From Thioalbus denitrificans (lineage in GTDB: Bacteria; Pseudomonadota; Gammaproteobacteria; DSM-26407): a DNA stretch of 64,000 nt. Location: positions 1 through 64,000 of the forward strand of contig NZ_QPJY01000016.1 in the NCBI RefSeq assembly GCF_003337735.1, written 5' to 3'. Positions 1 to 64,000 of this stretch are shown one piece after another. Position 1 is the first letter of the stretch; every line of letters begins with the position of its first letter. The translations under genes and the position numbers were made by a program. The notes beneath the pieces were generated by a model. That model was given only the letters and a program-made list of their open reading frames with translations, was not told where the DNA came from and ran no database searches.

Positions 1-95
1 GAACACGGAACACGGAACACGGAACACGGAACACGGAACACGGAACACGGAACACGGAACACGGAACACGGAACACGGAACACGGAACACGGAAC
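1..95. repeat. Heptamer tandem repeat (GAACACG)13
   Basis: Thirteen perfect copies of GAACACG fill positions 1-91, followed by a partial GAAC. The array is cut by the window edge, so its true length is unknown. It lies just downstream of the stop of the last TonB gene (transcribed leftward) and has no coding role that I can see. A second perfect heptamer array (ACTGAAA) occurs at 16292-16347. Confidence 0.97.
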
Positions 96-111
96 GCCGC
101 GTCCTCCCACG

Positions 112-786
112 CTACTTGAGATTGAACTCCATGCCGTAGCTCACCTGCAGGGGGCAGGGCACCTCCTTCGGTGGCCTCGGCAGGGGCTGGGCCTTCAGCA
201 CAGCCTCCTCGGCGGCCTTCTGCAGCACGCCGTGGCCGCCGGCCACCTTCACGCCGCGCACACCACCGCCGCACTCGAGGGTGAAGGTGACCTGGATCAC
301 CCCCTCCAGTCCGCGGCGGCGGGCCAGGGTGGGATAGAACTTGTGCGCCTCGATGCGGCCCAGGAGCCGGCTGAGATACTGCTCCCGGAGCTGACTTACG
401 CGGGCCGGATCCGGCAGTCCCGCCATTGTCTGCTCCGCCGCCACGGGCGCCTGGGACGGCTGTTGCGCGGGCGGGGGAGGCGTCGGTCTCGGCCTTGGCT
501 TCGGTATTGGCTTCGGTTCGGGCTTGGGTTCGGGCTTCCGCTTCGGTTTCGGCGGCTCAGGCTCCGGTTCGGGCGCCGGTGGTTCCGGATCGGGTTCCGG
601 GACCTCTTCCGGCACCGGCGCCGGCGGGGTTGGAAAGGTGAGGGTCACCCGGGTCTGCTGGGCGAGTATCGGCGCACGCGCCGCCGGCCGCATCACCGAG
701 TCGGCGACCCAGAGCAGAACCCCGGCGTGAGCGAGGGCGGAGATGCCCACCGCCAGCAGGCGCGGCCAACCCTCCCGCCGCCTCAT
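112..786 (-). CDS. TonB-family energy transducer (system 2)
   Basis: This 224-residue protein transmits proton-motive force from an ExbB-ExbD complex to outer-membrane TonB-dependent receptors. It shows an N-terminal membrane anchor after a short RRREG cytoplasmic start, then a Pro/Glu/Lys-rich periplasm-spanning region at about residues 50-115. The globular TonB C-terminal domain follows, with FYPTLARRRGLEGVIQVTF and the terminal YGMEFNLK. Its ATG overlaps the stop of the upstream exbD by four bases (ATGA), so the two are translationally coupled. It closes the second of two tandem exbB-exbD-tonB sets and shares its C-terminus ([20 protein letters not shown]) with the other tonB at 1948-2691, which points to duplication of the set. 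Confidence 0.93.
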   Translation of the reverse strand: MRRREGWPRLLAVGISALAHAGVLLWVADSVMRPAARAPILAQQTRVTLTFPTPPAPVPEEVPEPDPEPPAPEPEPEPPKPKRKPEPKPEPKPIPKPRPRPTPPPPAQQPSQAPVAAEQTMAGLPDPARVSQLREQYLSRLLGRIEAHKFYPTLARRRGLEGVIQVTFTLECGGGVRGVKVAGGHGVLQKAAEEAVLKAQPLPRPPKEVPCPLQVSYGMEFNLK

Positions 787-1184
787 GGCTGCTCGGTGAG
801 GATATCCAGTGACTGGGCGCCCGCCTTGCGGGCCGCGTCGATGACCGAGACGGCGTGTCCGAACCGGGCGGTGGTGTCGCCCCGCAGCCGCACCGATTTA
901 CGACCGGGGGCGTGGAGTGCGCCGCGCAGCGTCTCCTCCAGACGCTCGGGCGGAACCACCCGTCCGTCCACCCGCAACTCGCCCTCCGGCGACAGGATGA
1001 CTTCCACCAGGGACTTGTCCTCGTCCATTGCAGCGGACTCCGCCTCCGGCAGCTCGATGTCGAGGCTCTCTTCCTGCACGAAGTGGGCGGTGAGCATGAA
1101 GAAGATCAGCAGCAGGAAGACAATGTCGATGAGCGGCGTCAGGTTCAACCCGGCGCGGGAGCGGCGGCGGTAGTCAGACCGCAT
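783..1184 (-). CDS. exbD: ExbD/TolR biopolymer transport protein (system 2)
   Basis: This 133-residue ExbD-type subunit is part of the proton-driven motor that energises TonB. After a basic N-terminus (MRSDYRRRSR) comes the single transmembrane helix with the family motif LNLTPLIDIVFLLLIFFM; its Asp is the conserved proton-carrying residue. The periplasmic part contains the usual LPEAES segment. The open frame extends upstream to 1256, but the ATG at 1184 is chosen because it gives a normal ExbD N-terminus and only an 11-base overlap with the stop of exbB. Its stop overlaps the tonB start. Confidence 0.93.
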   Translation of the reverse strand: MRSDYRRRSRAGLNLTPLIDIVFLLLIFFMLTAHFVQEESLDIELPEAESAAMDEDKSLVEVILSPEGELRVDGRVVPPERLEETLRGALHAPGRKSVRLRGDTTARFGHAVSVIDAARKAGAQSLDILTEQP

Positions 1185-1854
1185 TCGATGCCGCCTCCCG
1201 CTGCCGCGGGAGCTCCTCCGGGTTCTCCTGGCCGCCGTTGGCATGGTGATGGCCATTGCCGTTGCGCCCGGCCTGTTCCAACACCAGCGACACGCAGCGC
1301 TGCATGGCGTGGGCGCGGCGCTCGGCGGTGTTCTCCAGGAAGTGGAGCAGGATCAAAAGGGGAATGGCAACCGCCAGCCCGGCCCCCGTGGTGATCATCG
1401 CCTCCCAGATGCCGCCGGCCAGGGCCTGGGCATCCACCTTGCCCCCCGCCTGCTCGATGACCATGAAGGCCTTGATCATGCCGGTGATGGTGCCGAACAG
1501 CCCCAGCAAGGGGGCGGTGTTGCCGAGGATGGCCAGGGTGGCGAACCCCCCTTCCAGCCGGCGCAGCTCAACCGCCCGCTCCCGCAGCCCCACGTGGGTC
1601 AGGTCCTTGACCCCATCGGCGCGGGCCGCCAGCATCGCCCGCACTACCGCCACCTCCGGCCCCCGAACGCTTTCGAGGGCGCGCTCGTCACCGGCGATGG
1701 CGGTGTGGATGCGGGCCTCCAGGTCCGGTGGTGTCCGGCCCATGCGCAGGTAGTGGAAACAGCGTTCCAGGACGATGGCCAGGCCCAGCACCGAGTAGGC
1801 CGCCAGGACCCAGACCACAGGCCCCCCACGGAAGAAGAGATCGAAGATTGTCAT
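1174..1854 (-). CDS. exbB: ExbB/MotA/TolQ proton channel (system 2)
   Basis: This 226-residue ExbB-type protein is the pentameric channel subunit of the TonB motor. The N-terminal helix (residues about 7-30) is followed by a cytoplasmic loop and then the two-helix MotA/TolQ/ExbB domain, with GNTAPLLGLFGTITGMIKAF and the Thr/Ala-rich ITTGAGLAVAIPLLILLHF helix. It is longer than the system-1 ExbB (148 residues) and belongs to a different subfamily, with a His- and Asn-rich C-terminal tail (NGNGHHHANGG). It lies 93 bp downstream of the first tonB gene and starts the second energiser set. Confidence 0.93.
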   Translation of the reverse strand: MTIFDLFFRGGPVVWVLAAYSVLGLAIVLERCFHYLRMGRTPPDLEARIHTAIAGDERALESVRGPEVAVVRAMLAARADGVKDLTHVGLRERAVELRRLEGGFATLAILGNTAPLLGLFGTITGMIKAFMVIEQAGGKVDAQALAGGIWEAMITTGAGLAVAIPLLILLHFLENTAERRAHAMQRCVSLVLEQAGRNGNGHHHANGGQENPEELPRQREAASNAV

Positions 1855-1947
1855 GGTGCTGTCCAGTCCGTGGATTGACTTGTCGCCTCCAGTGGCGGTC
1901 AGCGTACCGGTCCTGCGGGCGAGATGCGAGTTGAACGTCTGCCGTGC

Positions 1948-2691
1948 CTATTTCAGGTTGAACTCCATGCCGTAGTTGACCTGCAGCGGACAGGCCACTT
2001 CCGGAGGCGGGGGCGGCATGGGCACGGCCTTCCTGAGCGCCTCTTCGGCCGCCTTCCGCAGCAGCTTGTGCCCACCGTTCACCTGCAGGCCGTTGATGGA
2101 GCCGTCCCGGCTCAGGTTGAAAGAGATATGGACCACGCCCACCAGCCCCCGCCGGCGGGCGACGGTGGGATAGAACTTGTGCGACTCGATGTGCCCCAGC
2201 AACTGACCCAGGTAGAGATCCCGGATCTTCAGGACCTTGGCCGGGCCCGGCTTGACGATCCCCGAAGCGGGAATCTGTGTCTTCGGGCCCGTGACCGGGC
2301 CGGCGGCGACCGGTGCCGGGCGCGGCTTGGCGGCGGGGCGCGGCTTGGGTTTCGGCTTCGGCTCGGGTTTCGGCTTCGGTGGATCGGGTACCACGACCGG
2401 CTCGGGCTCCGGTTCGGGCTCGGGCTCGGGTTCCGGTTCCGGTTCGGGCTCGGGCTCGGGCTCGGGCTCGGGTTCCGGTTCGGGCACCGGCTCTGGCTCA
2501 GCCTCCGGCTCGGGGGGGACCACAACCGGTACGGGTGCATAGACCTCGAACATGGCCAGCTCGAGGGGCACCAGTTCCAGTCCCGGGGCGGAGGCGGGAA
2601 GGGCCCTCGTCACGAAAAACGCCGCTGCGATGCCCATATGCAACAGGGCGGACGCGGTCAGGCCAAGGAAATTGCAATGGCTGCACTTCAT
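1948..2691 (-). CDS. TonB-family energy transducer with long Pro-Glu spacer (system 1)
   Basis: This 247-residue TonB-family protein has one N-terminal transmembrane helix. A very regular Pro-Glu dipeptide run (about residues 60-95, encoded by near-perfect CCGGAG/CCCGAG-type repeats at about 2400-2490) then changes to Lys-Pro repeats. The C-terminal TonB domain has [19 protein letters not shown] and ends YGMEFNLK. The acidic-then-basic Pro spacer is typical of TonB and spans the periplasm. Its ATG overlaps the stop of the preceding exbD (ATGA). It is the third gene of energiser system 1, directly downstream of the uptake genes. Confidence 0.94.
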
Positions 2692-3071
2692 TGGGGGCGC
2701 TGGGTGACGATGGACAGGCGTTCGAGTTTCTGGGTCTTCAGGATGTCCACGACGGAAACAAACCCGGCAAAAGGCACGGCCTCGTCCACCCGCATGACAA
2801 TGGAGGTTTCCTTGTCGAGCCCGGACAGGCGCAACGACAGATCCTCCAGGGTCACGGCCTCATCGTTGTAGTAGGCGGCGCCATCCCGGTCGATGGAGAG
2901 GGTGATGGGAGGATCCTGGGGTGGTGCGGCCTCCTGGTTCGCCTTCGGAAGATTGATGTCGATCTTGCCCTGGGCGATGAAGGTGGCCGTGGTGAGCACG
3001 ATGGCCAGCAGCACCAGCATGATGTCGATGAACGGGATGACGTTGATTGAATCAAACCGCTTCATAGCCAT
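2688..3071 (-). CDS. exbD: ExbD biopolymer transport protein (system 1)
   Basis: This 127-residue ExbD has a short MAMKRFDS start, the transmembrane segment [21 protein letters not shown] with the conserved Asp, and a periplasmic domain containing INLPKA. The frame extends to a TTG at 3095, but the ATG at 3071 has a GGAAG ribosome-binding site upstream and gives the canonical short ExbD N-terminus. It overlaps the end of exbB by 20 bases and the start of tonB by four, so the three are translationally coupled. Confidence 0.93.
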
Positions 3072-3498
3072 GGATTTTCTTCCATTCCGCGACAAGGACC
3101 TCGACGCGACGCAACAGGCCGTTGTAGAAGAGGATGGCCGGTATGGCCACGACCAGTCCGAGGGCGGTGGCCTTCAGCGCCAGCGCCAGTCCCACCATGA
3201 TGGTCTTGACGTCGATATTTCCGCCCTGGCCGATCTCGTAGAAGGTGAGCAGGATGCCGAGCACGGTTCCGAGCAGGCCGACGTAGGGGGCGCTCGAACC
3301 GATGGAGGAGAGCTCGGTCAGATTCCGGGTGAGGGCCACGTTGAGTTCGTCGAGATGATCGAAGCCGCGTACGTCCACGCGGCGCAGGTAGAGATATCTT
3401 TCCACGGCGAACCAGACCATGAGAAAGCTCATGAATCCCAGTATGCCGATGATGCCGTAGTCGAGGTTGGACTTCAGAAGGTCCATCAGTGATTCCAT
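3052..3498 (-). CDS. exbB: ExbB proton channel, short form (system 1)
   Basis: This 148-residue protein of the compact TonB-system energiser ExbB class has three predicted helices: GIIGILGFMSFLMVWFAVERY near the N-terminus, SAPYVGLLGTVLGILLTFYEI in the middle, and ALKATALGLVVAIPAILFYNGL. The VGLLGTVLGI and ALKATALGLVVAIPA signatures place it in the MotA/TolQ/ExbB family. GGAG lies nine bases before the ATG. It begins the system-1 exbB-exbD-tonB set 46 bp downstream of the DsbD-like gene, which suggests the uptake genes and this motor are co-transcribed. Confidence 0.93.
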   Translation of the reverse strand: MESLMDLLKSNLDYGIIGILGFMSFLMVWFAVERYLYLRRVDVRGFDHLDELNVALTRNLTELSSIGSSAPYVGLLGTVLGILLTFYEIGQGGNIDVKTIMVGLALALKATALGLVVAIPAILFYNGLLRRVEVLVAEWKKIHGYEAV

Positions 3499-3544
3499 CG
3501 TGTTCTCCGATACTATCCAGCCGATATCCGTATTGCCGCGGTTG

Positions 3545-4282
3545 TCAGGGTTGTATCCACCCCAGCGCCGTGGCGGTGCCGAGCCCGGCGATCATGAGGG
3601 CCGATACCCGGGTGAGGGTGGTTTCCCACGAGGCCAGATGCTCCCGCAGCTGCGCACCGAGGTGCGCCACGCCGAGGCCGAAGATCACTGCCGGCATCGC
3701 CACGGCGCCAATTCCGAATCCGAAGCCCAGCCAGGCGCCCGAGACGGCGCTGGCGGCAGCCGCCGCCGCCAGCATGATGGTGCTCAGGGGGGCACAGGGA
3801 TTGAGCGCCATCCCCATACCCATCAGGTAGAGACCACCCGGCACCAGGCGCTTGTCCGGGCCGGGTTTGGCCCGCCGCTGCAGCCGCATCTCCACGGCGA
3901 TCGGCTGTCCGTCCGGTTTGCGGCCCGGGCCGGTGGCAGCGCAATGTCCTTTCCGCCCGGTGGCGGATGAGCGCAGCAGCAGCCCGGCGGCCACCAGCAG
4001 CGTGGCGCCTCCCAGCACCCAGCGCACCACCGGGGATTCCAGCCAGCCCTGGGCGATGCCGCCGGCCAGCCCCGCCACCAGCCCCACCCCCGCGTAGCCG
4101 GTCAGCCGGCCGAGGGAGAAGGGCAGGAGGACCCGCCAGGCCTGCCGGACCCCGCCGCCACCGGCCACGAAGACCGGTCCGAGGAAGGGCAGGCAGGCGA
4201 TGTTGCAGGGCCCGGCGCCGAAGCCGAGCCCCAGCAGCAGGGCCGCGCCGAAGCTGAGGCTGACTGCCGCGCCGTCCATCAT
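3545..4282 (-). CDS. DsbD/TauE-like membrane protein (UreH domain family)
   Basis: This is an integral membrane protein of about 245 residues with roughly six hydrophobic helices. It has two repeated cysteine signatures, FGAGPCNIACLPFLGP near the N-terminus and GMALNPCAPLSTI in the second half, which are characteristic of the DsbD/CcdA transmembrane fold and its UreH-like relatives. Family members carry reducing equivalents across the inner membrane or export small ions; which applies here is not shown. The frame is open to 4558, but the ATG at 4282 overlaps the stop of the upstream polyferredoxin gene (ATGA) and begins right at the first helix. Its place between a polyferredoxin and the TonB motor suggests a redox or metal-handling role in the uptake system. 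Confidence 0.82.
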   Translation of the reverse strand: MMDGAAVSLSFGAALLLGLGFGAGPCNIACLPFLGPVFVAGGGGVRQAWRVLLPFSLGRLTGYAGVGLVAGLAGGIAQGWLESPVVRWVLGGATLLVAAGLLLRSSATGRKGHCAATGPGRKPDGQPIAVEMRLQRRAKPGPDKRLVPGGLYLMGMGMALNPCAPLSTIMLAAAAAASAVSGAWLGFGFGIGAVAMPAVIFGLGVAHLGAQLREHLASWETTLTRVSALMIAGLGTATALGWIQP

Positions 4283-5331
4283 GCCCGCTCCGTGGCCGGC
4301 GACCGGCGGCGACTCCACCAGCCGCGCAGGGTCCAGGACTCCCAGCGCTTCTGGGCCTGCTTGCGCTGCTTGAAGTAGCGGGGGCTGGCCGAGAAGACGG
4401 GGAAGGTGGCGTACTTCAGCTGCAGGACATCCTGGTCCGGGCAGAACTCCACGCAGCGGCCGCACAGGGTGCAGTCGGCGAAGGTGATGTCGCCCTGCTT
4501 CTCCGTGGTGTGGATCTCGCGGATGTCCATGGGGCAGGCCTTGGCGCACAGGCCGCACTTGCCGCAGCGGGGCGAAGGGTTCTTCACCAGCCGCGCCAGG
4601 CCCACCTTGCGGAAGGCGGCGTGCAGGGCCAGCAGCGGGCAGATGCGGCAGAAGGGCTGGCGGGTGGTCAGGCCCAGGGCCACCATGGCGCCGAACAGGA
4701 AGTCGGCGCTCACCGAGAGCACCATCACCGTCGGGTTGGCGCTGTCGAAGTAGAGCTGGGAGGTGTCGCCCACCGCCAGGGTGGTCATGATCCGGCTGGG
4801 ACAGATGGCGCAGTAGGCGCCCACCAGGTCATGACTGGCGAAACCCAGGCCCGAGAGCAGCGGCAGGCTGAAGACCAGCACGCCGAGCATGAGCCACTTC
4901 ACCGGACGCAGCCGGTCCACGATGCCCGGCGCCAGCGACTCCCGCTGCTGCAGGCCGAGCTTCTGGCCGATGACGCCGAGCAGCTCCTGGAAGAAGCCCA
5001 GCGGGCAGATCCAGCCGCAGAAGGCCTTGTTGAGCAGGACGAACAGCAGCAGGAAGGTGCCCAGGGTGGTCACCACCGGCAGCAGGCCCATGAGCAGCGA
5101 TGTGCCGTTGCTGATCGACTCGCCCACCCGGTGGGCCATCTGGTGCTGGAAGGGAATCAGGGTGCAGTAGTCGGCCGAGCGCATGTCGTAGGCGCAGGTG
5201 AGCGCCGGGAAGGCGACGCTCAGCTTGTCGGCGGTGTAGTAGCCCACCACCACCGAGCCGTAGACGAGAAAGGCGAAGGCGGCCACCTGTACGAGCCTGC
5301 GGATGACGCTGAGATTGGTAAGCGGATTCAT
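4279..5331 (-). CDS. NapH/NosR-type membrane polyferredoxin
   Basis: This 350-residue inner-membrane iron-sulfur protein has several helices. It carries membrane-proximal cysteine motifs of the NapH/NosR/RdxA family (CGWICPLGFFQE, CAICPSR, CRICPLLAL) and then two soluble [4Fe-4S] ferredoxin motifs, CGKCGLCAKACP and CTLCGRCVEFCP, near residues 255-300. Such proteins pass electrons from the quinone pool to periplasmic or membrane partners. It is encoded between a periplasmic DUF4198 protein and a DsbD-like protein, four bases from the former and overlapping the latter, so it probably supplies electrons for a reductive step in metal or chelate uptake. That role is inference. No molybdoenzyme or nos gene is nearby. 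Confidence 0.85.
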   Translation of the reverse strand: MNPLTNLSVIRRLVQVAAFAFLVYGSVVVGYYTADKLSVAFPALTCAYDMRSADYCTLIPFQHQMAHRVGESISNGTSLLMGLLPVVTTLGTFLLLFVLLNKAFCGWICPLGFFQELLGVIGQKLGLQQRESLAPGIVDRLRPVKWLMLGVLVFSLPLLSGLGFASHDLVGAYCAICPSRIMTTLAVGDTSQLYFDSANPTVMVLSVSADFLFGAMVALGLTTRQPFCRICPLLALHAAFRKVGLARLVKNPSPRCGKCGLCAKACPMDIREIHTTEKQGDITFADCTLCGRCVEFCPDQDVLQLKYATFPVFSASPRYFKQRKQAQKRWESWTLRGWWSRRRSPATERA

Positions 5332-5334
5332 GGT

Positions 5335-6174
5335 TCAGGCGCTCCCGCGCTTCTTGTTGTCATGCCTGCGGCGGAAGCCGACCAGGCCGCCGACGAGAAA
5401 GCCGGCCCCGGCGATGGCCACGCCGGTGGGAAAGGACTGCCAGTGGGCCGGGTCGGCGTGGTAGGGAGCGGTGAGAACCGTCACGAACTCCAGCCCGTCC
5501 TCCCGGTGGCTGGCGGTGACGCTGAGCTCGGCCGGCGTGTTGTTCTCCCGTCCGGCCTCGACTTCAGGGAAGTCGTCGGGGAGGCGGAAGGTGACCCTGC
5601 CCGCGGCGTCGGTCACCGCTTCCAGCCGGCTGCCCTGGCTGGTCGCCAGCAGCACCGGCGTGCCGGCGAGCGGCTGGCCCTGGTAGCGGACCAGGAACGA
5701 CCAGCGGTCGGCGGCCATGTAGCGGTAGTGCTCCCGCGGGATGGGGTCGGGCACCACCTCCAGCTCCGTCTTCACCGCCGCGGTCAGCTCGGCCGGGCTG
5801 TGGCCGCTGGGCTTGCCGAAGCTGTATTCGTAGCGGATGAGGGTGTCTTTCTCCGGGCCCCAGTCCTGTTCCACGACCAGGGCGTGGTAGTTGTCCATGC
5901 CCGTGGGCGGCAGGGTCAGGTGCCCATGCTCGGCGCTCAGCTCCATGCGGGTCAGATCGGGCTTCCAGTAGGTGATGCGGGCGCCGTCGGCGTTGGCCAG
6001 CATCAGCATCTTCGCGCGCCGGCCGCCACCGTGCCCGGCATGGCCGCCGGCGGGCTTCTGACCCGTTTCGGCTGCCGGCGCGGCGGCGTCGCCGTGGGCA
6101 GGCGGCTGGGCGAGGGCGACGGACACGCAGCAGCCGCTGGCGAGGAGTCCGGCTAGCAGGGTTTTCATTCGCAT
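5335..6174 (-). CDS. DUF4198-type periplasmic protein with C-terminal anchor
   Basis: This protein of about 279 residues has a signal peptide (MKTLLAGLLASGCCVSVALAQ), a short His/Gly-rich stretch (GGHAGHGGGRR), then two beta-rich sections like those of DUF4198 proteins. These contain SAEHGHLTLPPTG and a C-terminal carboxypeptidase-regulatory-like part, TDAAGRVTFRLPDD. A membrane helix and a basic tail (GFRRRHDNKKRGSA) end it. DUF4198 proteins accompany nickel/cobalt transporters and TonB receptors, so it may bind a metal or metal complex in the periplasm. The ATG at 6174 is preferred over those further upstream because GGAG precedes it by six bases. It lies between receptor 1 and the polyferredoxin in one operon. 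Confidence 0.8.
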   Translation of the reverse strand: MRMKTLLAGLLASGCCVSVALAQPPAHGDAAAPAAETGQKPAGGHAGHGGGRRAKMLMLANADGARITYWKPDLTRMELSAEHGHLTLPPTGMDNYHALVVEQDWGPEKDTLIRYEYSFGKPSGHSPAELTAAVKTELEVVPDPIPREHYRYMAADRWSFLVRYQGQPLAGTPVLLATSQGSRLEAVTDAAGRVTFRLPDDFPEVEAGRENNTPAELSVTASHREDGLEFVTVLTAPYHADPAHWQSFPTGVAIAGAGFLVGGLVGFRRRHDNKKRGSA

Positions 6175-6267
6175 CGGTGTCTCCATGGGAGGAGGTTGTG
6201 CACCGGACCCTCCCTGGTCCGTGGCCAGCATCGGCCGGCCGGTGCACTCCCCTGTCCGGTCGGGCGG

Positions 6268-8415
6268 CTAGAAGGTGTACTTGTAGGTCAGCATCGCGGT
6301 GCGCGGGCTGGCCGGGTAGTAGTAGTACTTCTCCTGCCATGAGCCCATGGCGAAGTAGGTGCTCTTCTTCACCTCGGTGGCGTAGTGGTCGTCGAACAGG
6401 TTGTCGATGGTGAACACCAGCGCGTGCGGACCCTTCTCGTAGCCCAGCATCAGGTTGGTGACGAAGTCGAAGCCCTTGTAGGTATCCGAGTTGGCATTGT
6501 CCACGTAGTACTCGCTCCAGCTGTCGGCCTGCACGCGGGCCTTGAACCCGGAGGGGTGGTCGTACTCCAGGCTGAGGTTGTACTGGTGCCTGGGCGTGAA
6601 GGGGAGCTGGTTGCCGGAGCGGTCGAAGGTGAAGCCGCTGATGACCTCGGAGAACTCCTCGAACTTGTAGTCGCTGTAGGCATAGCCGAGCCCCGCCCAC
6701 CAGCGCTTGCCGAGCCGCAGGCGGCCGCTGAACTCCAGGCCCTTCTTGTCGGTCTCGCCGGCGTTCTGGAAGGTGGTGTCGCCCCCGGTGTCCAGCACCG
6801 AGACGATCTCGTCGCTCACCTTGGTCTGGTAGACGGAGAGATCGAAGGTCCAGTTGTCGGCCCGTCCCTTGATGCCCACCTCCAGGTTGCGGGCGGTCGA
6901 GGCATCGAGTGCGCTGTTTTTCTTCAGCTCGGAGTCGGCCGGGATCTGATCGGCCTGGGCCAGAGAGGCGAACAGGTTGAGGGTGTCCGACAGTCGGTAG
7001 GTGACGCCCAGGCGTGGCGAGAAGAGGTTGAAGCTCTTCTTGGTGTCGTAGACCAGGGGATCGTAGACATAGGTGCTGCTGCCGTAGTCATAGACCCAGA
7101 TCTGATCGGTGTGAATGTCGAACTCGGAGCGGTCGAAGCGGAAGCCGGCATCCACCAGCCAGCGCTCGGCCGGTTGCACGCTCTCCTGGAGGTAGAAGCC
7201 GTAGAGCGTGTTGAGGGTGTCCTCGGTCTGCATCAGGTCGCCGGGACGGTCCGAGAGGGTGGAGGTGATGCGCCCGCCGAAGCCGGTGGTGACATCAGCA
7301 TACTTGTACTTGGCGGAATCCCGGGTGTCGTCGCGGCGGAAGGTGACGCCGCCCACCAGGGTGCTGTCGCCGATGAAGTGGTGGTTCCAGTTGAGCTCGA
7401 GGTCGGTGCCGAGGACGTTGGTGCCCGGGTTGTCGTTGATGGCGCCGGTGACCGGGTGGTAGTGCTCCCAGTGGTTGAAGTACACGCGCGGCTTGAAGGT
7501 CAGGTCGCCCCAGCTCTGCTCGAAGCGGGAGTTGAAGAACCAGATCTTCGAATAGCGGCCGGAATGCTTCCAGGGATCCTGGGTGTCGTCCACCTCGCCG
7601 GTGCGCTTGTACTCGTCGAACAGGGCCTTGTCGAGGGAACCGGGCAGCTGGATGTCGGCCTTGGAGTAGCTGAGCTCCGACTCCCACAGGCCGCCGCCGT
7701 CCAGCATCAGGCCGTGCTTGAAGCTCACCTGGTTGGTGTCGAACTTGTTCCAGTGGCGCCAGTCGTTGTCCATCACGCGGCGCGAGGCGGTGACGGAGAA
7801 GGCGTTGCTGTCGTTGATGTCGGCGCCGTAGCGGACGTGATAGCTCTCCGCCCCCTCGGTGCCGAGGCCGAGCTTGACCCGGTTGGTGGCGTCGAAAACC
7901 GACTTGGAGATGATCTGCAGGGTGCCGCCGGCCGCGCCGCTGCTGTAGAGGTTGCCCGGGCCCTTGGAGATCTCGATGCGCTCGATGTCCTGGGTGTCGA
8001 TGTAGTCGAAACGGGAGAAGCTGTCCGGATCGGTCATGGGCACGCCGTCGCGGATCACCATGATCTCGCGCACGCCATAGTTCGCCTTCTGGCCCGCGCC
8101 GCGGATCACCAGGCGGACGTCGTAGCCGCCGTTCTTCGAATCGATGAGCACCCCGGGTGTCCCCTGGATGGCATCCTTCACGTTCATCATCTGCGCCTGC
8201 TCGATACGCTTCTCGTCCACCACTGCGATGGCGGCGGGCACCTCCCGGGTGGTGCGCTCTATGCGCGAGGCGGTGACGCTGATGGTGTCGAGATCGACCT
8301 TGTCGGCCGTCTCGGGCGTTTCCGCCCAGGCGGGGCTGGCGGCGGAGAGCGAGGTGGCGATGGCCACGACGAGAACCCGGCGCGCGATGGCCGGTTGATG
8401 TGAAGCGACGTTCAT
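6268..8415 (-). CDS. TonB-dependent outer-membrane receptor 1
   Basis: This outer-membrane receptor has about 715 residues, a signal peptide ending SPAWAE, a TonB-box-like region (DLDTISVTASRIE), and a plug domain at about residues 45-170 (AIQGTPGVLIDSKNGG, MVIRDGVPMTDPDSF, IERIEISKGPGNLYSSGAAGGTLQI). A 22-strand beta-barrel ends in the aromatic TAMLTYKYTF. The ATG at 8415 is chosen over 8448 because it gives a normal signal peptide. The substrate is not evident. The downstream genes (DUF4198, polyferredoxin, DsbD-like, ExbBD-TonB) suggest a metal or metallo-organic ligand. A sigma-54 promoter lies 94-121 bp upstream. Confidence 0.93.
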   Translation of the reverse strand: MNVASHQPAIARRVLVVAIATSLSAASPAWAETPETADKVDLDTISVTASRIERTTREVPAAIAVVDEKRIEQAQMMNVKDAIQGTPGVLIDSKNGGYDVRLVIRGAGQKANYGVREIMVIRDGVPMTDPDSFSRFDYIDTQDIERIEISKGPGNLYSSGAAGGTLQIISKSVFDATNRVKLGLGTEGAESYHVRYGADINDSNAFSVTASRRVMDNDWRHWNKFDTNQVSFKHGLMLDGGGLWESELSYSKADIQLPGSLDKALFDEYKRTGEVDDTQDPWKHSGRYSKIWFFNSRFEQSWGDLTFKPRVYFNHWEHYHPVTGAINDNPGTNVLGTDLELNWNHHFIGDSTLVGGVTFRRDDTRDSAKYKYADVTTGFGGRITSTLSDRPGDLMQTEDTLNTLYGFYLQESVQPAERWLVDAGFRFDRSEFDIHTDQIWVYDYGSSTYVYDPLVYDTKKSFNLFSPRLGVTYRLSDTLNLFASLAQADQIPADSELKKNSALDASTARNLEVGIKGRADNWTFDLSVYQTKVSDEIVSVLDTGGDTTFQNAGETDKKGLEFSGRLRLGKRWWAGLGYAYSDYKFEEFSEVISGFTFDRSGNQLPFTPRHQYNLSLEYDHPSGFKARVQADSWSEYYVDNANSDTYKGFDFVTNLMLGYEKGPHALVFTIDNLFDDHYATEVKKSTYFAMGSWQEKYYYYPASPRTAMLTYKYTF

Positions 8416-8519
8416 GTGTGCTGACCCCCGGATGTGTGCGCCAAGCAATTGATATTTGTCTTTTTTATGGTTCCGGTAACTCGTCCAGCAGGGGTCCGTC
8501 CCAAGCTGGTGGACCCCAA

Positions 8520-8536
8520 AGCAAGGAGTGGGCCAA
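8520..8536 (-). promoter_or_regulatory. Sigma-54 promoter of receptor 1
   Basis: On the minus strand the sequence is TTGGCCCACTCCTTGCT. It has the invariant GG and GC doublets exactly ten bases apart, and a close match to the RpoN consensus YTGGCACG-N4-TTGCW. The predicted start of transcription is near 8509. The same motif with one base changed (TTGGCCCACTACTTGCT) precedes receptor 2, which strongly supports function. Confidence 0.82.
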
Positions 8537-8543
8537 TCGGGCC

Positions 8544-8564
8544 TTGACGTTTATCAAGGGGTTA
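8544..8564 (-). promoter_or_regulatory. Conserved block upstream of the -24 element, receptor 1
   Basis: The minus-strand word TAACCCCTTGA (8554-8564) lies at -45 to -55 from the predicted start. It recurs at the identical offset upstream of receptor 2 (11290-11300). Here it is part of an FNR-like palindrome TTGATAAACGTCAA (8544-8557), but the palindrome is poorly kept in the second copy. Its role is unknown. Confidence 0.5.
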
Positions 8565-8595
8565 ATCGGGGAGACACATGCCGCTGCAGGTGATT

Positions 8596-8622
8596 TGCCG
8601 CAAATATGTGGTATTTGCCGCA
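8596..8622 (-). promoter_or_regulatory. Candidate activator-binding dyad of receptor 1
   Basis: Two TGCCGCA words 20 bp apart enclose a perfect dyad GCAAATA-N5-TATTTGC (8600-8618). The element spans -87 to -113 from the predicted sigma-54 start, which is the normal place for an enhancer-binding-protein site. A related pair of words begins at the same -87 offset upstream of receptor 2. The cognate activator is not encoded in the window. Confidence 0.6.
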
Positions 8623-8818
8623 TTCGTGCGTCCCGGGAGGAAGCCACGCGGTCTGCACCGAAGTGGCCCGGCCCTGTTGGCGGCACCCGGCCGGTACCGG
8701 CTGCCAGACGCGGGCGTCACCCGCCGGAAGGGCCGGCGATGTCCGCAGCGGACGGTGGCGGGGGCGGGGCGCGCCCTCCCTGGCGCATCCGGCGTTCCCT
8801 GCCGCCCCGCTGAAGGGG

Positions 8819-11146
8819 TCAGAACCGGGCCGACACGCCGACCGTGTAGGTGCGCCCCGGGTTCACCACGATGGAGATGTCCTCCATGTCGAAGATGCCG
8901 TCCGGTACCCCGCCGGTGCCGGGGCTGGCGCCGTCGGAGCTGCCGCGGGCCGTGTTCCAGTAGTCCGCGTCGAAGAGGTTGTCCACCCGGGCGAAGAGAC
9001 TCCAGGTCTGGTTCTCGCCGAAGCTGCGCTCGTAGGTGGCCAGCAGGTTGAACACGGCGTGGCCGTCCACCTCGTTCCAGTTCAGCTCGTCGGCGTAGTA
9101 GGACGAGCTGGCGTCGATCTCCCCGGTGAGGGTCAGGTAGGGGGCGGCGCGCCAGTTCAGTCCCACGTTCAGGTGGTGCGCCGGCGCGCGGGGAACGTCG
9201 TTGCCCTCGAGGTCGTAGGATTCCAGGCAGTACTGGTTCTCCGTGTCGTACTCGCCCGGATCGCAGACGCCGTCGGCGTTGCCGCCCGTGGCGGGATCGA
9301 AGAAGCCGTTGCGGCCGTAGCGGTTGCCCAGCAGGAGGTTGAAGTTGTCGTACTGGGTGAAGAAGGCATCCAGGAAGGAGTAGGAGATGTTGACCCAGAA
9401 CGGCTTCGCCGAATCGCTGCGCAGGACCAGTTCCAGTCCCCGGCTGCGCATGCCGCCGATGTTCTCGTAGCGCAGCGGCTCCCCGTCCGGGTCCACCACG
9501 CCATACTGGCCGGCGGAGGACATGATGTAGTCCTCGCGGTCGATCTGGAAGATGGCCGTGTCGAGGTCCCAGTTGATGCCGAAGGCGCTGAAGGTGCGGC
9601 GCAGGCCGAGCTCCAGGTTGAGCGCCTGCTCGGGGTCGAGGTCGGGGTTGTTCTCGACGTTGCCGTCGGGATTGGTGCTGCCGGCGAAGAGCTGCTCCAC
9701 GGAGGGGGCGCGGAAGCCGGTGGAGGCGTTGGCGTAGAGGTCGGTGGTGTCGTTGAGGGCGTAGTTGCCGCCCAGGCGCCAGGAGGTGACGTTGAAATCC
9801 CGGCTCAGTTCGAGATCGGTGAGGTTGTCGCTGTAGTCCAGGGCGATGTGGTCGTAGCGGCCGTTGAGGGTCACCACCAGCGGGTCGGTCACCCGGAACT
9901 TGAGCTCGCCGTAGGCGGCCTGGATGCTCTCCTCGGTCTCGCCGTCCTCGTTGACCACGCCGGCCACGGCGGCCGGCCTGCTGCTGAAGCGGGAGTACTT
10001 GTAGGTGGTGATGTTCTCGTTGAGCTGCTCGTAGGTGTTGGCGCGCAGGTCCAGTGCGGCCAGCCAGGCCAGCTTCTCGCCGGCCTGGCGCAGCTCCGCC
10101 TTGATGCCGCGCTGCACCTGGTGGTAGTCGGTGGCGGTGGCGTAGGCGTCCGGGTCGGTGATCAGCGTCCCGTCCTCGTAGTAGTAGCCGTTGATGGGCT
10201 TGCTGACGAAGGCGGTGTCGTCGCTGAACTGGTAGGCGTTCAGCAGCAGGTTGCCCGTCTCACCCATGTCGCGGGAGTAGGTGACGAAGTACTTGGAGAG
10301 GTCCACGTCGTACATGCGGGTGTAGTCGTCGTTCTCGATCCACTCGCTCTTCGGGTCCAGTTTCGCGGCGGTGATGCCGTCCACCGTGCCGTGGCTGTCC
10401 TTGGCCCGTTCCGAGCGTTCGAAGCCGAAGGTCACGTCGCTGACGTCGTCGATGTAGTACTGCAGCTTGCCGTTGAGGTAGTCGGACTGGGAGTCGGAGT
10501 CCTTGTAGTACCCGTCGGTCTGGCGCCGGGAGACCTGGACGTGTCCCGACGCCTTCTCGCCGGCGAAGCCGGCCCGCCCCAGGTACTTCCGGAAGCCGAA
10601 GCTGCCCGCCTCCACCCCGGCCGTGTAGCCGGCCTGCTTGGCGCCGCGCTTGGTGGTGATGATCACCGCGCCGGAGAGGGCGTCGTCGCCGAACAGGTAG
10701 GAGGCGCCGCCCTTGACCACCTTGATGGACTCGATGTTGTCCAGATCGATGTTGACCCGGCCGGTGCGCTCGAACACCGGCACGCCGTCGATGACCACCG
10801 CCACGCCCGGCTTCTCGCCCATGTAGCGCTGGTTCTCCACGCCGCGGATGTGGATCTTGAGCTGTTCGCCGCTGTCGAACTCCGTGGTGATGCCGGGGAT
10901 GGACTGCAGCACCTGGTGGATGTTCTCGGCATGGGCCTTGTCCACCTTCTCGCCGGAGACTACGGCGATGTTGGAGGGCTCCTCGCGCTTGGACTCGAAG
11001 CGGTCGTCGATGGTGGTGGACTCCACCGTGATCAGGCCGAGGTCCTCGGCGAGGACAGTGGCCGGGGCGGCGGCGGCGAGCGCTGCGGCGACGGCCGCGG
11101 CGAGACCCCGGCGACCGGCGGCCGGGTGGGTTGAAGCTGTGTTCAT
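8819..11146 (-). CDS. TonB-dependent outer-membrane receptor 2
   Basis: This 775-residue receptor has a signal peptide ending TVLAED, a plug domain at about residues 50-175 (VLQSIPGITTEFDSGEQLKIHIRG, VAVVIDGVPVFERTGRVNIDLDNIESIKVVKGGASYLFGDDALSGAVIITTKRG) and a beta-barrel that ends VNPGRTYTVGVSARF. Two acidic calcium-loop-like stretches appear late in the barrel (GNADGVCDPGEYD and GVPDGIFDMEDIS), probably in extracellular loops. The substrate is unknown. It has its own sigma-54 promoter, related to that of receptor 1 by duplication, so the two receptors are probably co-regulated but separately transcribed. Confidence 0.93.
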   Translation of the reverse strand: MNTASTHPAAGRRGLAAAVAAALAAAAPATVLAEDLGLITVESTTIDDRFESKREEPSNIAVVSGEKVDKAHAENIHQVLQSIPGITTEFDSGEQLKIHIRGVENQRYMGEKPGVAVVIDGVPVFERTGRVNIDLDNIESIKVVKGGASYLFGDDALSGAVIITTKRGAKQAGYTAGVEAGSFGFRKYLGRAGFAGEKASGHVQVSRRQTDGYYKDSDSQSDYLNGKLQYYIDDVSDVTFGFERSERAKDSHGTVDGITAAKLDPKSEWIENDDYTRMYDVDLSKYFVTYSRDMGETGNLLLNAYQFSDDTAFVSKPINGYYYEDGTLITDPDAYATATDYHQVQRGIKAELRQAGEKLAWLAALDLRANTYEQLNENITTYKYSRFSSRPAAVAGVVNEDGETEESIQAAYGELKFRVTDPLVVTLNGRYDHIALDYSDNLTDLELSRDFNVTSWRLGGNYALNDTTDLYANASTGFRAPSVEQLFAGSTNPDGNVENNPDLDPEQALNLELGLRRTFSAFGINWDLDTAIFQIDREDYIMSSAGQYGVVDPDGEPLRYENIGGMRSRGLELVLRSDSAKPFWVNISYSFLDAFFTQYDNFNLLLGNRYGRNGFFDPATGGNADGVCDPGEYDTENQYCLESYDLEGNDVPRAPAHHLNVGLNWRAAPYLTLTGEIDASSSYYADELNWNEVDGHAVFNLLATYERSFGENQTWSLFARVDNLFDADYWNTARGSSDGASPGTGGVPDGIFDMEDISIVVNPGRTYTVGVSARF

Positions 11147-11255
11147 GCGTGTTGACCCCCGAGTTGGTGTGCGTCAAGTAATTGATATATGTCTTTTATT
11201 TTTGGGTGTTTCGGTAATCCGCCCGGCAGGGGGGTGTTCAACCGCGAAGGCCTAC

Positions 11256-11272
11256 AGCAAGTAGTGGGCCAA
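11256..11272 (-). promoter_or_regulatory. Sigma-54 promoter of receptor 2
   Basis: The minus-strand sequence TTGGCCCACTACTTGCT has GG and GC ten bases apart. The predicted start of transcription is near 11245, giving a leader of about 99 nt. It matches the promoter of receptor 1 at 16 of 17 positions. Confidence 0.82.
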
Positions 11273-11289
11273 TGTTCGTGTGACCCTTT

Positions 11290-11359
11290 TCAAGGGGTTA
11301 CACGAAGAGAATGTTGCGGAATCGGGTGTGTTGCCGCAGGCATGGGGGCATATGCCACA
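11290..11359 (-). promoter_or_regulatory. Conserved upstream elements of receptor 2
   Basis: The block TAACCCCTTGA (11290-11300) lies at -45 to -55. The words TGCCGCA (11332-11338) and TGCCACA (11353-11359) flank a GGCAT-N8-ATGCC dyad at -87 to -114. The offsets equal those upstream of receptor 1 although the sequence between them has diverged, as expected for protein-binding sites. Confidence 0.58.
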
Positions 11360-11450
11360 GTGCGGGAATGGGAGGCATTTGTTTTCAGCTTCGATTCAGG
11401 GCGCCGCCCTAGACTGGCCTCCAGCTTGGAATAGTCCGGAGGTCCGGTGC

Positions 11451-11522
11451 ATGTCCGAATCCGAAATCAAGGTCTGGGATCCGCTGGTGCGCGCCATGAT
11501 CACCGGCCGCAAGCGGGCCTGA
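11451..11522 (+). CDS. 23-residue ORF resembling a cytochrome b561 N-terminus
   Basis: A short frame with a strong GGAGG ribosome-binding site eight bases before its ATG encodes a peptide containing SEIKVWDPLVRAMITGRKRA. The KVWDPLVR stretch is the usual opening of b561-type cytochromes (normally followed by FHW) and resembles RVRVWDLPLRLFHW of the next gene, which starts 11 bases after this stop. It could be a degraded duplicate of the b561 start or a short translated leader. I cannot tell which. Confidence 0.4.
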   Translation: MSESEIKVWDPLVRAMITGRKRA

Positions 11523-11533
11523 AGGGGGCGGTG

Positions 11534-12700
11534 ATGAACACCATCAATGTCACGGCCGCCCACGCGCCCCTGGACCGGATCCGGGTCCGGGTCTGGGACC
11601 TGCCCCTGCGGCTGTTCCACTGGCTCTTTGCCGGAGCCTTCGCGACCGCCTGGCTCAGCCGGGATGACCGCCTGCTCCATGTCCATGTCTTCGCCGGCTA
11701 CCTGCTGGCGGGGCTGGTGCTGTTCCGCCTCGCCTGGGGGCTGGTGGGCAGCCGGCACAGCCGCTTCCGCGACTTCGCCTGCGGCCCGCGCGCCGCGCTC
11801 GGCTACCTGCGCAACCTGCTGGCGGGGCGTGCGCCGCGCATGCTGGGCCACAATCCGGCGGGGAGCTGGGCCATCTTCGGCCTGCTGGCGCTGGGCCTCG
11901 GCCTGGGCCTCAGCGGACTGCTGACCCTGGGCGGCGAGGAGGGGCATGGTCCCCTGGCGGGCTGGATCGGGTTTGCCGCCGGTGAACGGGCGCACCAGGT
12001 CCACGAGTTCCTGGCCTGGACCATGCTCGCCCTGGTGGCCGCCCACCTGATCGGCGTGGCGGTGGAGAGCCTGCTGCACCGGGAGAACCTGGCGGCGGCC
12101 ATGATCCACGGCCGCAAGCGGCGGCGGGGCGATACGGCCGATGTGCCCGCCCTGCGCCCGATCGCGCTGGCCATCGCCATGGCCGTGGCCGGTGGCGCCT
12201 GGGCCAGCTTCGGCGGCTACCTGACGGCGACGCCTGAGCAGCCCTACCTGCCCTTCGCCGGGCCGGTTCTGCCCGACGATCCGGTGTGGCGGGAGGAGTG
12301 CGGGAGCTGCCACCTGGCCTACCACCCCTCCCTGCTTCCCGCCCGCTCCTGGGAGCGTCTCCTGGCGGGGCAGGAGAGCCATTTCGGCGAGGACCTGATG
12401 CTCGAGCCGGAAACCGTGGCGGTCCTGCGCGGGTTCCTGACTGCCAATGGGGCGGAAACCCTGCCCACCGAGGCGGCCTGGAAAATCCTGCGCTCGGTGC
12501 CGGCGGGCGAGGCGCCGCTGCGCATCAGTACGACGCCCTATTGGAAGGCGAAGCACGGCGGGATCGACGCGGCGGTGTTCGAGCGCGCGCCGGTGAACAG
12601 TCCGGCCAACTGCGGCGCCTGCCATGCGGATGCCGGTGCCGGAACCTTCGAGGATGCGGCCATGGGCGTTCCGGAACCCGAAGGCGGAACCACGGGCTGA
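11534..12700 (+). CDS. Cytochrome b561 - dihaem cytochrome c (DHC) fusion
   Basis: This membrane electron carrier of about 388 residues is a fusion. The N-terminal half is a four-helix b561 domain starting RVRVWDLPLRLFHWLF, with further His residues in HVHVFAGYLL and HQVHEFLAW as haem ligands. After a fifth hydrophobic segment (ALAIAMAVAGGAWASFGGYL), the C-terminal half is a periplasmic DHC domain with two CXXCH sites, ECGSCHLAY and NCGACHADA. The b domain should take electrons from quinol and hand them to the attached dihaem domain and then to SHP. The ATG at 11534 follows a GGGGGCGG ribosome-binding site; an in-frame upstream extension is not b561-like. Cytochrome b, DHC and SHP are known neighbours in bacteria that have SHP. 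Confidence 0.9.
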   Translation: MNTINVTAAHAPLDRIRVRVWDLPLRLFHWLFAGAFATAWLSRDDRLLHVHVFAGYLLAGLVLFRLAWGLVGSRHSRFRDFACGPRAALGYLRNLLAGRAPRMLGHNPAGSWAIFGLLALGLGLGLSGLLTLGGEEGHGPLAGWIGFAAGERAHQVHEFLAWTMLALVAAHLIGVAVESLLHRENLAAAMIHGRKRRRGDTADVPALRPIALAIAMAVAGGAWASFGGYLTATPEQPYLPFAGPVLPDDPVWREECGSCHLAYHPSLLPARSWERLLAGQESHFGEDLMLEPETVAVLRGFLTANGAETLPTEAAWKILRSVPAGEAPLRISTTPYWKAKHGGIDAAVFERAPVNSPANCGACHADAGAGTFEDAAMGVPEPEGGTTG

Positions 12701-12750
12701 ATGCTGAACTGGAAACGACACCATCCTGATTGACGCGAGAGGAGCTGAAC

Positions 12751-13152
12751 ATGAACAAGGCAATGCTGATGCTGGCCGCGACCGCGGCACTGTGGGGAGC
12801 GGTGGCCCAGGCCGACACGGTGGCCGACCAGCTGGACCGCTATTACGCCGAGGGCGGCAAGGTGTTCAGCGCCGCCGCCGGCGAGGCGATGTGGGCCCGG
12901 GAGTTCCCCGATCCCGACGGCGGTCCTGCGCGCAGCTGTTCCACCTGCCACACCACGGACCTGAAGCAGTCCGGCACCCATGCCCGCACGGGCAAGGCCA
13001 TCGAGCCGATGGCGCCGTCGGTCAACCCGGAGCGGCTCACCGATGCGAAGAAGATCGAGAAGTGGTTCCTGCGCAACTGCAAGTGGACCCTGGGCCGGGA
13101 ATGCACGCCGCAGGAGAAGGGTGATTTCCTCGTCTACATCAAGCTGCAGTAA
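12751..13152 (+). CDS. shp: SHP-type oxygen-binding cytochrome c (DUF1924)
   Basis: This 133-residue periplasmic monohaem cytochrome resembles the sphaeroides haem protein. A signal peptide (ending AVAQA, residue 21) precedes a haem site CSTCH at residues 63-67. The segment FLRNCKWTLGREC holds Asn109, which is Asn88 of the predicted mature protein and matches the Asn ligand that swings away in SHP to let oxygen or NO bind. The nearby Cys110 and Cys118 probably form the SHP disulfide. The ATG at 12751 has an AGAGGAG ribosome-binding site. Its position between two DHC genes agrees with DHC reducing SHP. The physiological reaction of SHP is not settled. Confidence 0.92.
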   Translation: MNKAMLMLAATAALWGAVAQADTVADQLDRYYAEGGKVFSAAAGEAMWAREFPDPDGGPARSCSTCHTTDLKQSGTHARTGKAIEPMAPSVNPERLTDAKKIEKWFLRNCKWTLGRECTPQEKGDFLVYIKLQ

Positions 13153-13192
13153 TCCGGCAGCGCAACTTTCAGCCTTGGACAAGGGGTAGGAC

Positions 13193-13849
13193 ATGAAGAG
13201 AAACAGAGGTGGAATCCGGATGCTGCTGCCGATCGTGCTGGTGCTCGGCACCACGGCCGCGGCGGTCATGGCCTCGGACGATGAGCGGGGCGAATACGGA
13301 GAGCGGGGCGAGCGCGGGGAGACCTGGGTCTACGGCGGCCACGGGGCCGACGCCGTCCTGCCCTCCGGGGCCTTCATGGGGGAGCCGGTCGGTTCCAGCC
13401 GCCGCGGCGTGGCGCCGGTGGCCAACGAGCTCTACCAGGAGGATTGCGGCGGCTGTCATTTCGCCTACCAGCCCGGGCTGCTTCCCGCCCGCTCCTGGGA
13501 TAGGATGCTGGGAGGGCTCGCCGATCACTTCGGCGAGAATGCCGAGCTGCCCGGGGACGAGGTGAAGGTCCTGCGCGACTACCTGATGGCCAATGCCGCC
13601 GATGCCAGCGACTACCGGCGCTCGCGCAAGATTGCCGGTTCCATCATGCCGGAGGAGGCGCCCCTGCGGATTTCCGCGACCCCCTATTTCGTCCGCAAGC
13701 ACGACGAGCTGCCCCGGCGCGTGGTGCAGGACAATCCGGATGTGCGCTCCTTCAGCAACTGCAGTGCCTGCCATACCCGTGCCGAGGCCGGTTCATACCG
13801 CGAAGGCGAGATCCGGATCCCGGGCTATGGGCGCTGGGACGACGATTGA
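13193..13849 (+). CDS. dhc: Dihaem cytochrome c (DHC)
   Basis: This 218-residue secreted cytochrome has a signal peptide (LLPIVLVLGTTAAAVMAS), a charged DDERGEYGERGERGE stretch and two CXXCH sites (DCGGCHFAYQPGLLPARSW and NCSACHTRAEAGSY), the DHC pattern. It is clearly paralogous to the C-terminal half of the b561 fusion upstream (both have LLPARSW, HFGE and EEAPLRIS-type segments). The operon therefore encodes one membrane-tethered and one soluble DHC. In characterised systems DHC is the electron donor of SHP. Confidence 0.92.
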   Translation: MKRNRGGIRMLLPIVLVLGTTAAAVMASDDERGEYGERGERGETWVYGGHGADAVLPSGAFMGEPVGSSRRGVAPVANELYQEDCGGCHFAYQPGLLPARSWDRMLGGLADHFGENAELPGDEVKVLRDYLMANAADASDYRRSRKIAGSIMPEEAPLRISATPYFVRKHDELPRRVVQDNPDVRSFSNCSACHTRAEAGSYREGEIRIPGYGRWDDD

Positions 13850-13855
13850 TCCATC

Positions 13856-14188
13856 ATGAAGCGCCTGTTCATACAGATCCTGATCGTCGCCATCCTGGGC
13901 GGTGGCGCGACCGGCGCCATTGCCCGGGGCGACGACGAGCGCCGCGACGGTGACATCGGCCACCGCGAAGCCCGGGCGCTGGTGCGCGAGGGGGTGATAC
14001 TGCCCCTTGCCCAACTCATGGAGCGCATCCGCGAAGCCCGGGAAGGCCGGGTGATCGAGGTGGAGCTGGAGCGCAAGCATGGGCGATACATCTATGAAGT
14101 GGAGCTGCTCGACGAGCGCGGCCAGGTCTGGGAAATGAAGATCGACGCCGCCAGCGGCGAGATGATGAAGCTGGAACAGGAGGACTGA
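13856..14188 (+). CDS. PepSY-domain periplasmic protein
   Basis: This 110-residue exported protein has a signal peptide ([21 protein letters not shown]) and one PepSY domain. The pattern is [23 protein letters not shown], then [39 protein letters not shown]. Short PepSY proteins are commonly encoded next to OmpR-family two-component pairs, where they may modulate the sensor. Here the gene lies six bases after dhc and four before the response regulator, so it probably links the haem operon to its signalling pair. Confidence 0.88.
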
Positions 14189-14192
14189 ATCG

Positions 14193-14861
14193 GTGCGCCT
14201 GCTGCTGGTCGAGGATGATGCGGCCCTGTCGCGACGGCTGAAATCCGATCTCACCGCCGCGGGTTACGCCGTGGATGTGGCGGACAACGGCATCGACGGC
14301 GAGTTCATGGGCGACGAGGAGCCCTACGACGGGATCATTCTCGATCTCGGCCTGCCGGGGCGACCGGGGCTGGAGGTGCTGCGCAACTGGCGCAGCCGCG
14401 GCAATGCCGTGCCCGTGGTGGTGCTCACCGCCCGCGACGCCTGGCACGAGCGGGTCGACGGCCTGAAGGCGGGCGCCGATGACTACCTGGGCAAGCCCTT
14501 CCACGTGGAGGAGTTGCTGGCGCGGCTGGCGGCGGTGCTGCGCCGCCGCCACGGCCGGGCCGACGAGCAGATCAGCTGCGCGGGGCTGGTGCTGGACGAG
14601 GACCGGCAGACGGTCACCACCGCCGCGGGCGAGAGCTTCGACCTCACCGGCACCGAGTTCCGCCTGCTGCGCTACTTCATGCTGCACCCCGGGCAGGTGC
14701 TGTCCAAGACCCGCCTCACCGAACACGTCTACGAGGGCGATGCGGATCGCGACAGCAACGTCATCGAGGTCTACGTGAACCGGCTGCGGCAGAAGTTCGG
14801 CAAGGCGCTCATCGAGACCCGCCGCGGCCAGGGCTACATATTCGGGGACAACGGCCGGTGA
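14193..14861 (+). CDS. OmpR/PhoP-family response regulator
   Basis: This 222-residue regulator begins with GTG directly after an AGGAGG ribosome-binding site inside the end of the PepSY gene. The receiver domain has the acidic pair (VEDD), phospho-acceptor Asp51 (IILDLGLPG), the Thr of VVLTARD and the Lys of LGKPF. The winged-helix domain (about residues 125-220) has [13 protein letters not shown] and the recognition region [14 protein letters not shown]. It should be phosphorylated by the kinase that overlaps it, and may control the shp/dhc operon itself. Confidence 0.95.
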
Positions 14862-16189
14862 ATTCCCTCGAGCGGCGGCTCCAGGCCGGGCTGGCGGTCA
14901 GCCTGGTGCTGCTCATGGGACTGCTCTGGTGGCTGGTGAACATGGCCATCGGCCGGCTTACCGAGGACTACGTGGCCTCCCGGCTCAGCCATGACGGGGA
15001 GACCCTGCTCGCCGCCGTCGCCTTCGGATCCGACGGCGCCCCGGTCCTCGACGCGGGACGCCTCAACGTGATCTACGATCAGCCCTTCTCCGGCCACTAT
15101 TACCTGATCCTGCCGGAGGCGGGCGAGGCGCTGCACTCGCCCTCCAGCTGGGATACGCCGCTGGAGGTGGCGGCCCTCGAGCCCGGGCGGCAGCGGGTCT
15201 GGCAGCTGGACGGCCCCGTCGACCAGCGCCTGCTGGCCTGGGCCGGGGGCTTCCGCAAGCAGGGACATACCCTCACCATCGCCGTGGCCGAGGACCTCTC
15301 TCCGCTGACCGACAGCCTGCGCCGCTTCAACGGCTATTTCGCCGCCCTGGTGGGGCTGGTGCTGCTGGTGACGCTCGGGGTGCAGCAGGTGGTCGTGCGC
15401 AGATCCTTCCGTCCCCTGCGCCGGGTGCGCGAGGAGATAAGGCGCCTGGAGGAGGGGGAGATCGGCCAGCTGCCGGAGAATGTGCCCGCCGAGGTGCGGC
15501 CCCTGGTGGCGGAGGTCAACAGCCTGCTCGACCTGGTCTCCCAGCGCCTGCAGCGCTCCCGCAATGCCCTGGGCAACCTGGCCCACGCCCTCAAGGGGCC
15601 GTTGCACCTGGTCACCCAGATTACCCGCGGCGAGGCGCTGGCGGACAAGCCGGAGGTGGCCGCCGAGCTGGAGCAGCACACCGACCGCATCCGTCAGCTG
15701 ATGGAGCGGGAGCTGCGGCGGGCGCGGCTGGCGGGCAGCGGCGCGCCGGGGCGGCGGTTCCGGCCGATGGACGACCTCGAGGGGCTGGTGACCGTGCTGG
15801 AGCGCATTCACGACGAACACCGGGTCCATATCGTCCTGCAGTTCGATGGCCCCGACCGGGCGGTGCAGGGCGACCGCGACGACCTGCTGGAGCTGTTCGG
15901 CAACCTGCTGGACAACGCCTGCAAGTGGTCCGCCGGGCGGGTGCGCTGCCGGGTGGATTCCGGCGCCGGGCTGGCCGTGGACGTGGAGGACGACGGTCCG
16001 GGCTGCGACGGGGAGCAGCTCGACCAGCTCACCGGCCGCGGTGTGCGCATCGACGAGTCGGTGGCCGGACACGGCCTTGGACTGTCCATCGTCAAGGACA
16101 TCGTCCAGCTCTACGGCGGCAGCCTCCGCTTCGATCGCTCCCCCGAACTGGGCGGCCTGCGGGTGCGCGTCCGCCTGCCGGGAATCTGA
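14858..16189 (+). CDS. PhoQ-like sensor histidine kinase
   Basis: This 443-residue inner-membrane kinase starts with GTG overlapping the regulator stop (GTGA). Two transmembrane helices (about residues 10-32 and 160-185) bracket a periplasmic sensor of about 130 residues. HAMP and dimerisation helices follow, with His243 in [14 protein letters not shown], then an ATPase domain with [11 protein letters not shown]-type N-box, DDGPGC and [13 protein letters not shown]. The HALKGPL box is of the PhoQ subgroup. The signal is unknown; the context suggests haem, redox or NO status. Confidence 0.95.
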
Positions 16190-16291
16190 GTCGCGGATTC
16201 GGCAGCGGAGTCTCGGAAACGGACGGTGAGAAGGGTGAAGGGATAAAGGTGAAGGAGTTGCGCGGGCCCCGGATTTCCGGGGACACTCCTT

Positions 16292-16347
16292 ACTGAAAAC
16301 TGAAAACTGAAAACTGAAAACTGAAAACTGAAAACTGAAAACTGAAA
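16292..16347. repeat. Heptamer tandem repeat (ACTGAAA)8
   Basis: Eight perfect copies of ACTGAAA occupy the 299-bp gap between the kinase and the convergent multihaem cytochrome gene. A looser repeat of CCTTATCCATT-like words follows (about 16370-16412). No coding role is seen. Confidence 0.97.
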
Positions 16348-16424
16348 CGCCCGTTCTGACTCCAGCCACCCTTATCCATTATCCCTTATCCATTCACCCT
16401 TATTTCCTTATCCCGGCGCCCAAA

Positions 16425-16459
16425 GAAAAACCCGCACAGGCAAGGTGTGCCTGTGCGGG
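16425..16459 (-). terminator. Rho-independent terminator of the multihaem cytochrome gene
   Basis: A perfect 12-bp stem (arms CCCGCACAGGCA and TGCCTGTGCGGG, 16431-16442 and 16448-16459) with a five-base loop is followed, on the minus strand, by TTTTTC. There is no T-tract on the plus strand, so it terminates only the leftward gene. Confidence 0.9.
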
Positions 16460-16488
16460 TCGGAGGCCCCAAATGGGGGAGGGAGGGG

Positions 16489-18945
16489 TCAGTGGGTGAT
16501 CTTGTTCTCGTGGCACTCCACGCAGCCCACCTCCGTGCCCTTGGCCAGGGTCACGGTTCCGCCGCCTTCCTTCCGCGGCAGGGTGCGCTCGGCGGCCGTG
16601 CGCGAGAGCACGGTGCCCAGGCCGTCGGTGCCGTGACAGGTGGTGCACAGCTCCGGCTGCTTGTCACCCAGGTCCTCGTGACCATTGACCCAGCGGGTGT
16701 CGTTCACCGGGTGCATGCCGTGGGGACCGTCGAGGGTGATGCCGAGGCTGCCCGGCTCGTGGCAGGTGTCGCACTCGATGATGGTGCCCGAGTGGCCCTG
16801 GAGCTGCTTGGCCGTCACGTTGTCATTGGCCATGGGATTGGGGTTGGGGAAGATGGCGTGGGTGCTGCCGTGGCAGCCTTCGCACATCACTCCGCCGTGG
16901 CCGTTGCTGAGACGGTAGAGGCTCTCGTTCTCGGCGAAGCGTGAATCCGCCACCTTGATGGGCTTGGCATCCGGTTCGCCGAGGATGTAGGCCTGCAGCA
17001 GGCGGATGCCGTCCGGGGCCACCACCGCGCCGGCCGGGTGGTTGGGGCTGGCCGCGTCGCCGGTGTGGCACGATTGGCAGGCCGGCTCGCTGGCCCAGGG
17101 GATGCGCTTGCCCAGGTCGAGCCCGTCGGGCGCCGGGTTGGCGGCGCTGAGCTGGCCGGTGAAGTCGTTGCCCACCTGCTCCATGTTGCCGTGGCAGTCC
17201 TGGCAGACCACGCCGCCGGCGGCCATGGCGCCGCGCAGGCACTGGGTCTGCTTGCCCGGGTGGCACTGGTAGCAGGTCTCCTGCAGCACGTACTCGGTCA
17301 CCGTCAGGCTGGCGTCCGCGCCCGGGTAGACGGTGTTGGCCGGCTGGTCGCGCGCCGGGTCGTCCGGCGTGGGCATCTGCGGGAACACGTCGCCGCCACC
17401 GAAGGTCAGGCTGCCGTGATGGCCGTGCATGGCCCGCGACATGCTGATGTGGGTGGTCTGCTGCCGGCCCGCGGCGTCATCCACCGGACCCACCTGGGCC
17501 AGGTCCAGCGCCGGGGAGTAGTGGCACTGGGAGCACTGCACCGGCCGCTGGTTGTCCAGGTCGGTGCCGTGCTTGGCATCGTGCAGGCGCAGGATGTTGA
17601 CCTTGGCGGCATTGAGCAGGTACTGGGGCCCGAGGCCGTCGGCCAGCGCCTGGGCCTCGGTCATGACCATGAAGTCGTTGCCCGGATCGGCGTCGGTGTT
17701 GACGCCGGCGAAGTCGCTGGCCAGGCCGCTGTAGCCGTCGTCGGAAGCGGCGTGACAGGTCTGGCAGTCGGCCTCGGAGGCCACCGGCAGCACCACGTCG
17801 GTGGCGGCCAGCACCGCGTCGGTCGCCTTGTCGCGAGCCTCCACCTTCATCAGCGGATAGGCGTTGCTGCGGCCCTGGTCGTCCACCGGGAGGATCGGAA
17901 TGCCGTCGGCGGCGAACCAGTTCACCCCGGGGATCACCTTGCCGATGGTCTGGCCCTGCACCGTCAGGCCGGCGAAGAAGGCCAGGTCGCGATCGAAGCG
18001 GCTGAACGCCTGCGGGGTGTTGGCGCTGCCCGGCATATCCTGCTGGTGGGGAACCAGGTTGCCGGCCAGCAGCTCGTTGATGTCCGGCACCGGCAGGCCC
18101 CGGTCGACGGGCAGCGGCTCGAACAGCGCCAGGATGCTGTCACCCACGCCACTGTCGTAGGGGTAGAGCACGGCGTAGGTGTCGTAGGCCAGGGTCTTGC
18201 CGGTGATGGCGCCGAGGTCCCAGAAGTTGGTCTTCGGAACACCGCCGGCGGTGTAGCCGCTGGTGGTGTTGATGGAGCCGGCGCCGGCCGGATCCAGCGG
18301 GCTGGAGCTGGCGGCGTAGGTCAGCCTCACGTCCGCGTCGCTGAGCAGCCGCGGTTCGCCGCCGCCCTGGCCGCGCTCCACCACCTGGGCGTGCAGGACG
18401 TTGAAGGGAGGCAGGATGCTGAAGACCTGGTAGTCCAGGTCGGCGCAGTGCATGCCGAGATCATTGGCGGCCAGCACCCGCAGCTCGCCCAGGTTGCCGC
18501 CGCTGGGCGGGGGCGGGGGCGGTGGGGGCGGCGGCGCGCTGCAGTCGGAGGGGGCGTGCTCGACAGCCTTCTCCACGCTGCTGCCATTGCTGCTGGCGCG
18601 CACCCGGCAGGGCGTCTCGTTCAGGCCGTAGATGCGTACCCGCCACTGGCCTCTCCGGTCCGCCGTCACGGTGGACAGGGTCTCGCCGCTGGCCGCGTCG
18701 GCCAGCACCACGGTGGCCCGGCGGCTGCTGCGGCCATCCACGTACAGACGGTTGCGCTCGACATCCCATTTCGCGTTGTCGATACGCAATGACTCATCCG
18801 CGGACGCCTGGATGCGGCTTTCGTCCTTGTTGACCCGCACTTTCTTGTGGTCCGACGCCTGGGCCTGGAGACCGGCGTAGCCGGCGCCCAGGACCAACGT
18901 CAACATCAGCAGCCAGAAGCCTGGCAGGCCTGCTCTTCTCATCAT
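16489..18945 (-). CDS. Secreted nine-haem cytochrome c
   Basis: This protein of about 818 residues has a signal peptide (FWLLMLTLVLGAGYAGLQAQA). An N-terminal beta-sandwich-like part of about 110 residues (RIQASADESLRIDNAKWDVERNRLYVDG, TVTADRRGQWRVRIYG) is followed by a run of ten prolines near residue 140. A large domain starts AANDLGMHCADLDYQVFSILPPFNVLHAQ, and the C-terminal half has nine CXXCH sites: CQTCH, CSQCH, CYQCH, CQDCH, CQSCH, CEGCH, CDTCH, CTTCH and CVECH. It is probably periplasmic or extracellular and used for multi-electron transfer; the electron acceptor cannot be named. ATG 18945 is preferred over 18960 because GGGGGTG precedes it. It is transcribed alone and ends in a strong terminator. 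Confidence 0.88.
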   Translation of the reverse strand: MMRRAGLPGFWLLMLTLVLGAGYAGLQAQASDHKKVRVNKDESRIQASADESLRIDNAKWDVERNRLYVDGRSSRRATVVLADAASGETLSTVTADRRGQWRVRIYGLNETPCRVRASSNGSSVEKAVEHAPSDCSAPPPPPPPPPPSGGNLGELRVLAANDLGMHCADLDYQVFSILPPFNVLHAQVVERGQGGGEPRLLSDADVRLTYAASSSPLDPAGAGSINTTSGYTAGGVPKTNFWDLGAITGKTLAYDTYAVLYPYDSGVGDSILALFEPLPVDRGLPVPDINELLAGNLVPHQQDMPGSANTPQAFSRFDRDLAFFAGLTVQGQTIGKVIPGVNWFAADGIPILPVDDQGRSNAYPLMKVEARDKATDAVLAATDVVLPVASEADCQTCHAASDDGYSGLASDFAGVNTDADPGNDFMVMTEAQALADGLGPQYLLNAAKVNILRLHDAKHGTDLDNQRPVQCSQCHYSPALDLAQVGPVDDAAGRQQTTHISMSRAMHGHHGSLTFGGGDVFPQMPTPDDPARDQPANTVYPGADASLTVTEYVLQETCYQCHPGKQTQCLRGAMAAGGVVCQDCHGNMEQVGNDFTGQLSAANPAPDGLDLGKRIPWASEPACQSCHTGDAASPNHPAGAVVAPDGIRLLQAYILGEPDAKPIKVADSRFAENESLYRLSNGHGGVMCEGCHGSTHAIFPNPNPMANDNVTAKQLQGHSGTIIECDTCHEPGSLGITLDGPHGMHPVNDTRWVNGHEDLGDKQPELCTTCHGTDGLGTVLSRTAAERTLPRKEGGGTVTLAKGTEVGCVECHENKITH

Positions 18946-19290
18946 GACGGTCACCCCCATCGTGGTGGACCCGGACGCGTTCCGGGTGTCGTTCCCTGGC
19001 GGTCGGTTGGACCTGGTATCCGGTCCAGACCGGGTCTCTGTTCAGCCCCATTTATAAAACATGAATAAATTCATGCGCTTTTATGTTTTTCTATTGTCTG
19101 TCGCAGTATCTGAACAAGGGCCCGCCGTCCCTGGAAGGCCCTTGTTCTGATCCCACAACGGTTGGTTTCCGGGTTTTCCTCCATGAAAATTGTGACAAAT
19201 GTCGCCATTCCGGGATCCAACCCCGTCGCCCGGTTCCGGCCGGGCGGCCCTGAAAGTGCCTCCCGGAGTGAAGTAGTACACTATTGGACT
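18946..19290. other. Divergent intergenic region with two dyads
   Basis: This 345-bp gap between the nine-haem cytochrome (minus) and the ABC importer (plus) contains an AT-rich dyad CATGAAT-AA-ATTCATG (19060-19075), next to a TATAAA-like box reading leftward (about 19051-19058). It also contains a perfect 11-bp stem GAACAAGGGCC / GGCCCTTGTTC (19112-19122 and 19137-19147). The first may be an operator over the cytochrome promoter. The stem has no T-tract and no evident role. Confidence 0.6.
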
Positions 19291-20583
19291 ATGCGCGGCC
19301 TGATAGCTGGACTGCTGTTGCTCGCCGCCCTGTCGCTTGCGGCCTGCGGCGAGGAGTCATCCGCGCCGCCCGGCGCGGATGACGGGCCGGTCCGCCTGCG
19401 CGTGTGGGTCCACTCCGGGCAGCCCGGCGAGCGGGCGGTGATCCGGGACCAGGTGGCGCGCTTCAATGCCGCGGAGCCGGGGGTGCAGGTTGAGCTCACC
19501 GTCATTCCCGAGGGGGGCTACAACGCCCAGGTCCAGGCCGCGGCCCTGGCCGGCGATCTGCCCGATGTGCTCGAGTTCGACGGCCCGTTTCTCTACAGCT
19601 ATGCCTGGCAGGGGCATCTGCGGCCCCTGGATGGGCTGCTGCCCGCGGCGGTCAGGGACGATCTCCTGCCCAGCCTCGCGGCCCAGGGCAGCTGGAACGG
19701 CAGGCTCTATGCGGTGGGCGCCTTCGACTCCGGTCTGGGGTTGTGGGGGCGGAAAAGCCTCCTCGAGGCCGTGGGGGCGCGTCTGCCCGCCGGGCCGGAC
19801 GCGGCCTGGAGCGCGACGGAGTTCGCGCAGCTGCTGGAGCGCCTGGCGGAGCGGGACTCCGACGGGGCGGTGCTCGATCTGAAGCTCAACTACACCGGCG
19901 AGTGGTTCACCTACGCATTTTCCCCCGTGCTGCAGTCCGCCGGGGCCGACCTGGTCACCCGCGCGCCGCCGCTGCGCGCCGGGGGTGTCCTCGACAGCGG
20001 GGAGGCGGTCGCCGCGCTGCGGCGGGTGCAGGACTGGATCCGGGCCGGCCGGGTCGATCCCAACCTGGATGACGCCGCCTTCACCGGGGGCCGCGTGGCG
20101 CTCTCCTGGGCGGGGCACTGGGAGTATCCCCGCTACCGGAAGGCGGTGGGCGATGACCTGGTACTGCTGCCGTTGCCCGATTTCGGCGCCGGCAGCCGGA
20201 CCGGGCAGGGCTCCTGGAACTGGGCCATCACCACGCGGTGCGACCGGCCGGAGGCCGCCGCCCGCTTCCTCGGGTTCCTGCTCCAGCCCGACGAGGTGCT
20301 GGCGATGACCGCCGCCAACGGCGCGGTGCCGGGGACCCGGCGCGCCGTCGCCCGCTCTCCCCTCTACGGGCCGGCGGGCCCCCTGCGGCTGTTTGTCGCC
20401 CAGCTCGGCGAGAACGCGGTTCCCCGGCCCCGCACACCCGCCTACCCGGTCATCACCTCCGCCTTCCAGAAGGCCTTCCAGGACATCCGCAACGGCCTCG
20501 ATGTGGAGGAGGCGCTGCGGCGCGCCGCAGCGCTTATCGACCAGGATATCCAGGACAACCGCGGCTACCGGGCCGTGGAGTGA
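19291..20583 (+). CDS. ABC sugar transporter, substrate-binding lipoprotein
   Basis: This 430-residue solute-binding protein of the sugar-binding (MalE/UgpB-like) class has a lipoprotein signal with lipobox LAAC (Cys19). The mature part begins RLRVWVHSGQPGERAVIRDQVARFNAAEPGVQVELTVIPEG, with later blocks AALAGDLPDVLEFDG and GRVALSWAGHWEYPRYR that fit an extracellular solute-binding protein family 1 fold. The ATG at 19291 is used because the longer frame (from 19162) has no signal peptide. It heads a four-gene importer with two permeases and an ATPase. The sugar is not identifiable from the sequence. Confidence 0.9.
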   Translation: MRGLIAGLLLLAALSLAACGEESSAPPGADDGPVRLRVWVHSGQPGERAVIRDQVARFNAAEPGVQVELTVIPEGGYNAQVQAAALAGDLPDVLEFDGPFLYSYAWQGHLRPLDGLLPAAVRDDLLPSLAAQGSWNGRLYAVGAFDSGLGLWGRKSLLEAVGARLPAGPDAAWSATEFAQLLERLAERDSDGAVLDLKLNYTGEWFTYAFSPVLQSAGADLVTRAPPLRAGGVLDSGEAVAALRRVQDWIRAGRVDPNLDDAAFTGGRVALSWAGHWEYPRYRKAVGDDLVLLPLPDFGAGSRTGQGSWNWAITTRCDRPEAAARFLGFLLQPDEVLAMTAANGAVPGTRRAVARSPLYGPAGPLRLFVAQLGENAVPRPRTPAYPVITSAFQKAFQDIRNGLDVEEALRRAAALIDQDIQDNRGYRAVE

Positions 20584-21488
20584 CGGCCCGGTTCCGCACC
20601 ATGCCCCGCCCCCTCACCGACCAGACTCCCGCCGCCTGGTCCATGGCCGCCCCGGCGGTCGCGGGGCTGGCGCTGTTCGTCGGCCTGCCGTTCCTGGTGG
20701 CCTTCGGGCTCGCCTTCACCAGCGCCCGCCTCGGCTCGCCCCTGCCGGTGGAGTTCCTGGGCTGGGAGCAGTTCCGCCGCATCCTCGCCGATCCCGCGTT
20801 CCTGCGCGCGCTGGCCAACAACGGGCTGTTCGCGATGGTGGTGGTGCCGCTGCAGACCGTGCTGGCCCTGGGGCTGGCGCTGCTGCTCAACCAGCCCCTG
20901 CGCGGCCTGCCCCTGTTCCGGACCCTGTTCTTCATGCCGGTGGTCTTCCCCATGTCGCTGGTGGCCGTGGTCTGGGTGCTGCTCTACGCTCCCGGCGGGA
21001 CGGGGCCGGTCAACGCCTTTCTCGGCTGGCTGTCGTTCGGGGCCTGGAGTCCGCGGGATTTCCTCCACGATCCCGCCTGGGCCCTGCCGGCCATCATGCT
21101 CACCTCCATCTGGCAGGGGGTGGGGTTCCAGATGGTGATCCTCCTGGCGGGGCTCCAGGCCATCCCCGCCGAGCGCTACGAGGCCGCCGCCATCGATGGC
21201 GCCGGCGGCTGGGGACAGTTCCTCCACGTCACCCTGCCGGGGCTGCGCAACACGCTCATCTTCGTGGTGGTGGTCACCTCGATTCTCGCCTTCCGCCTCT
21301 TCGACCAGGTGCGCATCATGACCCAGGGCGGCCCCGGAGAGGCCTCCGCCACGGTCATCTACGCGGCCGTGCGCGCCGCCTTCGAGCGCCAGCAGGTGGC
21401 CCGCGGGGCGGCCATGACGGTGGTCTTCTTCCTCATCGTGCTGGCCGTCACCCTGCTGCAGCGGCGGCTGCTGCGCCAGGAACGGTGA
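20580..21488 (+). CDS. ABC sugar transporter permease (MalF type)
   Basis: This permease of about 302 residues has six helices and the EAA loop YEAAAIDGAGGWGQFLHVTLPGLRNT that contacts the ATPase. The GTG at 20580 overlaps the stop of the binding-protein gene (GTGA); an ATG at 20601 is the alternative. It pairs with the following MalG-type permease. Confidence 0.92.
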   Translation: MTARFRTMPRPLTDQTPAAWSMAAPAVAGLALFVGLPFLVAFGLAFTSARLGSPLPVEFLGWEQFRRILADPAFLRALANNGLFAMVVVPLQTVLALGLALLLNQPLRGLPLFRTLFFMPVVFPMSLVAVVWVLLYAPGGTGPVNAFLGWLSFGAWSPRDFLHDPAWALPAIMLTSIWQGVGFQMVILLAGLQAIPAERYEAAAIDGAGGWGQFLHVTLPGLRNTLIFVVVVTSILAFRLFDQVRIMTQGGPGEASATVIYAAVRAAFERQQVARGAAMTVVFFLIVLAVTLLQRRLLRQER

Positions 21489-21494
21489 CCGGAC

Positions 21495-22325
21495 ATGGCC
21501 CACAGCCTCCGCCGCGCCATCCGTTACCTGCTGCTCGCCGCCGCCGCGGCGCTCATGGTCGCGCCGGTGGCGATCATGGTGGTGGGGGCGCTGAAGCCCG
21601 ATGCCCGGGTGCTGCCCGAGGCGGGCACCCTGCAGGCGCTGTTTCCCGGGCGGCTGACGCTGGAGAATTTCGCCGACGTCCTGGGACGCACCCGCTTCGG
21701 CCTGTTTCTCTTCAACTCGCTGTTCATCAACGCCGCCATCGTGGCCCTGGGGCTGGCGGTGAACAGCCTGGCCGGCTACGCCCTGGCGCGGCTCCGGTGG
21801 CGGGGGCGCGGCGTGGTGCTGGCCGGGGTGCTGGCGCTGCTGGTGATTCCCTTCGAGGCCATCGCCGTGCCGCTGTTCTGGCAGGTGACCCTGCTCGGCT
21901 GGCGCGACACCTACCTGGTGCAGATTCTCCCCTTCACCGCCAATGCCTTCGCCATCTATCTCTTCTACACCTTCTTCCTGGAGCTGCCCCGGGAACTCGA
22001 GGAGGCCGCCCGGGTGGACGGGGCCGGCCCCTGGCGCACCTATCTCGCGGTGGTGGTGCCCAATGCCCGCCCCGCCTTCGCCAGCGTGGCGGTGCTCACC
22101 TTCCTGACCCAGTGGGGCGCATTCCTGTGGCCGCTCATGGTCACCAGCGGGCCGGCGGTGCGTCCCCTGCCCGTGGCCATCGCCACCTTCTTCACCCAGC
22201 CGCCGCTGCAGTGGGGCGACATCCTGGCCTTCGGGGTGATGATGGTGGCGCCGGTGCTGCTGCTGTTCCTGCTGTTCCAGGGCTGGTTCGTCCGCGGCGT
22301 GGCCGCCAGCGGCATCAAGGGCTGA
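21495..22325 (+). CDS. ABC sugar transporter permease (MalG type)
   Basis: This 276-residue inner-membrane permease shows the C-terminal class features of MalG-type permeases: an N-terminal helix, FNSLFINAAIVALGLAVNSLAGYALAR, and the EAA loop LEEAARVDGAGPWRTYLAVVVPNARPA. It starts six bases after the first permease and belongs to the same operon. Confidence 0.92.
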   Translation: MAHSLRRAIRYLLLAAAAALMVAPVAIMVVGALKPDARVLPEAGTLQALFPGRLTLENFADVLGRTRFGLFLFNSLFINAAIVALGLAVNSLAGYALARLRWRGRGVVLAGVLALLVIPFEAIAVPLFWQVTLLGWRDTYLVQILPFTANAFAIYLFYTFFLELPRELEEAARVDGAGPWRTYLAVVVPNARPAFASVAVLTFLTQWGAFLWPLMVTSGPAVRPLPVAIATFFTQPPLQWGDILAFGVMMVAPVLLLFLLFQGWFVRGVAASGIKG

Positions 22326-22371
22326 GGCCGCACCCGCGGCGGGCCCGGGCAGGCACGAGGGACTTCTGACG

Positions 22372-23502
22372 ATGGCGAGAGTGGAACTGGAGGGCCTCAC
22401 CCGCATCTTTCCCGGCGGCGGCGTCGGCCTGGATGCCATCGACCTGACCGTGGAGGAGGGCGAACTGCTGGTCTGCGTGGGGCCATCCGGCTGCGGCAAG
22501 TCCACCCTGCTGCGCCTGCTGGCCGGCCTCGATGCGCCGACGCGCGGCACGCTGCGCTTCGACGGGACGGTGGTGAACCAGTGGCCGCCCCGGCGCCGCA
22601 ACGTGGCCCTGGTGTTCCAGAACTACGCCCTCTACCCGCACATGACCGTGCGTGGCAACCTCGCCTTTCCGCTGCGGATGCGCGGCATCGGCAGGGCGGC
22701 GATCCGGGCGCGGGTGGAGGCGACCGCCGCACTGCTCGACCTGACACCGCTCCTGGAGCAGCGCCCCGCGCAGCTCTCCGGCGGCCAGCGCCAGCGGGTG
22801 GCCATGGGCCGCGCCCTGGTGCGCGAGCCGGCGCTGTTCCTCATGGACGAGCCGCTGTCCAACCTGGACGCCCGCCTGCGGGTGCAGCTGCGCGGCGAAA
22901 TCGCGGCGCTGCAGCGCCGCACGGGCACCACCACCGTCTATGTCACCCATGACCAGGTGGAGGCGATGACCCTCGGTGACAGGGTCGCCGTCCTCGCCGC
23001 CGGCCGCCTGCGCCAGGTGGCCCCGCCCCGCGAGATCTACGACCGGCCCGCCGACACCTTCGTCGCCGGCTTCATCGGCAGCCCGTCCATGAATCTCCTG
23101 CCCGCGCGCCTGGAGGCGGGGAGCGGGGGAGTGGGGATCCGCATCGGGATGGCCCGTCTGCCCTTGCCGGATGCGGTGGTGAAACAACATCATTCGCTGC
23201 GGGAACAGGCGGGCAGGGATGTCATCGCCGGTCTGCGGCCCGAGTCCCTGCGGCCGGCACGGGAACGGCCCGACTTCCGGCTGGAGGTGGCGGCCGTCGA
23301 GACGCTCGGGCACGAGCAGCTCATCTACTGCCGGCCGCCGGTGGGGCTGCTGGACCCCGTTCGCCCGGGCCAGGCGCTCGCGGAGGCGTACCTGGCGGTG
23401 CGCATGACCGGGGCGGCCGTGGAACGCGGGCAGTGGATCGGGCTGGAGGTCGACAGCACGGCAATTCACTGCTTCGATCCGGAAGGGGGGCGCCGCCTGT
23501 AG
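22372..23502 (+). CDS. ABC sugar transporter ATPase (MalK/UgpC type)
   Basis: This 376-residue ATPase has Walker [13 protein letters not shown]-loop FQNYALYPHMTV, signature LSGGQRQRV, Walker B LFLMDEPLSNLDARLR and the switch His of YVTHDQVEAM. A C-terminal OB-fold (TOBE-type) regulatory domain occupies about residues 240-376, as in MalK/UgpC. It completes the 19291-23502 importer. Confidence 0.93.
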   Translation: MARVELEGLTRIFPGGGVGLDAIDLTVEEGELLVCVGPSGCGKSTLLRLLAGLDAPTRGTLRFDGTVVNQWPPRRRNVALVFQNYALYPHMTVRGNLAFPLRMRGIGRAAIRARVEATAALLDLTPLLEQRPAQLSGGQRQRVAMGRALVREPALFLMDEPLSNLDARLRVQLRGEIAALQRRTGTTTVYVTHDQVEAMTLGDRVAVLAAGRLRQVAPPREIYDRPADTFVAGFIGSPSMNLLPARLEAGSGGVGIRIGMARLPLPDAVVKQHHSLREQAGRDVIAGLRPESLRPARERPDFRLEVAAVETLGHEQLIYCRPPVGLLDPVRPGQALAEAYLAVRMTGAAVERGQWIGLEVDSTAIHCFDPEGGRRL

Positions 23503-23615
23503 CCGGGGAGCCGGGATTTTCCGCGCTCACCCCGGCCGTACCGGGTCGCCGACGCAGCGGCGGTCGCGCGCCCCCGCGGAAAACGTAACCTGGCGGAAAC
23601 CGGAGGGACACAACC

Positions 23616-24059
23616 ATGTACGGGATCGGAAGCCTTGTCATCCTGCTGTCGGCCGGCCTGTTGCTCCAGCCGCCCGCCGCCGTCGCCGCCGACGGGCGTG
23701 ACGGGGAGTTTCTCTACGGCTTCCTGGCCGGCCGCTACCAGCTGGTGGGGAAGGGGCCGGAGAGCACGGCGACCTATGCCGGCCGGGTGACCCTCGCCCG
23801 CGGCGATTCCGGGCTGGTGGTGACAAGGGAGATCGGCGGCCGTAGCGTCACCGGCTCGGCACGGGTGGAGACCGCCGGCGAAAACGTCGAGGTGCTGCGG
23901 ATACGTTTCGCCGAGGCGGGGGTCGAATACGAGGAGACCTGCCTCATCGGCTCGGATCTCGACAACTACGCCCGCCTCACCTGCCATCTCTACCGCCCCG
24001 GCGTGCGCACCGACGCACCCGGGCTGGAAGCGCTCTTCATCGATCCCGGCGGTCGGTAG
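23616..24059 (+). CDS. Small secreted protein of unknown function
   Basis: This 147-residue protein has a signal peptide (IGSLVILLSAGLLLQPPAAVAADG) and a beta-rich mature part (GRYQLVGKGPESTATYAGRVTLARGDSGLVVTREIGGRSVTGSARVE) with two late cysteines that may pair. I do not recognise the family. An AAACCGGAGGGAC ribosome-binding site precedes the ATG. It stands alone between the sugar importer and a cold-shock/DUF1294 gene. Confidence 0.65.
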   Translation: MYGIGSLVILLSAGLLLQPPAAVAADGRDGEFLYGFLAGRYQLVGKGPESTATYAGRVTLARGDSGLVVTREIGGRSVTGSARVETAGENVEVLRIRFAEAGVEYEETCLIGSDLDNYARLTCHLYRPGVRTDAPGLEALFIDPGGR

Positions 24060-24230
24060 AGGCGTGCAGCGGCTCCGGGTGTGAGTCTCCGCCCCGCCGG
24101 CTGTCCGGGAGGCGGGGACAAGGCGGGCGGGGACAATCGAGCGGGCGTCCGCTGCCGCGGGAAAGCGCTTCACGCGCGGCGGCGGACACGATTCCGGGCG
24201 GCCCCGGAACCAAGGGTGTGGAGGTGCCGT

Positions 24231-24848
24231 GTGCGCCATAACGGACGACTGACAACCTGGCACGAGGCGCGGGGCTACGGATTCATCACCCCGAGCGGGG
24301 GCGGTGCGCCGGTGTTCGTGCACATCAGCGCCTTTCCCCGCGGGCATGCGCGGCCCGTGGGGCGGGAGTTCGTCATCTATGAGCTGGCCACCGACGGGAA
24401 GGGGCGCAGCCGGGCGGTGCGGGCGGCCTTCGCCGGGGCGCGCAAACCTGCCGGGCCCGCCGGGAAGGGCGTCCGGTGGGCCTGGGCCGTGGTGACGCTG
24501 TTCTTCCTGCTGCTCGGCGTCGCGGTCCGCCTCGGCCGCCTGGCGGCGTTCGTGCCCGCCCTCTACCTGGCGCTCAGCCTGGTCGCCTTCGCGGCCTATG
24601 CCCTCGACAAGTCCGCGGCCCGCAACGGCCGCTGGCGGATCCCGGAAAGCGCGCTGCACCTGCTCGGCCTGCTGGGCGGCTGGCCGGGGGCGCTGGTGGC
24701 CCAGCAGACCCTGCGCCACAAGTCGCGCAAGGCGGAGTTCCTGGCGCTGTTCTGGATCCTGGCGCTGGTCAACTGCGCCGCGCTGGGGTGGCTCTTCAGC
24801 GCCCCCGGGGCGGCGTTCCTCCGATCACTGGGCCGGCTATGGGCATGA
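24231..24848 (+). CDS. Cold-shock domain - DUF1294 membrane protein
   Basis: This protein of about 205 residues has an N-terminal cold-shock-type nucleic-acid-binding domain (GRLTTWHEARGYGFITPSGGGAPVFVHISAFPRG, residues about 4-65). A DUF1294 membrane domain follows, with two or three helices and the motif YALDKSAARNGRWRIPESALHLLGLLGGWPGALVAQQTLRHKSRK. This fusion is a known family whose function is not established. The GTG at 24231 follows a GGAGGTGCC ribosome-binding site; the frame upstream is not conserved-looking. Confidence 0.87.
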   Translation: MRHNGRLTTWHEARGYGFITPSGGGAPVFVHISAFPRGHARPVGREFVIYELATDGKGRSRAVRAAFAGARKPAGPAGKGVRWAWAVVTLFFLLLGVAVRLGRLAAFVPALYLALSLVAFAAYALDKSAARNGRWRIPESALHLLGLLGGWPGALVAQQTLRHKSRKAEFLALFWILALVNCAALGWLFSAPGAAFLRSLGRLWA

Positions 24849-24911
24849 CGGCCTGAACGCGGGGCGCAAGGCGGCCCGCGGCCGGACCTCCAGCCAGAGA
24901 GGGGATGAATC

Positions 24912-25406
24912 ATGCTGCTCGAAGGTTCCTGTCACTGCCAACGGGTCCGGTTCTCGGTCCGCTCACGCCACCCCTACCCCTACAACCTCTGCTACTGCTC
25001 CATCTGCCGCAAGACGGCGGGCGGCGGCGGCTTTGCCATCAACCTCGGCGGGGAGTCCGCCTCGCTGGCGGTGGAGGGGCGGGAGCATGTCGCCGTCTAC
25101 CGGCCGCGGGTCCCCGACCCGGAGACCGGCGAGCCGCGACAGAGCCCGATGGAGCGCCATTTCTGCCGCCACTGCGGCAGCGCGCTGTGGGTGTGGGACC
25201 CGCGCTGGCCGGAGTTGGTGCATCCCTTCGCCTCGGCCATCGACTCCGGGCTGCCGGTCCCGCCGGAGCGAACCCACCTCATGCTCGGTTCGAAGGCGGG
25301 CTGGGTGGAGGTGCGCGCCGACGCCCGGGACCGGCTGTTCGAGGCCTTTCCGGACGAGTCCATCGCCGCCTGGCACCGGCGCCTGGGACTCGAGCAGGAG
25401 GCGTGA
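24912..25406 (+). CDS. GFA/CENP-V family zinc protein
   Basis: This 164-residue protein of the Gfa/CENP-V fold has zinc-ligand cysteine groups in the expected order: CHCQRVRF near residue 8, CYCSICRKT near 30 and HFCRHCGSALW near 80. The family includes the so-called glutathione-dependent formaldehyde-activating enzymes, but most members have no proven reaction. An AGAGGGGATGA-type ribosome-binding site precedes the ATG. Confidence 0.88.
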   Translation: MLLEGSCHCQRVRFSVRSRHPYPYNLCYCSICRKTAGGGGFAINLGGESASLAVEGREHVAVYRPRVPDPETGEPRQSPMERHFCRHCGSALWVWDPRWPELVHPFASAIDSGLPVPPERTHLMLGSKAGWVEVRADARDRLFEAFPDESIAAWHRRLGLEQEA

Positions 25407-25425
25407 AGGTCCCGGCGGCGGAGGT

Positions 25426-25683
25426 TCAGCCCATGGGTACCTCGATGGCGAGCACCCGGGCCTCCCCGTCCGCCGCGATCTCCACGGCGCCGGCCTCCTC
25501 GAGTCCCAGGGCATCCCGCCGCCGCAGCCGCTCTCCCGCCGCCTCCACGCTGCCCTCGATGACGAACAGGTAGACGCCGTTGCCGGGCTGGTGCGGGGTG
25601 TAGGTGACCCGGCCCCCGGCCTCCAGGTCGGCCAGGGAGAAAAAGGCGTCCTGGTTGATGACGATGGAGTCCTCGCGTGCGGC
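25426..25683 (-). pseudogene. 3' remnant of a pirin-family gene
   Basis: The minus-strand frame encodes about 85 residues matching the C-terminal cupin half of pirin/YhaK-type proteins (EDSIVINQDAFFSLADLEAG, then NGVYLFVIEGSVEAAGERLRRRDALGLEEAGAVEIAADGEARVLAIEVPMG and a stop). The N-terminal cupin with the pirin metal and quercetinase signature is absent. Upstream of about 25683 the frame turns into unrelated Arg/Pro-rich sequence running into the thioesterase promoter region. It therefore looks like a 5'-deleted gene. Confidence 0.6.
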
Positions 25684-25798
25684 TCCGGGACGTGTACGGT
25701 TTCTGACCCCGCGGACCGGCACTGATTCAGGGGGCATTGATTCCGGGGCCCGGGGTGTCGTACACCTGTACGGATTTTCGGACCGGCAAGGAGAGAAG

Positions 25799-26230
25799 AT
25801 GAAGGAGAGCCTCAGGCCCGGCATCGAGTACGAGCACCGCTTCACCGTCACCGATGCCAAGACCGTCCCCGCCCTCTATCCCGAGGCGCCCGAGTTCCAG
25901 GCGATGCCCGCGGTATTCGCCACCGGCTTCATGGTGGGGTTCCTGGAGTGGGCCTGCATCAGGGCGGTGAATCCCCACCTCGACTGGCCCGCCGAGCAGA
26001 CGGTGGGCACCCATGTGGACGTGAGCCATACCGCCGCCACGCCGGCGGGATTCGAAGTGACCGCGAAAGTCCGGCTGGTGGAGGTGGACGGCCGGCGGCT
26101 GGTGTTCGAGGTGGAGGCCCACGACGGGGTCGACCTGATCACCAAGGGGACCCACGAGCGGTTCGTCATCGACAGCCGGCGCTTCGGCGAGCGGCTGGCG
26201 CGCAAGGCCGGCGGCGGAGACGGGGCATGA
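25799..26230 (+). CDS. Hotdog-fold thioesterase (FlK-like)
   Basis: This 143-residue single-domain hotdog protein is similar to the fluoroacetyl-CoA thioesterase family. Recognisable segments are FATGFMVGFLEWACIRAVNPHL, VGTHVDVSHTAATPAGFEVTAKVRLVEVDGRRLVFEVEAHDGVDLITKGTHERFVI; the GTHVDVSHTAATP block corresponds to the FlK active-site region. An AAGGAGAGAAG ribosome-binding site precedes the ATG at 25799. The acyl substrate is unknown. Its stop overlaps the start of the next gene. Confidence 0.85.
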   Translation: MKESLRPGIEYEHRFTVTDAKTVPALYPEAPEFQAMPAVFATGFMVGFLEWACIRAVNPHLDWPAEQTVGTHVDVSHTAATPAGFEVTAKVRLVEVDGRRLVFEVEAHDGVDLITKGTHERFVIDSRRFGERLARKAGGGDGA

Positions 26231-27021
26231 GCCGGTTCGACCGCGTGCGCCTGGTGGTGCTGGTGGTCGCCGCCGCCGCGGCGCTCGCCTCCTGCACATT
26301 CCGGTTCGGCGCCCGGGAGCAGGGGGCGGAGGCGGTGGACGTGGAGCAGCGGAGTGCCGAGGCGGCCTCCGGCACCCCGTCGGCCTCCGGCGCCGCCGCG
26401 GCCCCGGCCCCGGCGAAGGTCGAGGCGGAGGCCGCGCCCGCTCCGGCGGCCGGCCCGGCGGACGGCATCGTGGCCTATGCCTGTCCCGACGGATTCACCT
26501 TCGCCGCCCGCATCCTGCCGGAGCGGGCCTGGCTGTTCCTGCCCGGCGAGGTCCGTGAGCTGCCGGCCGCGCCCGCCGCCTCCGGCGCCCGCTATGCCGA
26601 GGGGGGGACCGACTTCCGGAGCGAGGGCGGGGAGGTGCTGCTGCAGTCGGGCGCCACGGTCCACAGCGGCTGCCGGCCCGATCCGGCGCGCACGCCCTGG
26701 GAGAAGGCGAAGCTGGAGGGGGTGGATTTCCGGGCCGTGGGCAACGAACCCGGCTGGAGCCTGGAGATCACCCTGGACGGCGCCACGCGCTTCGTCACCG
26801 ACTACGGCCAGAGCTGGTACACCTTTCCCACCCCGGAGCCCCGGGTCGACCGGATCCGCGCCCAGAGCTGGTACCAGGCCAGCGCCGGCGGACACACCCT
26901 GGAGGTGCTGCTGGAGGGGCGCGAATGCGCGGACAGCATGAGCGGCGAGGTCTTCGCCGTCACGGTCCGGGTCACCCTGGACGGGCGCGACTACAACGGC
27001 TGCGGCCGGGCGCTGTTCTGA
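26227..27021 (+). CDS. Lipoprotein with MliC lysozyme-inhibitor and COG3650 domains
   Basis: This 264-residue lipoprotein has lipobox LASC (Cys23) and an Ala/Glu-rich linker to about residue 75. An MliC-type domain follows (IVAYACPDGFTFAARI through LQSGATVHSGC), the fold of membrane-bound inhibitors of c-type lysozyme. The C-terminal COG3650 domain has GVDFRAVGNEPGWSLEITLDG, YNGCGRALF and conserved Trp and Cys. COG3650/MliC combinations are seen in proteobacterial lipoproteins. Its ATG overlaps the thioesterase stop (ATGA). Confidence 0.83.
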   Translation: MSRFDRVRLVVLVVAAAAALASCTFRFGAREQGAEAVDVEQRSAEAASGTPSASGAAAAPAPAKVEAEAAPAPAAGPADGIVAYACPDGFTFAARILPERAWLFLPGEVRELPAAPAASGARYAEGGTDFRSEGGEVLLQSGATVHSGCRPDPARTPWEKAKLEGVDFRAVGNEPGWSLEITLDGATRFVTDYGQSWYTFPTPEPRVDRIRAQSWYQASAGGHTLEVLLEGRECADSMSGEVFAVTVRVTLDGRDYNGCGRALF

Positions 27022-27184
27022 GTTCCGCCTCCTCTACGCTCGTTTTCGAACGTGCCCATGGTGCGGCAGGGGCGGGCGCGGCATCCCCGGCTCAGGCGGA
27101 CAGGCCGGGCTTTCAGCGCGGTTTCAGGTGCCTGCGGTATGGTCTCCTCCAGAACCTGCAAGACAATCCCGGGAGGGAGCTTCC

Positions 27185-27487
27185 ATGCCATATCGAGCGC
27201 TATTCATTTTCCTTGTCCTGTCCGGCGCCCTGGTCGGCACCGCGGCGGCCCAGACCGCCGGCGGCGAGGCCGGCGAGACCTACTCCCTGCATGACAGCAA
27301 CCGCGACGGCTACGTGGATCGGGAGGAGTTCCGGGGCTTTCTCGAGCGCCGCCGCCAGCCCGATCCCTATGCGCACCTGTGGGTCTTCGAACAGGTGGAC
27401 GCCGACGGTGACGGGCGGCTCTCCGGAGAGGAGATGTCCCTGACCCTGCAGAAGGAGCTGGCCGAGCGCCTCCAGCGGCGCAAATAA
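27185..27487 (+). CDS. Secreted EF-hand protein
   Basis: This 100-residue exported protein has a signal peptide (LFIFLVLSGALVGTAAAQ) and two EF-hand loops, DSNRDGYVDREEF and DADGDGRLSGEEM, each with Asp/Asn at positions 1, 3 and 5 and Glu at 12. It is therefore expected to bind calcium in the periplasm. A GGGAGGGAGC ribosome-binding site precedes the ATG. No partner is evident. Confidence 0.88.
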   Translation: MPYRALFIFLVLSGALVGTAAAQTAGGEAGETYSLHDSNRDGYVDREEFRGFLERRRQPDPYAHLWVFEQVDADGDGRLSGEEMSLTLQKELAERLQRRK

Positions 27488-27616
27488 ACCATTATTGCCA
27501 TGGGGTTGCGTGTCGCTGGCGCCTCCGCCCGGAGTTGCGGGCGCACCGGGGATGGCCTATAAGTCGAGACAGTGGATGCAGGTGGCCGCGGGTGATTCCA
27601 GCGCAAGGAGGGTGCC

Positions 27617-28204
27617 ATGCAGGACGCGGAGGCGGTGCCGGCGGATATGCTCGACAGGATTACCGGCGCGCTGGATGCCGCCCTGCGTGTGCGTGACGGC
27701 TATACCCATTCCCACTGCGGCCGGGTGGTGACGCTGGCCCTGGAACTCGGCCGGACGGTGGGGCTCAGCCGGGCCGCGCTGCGCCTGCTCGGGACCTGCG
27801 CCCGTTTCCACGATATCGGCAAGATCGGGATTCCGGACGAGATACTGCGCAAGCCGGGCCCCTTGAGCGGGGCGGAGTACGAGCGCATCAAGAGCCACTC
27901 CCGCATCGGCGCCTCCATCATCGGCCAGGTGGATGCGCCCGACATGGACGAGTGCGCCCGCATCATTCTCCACCACCACGAGCACTTCAACGGCAACGGC
28001 TACCCGGACGGGCTCACGGGCGACGAGATACCCCTGTGCTCGCGCATCATCGCCCTCGCCGACACCTACGACGCCCTGACCAGCAGGCGCAGCTACCGGG
28101 ATTCCATGCCCGCTGGAGGGGCGCTCGCCGCCATGCGGGGGGAGGTGGGGCTGCAGTTCGATCCGCGCTTCGCGGAACGCTTCTTCCGCATGCTGGGAGC
28201 CTGA
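27617..28204 (+). CDS. Stand-alone HD-GYP domain phosphodiesterase
   Basis: This 195-residue HD-GYP protein has the metal-binding HD motif FHDIGKIGIPD, the HHHEHFNGNGYPDG segment (GYP signature) and LADTYDALTS. It lacks any receiver or sensor domain. HD-GYP enzymes hydrolyse cyclic di-GMP; the motif residues here are intact, so activity is likely. The short hairpin after the stop (28212-28242) separates it from the convergent rpiA. Confidence 0.92.
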   Translation: MQDAEAVPADMLDRITGALDAALRVRDGYTHSHCGRVVTLALELGRTVGLSRAALRLLGTCARFHDIGKIGIPDEILRKPGPLSGAEYERIKSHSRIGASIIGQVDAPDMDECARIILHHHEHFNGNGYPDGLTGDEIPLCSRIIALADTYDALTSRRSYRDSMPAGGALAAMRGEVGLQFDPRFAERFFRMLGA

Positions 28205-28255
28205 GCAGGGTCCCGCCCGGCCATGGGGCCATGGCCGGCGGGAGCCCGTCGCGGG

Positions 28256-28912
28256 TCAGTCGAGGCGCTTCACGCCGTCCTTCGTGCCCATCAGCAGCAG
28301 GTCGGCGGCGCGGCAGGCGAAGATGCCGTTGGTGACCACCCCGGTGATCATGTTGAGGGTCTCCTCCAGCTTCACCGGCTCCATGATGCGCAGGCCGTGG
28401 ACATCGAGGATGACATTGCCGTTGTCGGTGGTGAAGCCCTCGCGCAAAACCGGCTCGCCGCCCAGCTTGACCAGCTCGCGGGCCACGTAGCTGCGCGCCA
28501 TGGGAATCACCTCCACCGGCAGCGGGAAGGCGCCGAGGACGTCCACGAGCTTGGTCTCGTCGGCCACGCAGACGAACTTCCTCGCCACCGCGGCCACGAT
28601 CTTCTCCCGGGTGAGGGCCCCGCCGCCGCCCTTGATCATGTGCATGTGGCGGGTGATCTCGTCGGCGCCGTCCACGTAGACGGAGAGCTCGTCGACGCTG
28701 TTCAGGTCCAGTACCGGGATGCCGTGGGCCTTGAGCCGGTCGGCGCTGGCCACCGAGCTGGCCACGGTGCCCTCGATGCGGCCCTTGATGCTGGCCAGCG
28801 CATCGATGAAATGGTTGGCGGTGGAGCCGGTGCCCACGCCCACGATAGTGCCGCTCTCCACGTACTCCAGGGCCGCCCAGCCCGCGGCCTTCTTCAGTTC
28901 GTCCTGGGTCAT
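28256..28912 (-). CDS. rpiA: Ribose-5-phosphate isomerase A
   Basis: This 218-residue pentose-phosphate enzyme interconverts ribose-5-phosphate and ribulose-5-phosphate. The family motifs are intact: [16 protein letters not shown], the catalytic DGADEI segment ([27 protein letters not shown]), ADETKLV and TDNGNVILD. The length is that of E. coli RpiA. The ATG at 28912 is the canonical MTQDELKK start. It is divergent from ilvA, the usual neighbour of rpiA in gammaproteobacteria. Confidence 0.97.
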
Positions 28913-29197
28913 GTCTGGTGTTCGTCCTCTGCAGTGGTCTGGCCACCCCGGCCATGCCGGCCCGGGTTGGCGGATAGGGAAACGTTGATTCGATCCCGTT
29001 GCGGCCGCGCTGGCGCCGGTCCGACGGGCTCCCGGGGGCTGAAAAGAGTACGGGCCCGCAGCCGCCGCGCCAAGCTGCGGCGCACAAAGGGGCCGCCGGC
29101 CGGCCCGCGCCGCCCCGGATTCCGGGCGGCCGGCTTTGTGCCGGGGGGGCTGCATCCTGTATCTTGTCAGGCTTGGCTGATATTCCATCTTAAACGC

Positions 29198-30712
29198 ATG
29201 TCCACCAGATACCTCAAGAAAATCCTCTCCGCCCGCGTCTACGACGTGGCGCACGAGACCCCGCTGGACGAGGCGCCGCTCATCTCCCGGCGCCTGGAGA
29301 ACCGCGTGCTCATCAAGCGCGAGGACCTGCAGCCGGTCTTTTCCTTCAAGCTGCGCGGCGCCTACAACAAGATCATCGGCCTGTCCGAGGAGGCCCGGGA
29401 GCGGGGGGTCATCGCCGCCTCCGCGGGCAACCATGCCCAGGGCGTGGCCCTGGCGGCGAAGCGCCTCGGCATCAAGGCGCTCATCGTGATGCCGCGGACC
29501 ACGCCGGACATCAAGGTCAACTCGGTACGGGCGCGCGGGGCCCGGGCGATCCTGCACGGCGACGTCTACGACGAGGCCTACCAGCATGCCATGGCCCTGG
29601 CGGAGGAGAAGGGGCTCACCTTCATCCACCCCTACGACGACCCGGAGGTGATCGCCGGCCAGGGCACCATCGGCATGGAGATCCTGCGCCAGCACAACGG
29701 TCCGCTGGACGCCGTGTTCGTGCCGGTGGGCGGCGGCGGGCTCATCGCCGGGGTGGCCGCCTACATCAAGTACGTGCGCCCGGAGGTGAAGGTGATCGGG
29801 GTGGAGCCCGAGGACGCGCCCACCCTGCACCACGCCCTGCGCGCCGGCCGGCGGGTGGTGCTGGACCAGGTGGGCATCTTCGCCGACGGCGTGGCCGTGC
29901 GCCAGATCGGCAAGGAGACCTTCCGCGTGGCGCGCAAGACCGTGGACGAGGTCATCCTGGTCTCCACCGACGAGATCTGCGCCGCCATCAAGGACATCTT
30001 CGACGACACCCGCTCCATCGCCGAGCCGGCCGGGGCCCTGGGCGTGGCGGGACTGAAGAAGTACGTGGAGCGGACCGGCGCCAGGGAGCAGACGCTGGTG
30101 GCCATCGACAGCGGCGCCAACGTCAACTTCGATCGCCTGCGCCATGTCTCCGAGCGCGCCGAGCTGGGCGAGCGGCGCGAGGCGGTGGTGGCCGTCACCA
30201 TCCCCGAGCGGCCCGGCAGCTTCAAGCTCTTCTGCCAGGCCATCGGCCGCCGCGGCATCACTGAGTTCAACTACCGCATGGCAGATCCCGACCAGGCCCA
30301 CATCTTCGTGGGCGTGCAGCTCTCCCGCGGCGACGAGGAGCGCGAGGAGCTGCTGGCCATGCTCGCGGAGAAGGGCTTCCCGGTCCTGGACATGACCGAC
30401 AACGAGATGGCCAAGCTGCACATCCGCCACATGGTGGGCGGGCGCGGCCACCAGGTGACCGACGAGGTGCTCTACCGGTTCGAGTTCCCGGAGCGGCCCG
30501 GGGCCCTGCTCAAGTTCCTCTCCACCCTCGGCACCCGCTGGAACATCAGCCTGTTCCACTACCGCAACCACGGCGCCGCCTATGGCCGGGTGCTGATGGG
30601 GGTGCAGGTGCCCGCGGAGGAGCGGGACCAGTTCCAGGTCTACCTCGACCGCATCGGCTACCCCTGCCAGGAGGAGACCGGGAACCCCGCCTACCGGATG
30701 TTCCTGAGCTGA
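29198..30712 (+). CDS. ilvA: Threonine dehydratase, biosynthetic
   Basis: This 504-residue PLP enzyme deaminates threonine to 2-oxobutanoate, the first step of isoleucine synthesis. The PLP lysine is Lys51 ([10 protein letters not shown]) and the phosphate-binding Gly loop is [11 protein letters not shown]. Two ACT-like regulatory domains fill about residues 330-504, the long feedback-regulated form. A plausible TTGTCA promoter lies in the rpiA-ilvA gap (28913-29197), which otherwise shows nothing distinct. Confidence 0.96.
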
Positions 30713-30726
30713 GTGTCTCCAGGGCG

Positions 30727-31094
30727 TTAACGCAAAGACGTAAAGACGCCGAGACGCAAAGGCGCCAAGCAAGAAGATTGACTGTTTGTGTTGGACCGCC
30801 TGGCAGGGCCGTGCCGGGGGCGATGGCCGGAGCTTCGGTCGACGCCGTCCGATTCACCACGAAGACACGAAGTGCACGAAGCAACACGAAGAAAGAGGCA
30901 AATGCCGATCGAGGCCCTGTCGACAGGTCTTCCGACTCCCTTCGTGACCTTCGTGCCTTCGTGGTGGAGTGCTTCTTTCTGGAAACGTCCCCCGTTACAC
31001 CTAACCCGCCCCGGGCAAGGCAGGTCGTTCAACTCGGGTGCAAAAAAACCTCGTTTCCCTTGGCGTCTTCGCGCCCTTGCGTCTTCGCGTTGAA
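30727..31094. repeat. Intergenic element A: two nested inverted repeats
   Basis: Outer arms made of CGCAAAGACG/CGCAAAGGCGCCAAG words (30727-30769) are inverted at 31059-31094 (CTTGGCGTCTTCGCGCCCTTGCG...). Inside lies a second, unrelated pair built on CACGAAGACACGAAG (30852-30891) and its inverse CTTCGTGCCTTCGTGG (30940-30968). The whole 400-bp ilvA-EVE gap is occupied by it. No ORF or terminator is convincing. Confidence 0.85.
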
Positions 31095-31111
31095 TCTCTA
31101 TCCACGCCGGC

Positions 31112-31570
31112 CTACTCGAGGCCGAGAATGAACTCCCAGTGCTCCGGGGCCACCGGCATCACCGACAGGCGGTTGCCCTTGCGCACCAGGGGCATCCCCT
31201 CCAGCTCCGGGTGCTCCTTCAGCTCGGCCAGGGTGATGGTCCGCTCGAGCCGGCGCTTGAACTTCACGTCCACCATGTACCAGCGGGGATTGTCGGGATC
31301 GCTCTTCGGATCGAAATACTTCGTGTCCGGATCGAAGGCGGTGAAGTCCGGGTAGCCCTCGCGGACGATCTCGACGATGCCGACGATGCCGGGTTCCGCG
31401 CAGTTGGAGTGGTAGAGGAACGCCAGATCCCCTTTGCGCATCCCGTCGCGCATCATGTTGCGGGCCTGGTAGTTGCGCACCCCGTCCCAGTGCTCGGTGC
31501 GCTTCGGCATCTTCATCAGGTGATCGATGCCGAACACATCGGGCTCGGACTTGAACAGCCAGTAATTCAC
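31112..31570 (-). CDS. EVE-domain protein
   Basis: This 152-residue EVE (PUA-like) protein starts NYWLFKSEPDVFGIDHL and carries HWDGVRNYQARNMMRDGMRKGDLAFLYHSNC, GIVGIVEIVREGYPDFTAFD and RWYMVDVKFKR, the standard signature. EVE proteins are thought to bind modified bases in nucleic acids. The GTG at 31570 is chosen over the ATG at 31585 because GGAGG lies six bases before it and the product then begins exactly at the family N-terminus. Confidence 0.92.
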   Translation of the reverse strand: MNYWLFKSEPDVFGIDHLMKMPKRTEHWDGVRNYQARNMMRDGMRKGDLAFLYHSNCAEPGIVGIVEIVREGYPDFTAFDPDTKYFDPKSDPDNPRWYMVDVKFKRRLERTITLAELKEHPELEGMPLVRKGNRLSVMPVAPEHWEFILGLE

Positions 31571-31922
31571 GTCGCCTCCTGTCATGGATGCCCCGCCGGG
31601 GGGATGAAATGCGGGCAGTATAGGGGATTTCCGACTTTCCCACTCGGTTGGCCGTGCCGGGCTGTGCCGGATATGGCGCAAACAGTGAACCTGCCTGTTG
31701 CATAGCCCCGGGGTTGTGTATATATATAAACCCGTTTTATGTCCGGTTGCTCCAGGGTGCGCAGAGACCCGGAGCGGACATCGGAACAGTGCGGGACTCT
31801 GTCGGTGGATTTCATGGAGTGAAGCCCGGCGGCAGGCAGATGCGGGGACGAAGAGCGGCATGACAGCCGCCTGTAACCCTGCGGGTTGGCGTAACAAGGC
31901 ATCATTCTGGAGGCGTGTACGG
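31571..31922. other. Intergenic region with AT-rich promoter-like stretch
   Basis: This 352-bp gap upstream of a small plus-strand ORF contains GGGTT and AACCC arms around a TGTATATATATAA core (about 31711-31733), which may be a promoter for either flanking gene. Nothing else can be assigned. Confidence 0.45.
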
Positions 31923-32048
31923 ATGAAACGGCGCAAACCCGATCTGTTGTTCCTGCTGGCCCTGATCGTGGGGCTGGGGGTCGTGGTGACCGGTTATACG
32001 CAGGAGTTGATGGAACGGCCTGCACCAACGGTCAGCGCGAGCCGGTAG
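31923..32048 (+). CDS. 41-residue single-helix membrane protein
   Basis: This short frame has a TGGAGGCGTG ribosome-binding site. It encodes a basic start (MKRRKPD), one hydrophobic helix (LLFLLALIVGLGVVVTGYT) and a short tail. A strong terminator begins ten bases after its stop. The independent ribosome-binding site and terminator argue for a real transcription unit. I do not recognise a family. Confidence 0.55.
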   Translation: MKRRKPDLLFLLALIVGLGVVVTGYTQELMERPAPTVSASR

Positions 32049-32058
32049 GAACAATCAC

Positions 32059-32086
32059 GAAAAAACCCGCTCCGGCGGGTTTTTTC
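32059..32086. terminator. Bidirectional rho-independent terminator
   Basis: An AAAAAA tract, the stem CCCGC-TCC-GGCGGG and a TTTTTT tract read as a terminator on both strands. It serves the 41-residue ORF (plus) and the 5-FCL gene (minus). Confidence 0.93.
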
Positions 32087-32110
32087 TTGGCCCCGGCCGC
32101 TCTTCCGCCC

Positions 32111-32716
32111 TCAGCCGGCGCGCGGCGCGCCGCCGGCGTAGCACTCCGCTTCCGTCACGATCCCCTCCAGCGGTATGTCCCAGCCGGCGTGTGGCAGCGC
32201 CGCGACCTTCTGCAGCTCGTAGGCCATCCCCACCAGGCGCGGCTTGAGCCAGCGCCGGCGCCGGCGCAGGTAGGCGAAGGTGCGGTCATAGTAGCCCCCG
32301 CCCATGCCGAGCCGGTTGCCCAGCGGATCGAAGGCCACCAGCGGGGTGAGCACCAGGTCCAGGGCCCAGGCCGGCTGCAGGCGCCAACTGGCGTGGACCG
32401 GTTCCGGGATGCCGAAACGGTTGCCGGCCAGCGGTTCCCCCGGGCGCCAGTCCACGAACCAGAGGCGGTTGCCGGTGACCGGCGAGAGGACCGGCAGGTA
32501 GCAGGTCTTGCCGGCCGCCCAGGCCCGCTCCATGACCGGCCAGGGATCGAGCTCGCCGTCGTTGGCGAGATAGCAGGCGATGCGGCGGGAGTTGCGGAAC
32601 CAGTCGGTGCGGGCCAGGTTGCCGGCCAGCCGCTCGGCGGCCTCGCGGCGTTCGCGTTCACTGAGGCCGCGGCGCGCGGCACGCATCTGTCGGCGCAATT
32701 GGGCGCGGGTGGTCAT
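32111..32716 (-). CDS. fau: 5-formyltetrahydrofolate cyclo-ligase
   Basis: This protein of about 201 residues converts 5-formyl-THF to 5,10-methenyl-THF using ATP. Signatures are RRQMRAARRGLSERER at the start, the substrate region WFVDWRPGEPL...FGIPEP, and LVAFDPLGNRLGMGGGYYDRTF, the ATP-binding motif. ATG 32716 (MTTRAQLRRQ) is preferred over 32740. Its place directly downstream of 6S RNA is the conserved ssrS-fau arrangement, so it is probably co-transcribed with 6S. Confidence 0.95.
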   Translation of the reverse strand: MTTRAQLRRQMRAARRGLSERERREAAERLAGNLARTDWFRNSRRIACYLANDGELDPWPVMERAWAAGKTCYLPVLSPVTGNRLWFVDWRPGEPLAGNRFGIPEPVHASWRLQPAWALDLVLTPLVAFDPLGNRLGMGGGYYDRTFAYLRRRRRWLKPRLVGMAYELQKVAALPHAGWDIPLEGIVTEAECYAGGAPRAG

Positions 32717-32813
32717 GGGGTGATGTCGGTGCAGGGGCAAGGCTTCGCGTCTGACCGCCCAGCGACTCGCTGATGGCCGATTTGCGGGTCAAGGGCAGGG
32801 CAAGGCAGGAATG

Positions 32814-33000
32814 GAGACACTCCCCGGAGGCGCCGCTGCAGGTATCGGCCTTGAACCCAGAGGTTCAGGTGGGGGCCGTAGCCGTGTATCAGGCTGCCCG
32901 CGCGCAGCGGGTGTGCACAACAACACTGCAAGGTGGCCCCCAAGGCGTTACTTATCGGCTCAAGAGACTTAGTCCTGCTGGCGAACGTCCCAGGGAGTGC
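32814..33000 (-). ncRNA. ssrS: 6S RNA
   Basis: The minus-strand sequence contains the landmarks of gammaproteobacterial 6S RNA in order: a 5' end that pairs with the 3' end (CACTCCC with GGGGAGTG), a GTTCGC and GAGCCGATAA stretch, an open central bubble, the CACCTGAACCTCTGGGTTCAAGG hairpin and CCTGCAGCGGCGCCTCC near the 3' end. It sits between zapA and fau as in E. coli. 6S RNA binds sigma-70 RNA polymerase and down-regulates it in stationary phase. The ends are estimates. Confidence 0.93.
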
Positions 33001-33009
33001 CTGGTTCCT

Positions 33010-33038
33010 TTATAACTCGATCTGCCTGCCTTTGTTAA
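33010..33038 (-). promoter_or_regulatory. Sigma-70 promoter of 6S RNA
   Basis: TTAACA (33033-33038) and TTATAA (33010-33015) are spaced by 17 bp on the minus strand, seven to ten bases before the predicted 6S 5' end. The -10 box contains the zapA stop codon (33010-33012). Confidence 0.75.
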
Positions 33039-33327
33039 GTGCATCTTCGATTTTGTTCTGCAGGATCTGGATGCGCGACTGCATGGTGTCCGTGTAATCG
33101 GACTTCTGTCCCTTCAGATCCAGCAGCTCGTGGGCGATGTTGAGCGCCGCCATGACGGCGATGCGATCCAGCCCGATCACCTTGCCGCGATCGCGGATCT
33201 CGCGCATCTGCCGGTCCAGGTAGTGGGCCGACTTGAGCAGCGCGTCGCGTTCGTCTTCCGGGCAGACCACCCGGAACTCCTTGTCGAGGATGTTGACGGT
33301 GACGGCGGTGGCGTCAGAGGGCTGCAT
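33010..33327 (-). CDS. zapA: Cell division protein ZapA
   Basis: This 105-residue FtsZ-associated protein has an N-terminal domain VTVNILDKEFRVVCPEDERDALLKSAHYLDRQMREIRD and a C-terminal coiled coil VMAALNIAHELLDLKGQ...MQSRIQILQNKIEDAL, the ZapA layout. Its ATG overlaps the stop of the upstream coiled-coil gene by one base (TGATG). It promotes FtsZ bundling at the septum. Confidence 0.95.
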   Translation of the reverse strand: MQPSDATAVTVNILDKEFRVVCPEDERDALLKSAHYLDRQMREIRDRGKVIGLDRIAVMAALNIAHELLDLKGQKSDYTDTMQSRIQILQNKIEDALNKGRQIEL

Positions 33328-33533
33328 CACTCGCGCTCCATGGATTTCAGCCGCTGCAGGATGCCTTCCACCTTCATGCGCGCCTGCTCGTTCTTCTCGA
33401 TGAGGTGCGCCCGCTCGGTGGTCAGGCTTGCCTGCTGGGAGCGCAGGGAGCGGTTCTCCTCGCGCAGCCGCTCGCACATCTGGATGAGCTCGTGGATGCG
33501 GAACTCCAGGGTCCTGAGATCGATCTCTGCCAT
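33327..33533 (-). CDS. Short coiled-coil protein upstream of zapA (TIGR02449-type)
   Basis: This 68-residue protein is almost wholly coiled coil (IDLRTLEFRIHELIQMCERLREENRSLRSQQASLTTERAHLIEKNEQARMKVEGILQRL). It resembles the small ZapB-like family encoded immediately before zapA in gammaproteobacteria. It is translationally coupled to zapA and probably acts in division, which is inference from context. Confidence 0.88.
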   Translation of the reverse strand: MAEIDLRTLEFRIHELIQMCERLREENRSLRSQQASLTTERAHLIEKNEQARMKVEGILQRLKSMERE

Positions 33534-33704
33534 GGCGTCTGACCGTGGTCCGGGGGGTGGGTTCGGGGCATGGGTGACAGGCTTTCAATATAGAAGGGCG
33601 CCGAAGTGGGGTCAATCCGGGCCGGCCCGGACCCGGTTCAGCCGGGTGGTGCAGGGTGATACGATAAGCCTCCGACCCGACCGCACCCGGAACAGTGACC
33701 CGCC

Positions 33705-34262
33705 ATGAGCTCCGAGCACACCCTCCTGATCGAACGCGTGGCCACGGCCCTCGCGCAGCCCCAGGCCGTCGCCGCGGAGGCCCAGGGGATGCTGTGCGGC
33801 CTCATCTGCGCACTCGGCGAGAAGGTCAGCCCCCACGGCTGGCGCGACCAGGTGCTGGAGGGGCACCAGGGCGTGGCGCCGGGCCAGGAGCAGGCTCTCC
33901 AGTCGCTGTTCGAGACGACGCGCAAGGAGTTCTTCAGCGAGGACCTCTCCTTCCAGCCCCTGCTGCCCGGCGACGGTGTCGCGCTGGAGCAGCGGGCGGA
34001 AGCGCTCGGCCACTGGTGCGAGGGGTTCCTCATCGGGCTCGGGCTCGGCGGCGTCTCCCGCACCGAGAGGCTTCCCGCCAGCGCCCGCGAGGCGCTTACG
34101 GACATGGGCGAGATCGCCCGCCTCGACTTCGACACCGGCGACGGGGACGAGGAGCAGGAGTCCGCCTACGCCGAACTGGTGGAGTACGTGCGCATGGGCG
34201 CGCTGCTGGTCTATGACGAGCTTGCCGATGTGCGCCGCCGCGCCGCCGCCAAGACCCACTGA
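33705..34262 (+). CDS. ygfB: YgfB/UPF0149 family protein
   Basis: This 185-residue protein of the YecA/YgfB family has LLCGLI-like LCGLICAL, LGHWCEGFLIGLGLGG and EYVRMGALLVYDEL. It is the first gene of the conserved ygfB-pepP-ubiH-ubiI block. YgfB has been linked to regulation of beta-lactam resistance in Pseudomonas, but a general role is not settled. Confidence 0.93.
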   Translation: MSSEHTLLIERVATALAQPQAVAAEAQGMLCGLICALGEKVSPHGWRDQVLEGHQGVAPGQEQALQSLFETTRKEFFSEDLSFQPLLPGDGVALEQRAEALGHWCEGFLIGLGLGGVSRTERLPASAREALTDMGEIARLDFDTGDGDEEQESAYAELVEYVRMGALLVYDELADVRRRAAAKTH

Positions 34263-34265
34263 GCA

Positions 34266-35588
34266 ATGCCGGACCCCATGATGAACAGCAAGGAATTCGC
34301 CCGCCGCCGCCGCCGCCTGATGCAGATGATGGGGCGCGGCAGCATCGCCATCCTGCCCACCGCGCCGCAGAAGCACCGCAACCGCGATACCGAGTATCCC
34401 TATCGCCCCGACAGCGACTTCTACTACCTGACCGGGTTCCCCGAGCCGGAGGCGTGCCTGGTGCTGGTGCCGGGGCGCGGGCACGGCGAGTACATCCTCT
34501 TCAACCGCGAGCGCGATCCGGAGCAGGAGACCTGGACCGGGCGCCGGGCCGGCCAGGAGGGCGCCTGCGAGCGCCACGGGGCCGACGACGCCTTCCCCAT
34601 CACCGACATCGACGACATCCTGCCCGGGCTGATGGAGGACAAGGCGCGGGTCTACTACGCCATGGGCTGCGACCCGGAGTTCGACCGGCGGGTGATGGAG
34701 TGGCTCAACCGGGTGCGTTCCAAGTCCCGCGCCGGGGTGCACACGCCGGCGGAGTTCGTGGCCCTGGATCACCTGCTGCACGACATGCGCCTGTACAAGA
34801 GCCGCGGCGAGCTGAAGGCCATGCGCACCGCCGCCCGCATCTCCGCCGACGCCCACATCCGGGCCATGCGCGCCTGCCGGCCGGGGCTGATGGAGTACCA
34901 GGTGGAGGCGGAGATCCTGCACGAGTTCATGCATGGTGGCGCGCGCTCGCCGGCCTACCCCTCCATCGTCGCCGGCGGCGACAACGCCTGCATCCTCCAC
35001 TACACGGAGAACAGCGCCGAGCTGCGCGACGGCGACCTGCTGCTCATCGACGCCGGCGCCGAATACGACTGCTATGCCGCCGACATCACCCGCACCTTCC
35101 CGGTGAACGGCCGCTTCAGCGGACCGCAGAAGGCCCTCTACGATCTGGTGCTGGCCGCCCAGGCCGCCGCCATCGCCCAGGTGCGCCCGGGCAACCACTG
35201 GAACGCGCCCCACGAGGCCGCGGTGCGGGTACTGACCGAGGGGCTGGTGGAGCTGAAGCTGCTCAAGGGCTCGGTGGACGGGCTCATCGAGAACGGCGCC
35301 TTCCGGCGCTTCTACATGCACCGCACCGGCCACTGGCTGGGCATGGACGTCCACGACGTGGGCGACTACAAGGTGGGCAACGCCTGGCGCGAACTGGAGC
35401 CGGGGATGGTGATGACCGTGGAGCCGGGACTCTACGTGGCCGCGGGCAGCAGGGGCGTGGCCAAGCGCTGGCAGGGGATCGGCATCCGCATCGAGGATGA
35501 CGTGCTGGTGACGCGGGAGGGCGGCGAGGCGCTGACCGACGCCGCGCCCAAGGCGGTGGACGAGATCGAGGCATTGATGAAGGGCTAG
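34266..35588 (+). CDS. pepP: Xaa-Pro aminopeptidase
   Basis: This 440-residue metallopeptidase removes N-terminal residues before proline. The N-terminal creatinase-like domain has EYPYRPDSDFYYLTGFPEP. The pita-bread catalytic domain carries the dimetal ligands in LLIDAGAEYDCYAADITRTFPV (two Asp), HRTGHWLGMDVHDVG (His), TVEPGLYV (Glu) and GIGIRIEDDVLVT (Glu). The length matches E. coli PepP. Confidence 0.96.
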   Translation: MPDPMMNSKEFARRRRRLMQMMGRGSIAILPTAPQKHRNRDTEYPYRPDSDFYYLTGFPEPEACLVLVPGRGHGEYILFNRERDPEQETWTGRRAGQEGACERHGADDAFPITDIDDILPGLMEDKARVYYAMGCDPEFDRRVMEWLNRVRSKSRAGVHTPAEFVALDHLLHDMRLYKSRGELKAMRTAARISADAHIRAMRACRPGLMEYQVEAEILHEFMHGGARSPAYPSIVAGGDNACILHYTENSAELRDGDLLLIDAGAEYDCYAADITRTFPVNGRFSGPQKALYDLVLAAQAAAIAQVRPGNHWNAPHEAAVRVLTEGLVELKLLKGSVDGLIENGAFRRFYMHRTGHWLGMDVHDVGDYKVGNAWRELEPGMVMTVEPGLYVAAGSRGVAKRWQGIGIRIEDDVLVTREGGEALTDAAPKAVDEIEALMKG

Positions 35589-35712
35589 TTTCGGATCGCG
35601 GGCATGGAGTGGCGGGGCCGATCCCACATGCCGCCCTCGTGGCCCGAACAGAACTGGCGAACGGCTAATCAAAGCAATCGGAAGCGGCTCAAGCGCCGCG
35701 GAGTACCGGAAC

Positions 35713-37008
35713 ATGCAGGCGGATCCTCGCAACTCGCAACTCGAAACCGGAAACCCGGCCTACGACATCGCCATCGTGGGCGGCGGGCTCTCGGGCAGCA
35801 GCCTGGCCTGCGCCCTGGCCGGGTGCGGGCTGCGCATCGCGGTCATCGAGTCGGCCCCGCCGGCGGAGGACGGCGCCCCGGCGGCGTTCGACGAGCGGGT
35901 GCTGGCACTGGCCTACGGCAGCCGCCGGATCCTCGACGGGCTGGGCGTGTGGGCCGGGCTGGCCGCCGCGGCCGCGCCCATCCGCCGCATCCACGTCTCC
36001 GACCGCGGCCACTTCGGCTGCGTGCGCCTCGATGCGGCGGAGGAGGGGGTGGAGGCGCTCGGCTACGTGCTGCCCATGCGGCCGCTGGGGCGGGCCCTGG
36101 CCGCCGCGGCGCGGGCGGCCGCCGGCGTCGACTACCTCAACCCCGCCCGCTGCACCGCCGCCGGGCTGACCCCGGAGCTGGCCACCCTGACCCTGGAAAC
36201 CCCGGCGGGTGAGCGCACCCTGACCGCCCGGCTGCTGGTGGTGGCCGACGGCGGCCGCACGGGGCTGCAGGAGAGTCTCGGCATTCGCACCAGCGTGCGC
36301 GACTACGGCCAGAGCGCCATCATCGCCAACGTGGCGACGGAGTATCCCCACGAGGGGGTGGCCTACGAGCGCTTCACCGACACCGGCCCCCTGGCGCTGC
36401 TGCCCCTCGACGGGCACCGCTGCGCCCTGGTCTGGAGCGTGCCGCCGGACCAGGCCGGGGAGATCGCGGCGCTGCCCGACGCGCGCTTCCTGGAGCGGCT
36501 CCAGGCGCGCTTCGGAGAGCGCCTGGGCCGCTTCACGGCGGTGGGCGAGCGCCACGTCTATCCGCTGCGCCTGACGCAGGCGGGCGAGTGGGCCCGGCCG
36601 CGCCTGGTGCTGGTGGGCAACGCCGCCCACACGCTGCACCCCATCGCCGGGCAGGGATTCAACCTGGGGCTGCGGGACGTGGCGGTGCTGGCGGAGGTGC
36701 TGGCCGAGGCCGCCCGGGCCGGCGACGATCCGGGCAGCGCCGCGGTGACCCGCGCCTACGCCCGGCGCCGGCGCGTGGACCTGCGCCGCACCATCGGCCT
36801 GACCGATGCGCTCGCCCGGCTCTTTTCCAACGACCTGCCGCCGCTGGTGCTGGTGCGTGACCTGGGGCTGGTGGGCATGGGGCTCGTCCCGGGGCTGCGT
36901 CACTGGCTGGCGCGGGTGACCATGGGACTGGCCCGCCCCATCCCGCGCCTGGCGGGGGGGCGGCCCCTGTGCCACGCCGGGGACGCGGGCGATATCAGTG
37001 GCCAGTAG
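35713..37008 (+). CDS. ubiH: 2-octaprenyl-6-methoxyphenyl hydroxylase
   Basis: This 431-residue FAD monooxygenase of ubiquinone synthesis has the FAD-binding YDIAIVGGGLSGSSLACALAG, DG motif VVADGGRTGLQESLG and C-terminal GNAAHTLHPIAGQGFNLGLRD. The first 17 residues (MQADPRNSQLETGNPAY) precede the FAD fold and are encoded by heptamer-like repeats (CTCGCAACTCGCAACTCGAAA). UbiH is assigned by position after pepP. Confidence 0.92.
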   Translation: MQADPRNSQLETGNPAYDIAIVGGGLSGSSLACALAGCGLRIAVIESAPPAEDGAPAAFDERVLALAYGSRRILDGLGVWAGLAAAAAPIRRIHVSDRGHFGCVRLDAAEEGVEALGYVLPMRPLGRALAAAARAAAGVDYLNPARCTAAGLTPELATLTLETPAGERTLTARLLVVADGGRTGLQESLGIRTSVRDYGQSAIIANVATEYPHEGVAYERFTDTGPLALLPLDGHRCALVWSVPPDQAGEIAALPDARFLERLQARFGERLGRFTAVGERHVYPLRLTQAGEWARPRLVLVGNAAHTLHPIAGQGFNLGLRDVAVLAEVLAEAARAGDDPGSAAVTRAYARRRRVDLRRTIGLTDALARLFSNDLPPLVLVRDLGLVGMGLVPGLRHWLARVTMGLARPIPRLAGGRPLCHAGDAGDISGQ

Positions 37009-37133
37009 CCGGTAGCCAGTGGCCAGTGACGGTTCTTCCTGGCGTGATTGGCGCCTGGGTGAGAGCGACCGCGGTTTTCGGCTGATTGAACGACATAATG
37101 ACCGGCCCGGCATGACCGGCCGTGGAGCGGACC

Positions 37134-38402
37134 ATGCAGGCGAACCCTCAGAACCAGAAACCCGAACCCCGGAACTCCACCTATGACATCGCCATCGTCG
37201 GCGGCGGCATGGTGGGCGCCGCCCTTGCCTGCGCCCTGGGCGGCAGCCGCCTGCGGGTGGTGCTGGTGGATGCCGGGCCCGAGCCGGAGCCGCCCGCGGG
37301 CGGGGAGTACGATCTCCGCGTCTCGGCCGTCACCCGGGCCTCCGAGCGGATCTTCCGCGCCCTGGGCGCCTGGGAGGGGATGGTGTCGCGGCGCGTGGCC
37401 CCCTACCGCGAGATGCATGTCTGGGACGCCGTCGGCGGGTCCGGCGGCATCCACTTCGACTGCGCCGAGCTCGGCGAGGACAACCTCGGCTACATCATCG
37501 AGAACCGGGTGATCCGCGCGGCGCTGCTGGAGCGCCTGCGCGAACACGGCAACGTGGAATGCCGCTTCGGCACGTCCCTGACCGGGCTGCGCCGCCTCGA
37601 CGAGGAGGCGGTGCTGAGGACCGGCGGCGGCGAGATCCGCGCCCGGCTGGTGGTGGGGGCCGACGGCGCCCGCTCCTGGGTCCGCGACCAGGTCGGCGTG
37701 GCGGTGGAGGGGTGGGACTACGGCCACACGGCCATCGTGGCCACCGTGCAGACCGCCGAGCCCCACGGCGAGACCGCGCGGCAGCGGTTCCTGCCCGAGG
37801 GCCCGCTCGCCTTCCTGCCCCTCGGCGAGCCCCGCACCTGCTCCATCGTCTGGTCCACCGGGCACGCCCACGCCGAGGCGCTGCTGGCCCTGGACGAGGG
37901 GGAGTTCCGGGCCGAGCTCGAGGGCGCCTTCGGGTCAGCGCCGGGCGCCGTGACCCGGGTGGGGCCGCGGGCGGGATTCCCGCTGCGCATGCGTCACGCC
38001 GAGCATTACGTGGTGGAGCGCGTGGCCCTGGTGGGCGATGCGGCCCACACCATCCACCCGCTCGCCGGGCAGGGGGTGAACCTGGGGCTGCTCGACGCGG
38101 CCACCCTGGCCGAGGTGCTGCTGGCGGGGACCGCCGCCGGGCGCGACCCGGGCGGCCTCGCCACCCTGCGCCGCTATGAGCGCTGGCGGCGCGGCGACAA
38201 CCTGCTCATGATCGCCGCCATGGAGGGATTCAAGCGGCTGTTCGCCGGCAGCCTGTCGCCGCTGGCCTGGGCCCGCAACCTGGGGCTGGAGATCACCGAT
38301 CGGCTGCCGCCGCTCAAGGCGCTGTTCATGCGCCGCGCCCTGGGGCTCGGCGGCGACCTGCCGCGGCTGGCGCGGGGACTGCCGCCGGGCGAGGCCGCCT
38401 GA
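37134..38402 (+). CDS. ubiI: Ubiquinone hydroxylase UbiI/VisC
   Basis: This FAD monooxygenase of about 422 residues is paralogous to UbiH, with TYDIAIVGGGMVGAALACALGG, VVGADGARSWVRDQVG and GDAAHTIHPLAGQGVNLGLLD. The ATG at 37134 is chosen because GGAG is seven bases upstream; an in-frame GTG lies at 37122. As in ubiH, the residues before the FAD fold (QANPQNQKPEPRNS) come from repeat-like DNA. In the gap before it (36999-37031), CCAGTGGCCAGT-like words recur. UbiI hydroxylates C5 in aerobic ubiquinone synthesis. Confidence 0.91.
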   Translation: MQANPQNQKPEPRNSTYDIAIVGGGMVGAALACALGGSRLRVVLVDAGPEPEPPAGGEYDLRVSAVTRASERIFRALGAWEGMVSRRVAPYREMHVWDAVGGSGGIHFDCAELGEDNLGYIIENRVIRAALLERLREHGNVECRFGTSLTGLRRLDEEAVLRTGGGEIRARLVVGADGARSWVRDQVGVAVEGWDYGHTAIVATVQTAEPHGETARQRFLPEGPLAFLPLGEPRTCSIVWSTGHAHAEALLALDEGEFRAELEGAFGSAPGAVTRVGPRAGFPLRMRHAEHYVVERVALVGDAAHTIHPLAGQGVNLGLLDAATLAEVLLAGTAAGRDPGGLATLRRYERWRRGDNLLMIAAMEGFKRLFAGSLSPLAWARNLGLEITDRLPPLKALFMRRALGLGGDLPRLARGLPPGEAA

Positions 38403-38446
38403 AACCGCCCCGGGCAGGTGAACATTTGTTTCAGGCCGTCACGGGA

Positions 38447-38581
38447 TTCACCATGGAGGCACGGAGCCCACGGAGAATGGCGGTGTATTGATGCACCGTT
38501 GTCGACTGTGATGGTTCCGGCCCGAAGCGTGTGTTCTCCGGCACTTTTATCCTCCGTGGGCTCCGTGTCTCCGTGGTGGAT
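38447..38581. repeat. Intergenic element B: inverted repeat of CACGGAG words
   Basis: The left arm ATTCACCATGGAGGCACGGAG-CCCACGGAG (38447-38478) is inverted at 38552-38581 (CTCCGTGGGCTCCGTGTCTCCGTGGTGG). It occupies the ubiI-gcvT gap (38403-38716) and resembles elements A, C and D in plan but not in sequence. Confidence 0.82.
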
Positions 38582-38657
38582 GGCTGCTTTATCCGAATCG
38601 AACGGACAGGCATCGGCCGCGGCGGACGGGAATGGGCCGAAGGCGTACCGGCGCACT

Positions 38658-38685
38658 TTGACCGGGGGCGGGGCTCCGCTATAGT
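38658..38685 (+). promoter_or_regulatory. Sigma-70 promoter of the gcv operon
   Basis: TTGACC (38658-38663) and TATAGT (38680-38685) are separated by 16 bp, with the predicted start about 25 bases before the gcvT ATG. A leader this short leaves no room for a glycine riboswitch. Confidence 0.7.
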
Positions 38686-38716
38686 CGCGGATCTACAATC
38701 TGGCGGAAGGGGACCG

Positions 38717-39808
38717 ATGGACAAACGTACCGTGCTCTACGACCGGCATGTGGCGCTGGGCGCCCGGCTGGTGGATTTCGCCGGCTGGGCGATGCCCGTG
38801 CACTACGGCTCCCAGATCGAGGAGCATCACGCCGTGCGCACCGCCGCGGGCATGTTCGACGTCTCCCACATGACCATCGCCGACCTGCGCGGGGAGCGGG
38901 TGCGGGAGTTCCTGCGCCACCTGCTGGCCAACGATGTGGAACGGCTCCAGGTCCGCGGCAAGGCCCTCTACAGCTGCATGCTGAATGAGCGCGGCGGCGT
39001 GGTGGACGACCTCATCGTCTACTATCTGGAGGACGACTTCTTCCGCATGGTGGTCAACGCCGCCACCCGCGACAAGGACCTGGCCTGGATCGGGGCGCGC
39101 GCCCGGCCCTTCGACGTGGAGCTGCGGGAGCGGCGCGATCTCGCCATGATCGCCGTCCAGGGCCCCGAGGCCCGGGAGAAGGTCTACGCGGCGCTGGACC
39201 CGGCGCAGGCCGATCGCGCCCGCACGCTGCGTCCCTTCAGCGGCGTGGATGCCGGCGGCGTGTTCGTCGCCCGCACCGGCTATACCGGCGAGGACGGCTT
39301 CGAGATCCTGCTGCCCGAGGAGCGGGCCCCGGCCCTGTGGACCGACCTCCAGGAGGCGGGTGTACGGCCCTGCGGGCTCGGCGCGCGCGACACCCTGCGG
39401 CTGGAGGCGGGCATGTGCCTCTACGGCAGCGACATGGACGAGGAGACCTCGCCCCTGGAGTCGGGCCTGGGCTGGACCGTGGCCTGGGAGCCGGCCGAGC
39501 GGGATTTCGTCGGCCGCGCCGCGCTGGAGGCGCAGCGCGCGGCGGGCGTGGAGCGCCGCCAGGTGGGGCTGGTGCTGCAGGATCGCGGCGTGCTGCGCGG
39601 CCACCAGCGGGTGGTCGTGGAGGGCGCGGGGGAGGGCGAGGTCACCAGTGGCGGCTTCTCCCCGACCCTCGGCGTGGGGATTGCGCTGGCCCGCGTGCCG
39701 GCGCGGATCGGCACCGAGTGTCAGGTGGAAATTCGCGGCCGGCTGCATCGGGCCAGCGTGGTGAAGCCGCCTTTCGTGCGGCATGGCAAGCGTGTCTACA
39801 GTGTCTGA
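38717..39808 (+). CDS. gcvT: Glycine cleavage T protein (aminomethyltransferase)
   Basis: This 363-residue protein transfers the aminomethyl carbon from GcvH to tetrahydrofolate. Conserved blocks are [64 protein letters not shown] and the C-terminal [20 protein letters not shown]. An AAGGGGACCG ribosome-binding site precedes the ATG. Confidence 0.97.
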
Positions 39809-39826
39809 GACGACCGGAGAGTCATC

Positions 39827-40219
39827 ATGAGTGAAGTGCCTGAGGGCCTTAAATATACCAGCAGCCACGAGTGGGTCCGCGCCGAGTCGGACGGCACCGT
39901 GACCGTGGGCATCACCGACCATGCCCAGGAGCTGCTGGGCGACCTGGTGTTCGTGGAGCTGCCGGAGGTGGGGCGCGGCGTCGGCGGCGGCGAGGAGTGC
40001 GGGGTGGTGGAGTCGGTGAAGGCCGCCTCCGATGTCTACAGCCCGCTGGCCGGCGAGATCACCGCGGTCAACGGGGCGCTGACCGACGCGCCCGAGCTGG
40101 TGAACCAGTCCCCGTTCGCCGACGGCTGGCTGTTCCGCCTGCGTCCGGCCGACAGCGCCGCGCTGGACAAGCTGCTGGACGCGAAGGCCTACCAGGCACA
40201 GCTGGACGACGAGGCCTGA
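39827..40219 (+). CDS. gcvH: Glycine cleavage H protein
   Basis: This 130-residue lipoyl carrier has the lipoylation site ESVKAAS with Lys65. It shuttles the methylamine group between GcvP, GcvT and dihydrolipoamide dehydrogenase (not encoded here). It lies 18 bp after gcvT. Confidence 0.98.
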
Positions 40220-40276
40220 CACCGGTGCGCCGCCCTGCCGCGGCGCACCCGCCCTGAAAAGCGCCGGAACGCGACC

Positions 40277-41674
40277 ATGCCCTTCATTCCCCATACCGAC
40301 ACCGACATCCGCGCCATGCTCGAGGCCATCGGGGCCGCCGACGTGGAGGCGCTCTTCGACGAGATCCCCGCCGCACTCCGGGCCGAAGTGCCGGAGAGCG
40401 TGCCCGGGGCGGCGGTGGAGATGGAGGTGGGGCGGCTGCTGCGGGATCGGGCCCGGCAGGACGGCACGCCGCTGTGCTTCATCGGCGCCGGCGCCTACGA
40501 GCACCACATCCCCGCGGCGGTCTGGGAGATCGTCACCCGCGGCGAATTCATGACCGCCTACACCCCCTACCAGGCCGAGGCCAGCCAGGGCACCCTGCAG
40601 GTGGTCTACGAGTTCCAGAGCATGATGGCGGCGCTGACCGGGCTCGAGGCGGCCAACGCCTCCCTCTACGACGGCGCCTCGGCCCTGGCCGAAGCGGTGC
40701 TGATGGCGGTGCGCGCCAACCGCCGCTCCAGGTCCCGGCGGGTGCTCCTGCCCGCCAGCGTGCACCCGGCCTATCGCAGCGTGGTGCGCACCATCGTCCG
40801 CCACCAGGGCATCGAGCTGGTGGAGATACCCTTCGATCCCGCTCACGGCCATGTGGATCCCGCGGCGCTGGACGGGTACGCGGGCGGCGAGGTCACCGCC
40901 GTGGTGATCCCCCAGACCAACTTCTTCGGCGTGCTGGAGGAGGTGGACGCCCTGACCGACTGGGCCCACGCCAACGGCGCGCTCGCCATCGCGCTGGCCA
41001 ACCCCGTGGCGCTGGCCCTGCTGAAGCCGCCGGGGCAGTGGGGCGGCAAGGGCGCGGACATCTGCTGCGGCGAGGGCCAGCCGCTGGGGGTGCCGCTCTC
41101 CTCGGGCGGCCCCTACTTCGGCTTCATGACCTGCCGCATGGAGCACGTGCGGCAGATGCCGGGCCGCATCGTCGGGCGCACCGTGGACCTGGAGGGGCGG
41201 CCGGGCTTCACCCTGACGCTGCAGGCGCGCGAGCAGCACATCCGCCGCGCCAAGGCCACTTCCAACATCTGCACCAACCAGGGGCTGATGGTCACCGCCG
41301 CCACCATCCACATGGCGCTGCTGGGCGCCGAGGGCCTGCGCCGGGTGGCCGCGGCATGCCACGCCAATACCCGCGCGCTGGCCGAACGGCTCACCGCGCT
41401 GCCGGGGGTGGAACCCGTCTTCGACCGGCCCTGTTTCCACGAGGTGGCCCTGCGCCTGCCGCTGCCGGTGGGCGAGACGCTGCGGGCGCTCGGCGCCCAG
41501 AACCTGCTCGGCGGCTACGACCTCTCCGGACCCTACCCGGAGCTGGGCCAGTCGCTGCTGGCCTGCGCCACCGAAACCAAGACCCCGGCCGACCTCGACG
41601 CCTACGCCGAGCATCTCGGCCGCATCATCCAGAAGCGCAACCCGGTGAAGTGCCCCATCCAGCCCAAGTGGTAG
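40277..41674 (+). CDS. gcvPA: Glycine dehydrogenase (decarboxylating) subunit 1
   Basis: This 465-residue alpha subunit of the split P protein has [39 protein letters not shown] and [21 protein letters not shown]. coli has a fused 957-residue GcvP, while this organism uses the two-gene form. The partner subunit is separated from it by tpx. Confidence 0.96.
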
Positions 41675-41738
41675 GCGCCGGAAACGGGCGCGCACCCGCG
41701 CTGACTGCAACCCGACCGATGGACAAAGGAGAGACCCG

Positions 41739-42242
41739 ATGGCAACAGTGACACTGCAGGGCAACCCCATCCACACCAACGGCGACCTGCCCGAGCTGGG
41801 CAGCACCGCGCCCGATTTCGTCCTGGTGGACAAGGACCTGGCCGATCGCTCCCTGTCCGACTACGCCGGCAAGACCAAGCTCATCAACATCGTCCCCAGC
41901 CTGGACACCCCGGTGTGCGCCATCTCCACCAAGAAGTTCAACGAGGCCGCCGCCGGCCGTGACGACCTGGCGGTGCTGGTGGTCTCCGCCGACCTGCCCT
42001 TCGCCTCCGGCCGTTTCTGCACCAGCGAGGGGGTGGAGAACGCGGCCACCCTGTCCATGATGCGCAGCCGCAACTTCGCCAAGGACTACGGCGTGCTGAT
42101 CACCGACGGCCCCCTGTCCGGCATCACCGCCCGCGCCGTGGTGGTGCTGGATGGCGACAACAAGGTCGTCTACACCCAGCTGGTGCCCGAGATCGCCCAG
42201 GAGCCCGACTACGAGGCCGCCCTGGCGGCCGCCAACGGGTAA
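41739..42242 (+). CDS. tpx: Thiol peroxidase
   Basis: This 167-residue atypical 2-Cys peroxiredoxin has peroxidatic Cys60 in [11 protein letters not shown] and resolving Cys94 in [14 protein letters not shown], matching Cys61/Cys95 of E. coli Tpx. It reduces lipid hydroperoxides using thioredoxin. It is placed between gcvPA and gcvPB on the same strand, apparently within the operon. An AAAGGAGAGACCC ribosome-binding site precedes it. Confidence 0.96.
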
Positions 42243-42376
42243 CGGATGCAGGCACAGCGAGGCGTGACGGGGGGCGTCCGCGCTTCCCCGTCACGCCTCG
42301 ATGCGGATGGCCCGACGCCACAACCGATACATTCCCGACGGAACACCGGATCCCGGCCCCTCAACCGACCGACGCC

Positions 42377-43837
42377 ATGCTCATTTTCGACCAGTCCAGC
42401 CCGGGCCGCCGGGCCACCTCACAGGCGCCGTCGGCCGTTGCCGCGGTCGACGACATACCCGCGGCCTTTCTGCGCAGCGAACCCCCCGGCCTGCCGGAGG
42501 TTTCCGAGCTGCAGGCGGTGCGCCACTACACCCGGCTGTCGCAGAAGAACTTCTCCATCGACACCCACTTCTACCCGCTGGGGTCGTGCACCATGAAGTA
42601 CAACCCGCGGGCGGCGAACCGCTTCGCGCTGCTGCCGGAGTTCCTGGCCCGCCACCCGGAGGCGCCGGAGAGCCACAGCCAGGGCTTCATGGCCTGCGCC
42701 TTCGAGCTGCAGGAGATGCTGCGGGCGATCACGGGCATGGCGGCGGTGTCGCTGGCGCCCATGGCCGGCGCCCAGGGCGAGTTCGCCGGGGTGGCCATGA
42801 TCCGCGCCTACCACGACGCCCGCGGCGACACGGCGCGGGCGGAGATGCTGGTGCCCGACGCGGCCCACGGCACCAATCCCGCCTCGGCGGTGATGTGCGG
42901 CTACAAGGTCCGCGAGATTCCCACCGACGACCAGGGCGACGTGGACCTCGAGGCCCTGCGCGCGGCCGTGGGGCCCCAGACCGCCGGCATCATGCTCACC
43001 AATCCCTCCACCCTGGGGGTGTTCGAGCGCCGCATCACCGAGATCGCCCGCATCGTCCACGAGGCCGGCGGCCTGCTCTACTACGACGGGGCGAACCTCA
43101 ACGCCATCCTCGGCAAGGTGCGTCCCGGCGACATGGGCTTCGATGTCATCCACCTGAACCTGCACAAGACCTTCGCCACCCCCCACGGCGGCGGCGGGCC
43201 CGGCGCCGGGCCGGTGGGGGTGAGCCGGCGGCTGGCGCCGTACCTGCCCATTCCCATGGTGGCCCGCGACGATGACGAGTACCGCTGGCTGGACGAGGAC
43301 GACCGGCCGGAGAGCATCGGCCGCATGGGCGCCTTCGCCGGCAATGCCGGCGTGATCCTGCGCGCCTGGGTCTATGCGCGCCTCATCGGCCGCGGGGGCC
43401 TGACCCGGGTCGCCGATTTCGCCACCCTGAACGCCAACTACCTGCAGGCGGGCCTGCGCGAGGCCGGCTTCGAGCTGGCCTTCCCGGAACGGCGCGCCAC
43501 CCACGAGTTCATCGTCACCCTGAAGCGCGAGGCCCGTTCCTTCGGCGTCTCCGCCATGGATTTCGCCAAGCGGCTGCTGGACTACGGCCACCATGCGCCC
43601 ACCACCTACTTCCCGCTGCTGGTGCCCGAGTGCCTGCTCATCGAGCCCACCGAATCGGAGAGCAGGGAGGCCCTGGACGCCTTCGTGGAGGCGCTGGTGA
43701 AGATCCGGGCCGAGGCGGAGAGCCAGCCGGAGCTGGTGAAGGGCGCGCCCTACACCCTGCCGGTGCGGCGCCTCGACGACGTCCGCGCCGCCCGCGATCT
43801 CGACCTGGCCTGGAAGCCGGGGACGGGTCACGAGTGA
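42377..43837 (+). CDS. gcvPB: Glycine dehydrogenase (decarboxylating) subunit 2
   Basis: This 486-residue PLP-binding beta subunit has the PLP lysine Lys264 in [24 protein letters not shown]. Other blocks are [14 protein letters not shown] and [18 protein letters not shown]. Together with GcvPA it decarboxylates glycine and loads the methylamine onto GcvH. The gap before it (42243-42376) shows no clear promoter. Confidence 0.96.
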
Positions 43838-43950
43838 GGATGGCGCGCCATCATTCCCGGCACCCGGGAGTGCGAATCCGCCCGTTGGCGCAGGGGACGC
43901 GCCGGCTCCGGAACCTCGACCCGAAAACTGGCACTAACAACTGAATACCG

Positions 43951-44310
43951 ATGGCATCGTCCGCTACCGGCCTGACCCGCATCATCAACGCCGCCGGCTA
44001 TTCGCTGGCCGGGCTGCGGGCGGCGTTCCGCAACGAGGCGGCGTTCCGCCAGGAGTTGCTGCTGGTGGCGCTGGCGGTGCCCCTGGCCTGCTGGCTGGGC
44101 GACACCGGCATCGAGCGGGCCCTGATGATCGGCGCGGTGGGCAGCGTGCTGGTGGTGGAACTGCTCAACTCGGCGGTGGAGTCGGTGGTGGACCGCATCG
44201 GCCCCGAGCACCATGAGCTGGCCGGGCGCGCCAAGGACCTGGGATCGGCGGCGGTGCTCGTGTGCCTGCTGCTGGCCGCAGTGGTGTGGGGACTGGTCCT
44301 GCTCGGCTAG
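43951..44310 (+). CDS. dgkA: Diacylglycerol kinase
   Basis: This 119-residue integral membrane kinase has three helices and the DgkA signature ELLNSAVESVVDRIGPEHHELAGRAKDLGSAAV, with the early catalytic NEAAFRQE. It recycles diacylglycerol to phosphatidate. Just before the ATG are repeat-like words (CCGAAAACTGGCACTAACAACTGAA) related to the ACTGAAA array. Confidence 0.95.
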   Translation: MASSATGLTRIINAAGYSLAGLRAAFRNEAAFRQELLLVALAVPLACWLGDTGIERALMIGAVGSVLVVELLNSAVESVVDRIGPEHHELAGRAKDLGSAAVLVCLLLAAVVWGLVLLG

Positions 44311-44529
44311 TCCGACCCGGCGCGCCGGACCGCCCGGGCATCTTACCGACCGGCGGCTCGCCCGCAGGGAGTCCCCCGAAAGCGCCATGACTGCGTTGCA
44401 GCGCTTGACAAGGGAACAACCATTGCCTGCGCACCGCGCCTTGTCCTGGCACTTTCGGGGGGCTCTGAAAGTACTCTCCAAGAGTGACGCAGCACACTAG
44501 CTGCCCATTTTCCAATCTGGGAACCGAAC

Positions 44530-45546
44530 ATGGCCCTGCAACGGAAGCTCTCACCGACGCGCTCAGCCGCCGTCCTGGCGCTGACCCTCTCCGTTCTCTC
44601 CCTCGTCGCCTGCAAGTGGCCCTGGTCCGACGCGGCCACCGACGGCGCCATCCGCCTCTCCGGGACCGTGGACGCCCGTGAATACGACCTGGCCTTCCAG
44701 GTGGGCGGGCGGATCAGCGAGCTCGCGGTGGACGAGGGGGACGCGGTCAACGCCGGCCAGGTGGTGGCGAAGCTCGATGATCACGATTTCACCCTGGCGC
44801 TGGAACGTGCCCGCGCCGAGGCCAGGGCGGCGGAAGCGGCGCTGGCGGCCCTGCGCGCCGGCAGCCGTAGCCAGGAGGTGGCCGCGGCCCGGGCCACCCT
44901 GGACCGGGCCCGGGCGGAGCAGCGCTATGCCGAGGCGGAGGTGAAGCGCATGCGGGACCTGGTGCCGCGCCAGCTGGCCTCACGGGAGGACCTGGACCGG
45001 GCCGACCGGCAGCGGGACGTGGCCGCGGCGGGGGTGGAGGAGGCGCGCCAGCGCCTGGAGCTGCTGGTGGAGGGGACGCGCCAGGAGGATATCGACCGCG
45101 CGGCGGCGGAGGCGGCGGCGCGCCGGGCCGCGGCCGAGAGCGCCGCGCGGCAGCTGGAGTACGCCACCCTGGAGAGCCCCGCGGCGGGCGTGGTCAGCGT
45201 GCGCATGGCCGACCTCGGCGAGGTGTGGCAGCCGGGCCAGACGGCGCTGCGGGTCACGCAGCTGGAGCGGCCCTGGGTGCGGGCCTACCTCACGGAGCCG
45301 GATCTGGCGCGGGTGCGGATCGGGATGCCGGCCGAGGTGCGGGTGGACGGCCAGCCCGACCGGGTCTTCTCCGGGCGCCTGACCTTCATCTCGCCCGAGG
45401 CGGAGTACACCCCCAAGACCGTGGAGACCCGCGCCCTGCGGGTGGACCTGGTCTACCGGGTCAAGGTGGAGGTGGACAACCCGGAGGGGCTGCTCAAGGT
45501 GGGCATGCCCGCGGATGTGAGCCTGGAGCCCGTGGCATCGCCGTGA
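44530..45546 (+). CDS. HlyD/YbhG-type membrane-fusion lipoprotein
   Basis: This 338-residue periplasmic adaptor of an ABC exporter has lipobox LVAC (Cys28). The biotinyl-lipoyl-like half (LAFQVGGRISELAVDEGDAVNAGQVVAKLD) is followed by a long coiled-coil hairpin at about residues 90-205 and the matching second half (LESPAAGVVSVRMADLGEVWQPGQTALRV). Its stop overlaps the start of the first ATPase. The five-gene set 44530-49619 has the composition of YbhGFSR, a tripartite drug exporter. Confidence 0.92.
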   Translation: MALQRKLSPTRSAAVLALTLSVLSLVACKWPWSDAATDGAIRLSGTVDAREYDLAFQVGGRISELAVDEGDAVNAGQVVAKLDDHDFTLALERARAEARAAEAALAALRAGSRSQEVAAARATLDRARAEQRYAEAEVKRMRDLVPRQLASREDLDRADRQRDVAAAGVEEARQRLELLVEGTRQEDIDRAAAEAAARRAAAESAARQLEYATLESPAAGVVSVRMADLGEVWQPGQTALRVTQLERPWVRAYLTEPDLARVRIGMPAEVRVDGQPDRVFSGRLTFISPEAEYTPKTVETRALRVDLVYRVKVEVDNPEGLLKVGMPADVSLEPVASP

Positions 45547-46468
45547 GCGCGCCGCTCATCGAGCTGGAGGATCTCCGCTTCGCCTACGGCGCCGAGGCGG
45601 TGTTGCACGGCGTGGCCTTCCGGGTGGAGCGGGGCGAGGTGTTCGGGCTGGTGGGCGCCGACGGCGCCGGCAAGACCACGCTGCTGCGCCTGGCGGTGGG
45701 GCAGCTGGCCCCGGCCGGCGGGCGGGTCCGGGTGCTGGGCGGCGCGCCCGCCGATCCCGGCCTGCGGGCGCGCGTCGCCTACATGCCCCAGGGCTTCGGC
45801 CTGTATGCCGATCTCTCCGTGGCCGAGAACCTCGCCTTCTTCGCCGATCTCCACGGCCTGCGCCGCGACGATGCGCAGGCCCGGGCGGCGGATCTGCTCC
45901 GGCGCACCGGGCTGGCGGGTTTCGAGGCGCGGCGGGCCGGCCAGCTCTCCGGCGGCATGATGCAGAAGCTGGCGCTCGCCTGTGCCCTGATGAGCCGCCC
46001 CGAGGTGATGTGCCTCGACGAGCCCACCACCGGCGTGGATCCCCTCTCCCGGCGGGCCTTCTGGGAGCTCCTGGACGGGGTGCGCGCCGAGGGCATGACC
46101 ATTCTCTACGCCACCGCCAACATGGACGAGGCGGAGCGCTGCGACCGGGTGGCCATCCTGGAGGCGGGGCGCATCGTGCACCAGGGGGCGCCGGAGGCGC
46201 TGGCCCGGGTGGAGGGCTCCGTCCTGGTGGCGGTCTCCGGTCCCGGGGCGCGCGGGCGCCGCGGGGAGGTGGCGGCCCTGGACGGGGTGGAGCAGGTGTT
46301 CCCCGTGGGGGCGCGGCTGCATGCCTGGCTCTCCGCCTCCACCCCGCCGGTGGCCTTCGCCGCGGCGCTGGCGCGGATCGATCCGGCGCTCGCCGCGGAG
46401 CCGGCGTCGCCCACGCTGCAGGACGCGGTGCTGCGCCTGGCGCTGGGCAACGGACGGGAGGACGGGGC

Positions 46469-46472
<4 letters not shown>
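45543..46472 (+). CDS. ABC exporter ATPase 1
   Basis: This 309-residue ATPase has Walker A VGADGAGKTTLLR, signature LSGGMMQKLALA and Walker B VMCLDEPTTGVDPLSRRAFWELL. The switch His is replaced by Asn (ILYATANMDEAERCD). It starts with GTG overlapping the adaptor stop. It corresponds to the N-terminal half of YbhF, which is one polypeptide in E. coli. The missing switch His suggests an asymmetric nucleotide-binding pair with ATPase 2. Confidence 0.92.
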
Positions 46473-47424
<952 letters not shown>

Positions 47425-47428
<4 letters not shown>

Positions 47429-48528
47429 ACCTCCAGCATGTCCGGGCCATGGCGCGCAAGGAGTGGTGGCACCTGCTGCGCGATCCCCGCAGCCTGGCGC
47501 TGATGCTGCTGATGCCGGCCATGCTCCTGTTCCTGTTCGGCTACGCCATCCGGCTCGATGTGACCGAGGCGCCCATCGGCGTGCTGCAGGAGTCGAACGA
47601 CGCCGTGTCGCGGGATTTCACCGCCCGTCTCGACGCCAGCCATGCCTTCGCGGTGGTCGATCGCTTCCACGATCGCCGCGCCCTCACCGACGCCGTCCAG
47701 CACGGCGAGATCTGGGCCGGGCTGGTCATCCCCCGCGATTTCGCCGCGGCGCTCGGGCAGGGCGATGCGCGGCTGCAGCTCATCCTCGACGGGGTGGATG
47801 CCAATACCGCGCGCCTGGTGCGCAACTACACCCTGGCGCTGGTGAACGACTACGCCATGGAGCAGGGCGGCGTGCCGCCGCTGGAGATCCGCAACCGGGT
47901 CTGGTTCAACGAGGCGAGCGAGAGCCGGCTGGCGGTGGTGCCCGGGGTCATCGCGGTGGTGATGGCGGTCATCGGCGCGCTGATGACCGCGCTCACCGCG
48001 GCGCGGGAGATGGAGCTCGGGAACATCGTCATGCTGCGCACCACGCCGCTCACCCGCGGGGAGTTCCTGGCCGGCAAGCTGCTGCCCTATTTCGTCATCG
48101 GCATGGCGGACTTCCTGGTGGCCGCCGGCGCGGCGGTGTGGCTGTTCGAGGTGCCCCTGCGCGGCTCCTTCCCCGGGCTGCTGGCGGTCTCGGCCCTGTT
48201 CCTGCTGGTGGTGATGCTGCAGGGCATGCTCATCTCCATCGCCGCCGGCCAGCAGGTGCTGGCGAGCCAGATCGCCCTCATCAGCTCCTTCCTGCCCGCG
48301 TTCCTGCTCTCCGGGTTCATATTCGCCATCGAGAACATGCCCGTGGTGCTGCAGTGGTTCACCCGCATCCTCCCGGCCCGCGCCTATACCACCCTCTCCA
48401 AGGCGGTGTTCCTCAAGGGGGTGTCGCCGCTGCTGCTGTGGACCGAGGTGCTGGTGCTCGGCGTCCTGCTGCTGGTGCTGATGCGGGTGGTGCTGCTGCG
48501 GGCGCGCAAGCTGGGGCTGCAGTCGTGA
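47425..48528 (+). CDS. ABC-2 exporter permease (YbhS/YbhR type) 1
   Basis: This 367-residue membrane subunit has an N-terminal helix after RKEWWHLLRDPRSLALMLLMPAMLLFLFGYAI and a large periplasmic domain (about residues 40-175). Five more helices follow, containing REMELGNIVMLRTTPLTRGEFLAGKLLPY. Its ATG overlaps the ATPase 2 stop (ATGA). Confidence 0.93.
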
Positions 48529-49619
48529 CCGGCTTCCCGGGTGCCCTGGCGGTGGGGTGGGTGCGGCTGCGGGCGCTGCTGGGCAAGGAGTTCCTGGCGC
48601 TGCTGCGGGAGCCGCGCATGCGCTTTTTCGTGCTGGTGCCGCCCCTCATCCAGCTGTTCCTGTTCGGCTACGCCGCGACCTTCGACGTGCGCGAGGCCAG
48701 CGTCGGCGTGGTGGACCAGTCCCGGAGCCTCGCCAGCCGCGAGCTGGTGCAGGCCCTGGCGGCGGGCGGCGAGTTCGTGCTCCGGACCTACCCGGACATG
48801 GGGGCGGCGGAGGAGGCCATGGACCGCAGCGAGGTGCGCGCCCTGGTGCGCCTGCCCCAGGACTTCGCCACCCGCCCCGTGGTGCAGCTGGTGGCGGACG
48901 GCTCCGACTCCAACAGCGCGCTGCTCATCGTCAGTCAGCTCAGCCAGCGCCTGCGCACCCACGCGGCGATTCTCTCCGGCGCCGGCCCGCCGGTGCAGGT
49001 GGAGGAGCGGGCCTGGTTCAATCCGAACCTGGACGACCGGCCCTACTTCATGCCCGGCATCATCGCCAACGTGGTGCTCATCGCCACCATGATCCTGACC
49101 GCCATGACGGTGGTGCGGGAGCGGGAGGTGGGCACCCTCGAGCGGCTGCTGGTCACGCCCATCGGGCGCTTCGAGTTCCTCATCGCCAAGCTGCTGCCGG
49201 TGGCGGCCGTGGGGCTGTTCGACGTGGTCCTGGTCTCCGTCATCACGGTGTACTGGTTCGACGTGCCCTTCCGCGGCAGCTCCACCGCCCTGATGGCGGG
49301 CAGCATCCTGTTCCTCACCAGCAGCCTGGGGCTGGGGCTGCTCATCTCCACCTGGTCCAGTACCCAGCAGCAGGCGATGCTGCTGGCGGTGTTCCTGGTG
49401 ATGCCCATGATCATGCTCTCGGGCTTCGCCTTCCCCATCCGCAACATGCCCGAGGGAGTGCAGCTGGTCACCTGGCTCGACCCCCTGCGCTTCTACCTGG
49501 TGGTCATCCGCGACCTGTTCCTGAAGGGCGGGGGGCTCACCGATCACCTGTTCGAGTACGGCATGATGGGCCTGCTCGGCACCGTCTTCCTCCTCCTCAG
49601 CGCTCTGCGCCTGCGCTGA
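48525..49619 (+). CDS. ABC-2 exporter permease (YbhS/YbhR type) 2
   Basis: This 364-residue permease is paralogous to the preceding one, with GKEFLALLREPRMRFFVLVPPLIQLFLFGYAATF, a periplasmic domain and the ABC-2 signature REREVGTLERLLVTPIGRFEFLIAKLLP. GTG overlaps the previous stop. It completes the exporter; the substrate is unknown. Confidence 0.93.
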   Translation: MTGFPGALAVGWVRLRALLGKEFLALLREPRMRFFVLVPPLIQLFLFGYAATFDVREASVGVVDQSRSLASRELVQALAAGGEFVLRTYPDMGAAEEAMDRSEVRALVRLPQDFATRPVVQLVADGSDSNSALLIVSQLSQRLRTHAAILSGAGPPVQVEERAWFNPNLDDRPYFMPGIIANVVLIATMILTAMTVVREREVGTLERLLVTPIGRFEFLIAKLLPVAAVGLFDVVLVSVITVYWFDVPFRGSSTALMAGSILFLTSSLGLGLLISTWSSTQQQAMLLAVFLVMPMIMLSGFAFPIRNMPEGVQLVTWLDPLRFYLVVIRDLFLKGGGLTDHLFEYGMMGLLGTVFLLLSALRLR

Positions 49620-49648
49620 GTCTGATGGCCCGGTCAAGATAAAAAACG

Positions 49649-49843
49649 TGAATAGACAGGATTCACGGGATTTACGGACTTAAGCCTCTCTGCGTCTTCA
49701 GGTGAGGTGTGCGTTCGCAGCGGCAGTTCCTGCTGCGCAGCCATCTGCAGGCACCACGATATATCTGCGTAATCCGTGTAATCTGCGGGTAAAAGTCTTT
49801 TTGTCCTGGAATCCTGTCCATCCTGTAAATCCTGTCTATTAAC
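49649..49843. repeat. Intergenic element C: inverted repeat of ACAGGAT/ATCCTGT words
   Basis: The left arm GTGAATAGACAGGATTCACGGGATTTACGG (49649-49678, given here in two parts: GTGAATAGACAGGATTCA and CGGGATTTACGG) is matched by an inverted right arm at 49811-49843 built on ATCCTGTCCATCCTG and AATCCTGTCTATT. Inside are smaller words such as ATCTGCGTAATCCGTG. It fills the gap between the ABC exporter and sixA. Confidence 0.82.
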
Positions 49844-49877
49844 TACTGTAGGTGTTTCCGATCGGAGCGAGGCGGCG

Positions 49878-50351
49878 ATGCGACTCTACCTGGCGCAGCA
49901 TGGCGACGCGGTACCCGAGGCGGAGGATGGCAAGCGGCCCCTGAGCGAGCGGGGGCGCGCGGACGTGGCGCGGCTGGCGGAGTTCCTGCAGCGGGCCGGG
50001 GTGCGGGCCGGGCACGTGCACCACAGCGGCAAGCTGCGGGCGCGGCAGACCGCGGAGCGGCTGGCCGAGGCGGTGATGCCCGGGGGGCGGACCACCGTGG
50101 TGGCGGACATCGCCCCCAACGATCCCGTCGCGCCCCTGGCCGAGCTGGCCGGGCGCTGGAGCGTGGACACCCTGGTGGTGGGCCACATGCCCTTCGTGGG
50201 GCGCCTCGCGGCGCGCCTGCTGACCGGCCGCGAGGAGCCCCCGGTGGCGGCCTTCCGCCCGGGCGCGCTGGTCTGCCTGGAGCGGGATGCCGCCGGCGCC
50301 TGGCGGATCGCCTGGATGGTGGCGCCGGAGCTGCTCTCCCCGCCGGGATGA
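49878..50351 (+). CDS. sixA: SixA-type phosphohistidine phosphatase
   Basis: This 157-residue histidine-phosphatase-fold protein has the catalytic His in LAQHGDA, KLRARQTAE and the second His in VVGHMPFVG. The usual RHG is QHG here, a variant also seen in other SixA-like proteins. The family removes phosphate from histidine phosphotransfer domains. Confidence 0.88.
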   Translation: MRLYLAQHGDAVPEAEDGKRPLSERGRADVARLAEFLQRAGVRAGHVHHSGKLRARQTAERLAEAVMPGGRTTVVADIAPNDPVAPLAELAGRWSVDTLVVGHMPFVGRLAARLLTGREEPPVAAFRPGALVCLERDAAGAWRIAWMVAPELLSPPG

Positions 50352-50653
50352 AAGGGACACCGCCGTCGTCCCTGCCGGCCGGCTGTGTCGCCGATGAACC
50401 GGCTATGCCCGCGCCCGGTCCAGGCACCAGGACGGTGCCGCCGCCCGCCTTCCCGAACCGGGATGGTGCGGCGGGGCGCCCGGGGGGCGGTGCGCCGACC
50501 GGCCTGAACCGGCGCCGGGGTGCGGCCCGCCCGTGGGGCGCTGGTCCGGCACGCAATTTGCTGGATTTCACGGAACGCGGATTCGACACAGGCGGGAACC
50601 GCTGCCATCGATCCGCCGACCTGCTGCGCAGGTTCTTTCCCGGAGCACCGCAC
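50352..50653. other. Intergenic region, nothing assigned
   Basis: These 302 bp between sixA and the next gene are GC-rich. The frame of the next gene stays open through it, but the product would be Pro/Gly/Arg-rich and unlike a protein start. No promoter, hairpin or small gene was recognised. Confidence 0.5.
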
Positions 50654-51466
50654 ATGAACCAAAGGCATCGCCTGAACGCCGTGCCGGCGAACTACCTGGG
50701 CCTATGGGGCCGGATCTCGCTGGAGGACGACCGGGGGCTGGATACCGCTTCCCAGGTGGTGTGGCTGCAGTCCCGCAGCTTCTGCTGCGATCTGCGCGTG
50801 CCGGCGGAGCGGCCCGATTTCAGCGGGGTGGAGAGCCTCGATGGGTGCACTGACAGGCAGCTGCGCTGGCTGATGGGACAGCAGGGCTTCGCCGGCCAGC
50901 TGCTGGTGGAGGAGAGCACCTGCCACTGGCTGCGGGCCATAGACTTCCAGCCGGATCGCGCCCTGAGGGATGTGGGCCGCATGCGCTTCTCGCCGGACTA
51001 CGTGGTCGAAGAGGGGGTGCATGCCCCGTACCGGGAGGTGTGGCGCCGCCTGCCCCCGGCGAGCGGCGAGCAGGCGGTGCTGGAACTGATGCCCGAGGAC
51101 GGCGATCTGCGCCGCAGTTTCCTGGTGGTGGTGGGCGACTGGTTCATGTACGCCCGGGAACGGGGCTGGCGTCCGCCCCAGGCGCCGGATCTCGCCCACC
51201 TGGTGGACGCGGCGCCCGAACGGCGCGCGCTGCTGCTGCGGCTGGCGGACTTCGAGATCAGCTTCGGCCTGCGCCGCGGCGGGATGGGGCCCTGGGAGAT
51301 CCGGCTCTCCACCCTGCCGTTCCGCGAAGGCCGCTCCCTGGACCTGGCTGGCCGGTTGTCCCCCGCCCGGCGGGAATCCGGCGGGCTCTACTGCCACGAG
51401 ACGACGGGCGCGGGCCGTCGGCGCTGGCGGGTGATGGAGTGGAGCGGCGGGTTCCAGTGGGCCTGA
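50654..51466 (+). CDS. Conserved-looking protein of unknown function
   Basis: This 270-residue soluble protein has no signal peptide or membrane helix. Notable features are the start NAVPANYLGLWGRISLEDDRGLDTASQVVWLQSRSFCCDLRVP, many Trp residues and a C-terminal ...RRWRVMEWSGGFQWA. I do not recognise the family. The ATG at 50654 is the first that gives a protein-like sequence (an internal CACATG start without a strong ribosome-binding site). It may form a unit with the EamA transporter 58 bp downstream. Confidence 0.7.
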   Translation: MNQRHRLNAVPANYLGLWGRISLEDDRGLDTASQVVWLQSRSFCCDLRVPAERPDFSGVESLDGCTDRQLRWLMGQQGFAGQLLVEESTCHWLRAIDFQPDRALRDVGRMRFSPDYVVEEGVHAPYREVWRRLPPASGEQAVLELMPEDGDLRRSFLVVVGDWFMYARERGWRPPQAPDLAHLVDAAPERRALLLRLADFEISFGLRRGGMGPWEIRLSTLPFREGRSLDLAGRLSPARRESGGLYCHETTGAGRRRWRVMEWSGGFQWA

Positions 51467-51524
51467 AACCGGTACAATAGCCGCCGCTCCCCGGACTCCC
51501 GCCGGGCCAGTCGAGGTCAATTGC

Positions 51525-52421
51525 GTGCGCAAGTCGTTGCCGGTCGCGGTCCTGGTGCTGAGCGCGATCATGTGGGGCCTTACCTGGTGGCCCCTGAAGC
51601 ATTTCCACCAGCAGGGGCTGCAGGGGCCGCTGCTGATCCTGCTTGGCTACGGCGTGGTGGCGCTGGTGCTGCTGCCGTGGCTGTGGCGCGAGCGCGCGGC
51701 CTGGCGGCGGGAAGCCCGCTACATGTGGCTGATGCTGCTGCTGGGCGGCTGGGCCAACCTGGCGTTCGCCGGCGCCATGATCTACGGCGAGGTGGTCCGG
51801 GCGATGATGCTCTTCTACCTCGCGCCGGTCTGGGGCGTGCTCGGCGGCCGGCTGTTCCTGCGCGAGCCCATCGACCGCCGGCGCGGGCTCGGCCTGGGAC
51901 TGGCGCTGGCCGGCGCCTTCCTGGTGCTGGGCGGCTGGGAGATCCTGCGCCAGCCGCCCGCGGCGCTGGATCTCCTGGCCCTCAGCGCCGGCATGGCCTT
52001 CGCGCTCAACAACATCACCTGCCGCGCCGCCCAGGCGGTTCCCGTCACCAGCAAGAGCGCCATCAACTTTCTCGGCGTCGGCCTGATGGCGCTGGCCGTG
52101 GTCCTCACCCAGGGGCTGCCGCTGCCGCCGCTCTCCCTCTCCACCTGGGGCTGGCTGCTGTTCTTCGCGCTGGGCTGGCTGCTGCTGGCCACCGTCTCGG
52201 CGCTGTGGGCGGTGACCCACCTGGAGGCGGGCCGCGCCGCGGTCATCCTCATCGTGGAGCTGCTGGCCGCGGTGGTCTCCGCCACCCTCGTCGGCGGCGA
52301 GACCCTCGCGGCCAACGAATGGGCCGGGGGTGCCCTCATCCTCGCCGCCGCCGTGCTGGAGTCGCGGCGTGGCGGGGAGCACCTGGAACCGGTGATTCCC
52401 CCCGCGGCGGAGCGGGTGTGA
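51525..52421 (+). CDS. EamA/DMT-family transporter
   Basis: This 298-residue membrane protein has ten predicted helices arranged as two EamA repeats. It opens LPVAVLVLSAIMWGLTWWPLKHF and contains MIYGEVVRAMMLFYLAPVWGVLGGRLFLREPI and, in the second half, the matching LEAGRAAVILIVELLAAVVSATLVGGETL. The GTG at 51525 follows a TCGAGGTCAATTGC region. The exported or imported metabolite is unknown. Confidence 0.92.
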   Translation: MRKSLPVAVLVLSAIMWGLTWWPLKHFHQQGLQGPLLILLGYGVVALVLLPWLWRERAAWRREARYMWLMLLLGGWANLAFAGAMIYGEVVRAMMLFYLAPVWGVLGGRLFLREPIDRRRGLGLGLALAGAFLVLGGWEILRQPPAALDLLALSAGMAFALNNITCRAAQAVPVTSKSAINFLGVGLMALAVVLTQGLPLPPLSLSTWGWLLFFALGWLLLATVSALWAVTHLEAGRAAVILIVELLAAVVSATLVGGETLAANEWAGGALILAAAVLESRRGGEHLEPVIPPAAERV

Positions 52422-52500
52422 CCGGCGCTCCCAACCGCCGCTGAGGCCGGAGCGCCCGCTCCGGCACCCCGCCCCAAATCCGCTCATCCGTCCCTGCCCG

Positions 52501-52517
52501 TGCACCCGGGTGGTGCG
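52501..52517 (+). promoter_or_regulatory. NtrC-like site of guanidine/urea unit 1
   Basis: The sequence TGCACCCGGGTGGTGCG contains GCACC-N5-GGTGC, the NtrC consensus. It is centred about 122 bp before the predicted sigma-54 start at 52631. The gap 52422-52668 otherwise holds the promoter and operator below; no guanidine riboswitch is seen. Confidence 0.72.
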
Positions 52518-52603
52518 CCCCCGGCCCGCGCCGCCCCGGCTCCGCTTGCGGAATCCGGCGAGCAACCAGTTGTATTGACGGGCTATTCGCTGATTCATTC
52601 CAG

Positions 52604-52619
52604 TTGGCACAGCCCTTGC
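52604..52619 (+). promoter_or_regulatory. Sigma-54 promoter of unit 1
   Basis: TTGGCACAGCCCTTGC matches YTGGCACG-N4-TTGC with GG and GC ten bases apart. Predicted transcription starts near 52631, 38 bases before the binding-protein ATG. Confidence 0.88.
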
Positions 52620-52625
52620 CCTGTC

Positions 52626-52655
52626 GTTAATACCAATTTCCCATTTCGTATTAAC
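52626..52655 (+). promoter_or_regulatory. Inverted-repeat operator of unit 1
   Basis: Perfect 8-bp arms GTTAATAC (52626-52633) and GTATTAAC (52648-52655) lie 14 bp apart, centre-to-centre 22 bp, which is two helical turns as in NikR operators. The element covers the predicted start of transcription. A related dyad covers the start of unit 2 (58400-58429), and the nearby NikR-like protein is the obvious candidate to bind both. Confidence 0.7.
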
Positions 52656-52668
52656 AAGAGGGCTCACC

Positions 52669-53649
52669 ATGAAAATCAGTGTCCGCAGGATGTTCGGCGC
52701 GCTGGCCGGCGCCATGCTGCTGGGGGCGTCCGCGCTGGCGTCCGCAGAACCGTTGAAGATCGGCTACAGCGACTGGCCCGGCTGGGTCGCCTGGGAGGTG
52801 GCCATCGAGAAGCAGTGGTTCAAGGAGGCCGGGGTCGAGGTGAAGTTCGAGTGGTTCGACTACGTGGCCTCCATGGACGCCTTCGCCGCCGGCCAGCTCG
52901 ACGCCGTCACCATGACCAACGGCGACGCCCTGGTCACCGGCGCCACCGGCGCCAAGAGCGTGATGATCATCATCAACGACTACAGCAACGGCAACGACAT
53001 GATCGTGGGCGCGCCGGGCGTCGAGTCCATCGCCGATCTCAAGGGCAGGAAGGTGGGCGTGGAGATCGGCTTCGTGGATCACCTGCTGCTGCTCAACGGC
53101 CTGGCGAAGGCCGGCCTGACCGAGGCGGACGTGGAACTGGTGAACGTCCCCACCAACGAGACTCCGCAGGTGCTGGCCTCCGGTGACGTGGCGGCCATCG
53201 GCGCCTGGCAGCCCAACTCCGGCATGGCGCTGAAGCTGGTGGCCGGCTCCAGTCCCATCTACACCAGCGCCGACGAACCCGGCCTCATCTACGACGTGCT
53301 CGCCGTCTCCCCCGAGAGCCTCTCCGCCCGCCGCGACGAGTGGCGGAAGGTGGTGGATGTCTGGTACCGGGTGGTGGACTACATCCTCGACCCCGAGACC
53401 CACGCCGATGCGGTGCGCATCATGGCATCGCGGGTGGGCGTGTCGCCCGCGGAGTACGAATCCTTCATCAACGGCACCCGGATCCTGACCCTGGACGAGG
53501 CGAAACAGTTCTTCGTCAAGGGCGAGGGCTTCGGCTCCCTCTACGGCTCCTCGAAGATCGTCGACGAGTTCAACCTCGCCAACGACGTCTACAAGGATGC
53601 CCAGGACGTGGACGCCTACATCGACGGTTCCCTCACCAACGCCCGGTAA
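52669..53649 (+). CDS. Urea-carboxylase-associated ABC transporter, substrate-binding protein
   Basis: This 326-residue periplasmic binding protein of the NrtA/SsuA/TauA type is the form found with urea/guanidine carboxylase operons. It has a signal peptide ([18 protein letters not shown]) and mature blocks [64 protein letters not shown] and [10 protein letters not shown]. It should bind guanidine, urea or a related compound. It heads a six-gene unit (to 58272) behind the sigma-54 promoter. Confidence 0.92.
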
Positions 53650-53703
53650 GCCGCCCAGGAGCGCGTCCACCGGCACCGGATCAGCAGCGTGGAGACGAGA
53701 TTG

Positions 53704-54666
53704 ATGACCAGCCAGCCATGGTTCGCCGCCCGCAGGGAACTGGCGCCCAACCGGCGCCTCACCCTCGCGATCATGAGCTTCGTCCTGCCGCTGCTGGTCT
53801 GGTGCCTGGTGAGCTACGTGCCCTTCATCTGGCATCCCATGGTGGAGGTGAGCGATCCGGGGGCGGTCTCCTACTTCAAGCCGGGGATGCTGGTGGAGCG
53901 GGAGGTCTTCGACCGGGAGCGGGAGAAGGTGCGCGGGGAGGGCGCTGCGCTGCCCGCGGGCGAGCCGGCCAACCCGGTCTACCTGCCGGCGCCCCACCAG
54001 GTGGCCCGGGCGATGTTCACCGCCTTCACCACCGAGCCCCAGCGGCGCAACGAGAAGTGGCTGCACGAGAGCCTCGGCGACAGCATCACGGTCATCGCCC
54101 TGGGGTTCCTCATCTCCTCGCTCATCGGTGTGCCGCTGGGGATCCTGGCCGGAACCTACGACGCCGTCTCACGGCTCAACGAGCCGTTCATCGAGTTCTT
54201 CCGCTACCTCCCGGCGCCCGCCTTCGGCGCCCTGGCGGTGGCGGTGCTCGGCATCCATGAAGCGCCCAAGATCGCCATCATCTTCATCGGCACCTTCTTC
54301 CAGCAGGTGCTGGTGGTCTCCAACACCACCCGCAAGATCGACCCCTCGCTCCTGGAAGCGGCCATGACCCTCGGGGCTAAGCGGCTGAACCTGCTGTTCC
54401 GGGTGGTGATCCCGGGCATCATCACCGACCTCTACAAGGACCTTCGCATCCTGCTCGGGTGGGCGTGGACCTACCTCATCGTCGCCGAGATGATCGGCAC
54501 CAGCTCCGGCATCACCTGGTTCATCACCCAGCAGGCCCGCTACAAGAACTTCGAGAACGTCTACGCCGCCATCATCATGATCGGCATCATCGGGCTCTCC
54601 ACCGACCTGGTGCTCGCCTGGCTGGGGCGGCGCATCTTCCCCTGGCAGCGCGCCTCCGCGGCCTGA
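53704..54666 (+). CDS. Urea-carboxylase-associated ABC transporter permease
   Basis: This permease of about 320 residues has an N-terminal helix, an unusually long periplasmic insert (about residues 45-110) and then five helices. The EAA loop is [27 protein letters not shown]. The long insert after the first helix is a feature of this subfamily. The ATG at 53704 (GGAG 12 bases upstream) is used; a GTG at 53689 is possible. Confidence 0.9.
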
Positions 54667-54700
54667 TGGAACGGGCGTTCCACAAGAACGGGACATTCCC

Positions 54701-55615
54701 ATGAGCCATATCGAGCTGCCCAGCTACCTCGACCAGTCCGAGGCCGTCCGCGAGCGCTTCACCCGCCTGAAGCAGCGCCCGGTGATCCTGGAGGTGAAGG
54801 GGCTGGGCAAGGATTTCGAGTCGCCCCAGGGCCGGGTCACCGCCCTGCGCGACATCAACTTCAAGACCCACCGGCGCGAGTTCGTCTGCGTCATCGGGCC
54901 CTCCGGCTGCGGCAAGTCCACCCTGGTGCGCATTCTCGCCGGGCTGGAGAGCCACAGCAGCGGCGAGGTGCTGCTGGACGGCCGGCCGGTGCACGGCCCC
55001 GGCCCCGACCGCGGCATGGTGTTCCAGGGCTACACCCTGTTTCCCTGGCTCACGGTGAAGCAGAACGTGATGTTCGGCCTCAAGATGTCCAGGCGCACCG
55101 GCATGGAGGACCAGGAGGCGATGCAGTGGATCGACCTGGTGGGCCTGGCCAGGTTCGCCGACAGCTACCCGCACCAGCTCTCCGGCGGCATGAAGCAGCG
55201 CGTGGCCATCGCCCGGGCGCTCGCCAACCAGCCGCGGGTGCTGCTGATGGACGAGCCGTTCGGCGCCCTGGACGCCCAGACCCGCGCCCGCATGCAGGCC
55301 TACCTGCTCGACATCTGGAAGAACATCGACATCACCATCGTCTTCATCACCCACGATCTCGACGAGGCCATCTACCTGGCCGACCGCATCCTGGTGCTGA
55401 AGGCCCACCCGGGCGAGGTGCAGGAGCTCATCGAGGTGCCCGTGCCCCACCCGCGCAACCCGGACCAGTTCCTCAGCCCCGGGTTCCTCGCCACCAAGGC
55501 GCGCCTGGAGGCCCTGATCCACCCGCCACAGTCGGAGGAGACGGGTCTCAGCGAGGATCACCTGAACCTGGTGCGCATGGTGCCGCTGGACGACGAGGTG
55601 AGCGATGTCTATTGA
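54701..55615 (+). CDS. Urea-carboxylase-associated ABC transporter ATPase
   Basis: This 304-residue ATPase of the SsuB/TauB/NrtD type has Walker [15 protein letters not shown]-loop [12 protein letters not shown], signature [12 protein letters not shown], Walker [20 protein letters not shown] and switch His [14 protein letters not shown]. It carries N- and C-terminal extensions of about 30 and 60 residues beyond the core. Its end overlaps the creatininase start by 11 bases. Confidence 0.94.
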
Positions 55616-56396
55616 AGCGCGCCTCAACGACTGGCACACCCTCACCTGGGAGGAGATCGGCCGCCTGCCGGCGGCGGGCATCGACGGGGCCCTCCTGCCC
55701 GTGGGCGCCACCGAGCAGCACGGTCCGCACCTGGGCTGCGGGATGGACACCGAGATCGCCGGGCGGCTGTGCCGCGACGCGGCGGCGCGCACCGGCGTGG
55801 CGCTGCTGCCGGCGCTGCCCTACGGCTGCTCCATCGGCCACTCCAGGCGCTGGCCCGGTACCCTGGCGCTGCAGCCCAAGACCCTCATCGACGTGGTCAA
55901 GGACATCGGCGACTGGCTCCACGCCTCCGGCTTCCGGCGCCTGTTCCTGGTCAATGGCCACGTCACCAACGCCGCGCCCCTGCGCTGCGCGCTGGAGATG
56001 CTGCGCGCCGAGCACGACGGCCTGATGGTGGCGCTGGTCAACAGCGCCGCCATCAGCGAGCGGGTGCGCGCGCGCCACTTCGAGGACGCCGGCGACTGGC
56101 ACGCCAACGCCGCCGAGACGGCGCTGATGCAGGCCATCGCCCCGGCGCTGGTGCGCGAGGAGCGCATCGAGGCGGCTGACGACCCGGATCGCACCACGGA
56201 GAGCGTCTTCGCCCACCCGGTCAACCGCACCAGCCGCAACGGCGTCACCGGTTATCCCAGCCGCGCCAGCGCCGCCGCCGGCGCCGAGCTCTACGCCTGG
56301 ATGGTGGATGACCTGGCGGAACTGATCACCCGGGGCATGGCCGAGGAGCCGCCCCTGCCCCACTCCTACTTCGAAAAGACCGACGAGAGTTGCTGA
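55605..56396 (+). CDS. Creatininase-family amidohydrolase
   Basis: This 263-residue member of the creatininase superfamily has the metal ligands of the family: [10 protein letters not shown] (Glu and His near residues 37-41), GMDTEIA (Asp), FLVNGHVTN (His) and NAAETALM (Glu). [12 protein letters not shown] replaces the usual GxSxxHxxFPGT lid. Family members cleave creatinine, formamides or other C-N bonds. In this operon it may supply or process a guanidine-related substrate, which is inference; the exact reaction cannot be read from the sequence. Confidence 0.87.
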
Positions 56397-56397
56397 C

Positions 56398-57759
56398 ATG
56401 AAGAGCGCCGAAGAGATCAAGCGGATCCGGGACGAACTGAAGGCCAAGGGGGTGAAGTACTGCCTCGGCGCCTACGTGGACATCCACGGCAACCCCAAGG
56501 GCAAGGTGGTGCCCATCGACCACCTGGAGCACATGGCCCATGGCTCGGAGCTCTACACCGGCTATGCGCTGGACGGGCTCGGGCAGAAGCCCAACGACGA
56601 CGAGATCGCCTCGATGCCGGATCTCGACCACATCATCCAGCTGCCCTGGCAGCCGGAGATGGCGTGGATGCCCGCCGACAACACCTTCCACGGCGAGCCC
56701 TACCCCCTCAACGCACGGGTGGCGCTGAAGAAGCAGCTGGAGAAGGCCGCCGCGATGGGCTTCGGGATGAACCTCGGCATCGAGGCGGAGGTGTTCGTGC
56801 TGCGCCAGAACGCCGACGGCAGCCTCGCGGTGCCCAACCCCGACGACCGGCTCACCAAGCCCTGCTACGATGCCCGCGGCTTCCTCGACCAGTTCGGCTG
56901 GCTCGACCGGATGGCCACCGCCATCAACGCGCTGGGCTGGGACCTCTACTCCTTCGACCACGAGGACGCCAACGGCCAGTTCGAATTCGACTTCAAGTAC
57001 GCCGACGCGGTCACCTCCTGCGACCGCTACACCTTCCTGCGCCTGATGGCCAAGGAGTTCGCGAAGCAGGAAGGGCTCGTCGCCACCTTCATGCCCAAGC
57101 CCTTCGCCGACAAGACCGGCAACGGCGCCCACTTCAACATGTCCCTCTACGACCTGGAGACGGGCAGGAACCTGTTCGCCCGCGACCCGAAGGAGGACCC
57201 GCGGGGGCTGGGGCTCACCGAACTGGGCTACCAGTTCATCGCCGGGGTCATCAAGCACGGCAAGGCGCTGTGCGCGGCGTTCGCCCCCACGGTGAACAGC
57301 TACAAGCGGCTGGTACGCCAGGGCGACATGCCCTACTTCACCTGGGCGCCGGTGTTCAACTCCTTCGGCTCCAACAACCGCACCAACTCCGTGCGCGTGC
57401 CCATGGGCGGCGGCCGCTTCGAGTCGCGCAACGCCGACGGCGCGGTGAACCCCTACCTGGCCGCGGCGCTCGCGCTGGCCGCCGGCCTGGAGGGCATCCG
57501 CGAGGGGCTCGATCCCGGCCAGCCCCAGGAGGACAACCTCTACGAGCTGACCGAGGAGGAGCGCGCCGCGCGCGGCATCGAGTTCCTGCCGCGCGACCTG
57601 CAGGAGGCGGTGGATGCCTTCGAGGCCGACCCCTTCGTCATCGATGCGCTGGGCCAGGGGCTGCGCGACGAGTTCATCCGCTACAAGCGCCAGGAGTGGA
57701 ACGCCTATCACCAGACCATCTCGGCCTGGGAGATCGAGCGCTACAGCCACCTGTTCTGA
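56398..57759 (+). CDS. glnT: Type III (GlnT) glutamine synthetase
   Basis: This 453-residue glutamine-synthetase-fold protein of the GlnT class has [23 protein letters not shown], the metal site [11 protein letters not shown] and [30 protein letters not shown]. It lacks the typical GlnA adenylylation segment. It is encoded two bases after the creatininase gene. It could fix the ammonia released by the pathway, or form a gamma-glutamyl amide with an amine, as related enzymes do. Confidence 0.9.
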
Positions 57760-57801
57760 TACGGCGCCGGCAACGGAGTGCAAGGAGGGGAGGGCACGGG
57801 C

Positions 57802-58272
57802 ATGAGCGGTCACAACGGCAACGGCGGCGTCAGCCGCATCAGCGTCTCCCTGCCGGAGCCGCTGCTGCGGCAGCTCGACGCGATGGTTTCGGAGCGCGGC
57901 TTCATGAGCCGATCCCAGGCCATCGCGGAGATGGTGAGCGAGCAGGTGGCGGCCCACAAGCAGGCGCTGGGCAGCGAGATCATGGCCGGCACCATCACCC
58001 TGCTCTACGACCACTCCACGCCGAACCTGCAGAAGAGTCTGGCGGATCTCCAGCACGAGCACATCCGCGAGGTGATCAGCTCGCTGCACGTCCACCTCAT
58101 GCACTCCCAGACCATGGAGGTGATCCTGGTGCAGGGGCCGGCGGCGGCGCTGCAGCTCATCGCCGACGAGATGATCACCCTGCGCGGGGTCATCTCCGGC
58201 AAGCTGGAGTTGACCACCACGCTGATCCCGCAACTGCACCTGCCCGCGGAGAAACGCGCCGGCCAGGCGTGA
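57802..58272 (+). CDS. NikR-like ribbon-helix-helix regulator with altered metal site
   Basis: This 156-residue transcription regulator has an N-terminal ribbon-helix-helix (RISVSLPEPLLRQLDAMVSERGFMSRSQAIAEMV, residues about 11-45) and a C-terminal ACT-like NikR domain. Aligning to E. coli NikR, ligands His76, His87 and His89 are kept as His85, His96 and His98 (LQHEH, LHVHL), but Cys95 becomes Thr104 (HSQTMEV). It is the last gene of unit 1 and sits directly before the unit 2 promoter. The two GTTAATAC-type dyads are its likely targets. It may sense another metal or a small molecule rather than nickel. Confidence 0.9.
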   Translation: MSGHNGNGGVSRISVSLPEPLLRQLDAMVSERGFMSRSQAIAEMVSEQVAAHKQALGSEIMAGTITLLYDHSTPNLQKSLADLQHEHIREVISSLHVHLMHSQTMEVILVQGPAAALQLIADEMITLRGVISGKLELTTTLIPQLHLPAEKRAGQA

Positions 58273-58289
58273 TGCACCAGGACCGTGCC
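58273..58289 (+). promoter_or_regulatory. NtrC-like site of unit 2
   Basis: TGCACCAGGACCGTGCC keeps GCAC and GTGC seven bases apart, the spacing of the unit 1 site. It begins right after the nikR-like stop codon and is centred about 116 bp before the predicted start at 58397. Confidence 0.6.
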
Positions 58290-58369
58290 GGCCGCGGGGC
58301 ACTGATCCAGGATGGTGCGCGTGACCCCTGCGCAGGCCTGTTTTTCCGGGGTTCCAGGGCCGTGTCCGG

Positions 58370-58386
58370 CTGGCACGCGCCTTGCT
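58370..58386 (+). promoter_or_regulatory. Sigma-54 promoter of unit 2
   Basis: CTGGCACGCGCCTTGCT is a perfect match to YTGGCACG-N4-TTGCW. Predicted transcription starts near 58397, giving an 87-nt leader before the first DUF1989 gene. Confidence 0.92.
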
Positions 58387-58399
58387 GTTACCGATGCAG

Positions 58400-58429
58400 G
58401 GTATTACCGAAAACGGAATTGTTAATACC
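58400..58429 (+). promoter_or_regulatory. Inverted-repeat operator of unit 2
   Basis: Arms GGTATTACC (58400-58408) and GTTAATACC (58421-58429) bracket a 12-bp spacer. Read as GTATTA-N16-TAATAC it has exactly the geometry of the E. coli NikR operator (GTATGA-N16-TCATAC). It begins three bases after the predicted start of transcription. Confidence 0.7.
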
Positions 58430-58483
58430 GGGAATCGTTACGAGCCGGGAGTCCCGCGAGGCTCCGAACAGGAGGTGGTTTCA

Positions 58484-59209
58484 ATGCGTGAATCTTCGCC
58501 GAGCAGCCCGCTGTGGGAGGAACTGGTGCCGGGCGGGGCCCACTGGTCCGGGGTGCTCCGCCGCGGCACCACCCTGCGCCTGACCGACGTGGGTGGCGGG
58601 GCCAATGTCGCCATGCTGCTCTACAACAACGAGGAGAAGCTCGAGCGCTACAACATGGCCGACACCCTCAAGGCGCAGCACACCGCCCACCTCACCGCCG
58701 GCTGCGCCTGCTACTCCGACATGGGCCGCGTGCTCTGCTCCATCACCGGCGACAGCGTGGGCTGGCACGATCCCATCGGCGGCGTCTCCAACGCCGCCAT
58801 GGTGGCGCGCAGGTACGGCGCGCTGAGCTACCAGGAGGCGCGCAACGCCTGCCACCGCAACGGCTACGACAGCCTGCTCAACGAGGTGGCCAAGTACGGA
58901 CTCGGCCGGCGCGACCTGGTGCCCAACATCAATTTCTTCAGCAAGGTGGTGGTGGACGACGGTGGCAACATGGCCTTCGCCGGCGGCCACTCGCGGGCGG
59001 GCGACCACGTGGATCTCCGCTTCGAGATGGAAACCCTGGTGGTGCTCTCCACCTGCCAGCATCCCCTCGATCCGGATCCGGAGTACCGGCCCCGCGACGT
59101 GAAGCTCACCGCTTGGTACAGCGGTCCCGCCGGCGCCGACGATCCCTGCCGCAACCGCTGCCCCGAGAACCGGCGCGGCTTCGCCAACACCGATCGGCTC
59201 TACCTCTGA
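58484..59209 (+). CDS. DUF1989 protein (urea carboxylase-associated protein 2 type)
   Basis: This 241-residue DUF1989 protein is one of the paired urea-carboxylase-associated proteins, shown in the guanidine pathway to act as subunits of carboxyguanidine deiminase (CgdAB). Blocks are [55 protein letters not shown] and [29 protein letters not shown] precedes the ATG. It is the first gene of unit 2 and is paired with the next gene. Confidence 0.92.
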
Positions 59210-59241
59210 GCCCGGCCCGCGCAGCGAACAGGAGAACGACC

Positions 59242-59892
59242 ATGACGACGCAACTGGTGGAGAGCCCGCTCGACCCGGCAGACGCCCTCTGCCGCGAGGT
59301 GGTGCCCGCGGGCGAGCCGTGGATGAAGGTGGTGAAGCAGGGGCAGGTGTTCCGCATTCTCGACCTCGAGGGCAACCAGGCGGTGGACACCCTGTTCTAC
59401 AGCGCCGCCGACCCGGAGGAGCGCTACAGCGCCCAGGACACCATCCGCGGGCAGGGCAACATCTACCTCACCACGGGCACCAAGCTGCTCTCCAACCTCG
59501 GCAACGTGATGCTCACCATCACCGCCGACACCTGCGGCCGCCACGACACCCTCGGCGGCGCCTGCTCGGCGGAGAGCAACACGGTGCGCTACGCCCTGGA
59601 CAAGCGCCACATGCACAGCTGCCGCGACAGCTTCCTGATGGCGCTGGCGCAGTGGGATCGGGGCATGACCAAGCGCGATCTCTCCAGCAACATCAACTTC
59701 TTCATGAACGTCCCGGTGACCCCGGCGGGCGGCCTCACCTTCGAGGACGGCATCTCCGCCCCGCTCAAGTACGTGGAGATGCGCGCCGAGATGGACGTGC
59801 TGGTGCTGGTCTCCAACTGCCCCCAGCTCAACAACCCCTGCAACGCCTACAACCCCACCCCGGTGGAGATGCTGGTCTGGGATGCGCCGTGA
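59242..59892 (+). CDS. DUF1989 protein (urea carboxylase-associated protein 1 type)
   Basis: This 216-residue partner of the preceding DUF1989 protein has [74 protein letters not shown] and [18 protein letters not shown]. The Cys/His positions ([13 protein letters not shown] and [12 protein letters not shown]) are those expected for metal binding in this family. Together the pair should remove ammonia from carboxyguanidine to give allophanate. Confidence 0.93.
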
Positions 59893-59923
59893 CCGGGTTG
59901 GAAAGGAACTTGCGTGGAAAGGA

Positions 59924-60100
59924 ATTAACGCCAGGACGCAAAGGCGCCAAGCCGCGAAGAGGGAAGATCCTGTGAGTGTGACGATGGGTGCGGAGCGATG
60001 GGCAACCGGGGGCCGGTATGGCCCGGGTGGCTCCCCGCGCAACTCGATTCGCCTTTCTTGACCTGGGTCTTTGCGCCTTCGCGTCTTAGCGTTGAATTAA
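59924..60100. repeat. Intergenic element D: inverted repeat inside the carboxylase operon
   Basis: The left arm ATTAACGCCAGGACGCAAAG-GCGCCAAG (59924-59951 onward) is inverted at 60069-60100 (CTTTGCGCCTTCGCGTCTTAGCGTTGAATTAA). The words are the same family as the outer arms of element A (30727-31094). It separates the second DUF1989 gene from the carboxylase by 227 bp in an otherwise tight operon. Confidence 0.85.
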
Positions 60101-60119
60101 TCGCCGGAGTGGAAGAAGC

Positions 60120-63100
60120 ATGTTCAAGAAGGTCCTGATCGCCAACCGCGGCGCCATCGCCTGCCGCGTCATCCGCACCCTGAAGCGCATGGGCATCAAG
60201 TCGGTGGCGGTCTACTCGGAGGCCGATGCCCACTCCCTGCACGTGGCCCAGGCCGACGAGGCGCTGTGCATCGGTCCGGCGCCCGCCTCCCGGAGCTACC
60301 TGGATACCGCCCGCATCCTCGCCGCGGCGCGGGAGAGCGGCGCCCAGGCCATCCATCCCGGCTACGGCTTCCTCAGCGAGAACGCGGCCTTCGCCGAGCT
60401 CTGCGCCGCCGAGGGCATCGCCTTCATCGGCCCGACGCCGCAGCAGATGCGCGACTTCGGCCTCAAGCACACCGCCCGCGAGCTGGCGCAGATCAACGGC
60501 GTTCCGCTGCTGCCGGGCAGCGGGCTGCTGGAGGGGGTGGAGTACGCCCTGGCGGAGGCCGCGCGCATCGGCTACCCGGTGATGCTCAAGAGCACGGCGG
60601 GCGGCGGCGGCATCGGCATGCAGCTCTGCCGCGACGAGGCGGAACTGCGCGAGGCCTATCACTCGGTGGAGCGGCTCAGCCGCAACAACTTCGGCCAGGT
60701 GGGCATGTTCCTGGAGAAGTTCATCGAGCGCGCCCGCCACATCGAGGTGCAGATCTTCGGCGACGGCGCCGGCCGGGTGGTGGCCCTGGGCGAGCGCGAC
60801 TGCTCGGTGCAGCGGCGCAACCAGAAGGTGATCGAGGAGACCCCGGCCCCCGGCCTCGACGACGCCCTGCGCGCCCGCCTCCACGCCGCCGCCGTGCGTC
60901 TCGGGCGGGCGGTGGGCTACCGGTCGGCGGGGACCGTGGAGTTCATTTTCGACGCCGACACCGACGACTTCCATTTCCTGGAGGTGAACACCCGCCTGCA
61001 GGTGGAGCACGGCGTCACCGAGGAGGTCTACGGCGTGGACCTGGTGGAGTGGATGGTGCGCCAGGCCGCCGGGGAGAGCGAGTTCCTCGACAGCTACCGG
61101 CCCAACCCCCGGGGCTGGGCCATCCAGGCGCGCCTCTACGCCGAGGACCCGGCCCGCAACTTCCAGCCCAGCGCCGGCCTGCTCACCGAGGCGGACTTCG
61201 CCGGGACGGCGCGGGTGGAGACCTGGGTGGAGCGGGGCAGCGAGGTGCCGCCCCACTACGACCCGATGATCGCCAAGATCATCTGCGCCGGCGCCGATCG
61301 CGCCGAGGCCCTCGCCAACCTGTCGCGGGCGCTTGCGGCCACGCGGGTGGCGGGCATCGAGACCAACCTCGACTACCTGCGCCAGGTGGTGGCCCACGAC
61401 ACCTTCCGCCGCGGCCGGCAGATCACCGCCTTCCTCGGCGGCTTCCACTACGCCCCCGCCACGGTGGAGGTGCTGGTGCCCGGCACCCAGACCACGGTGC
61501 AGGACTGGCCCGGCCGCGTGGGCCACTGGGACGTGGGGGTGCCGCCCTCGGGCCCCATGGATCATCTCGCCTTCCGGCTGGCCAACCGCATTGTCGGCAA
61601 CGCCGAGGGCGCGCCGGGGCTGGAGCTCACCGTTTCGGGACCGACGCTGCGCTTCAACACCGGGGCGGTCATCGCGCTCACCGGCGCCGACATGCAGGCG
61701 GAGCTCAATGGCGGGCCCGTGCCGCGGTGGGCGCCCGTCACGGTCCCCGCCGGCGCGACGCTGCGCCTGAAGGCCGCGGCCGGCCCCGGCACCCGCGCCT
61801 ATCTCGCCGTGCGCGGCGGCTTCGACGTGCCCGACTACCTGGGCAGCCGCGCCACCTTCACCCTCGGCCAGTTCGGCGGGCATGCCGGGCGCACCCTGCG
61901 GGTGGGCGACGTGCTGCACCTGGGCGGCAGCGAGCCGGAGGCCGCGCCGGCGGCGCTGCCCCCCGCGCTGGTGCCCGAGTACACGACCGAGTGGGAGGTG
62001 GGCGTGCTCTACGGCCCCCACGGCGCGCCCGACTTCTTCACCGATGAGGACATCGGGATGTTCTTCGGCACCGCCTGGGAGGTGCACTACAACTCCAGCC
62101 GCACGGGCGTGCGCCTCATCGGTCCCAAGCCGAAGTGGGCGCGCAGCGACGGCGGCGAGGCGGGGTTGCACCCCTCCAACATCCACGACAACGCCTATGC
62201 CATCGGCAGCGTGGACTTCACCGGCGACATGCCGGTGATCCTCGGCCCCGACGGCCCCAGCCTCGGGGGCTTCGTCTGCCCGGCCACCATCGTCCAGGCG
62301 GAGCTGTGGAAGCTCGGGCAGCTGAAGCCCGGCGACACGGTGCGCTTCCGTCCCCTGACCCTGGCGGAGGCCAGCCACCGCGAGGCGGTGCAGGCGCGCG
62401 AGGTGGCGGCCCTGTCGCAGGCCCCCGAGCGACCCGCGCCCATCCGCCGCGAGGGCGGTCCCGCGGCGCCCGCGGAGGGACCGGTGCTGGCGCGCCTACC
62501 GGCCACGGCGGAGCGGGTGGAGGTCACCTACCGCCAGGCGGGCGACCGCTACCTGCTGGTGGAGTACGGCCCGCTGGTGCTGGACCTGGAGCTGCGCTTC
62601 CGCGCCCACGCCCTGATGGCGTGGCTGAAGGATCGCAACGTGCCGGGCATCGTCGACCTCACCCCCGGCATCCGCTCCCTGCAGGTGCACTACGACAGCC
62701 GTGTGCTCGCCACCGGCGAGCTGCTGGAGACCCTGGTGGCGGCCGAGGCGGAGCTGCCGCCGCTGGACGAGCTGGAGGTGCCGAGCCGCATCGTCCACCT
62801 GCCGCTGTCCTGGGACGATCCCGCCACCCGGCTCGCCATCGACAAGTACATGCAGTCGGTGCGCCCCAACGCGCCCTGGTGTCCCAGCAACATCGAGTTC
62901 ATCCGCCGCATCAACGGGCTGGACTCCATCGACCAGGTGCGGGAGATCCTCTTCAATGCCAGCTACCTGGTGCTGGGCCTGGGCGACGTCTACCTGGGCG
63001 CTCCGGTGGCCACGCCGCTGGACCCGCGCCACCGCCTGGTGACCACCAAGTACAACCCCGCGCGCACCTGGACGCCGGAGAACGCCGTGGGCATCGGCGG

Positions 63101-63746
63101 CGCCTATCTCTGCGTCTACGGCATGGAGGGGCCGGGCGGCTACCAGTTCGTGGGGCGCACGGTGCAGATGTGGAACCGCTACCGCCAGACCGCCGACTTC
63201 ACCGGCGGCAAGCCGTGGCTGCTGCGCTTCTTCGACCAGATCCGTTTCTACCCGGTGGGCGGCGAAGAGCTGCTGCGCATGCGCGAGGAGTTCATCCAGG
63301 GCCGCTTCAGGCTGAAGGTGGAGGAGACCACCTTCAGCCTGCGCGACTACCGCGCTTTCCTCGCCGGGAACAGTGAATCCATCGCCGCCTTCAAGAGCCG
63401 CCAGCAGGCCGCCTTCGATGCCGAGCGCGAGCGCTGGGAGCGCGATGGGCAGAGCACCTGGGAGCAGGAGGCCGACGCCGCGCCGGTGGAGGAGGGCGAG
63501 CTGCCGCCGGGCTGCCATCCCATCGCCAGCCACGTGCCGGGCAGCGTCTGGCAGATCCCCGTGCAGGCCGGCCAGCGGGTCCATGCGGGCCAGGAGCTGG
63601 TGATCGTGGAGTCCATGAAGATGGAGATCGCCATCCTCGCCGCCGAGGATGGCGTGGTGGAGTCGGTGCTCTGCCGCGAGGGCGGGCAGGTGGCGGCGGG
63701 CCAGAACCTGGTCATCATCCGCGGCGCGACCGCCGCGACAGCGTAG
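60120..63746 (+). CDS. Biotin-dependent guanidine/urea carboxylase
   Basis: This 1208-residue single-chain carboxylase has, in order: a biotin carboxylase domain (residues 1-455; [78 protein letters not shown]), a carboxyltransferase built from KipA/KipI-type units (about 465-1060; [43 protein letters not shown]), and a C-terminal biotin carrier with Lys1167 in ESMKME. It carboxylates urea or guanidine with ATP and bicarbonate. The DUF1989 pair is expected only for guanidine, so guanidine is the likelier substrate. Unlike the yeast enzyme it is not fused to allophanate hydrolase. Confidence 0.93.
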
Positions 63747-63760
63747 GGAGAGGGCGGCAC

Positions 63761-64000
63761 ATGGAGACCCCGGATCTGAACCTGGCGGCGCTGGCCGCCG
63801 CCTACCGCGACGGCAGCCTCACCCCCACGCAGGTGGTGGAGCGGGTGCTGGCCCGCATCGAGGCCACCCGCGAGAGCAACGCCTGGATTCACGTGCTCCC
63901 GGCCGCGGCGCTGCGGGCGCGGGCCGCCGAGCTGGAGGCGCGCGGTCCCGGGGGGCTGCCCCTCTACGGGGTGCCCTTCGCCATCAAGGACAACATCGAC
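63761..64000 (+). CDS. atzF: Allophanate hydrolase, 5' part (cut by window end)
   Basis: The first 80 residues are visible. They begin METPDLNLAALAAAYRDGSLTPTQVVERVLARIEAT and reach the amidase-signature lysine region YGVPFAIKDNID (Lys of the Ser-Ser-Lys triad). Directly after the carboxylase, this must be allophanate hydrolase, which splits allophanate to ammonia and CO2. A GGGAGAGGGCGGC ribosome-binding site precedes the ATG. Confidence 0.92.
   Translation, partial: METPDLNLAALAAAYRDGSLTPTQVVERVLARIEATRESNAWIHVLPAAALRARAAELEARGPGGLPLYGVPFAIKDNID

Follow-up and report, generated by a model that had tools for sequence, protein, structure and literature searches.

Two neighboring TonB-dependent receptor genes of Thioalbus denitrificans carry similar sequence blocks at the same distances upstream, which raises the question of what kind of promoter these blocks form, which protein acts on them and which nutrient they serve. 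We analyzed a 64-kb stretch (referred to as the window) of a 68-kb contig, together with the 4.14-Mb genome and related genomes.

The receptor genes and their surroundings

The two receptor genes are tandem neighbors transcribed leftwards. TBDT1 (positions 6268–8415, minus strand) encodes a 715-aa plug-and-barrel receptor, whose nearest solved chains are PqqU/YncD, and TBDT2 (8819–11146, minus strand) encodes a 775-aa receptor, assigned by family and structure-chain comparison. TBDT2 and the TBDT1 orthologues are about 25–30% identical in the matched part. TBDT1 is followed on the same strand by genes for a DUF4198-like periplasmic protein (5335–6231; E 5e-4, below the cut-off, and found in 62 of 81 loci), a NapH/NosR-like membrane 4Fe-4S protein (4279–5331; family match and conserved neighborhood) and a DsbD_2 (TauE/CcdA-like) membrane protein (3545–4558, the true start probably lying inside the ORF), and then, by family matches, for ExbB (3052–3498), ExbD (2688–3095) and TonB (1948–2691). 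The module of receptor, DUF4198, NapH-like Fe-S protein and DsbD_2, often with ExbB/ExbD/TonB, is conserved in relatives. Beside TBDT2 lies a divergent cluster (11447–18960) encoding dihaem cytochromes, a cytochrome b561, a DUF1924 protein, an OmpR-type two-component pair and a multihaem cytochrome.

Architecture of the two promoters

The first-pass annotation of this DNA had described paralogous sigma-54 promoters matching at 16 of 17 bases, and this observation as a whole was confirmed to the base. The −24/−12 elements, located by a pattern search of the genome and by position, are TTGGCCCACTCCTTGCT for TBDT1 (8520–8536, minus strand) and TTGGCCCACTACTTGCT for TBDT2 (11256–11272, minus strand), which are equal at 16 of 17 positions. 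With up to two mismatches allowed, these two were the only matches to the −24/−12 pattern in the 4.14-Mb genome, as compared with 12 matches to the reversed control pattern. The TBDT1 and TBDT2 cores, TGGCCCACTCCTTGCT and TGGCCCACTACTTGCT, match TGGCMCRNNNNTTGCW perfectly, having the GG-N10-GC signature and being close to TGGCACG-N4-TTGCW, and the genome encodes rpoN (Sigma54_AID match, E 9e-17). Elsewhere in the window, a perfect sigma-54 core, TGGCACGCGCCTTGCT (58371–58386, plus strand), lies about 100 bp before a DUF1989 gene (58484–59209) and also upstream of a urea carboxylase-like gene (60120–63746), probably representing ordinary nitrogen control.

A block at −45 to −55 had been reported in both promoters, and TAACCCCTTGA indeed spans −55 to −45 at each. 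Read on the opposite strand, this block is TATCAAGGGGTTA at TBDT1 (8552–8564, plus strand), an IHF-type site matching the consensus WATCAANNNNTTR perfectly. The corresponding IHF-like site of TBDT2, TTTCAAGGGGTTA (11288–11300, plus strand), has one mismatch to the consensus, and its counterpart in the sister species, TATCAATGGGTTA, has none; in each case the site lies between the upstream elements and the core. The transcribed leaders contain further perfect matches, TATCAATTGCTTG at about +56 of TBDT1 (8442–8454, minus strand) and TATCAATTACTTG at about +59 of TBDT2 (11175–11187, minus strand). All three perfect matches in the window are thus inside the two promoter-leader regions, against an expectation of 0.04.

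Dyads had also been noted from −87 in both promoters. We found TGCGGCA at −93 to −87 in each, and a second TG(C/T)GGCA at −113 and −114. When relatives were aligned, these dyads resolved into two 18-bp palindromes with the consensus TTGnGTGATATCACnCAA, 20–21 bp apart. At TBDT1, alignment and matrix place the proximal palindrome TTGCGGCAAATCACCTGC at 8586–8603 and the distal palindrome ATGCGGCAAATACCACAT, 20 bp upstream of it, at 8606–8623; at TBDT2, the relatives' alignment places the weak proximal palindrome CTGCGGCAACACACCCGA at 11322–11339 and the distal palindrome CTGTGGCATATGCCCCCA at 11343–11360 (all minus strand). The proximal palindrome lies 68 bp from the sigma-54 core at both promoters. 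The three blocks originally described are better read as two putative activator sites (the UAS), one IHF-type site and a core promoter.

A symmetrised palindrome matrix, from which the window's genus was left out and whose training sequences came mostly from one symbiont lineage, ranked the two promoters as the top two pairs in the 64 kb, with scores of 31.4 and 16.8, the next being 5.3. The maxima of 60 shuffled windows had a mean of 4.2 and a largest value of 17.2, so that the TBDT1 pair is clearly above the shuffled windows, and the TBDT2 pair comes near the largest of them without exceeding it; the case for TBDT2 is better made by its fixed position. In a search of the genome, an exact TGCGGCAA pair occurred at the TBDT1 promoter alone; finding others required the degenerate palindrome.

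Comparison of the two promoters showed identities of 94% in the sigma-54 core, 81% in the IHF block and 66% in the UAS region. The flanks had been described as diverged, which holds for the gaps between blocks (46–53% identical) and for the stretch directly upstream of the UAS (12%), but not for the second half of the leader, which contains both perfect leader IHF-type sites and is 79% identical. The elements, their order and their offsets at both receptor genes are genuine, and both sites very probably represent a sigma-54/IHF enhancer-type promoter.

Distribution of the promoter and the metal it may serve

The same promoter type was found in the sister species, in Thiodiazotropha, in a Thiotrichales bacterium, in Magnetococcales and in a Rhodospirillales bacterium. 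This conservation strongly supports the earlier argument from identical offsets to function under sigma-54 control. Absence of the blocks from close relatives, which would have refuted it, was not seen, the sole sister genome keeping both promoters, but the sigma-54 core has been lost in some distant relatives (see below).

Further targets were sought with a sequence-only promoter profile, R1, which was searched through 20 genomes and on which, rather than on the palindrome matrix, the scan of the own genome rests. Outside its training set, R1 recovered, at E 5e-7, the promoter of the sister species' TBDT2 orthologue and, at E-values from 1e-8 to 4e-4, promoters of further TonB receptors encoded by Thiodiazotropha genomes. 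Two of the receptors behind R1 promoters (L173 and L175) belong to the TonB-copper family TIGR01778, with 603–610 bits against a cut-off of 472, and four others (L174, L176, L178 and L186) appear similar to these, as judged from sequence reading. Neither TBDT1 nor TBDT2 has a TIGR01778 match above 472 bits among the families listed. Since TonB-copper receptors of relatives carry the same promoter, a copper-scavenging switch is indicated for the window's pair, and we consider copper the likeliest nutrient, with somewhat better than even confidence.

The annotation had suggested looking for further copies of the pattern in the genome, and a palindrome pair with a phased core, TGGTATGCATTGTGCA, at 69 bp was found upstream of a metal-gene cluster (L187). 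Besides a small ORF, this cluster has genes for NifQ, a metal-binding ATPase domain, DsbD_2 and a heavy-metal P-type ATPase, and an HMA gene diverges from it. A weaker match (L188) lies upstream of a ZnuA-like binding protein; the R1 E-values of both are weak (0.02 and 0.1, respectively). A reading in which the regulon serves another metal, such as zinc, iron, nickel or molybdenum, the relatives' copper receptors being just part of it, would draw on the ZnuA-like protein, which also follows a similar promoter in Thiodiazotropha (L177), on the NifQ-domain gene, and on the BtuB-like (two of them behind untrained R1 matches) or unassigned receptors among the further targets in relatives. We regard it as unlikely, because the best-scoring assignments are copper-specific: TonB-copper receptors, nosZ, Sco/PCuAC, a multicopper-oxidase-like protein and the heavy-metal ATPase with HMA. 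The nosZ gene and the Sco/PCuAC-type operon are those of Sedimenticola thiotaurini, where palindrome pairs precede both together with FNR-type boxes and no sigma-54 core. In another relative (L182), the genes of two proteins that resemble each other are preceded by palindrome pairs lacking a sigma-54 core, about 300 bp before positions 4467 and 7668 (plus strand); one of the two proteins has a match to multicopper-oxidase models that stays below the cut-off.

Promoter classes around the palindrome pair

Among 80 named relatives of TBDT1, 20 have a palindrome pair with a sigma-54 core 66–71 or 80–81 bp downstream of the proximal palindrome, the sigma-54 score used being one that 2% of random 24-nt windows reach; 18 of these 20 contributed to the palindrome matrix, and L097 and L101 did not. 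The two spacings, about one helical turn apart, are helically phased. The pair occurs without a sigma-54 core in 18 relatives and is absent from 42. FNR-type boxes (9–10 of 10 bases) were found in 8 of the 18 pair-without-core relatives, 0 of the 20 sigma-54-type relatives and 0 of the 42 without a pair, counts that are not phylogenetically independent across genomes. In five relatives (L077, L065, L076, L073 and L078), the receptor gene has the pair upstream with an FNR-type box in place of the sigma-54 core, an apparent swap of promoter class around a constant operator between lineages.

The 18 pair-only relatives, 8 of them with the FNR-type box, and the Sedimenticola nosZ and Sco/PCuAC operon count against an obligate sigma-54 activator as the palindrome-binding protein. 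The palindromes could instead bind a regulator unrelated to sigma-54, responding for example to metal, redox or NO, which in some lineages would co-operate at sigma-70 promoters with activators of the FNR type and which would modulate the window's sigma-54 promoters, whose activator would bind elsewhere. In line with this, the TBDT1 IHF block also contains TTGAT-AAAC-GTCAA; however, the sister TBDT2 promoter loses the FNR-like reading of the block and keeps the IHF consensus. The phased spacings, and the co-occurrence of the sigma-54 class with an NtrC-type pair described below, fit an enhancer-binding protein, and a regulator unrelated to sigma-54 is in our view distinctly unlikely. That the likeness of the blocks is a functionless residue of gene duplication, as the tandem arrangement and similar leaders might suggest, is highly improbable, given the low identity of the receptors in their matched parts and of the gaps between blocks, and the same blocks before non-tandem receptors in other genera.

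Candidate activators

The genome encodes 20 full sigma-54 activators (23 domain matches, of which 3 are weak). None of the 20 lies on the 68-kb contig, in agreement with the earlier remark that no enhancer-binding protein is encoded nearby. In relatives, the best candidate appears to be a pair formed by an NtrC-type regulator and a kinase that carries a CxxCH motif as well as a PAS domain with cysteines. This pair was present in each of the 12 genomes of Thiodiazotropha/Thiotrichales in which R1 matched strongly, as compared with 3 of 18 genomes without strong matches, counts that again lack phylogenetic independence; those three are G381 and G385, with weaker or FNR-type sites, and G390, with no site. 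It was absent from the other 15, and likewise from the own genome and the sister genome. A search with R1 of 16 further genomes, including the kinase-bearing G390, gave no strong full-length match. The pair adjoins a methionine-rich protein in one relative, and in S. thiotaurini it lies near nos/Sco genes. A 307-residue protein adjoining the pair in L234 (2923–3846, minus strand) consists of GMSGMNGM repeats and is thus methionine-rich and perhaps copper-binding; L235, L236 and L233 have similar repeats close to the pair.

In a phylogenetic tree, the pair's activators clustered with PAS activators, including two of the own genome, L014 and L018 (support 98/93). The PAS domains of L014, L018 and the relatives' kinase contain C-x10-C, the same spacing as Cys53/Cys64 of FisR; the cysteine segments of L014 and L018 are CYEISHHSHQPC and CYEVSHHYDRPC, giving both a FisR-like N-terminal domain with two cysteines. 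L014 is common to both species of the window's genus and adjoins a sulfide:quinone oxidoreductase (sqr)-like gene, which has a sigma-54-like core and no such palindrome, and this counts against L014. Against L018 counts that the sister assembly, which is 87% complete, yielded no copy of it. A search for an autoregulatory or sqr-linked palindrome for either found none. Tentatively, and with more doubt than confidence, we propose one of these FisR-like clade members as the likeliest activator in this genome, where it would take the place of the relatives' two-component pair. Orthologues of L018, as orphan PAS activators, appear by sequence reading to adjoin genes for cytochrome bd oxidase, a copper-free oxidase, in three relatives (L273, L275 and L294).

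Other candidates were set aside. L008, a MetOD1-type activator near copper-like genes, has an N-terminal domain missing from most promoter-bearing genomes; reciprocal best hits yielded only NtrC, NtrX and PspF as activators common to all four genomes compared; and the site of NifA, TGT-N10-ACA, differs from the palindrome.

Proposed mechanism and significance

The first-pass interpretation stands in part: sigma-54 control is strongly supported, the absence of a nearby activator is upheld, and the reading of the blocks and of the flanks is corrected. Computation established the elements with their spacing, showed them to be conserved and found them in front of TonB-copper receptors of relatives. 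We favor, as probable, a reading of the locus as sigma-54 enhancer promoters with IHF that belong to a copper-acquisition regulon, the activator being encoded elsewhere in the genome. A dimeric enhancer-binding protein would occupy the two palindromes that lie in tandem at −87 to −114 with a spacing of about 20 bp, IHF would bend the DNA at −45/−55, and the looped activator would open the sigma-54 RNA polymerase at −24/−12. TBDT1 would thereby be transcribed, probably together with the genes of an energy module of its own (DUF4198, NapH-like Fe-S protein, DsbD_2, ExbB, ExbD and TonB), and the same activation would transcribe TBDT2, most likely for the acquisition of copper.

A more speculative extension, which we consider unlikely, is that sulfur-redox sensing drives copper acquisition through FisR-type cysteine PAS sensors, with the operator re-plugged between sigma-54 and FNR-type promoters. 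The sensors would be fused to the activator in the window's genus and lie within the histidine kinase in symbiotic relatives; when sulfide makes copper unavailable, they would turn on copper receptors and the genes for cuproenzyme assembly from their sigma-54 promoters.

How outer-membrane copper import is switched on in Gram-negative bacteria is poorly known. A defined operator common to genes for copper receptors and metal ATPases, and to nosZ in one relative, offers a testable regulon in sulfur-oxidizing and symbiotic bacteria, whose N2O reduction requires copper. A literature search with partial coverage gave no report of copper receptors under sigma-54 control.

Comparison with known systems

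The two promoters resemble the classical sigma-54/IHF enhancer promoters of the nif/NifA type in having a −24/−12 core, an IHF-type site between, and tandem dyads about 60–90 bp upstream of the core. They differ in that the palindrome TTGnGTGATATCACnCAA is neither the NifA nor the NtrC site, and in that the targets are TonB receptors. OprC/NosA are TonB-dependent copper receptors (PMC8610252); the relatives' receptors under the same promoter type share their family, TIGR01778, whereas TBDT1 and TBDT2 themselves have no match to it among the families listed. The CrtA/BfrG locus of Bordetella likewise encodes a copper receptor, in some cases together with ExbBD-TonB and Sco/PCuAC, but CrtA loci carry PepSY_TM genes and often an upstream ORF, cruR, and the available part of that report describes no sigma-54 promoter or NapH-like/DUF4198 module (PMC12914433). 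FisR is a persulfide-responsive sigma-54 activator of sqr/pdo (PMC7315123, PMC9495516), in which Cys53 and Cys64 are reported to form a tetrasulfide link (PMC9495516). Although FisR is described for sulfide oxidation rather than for metal receptors, and palindrome binding by L014/L018 is putative, the PAS C-x10-C of L014, L018 and the relatives' kinase, and the grouping of the activators in one clade, are features in common with it.
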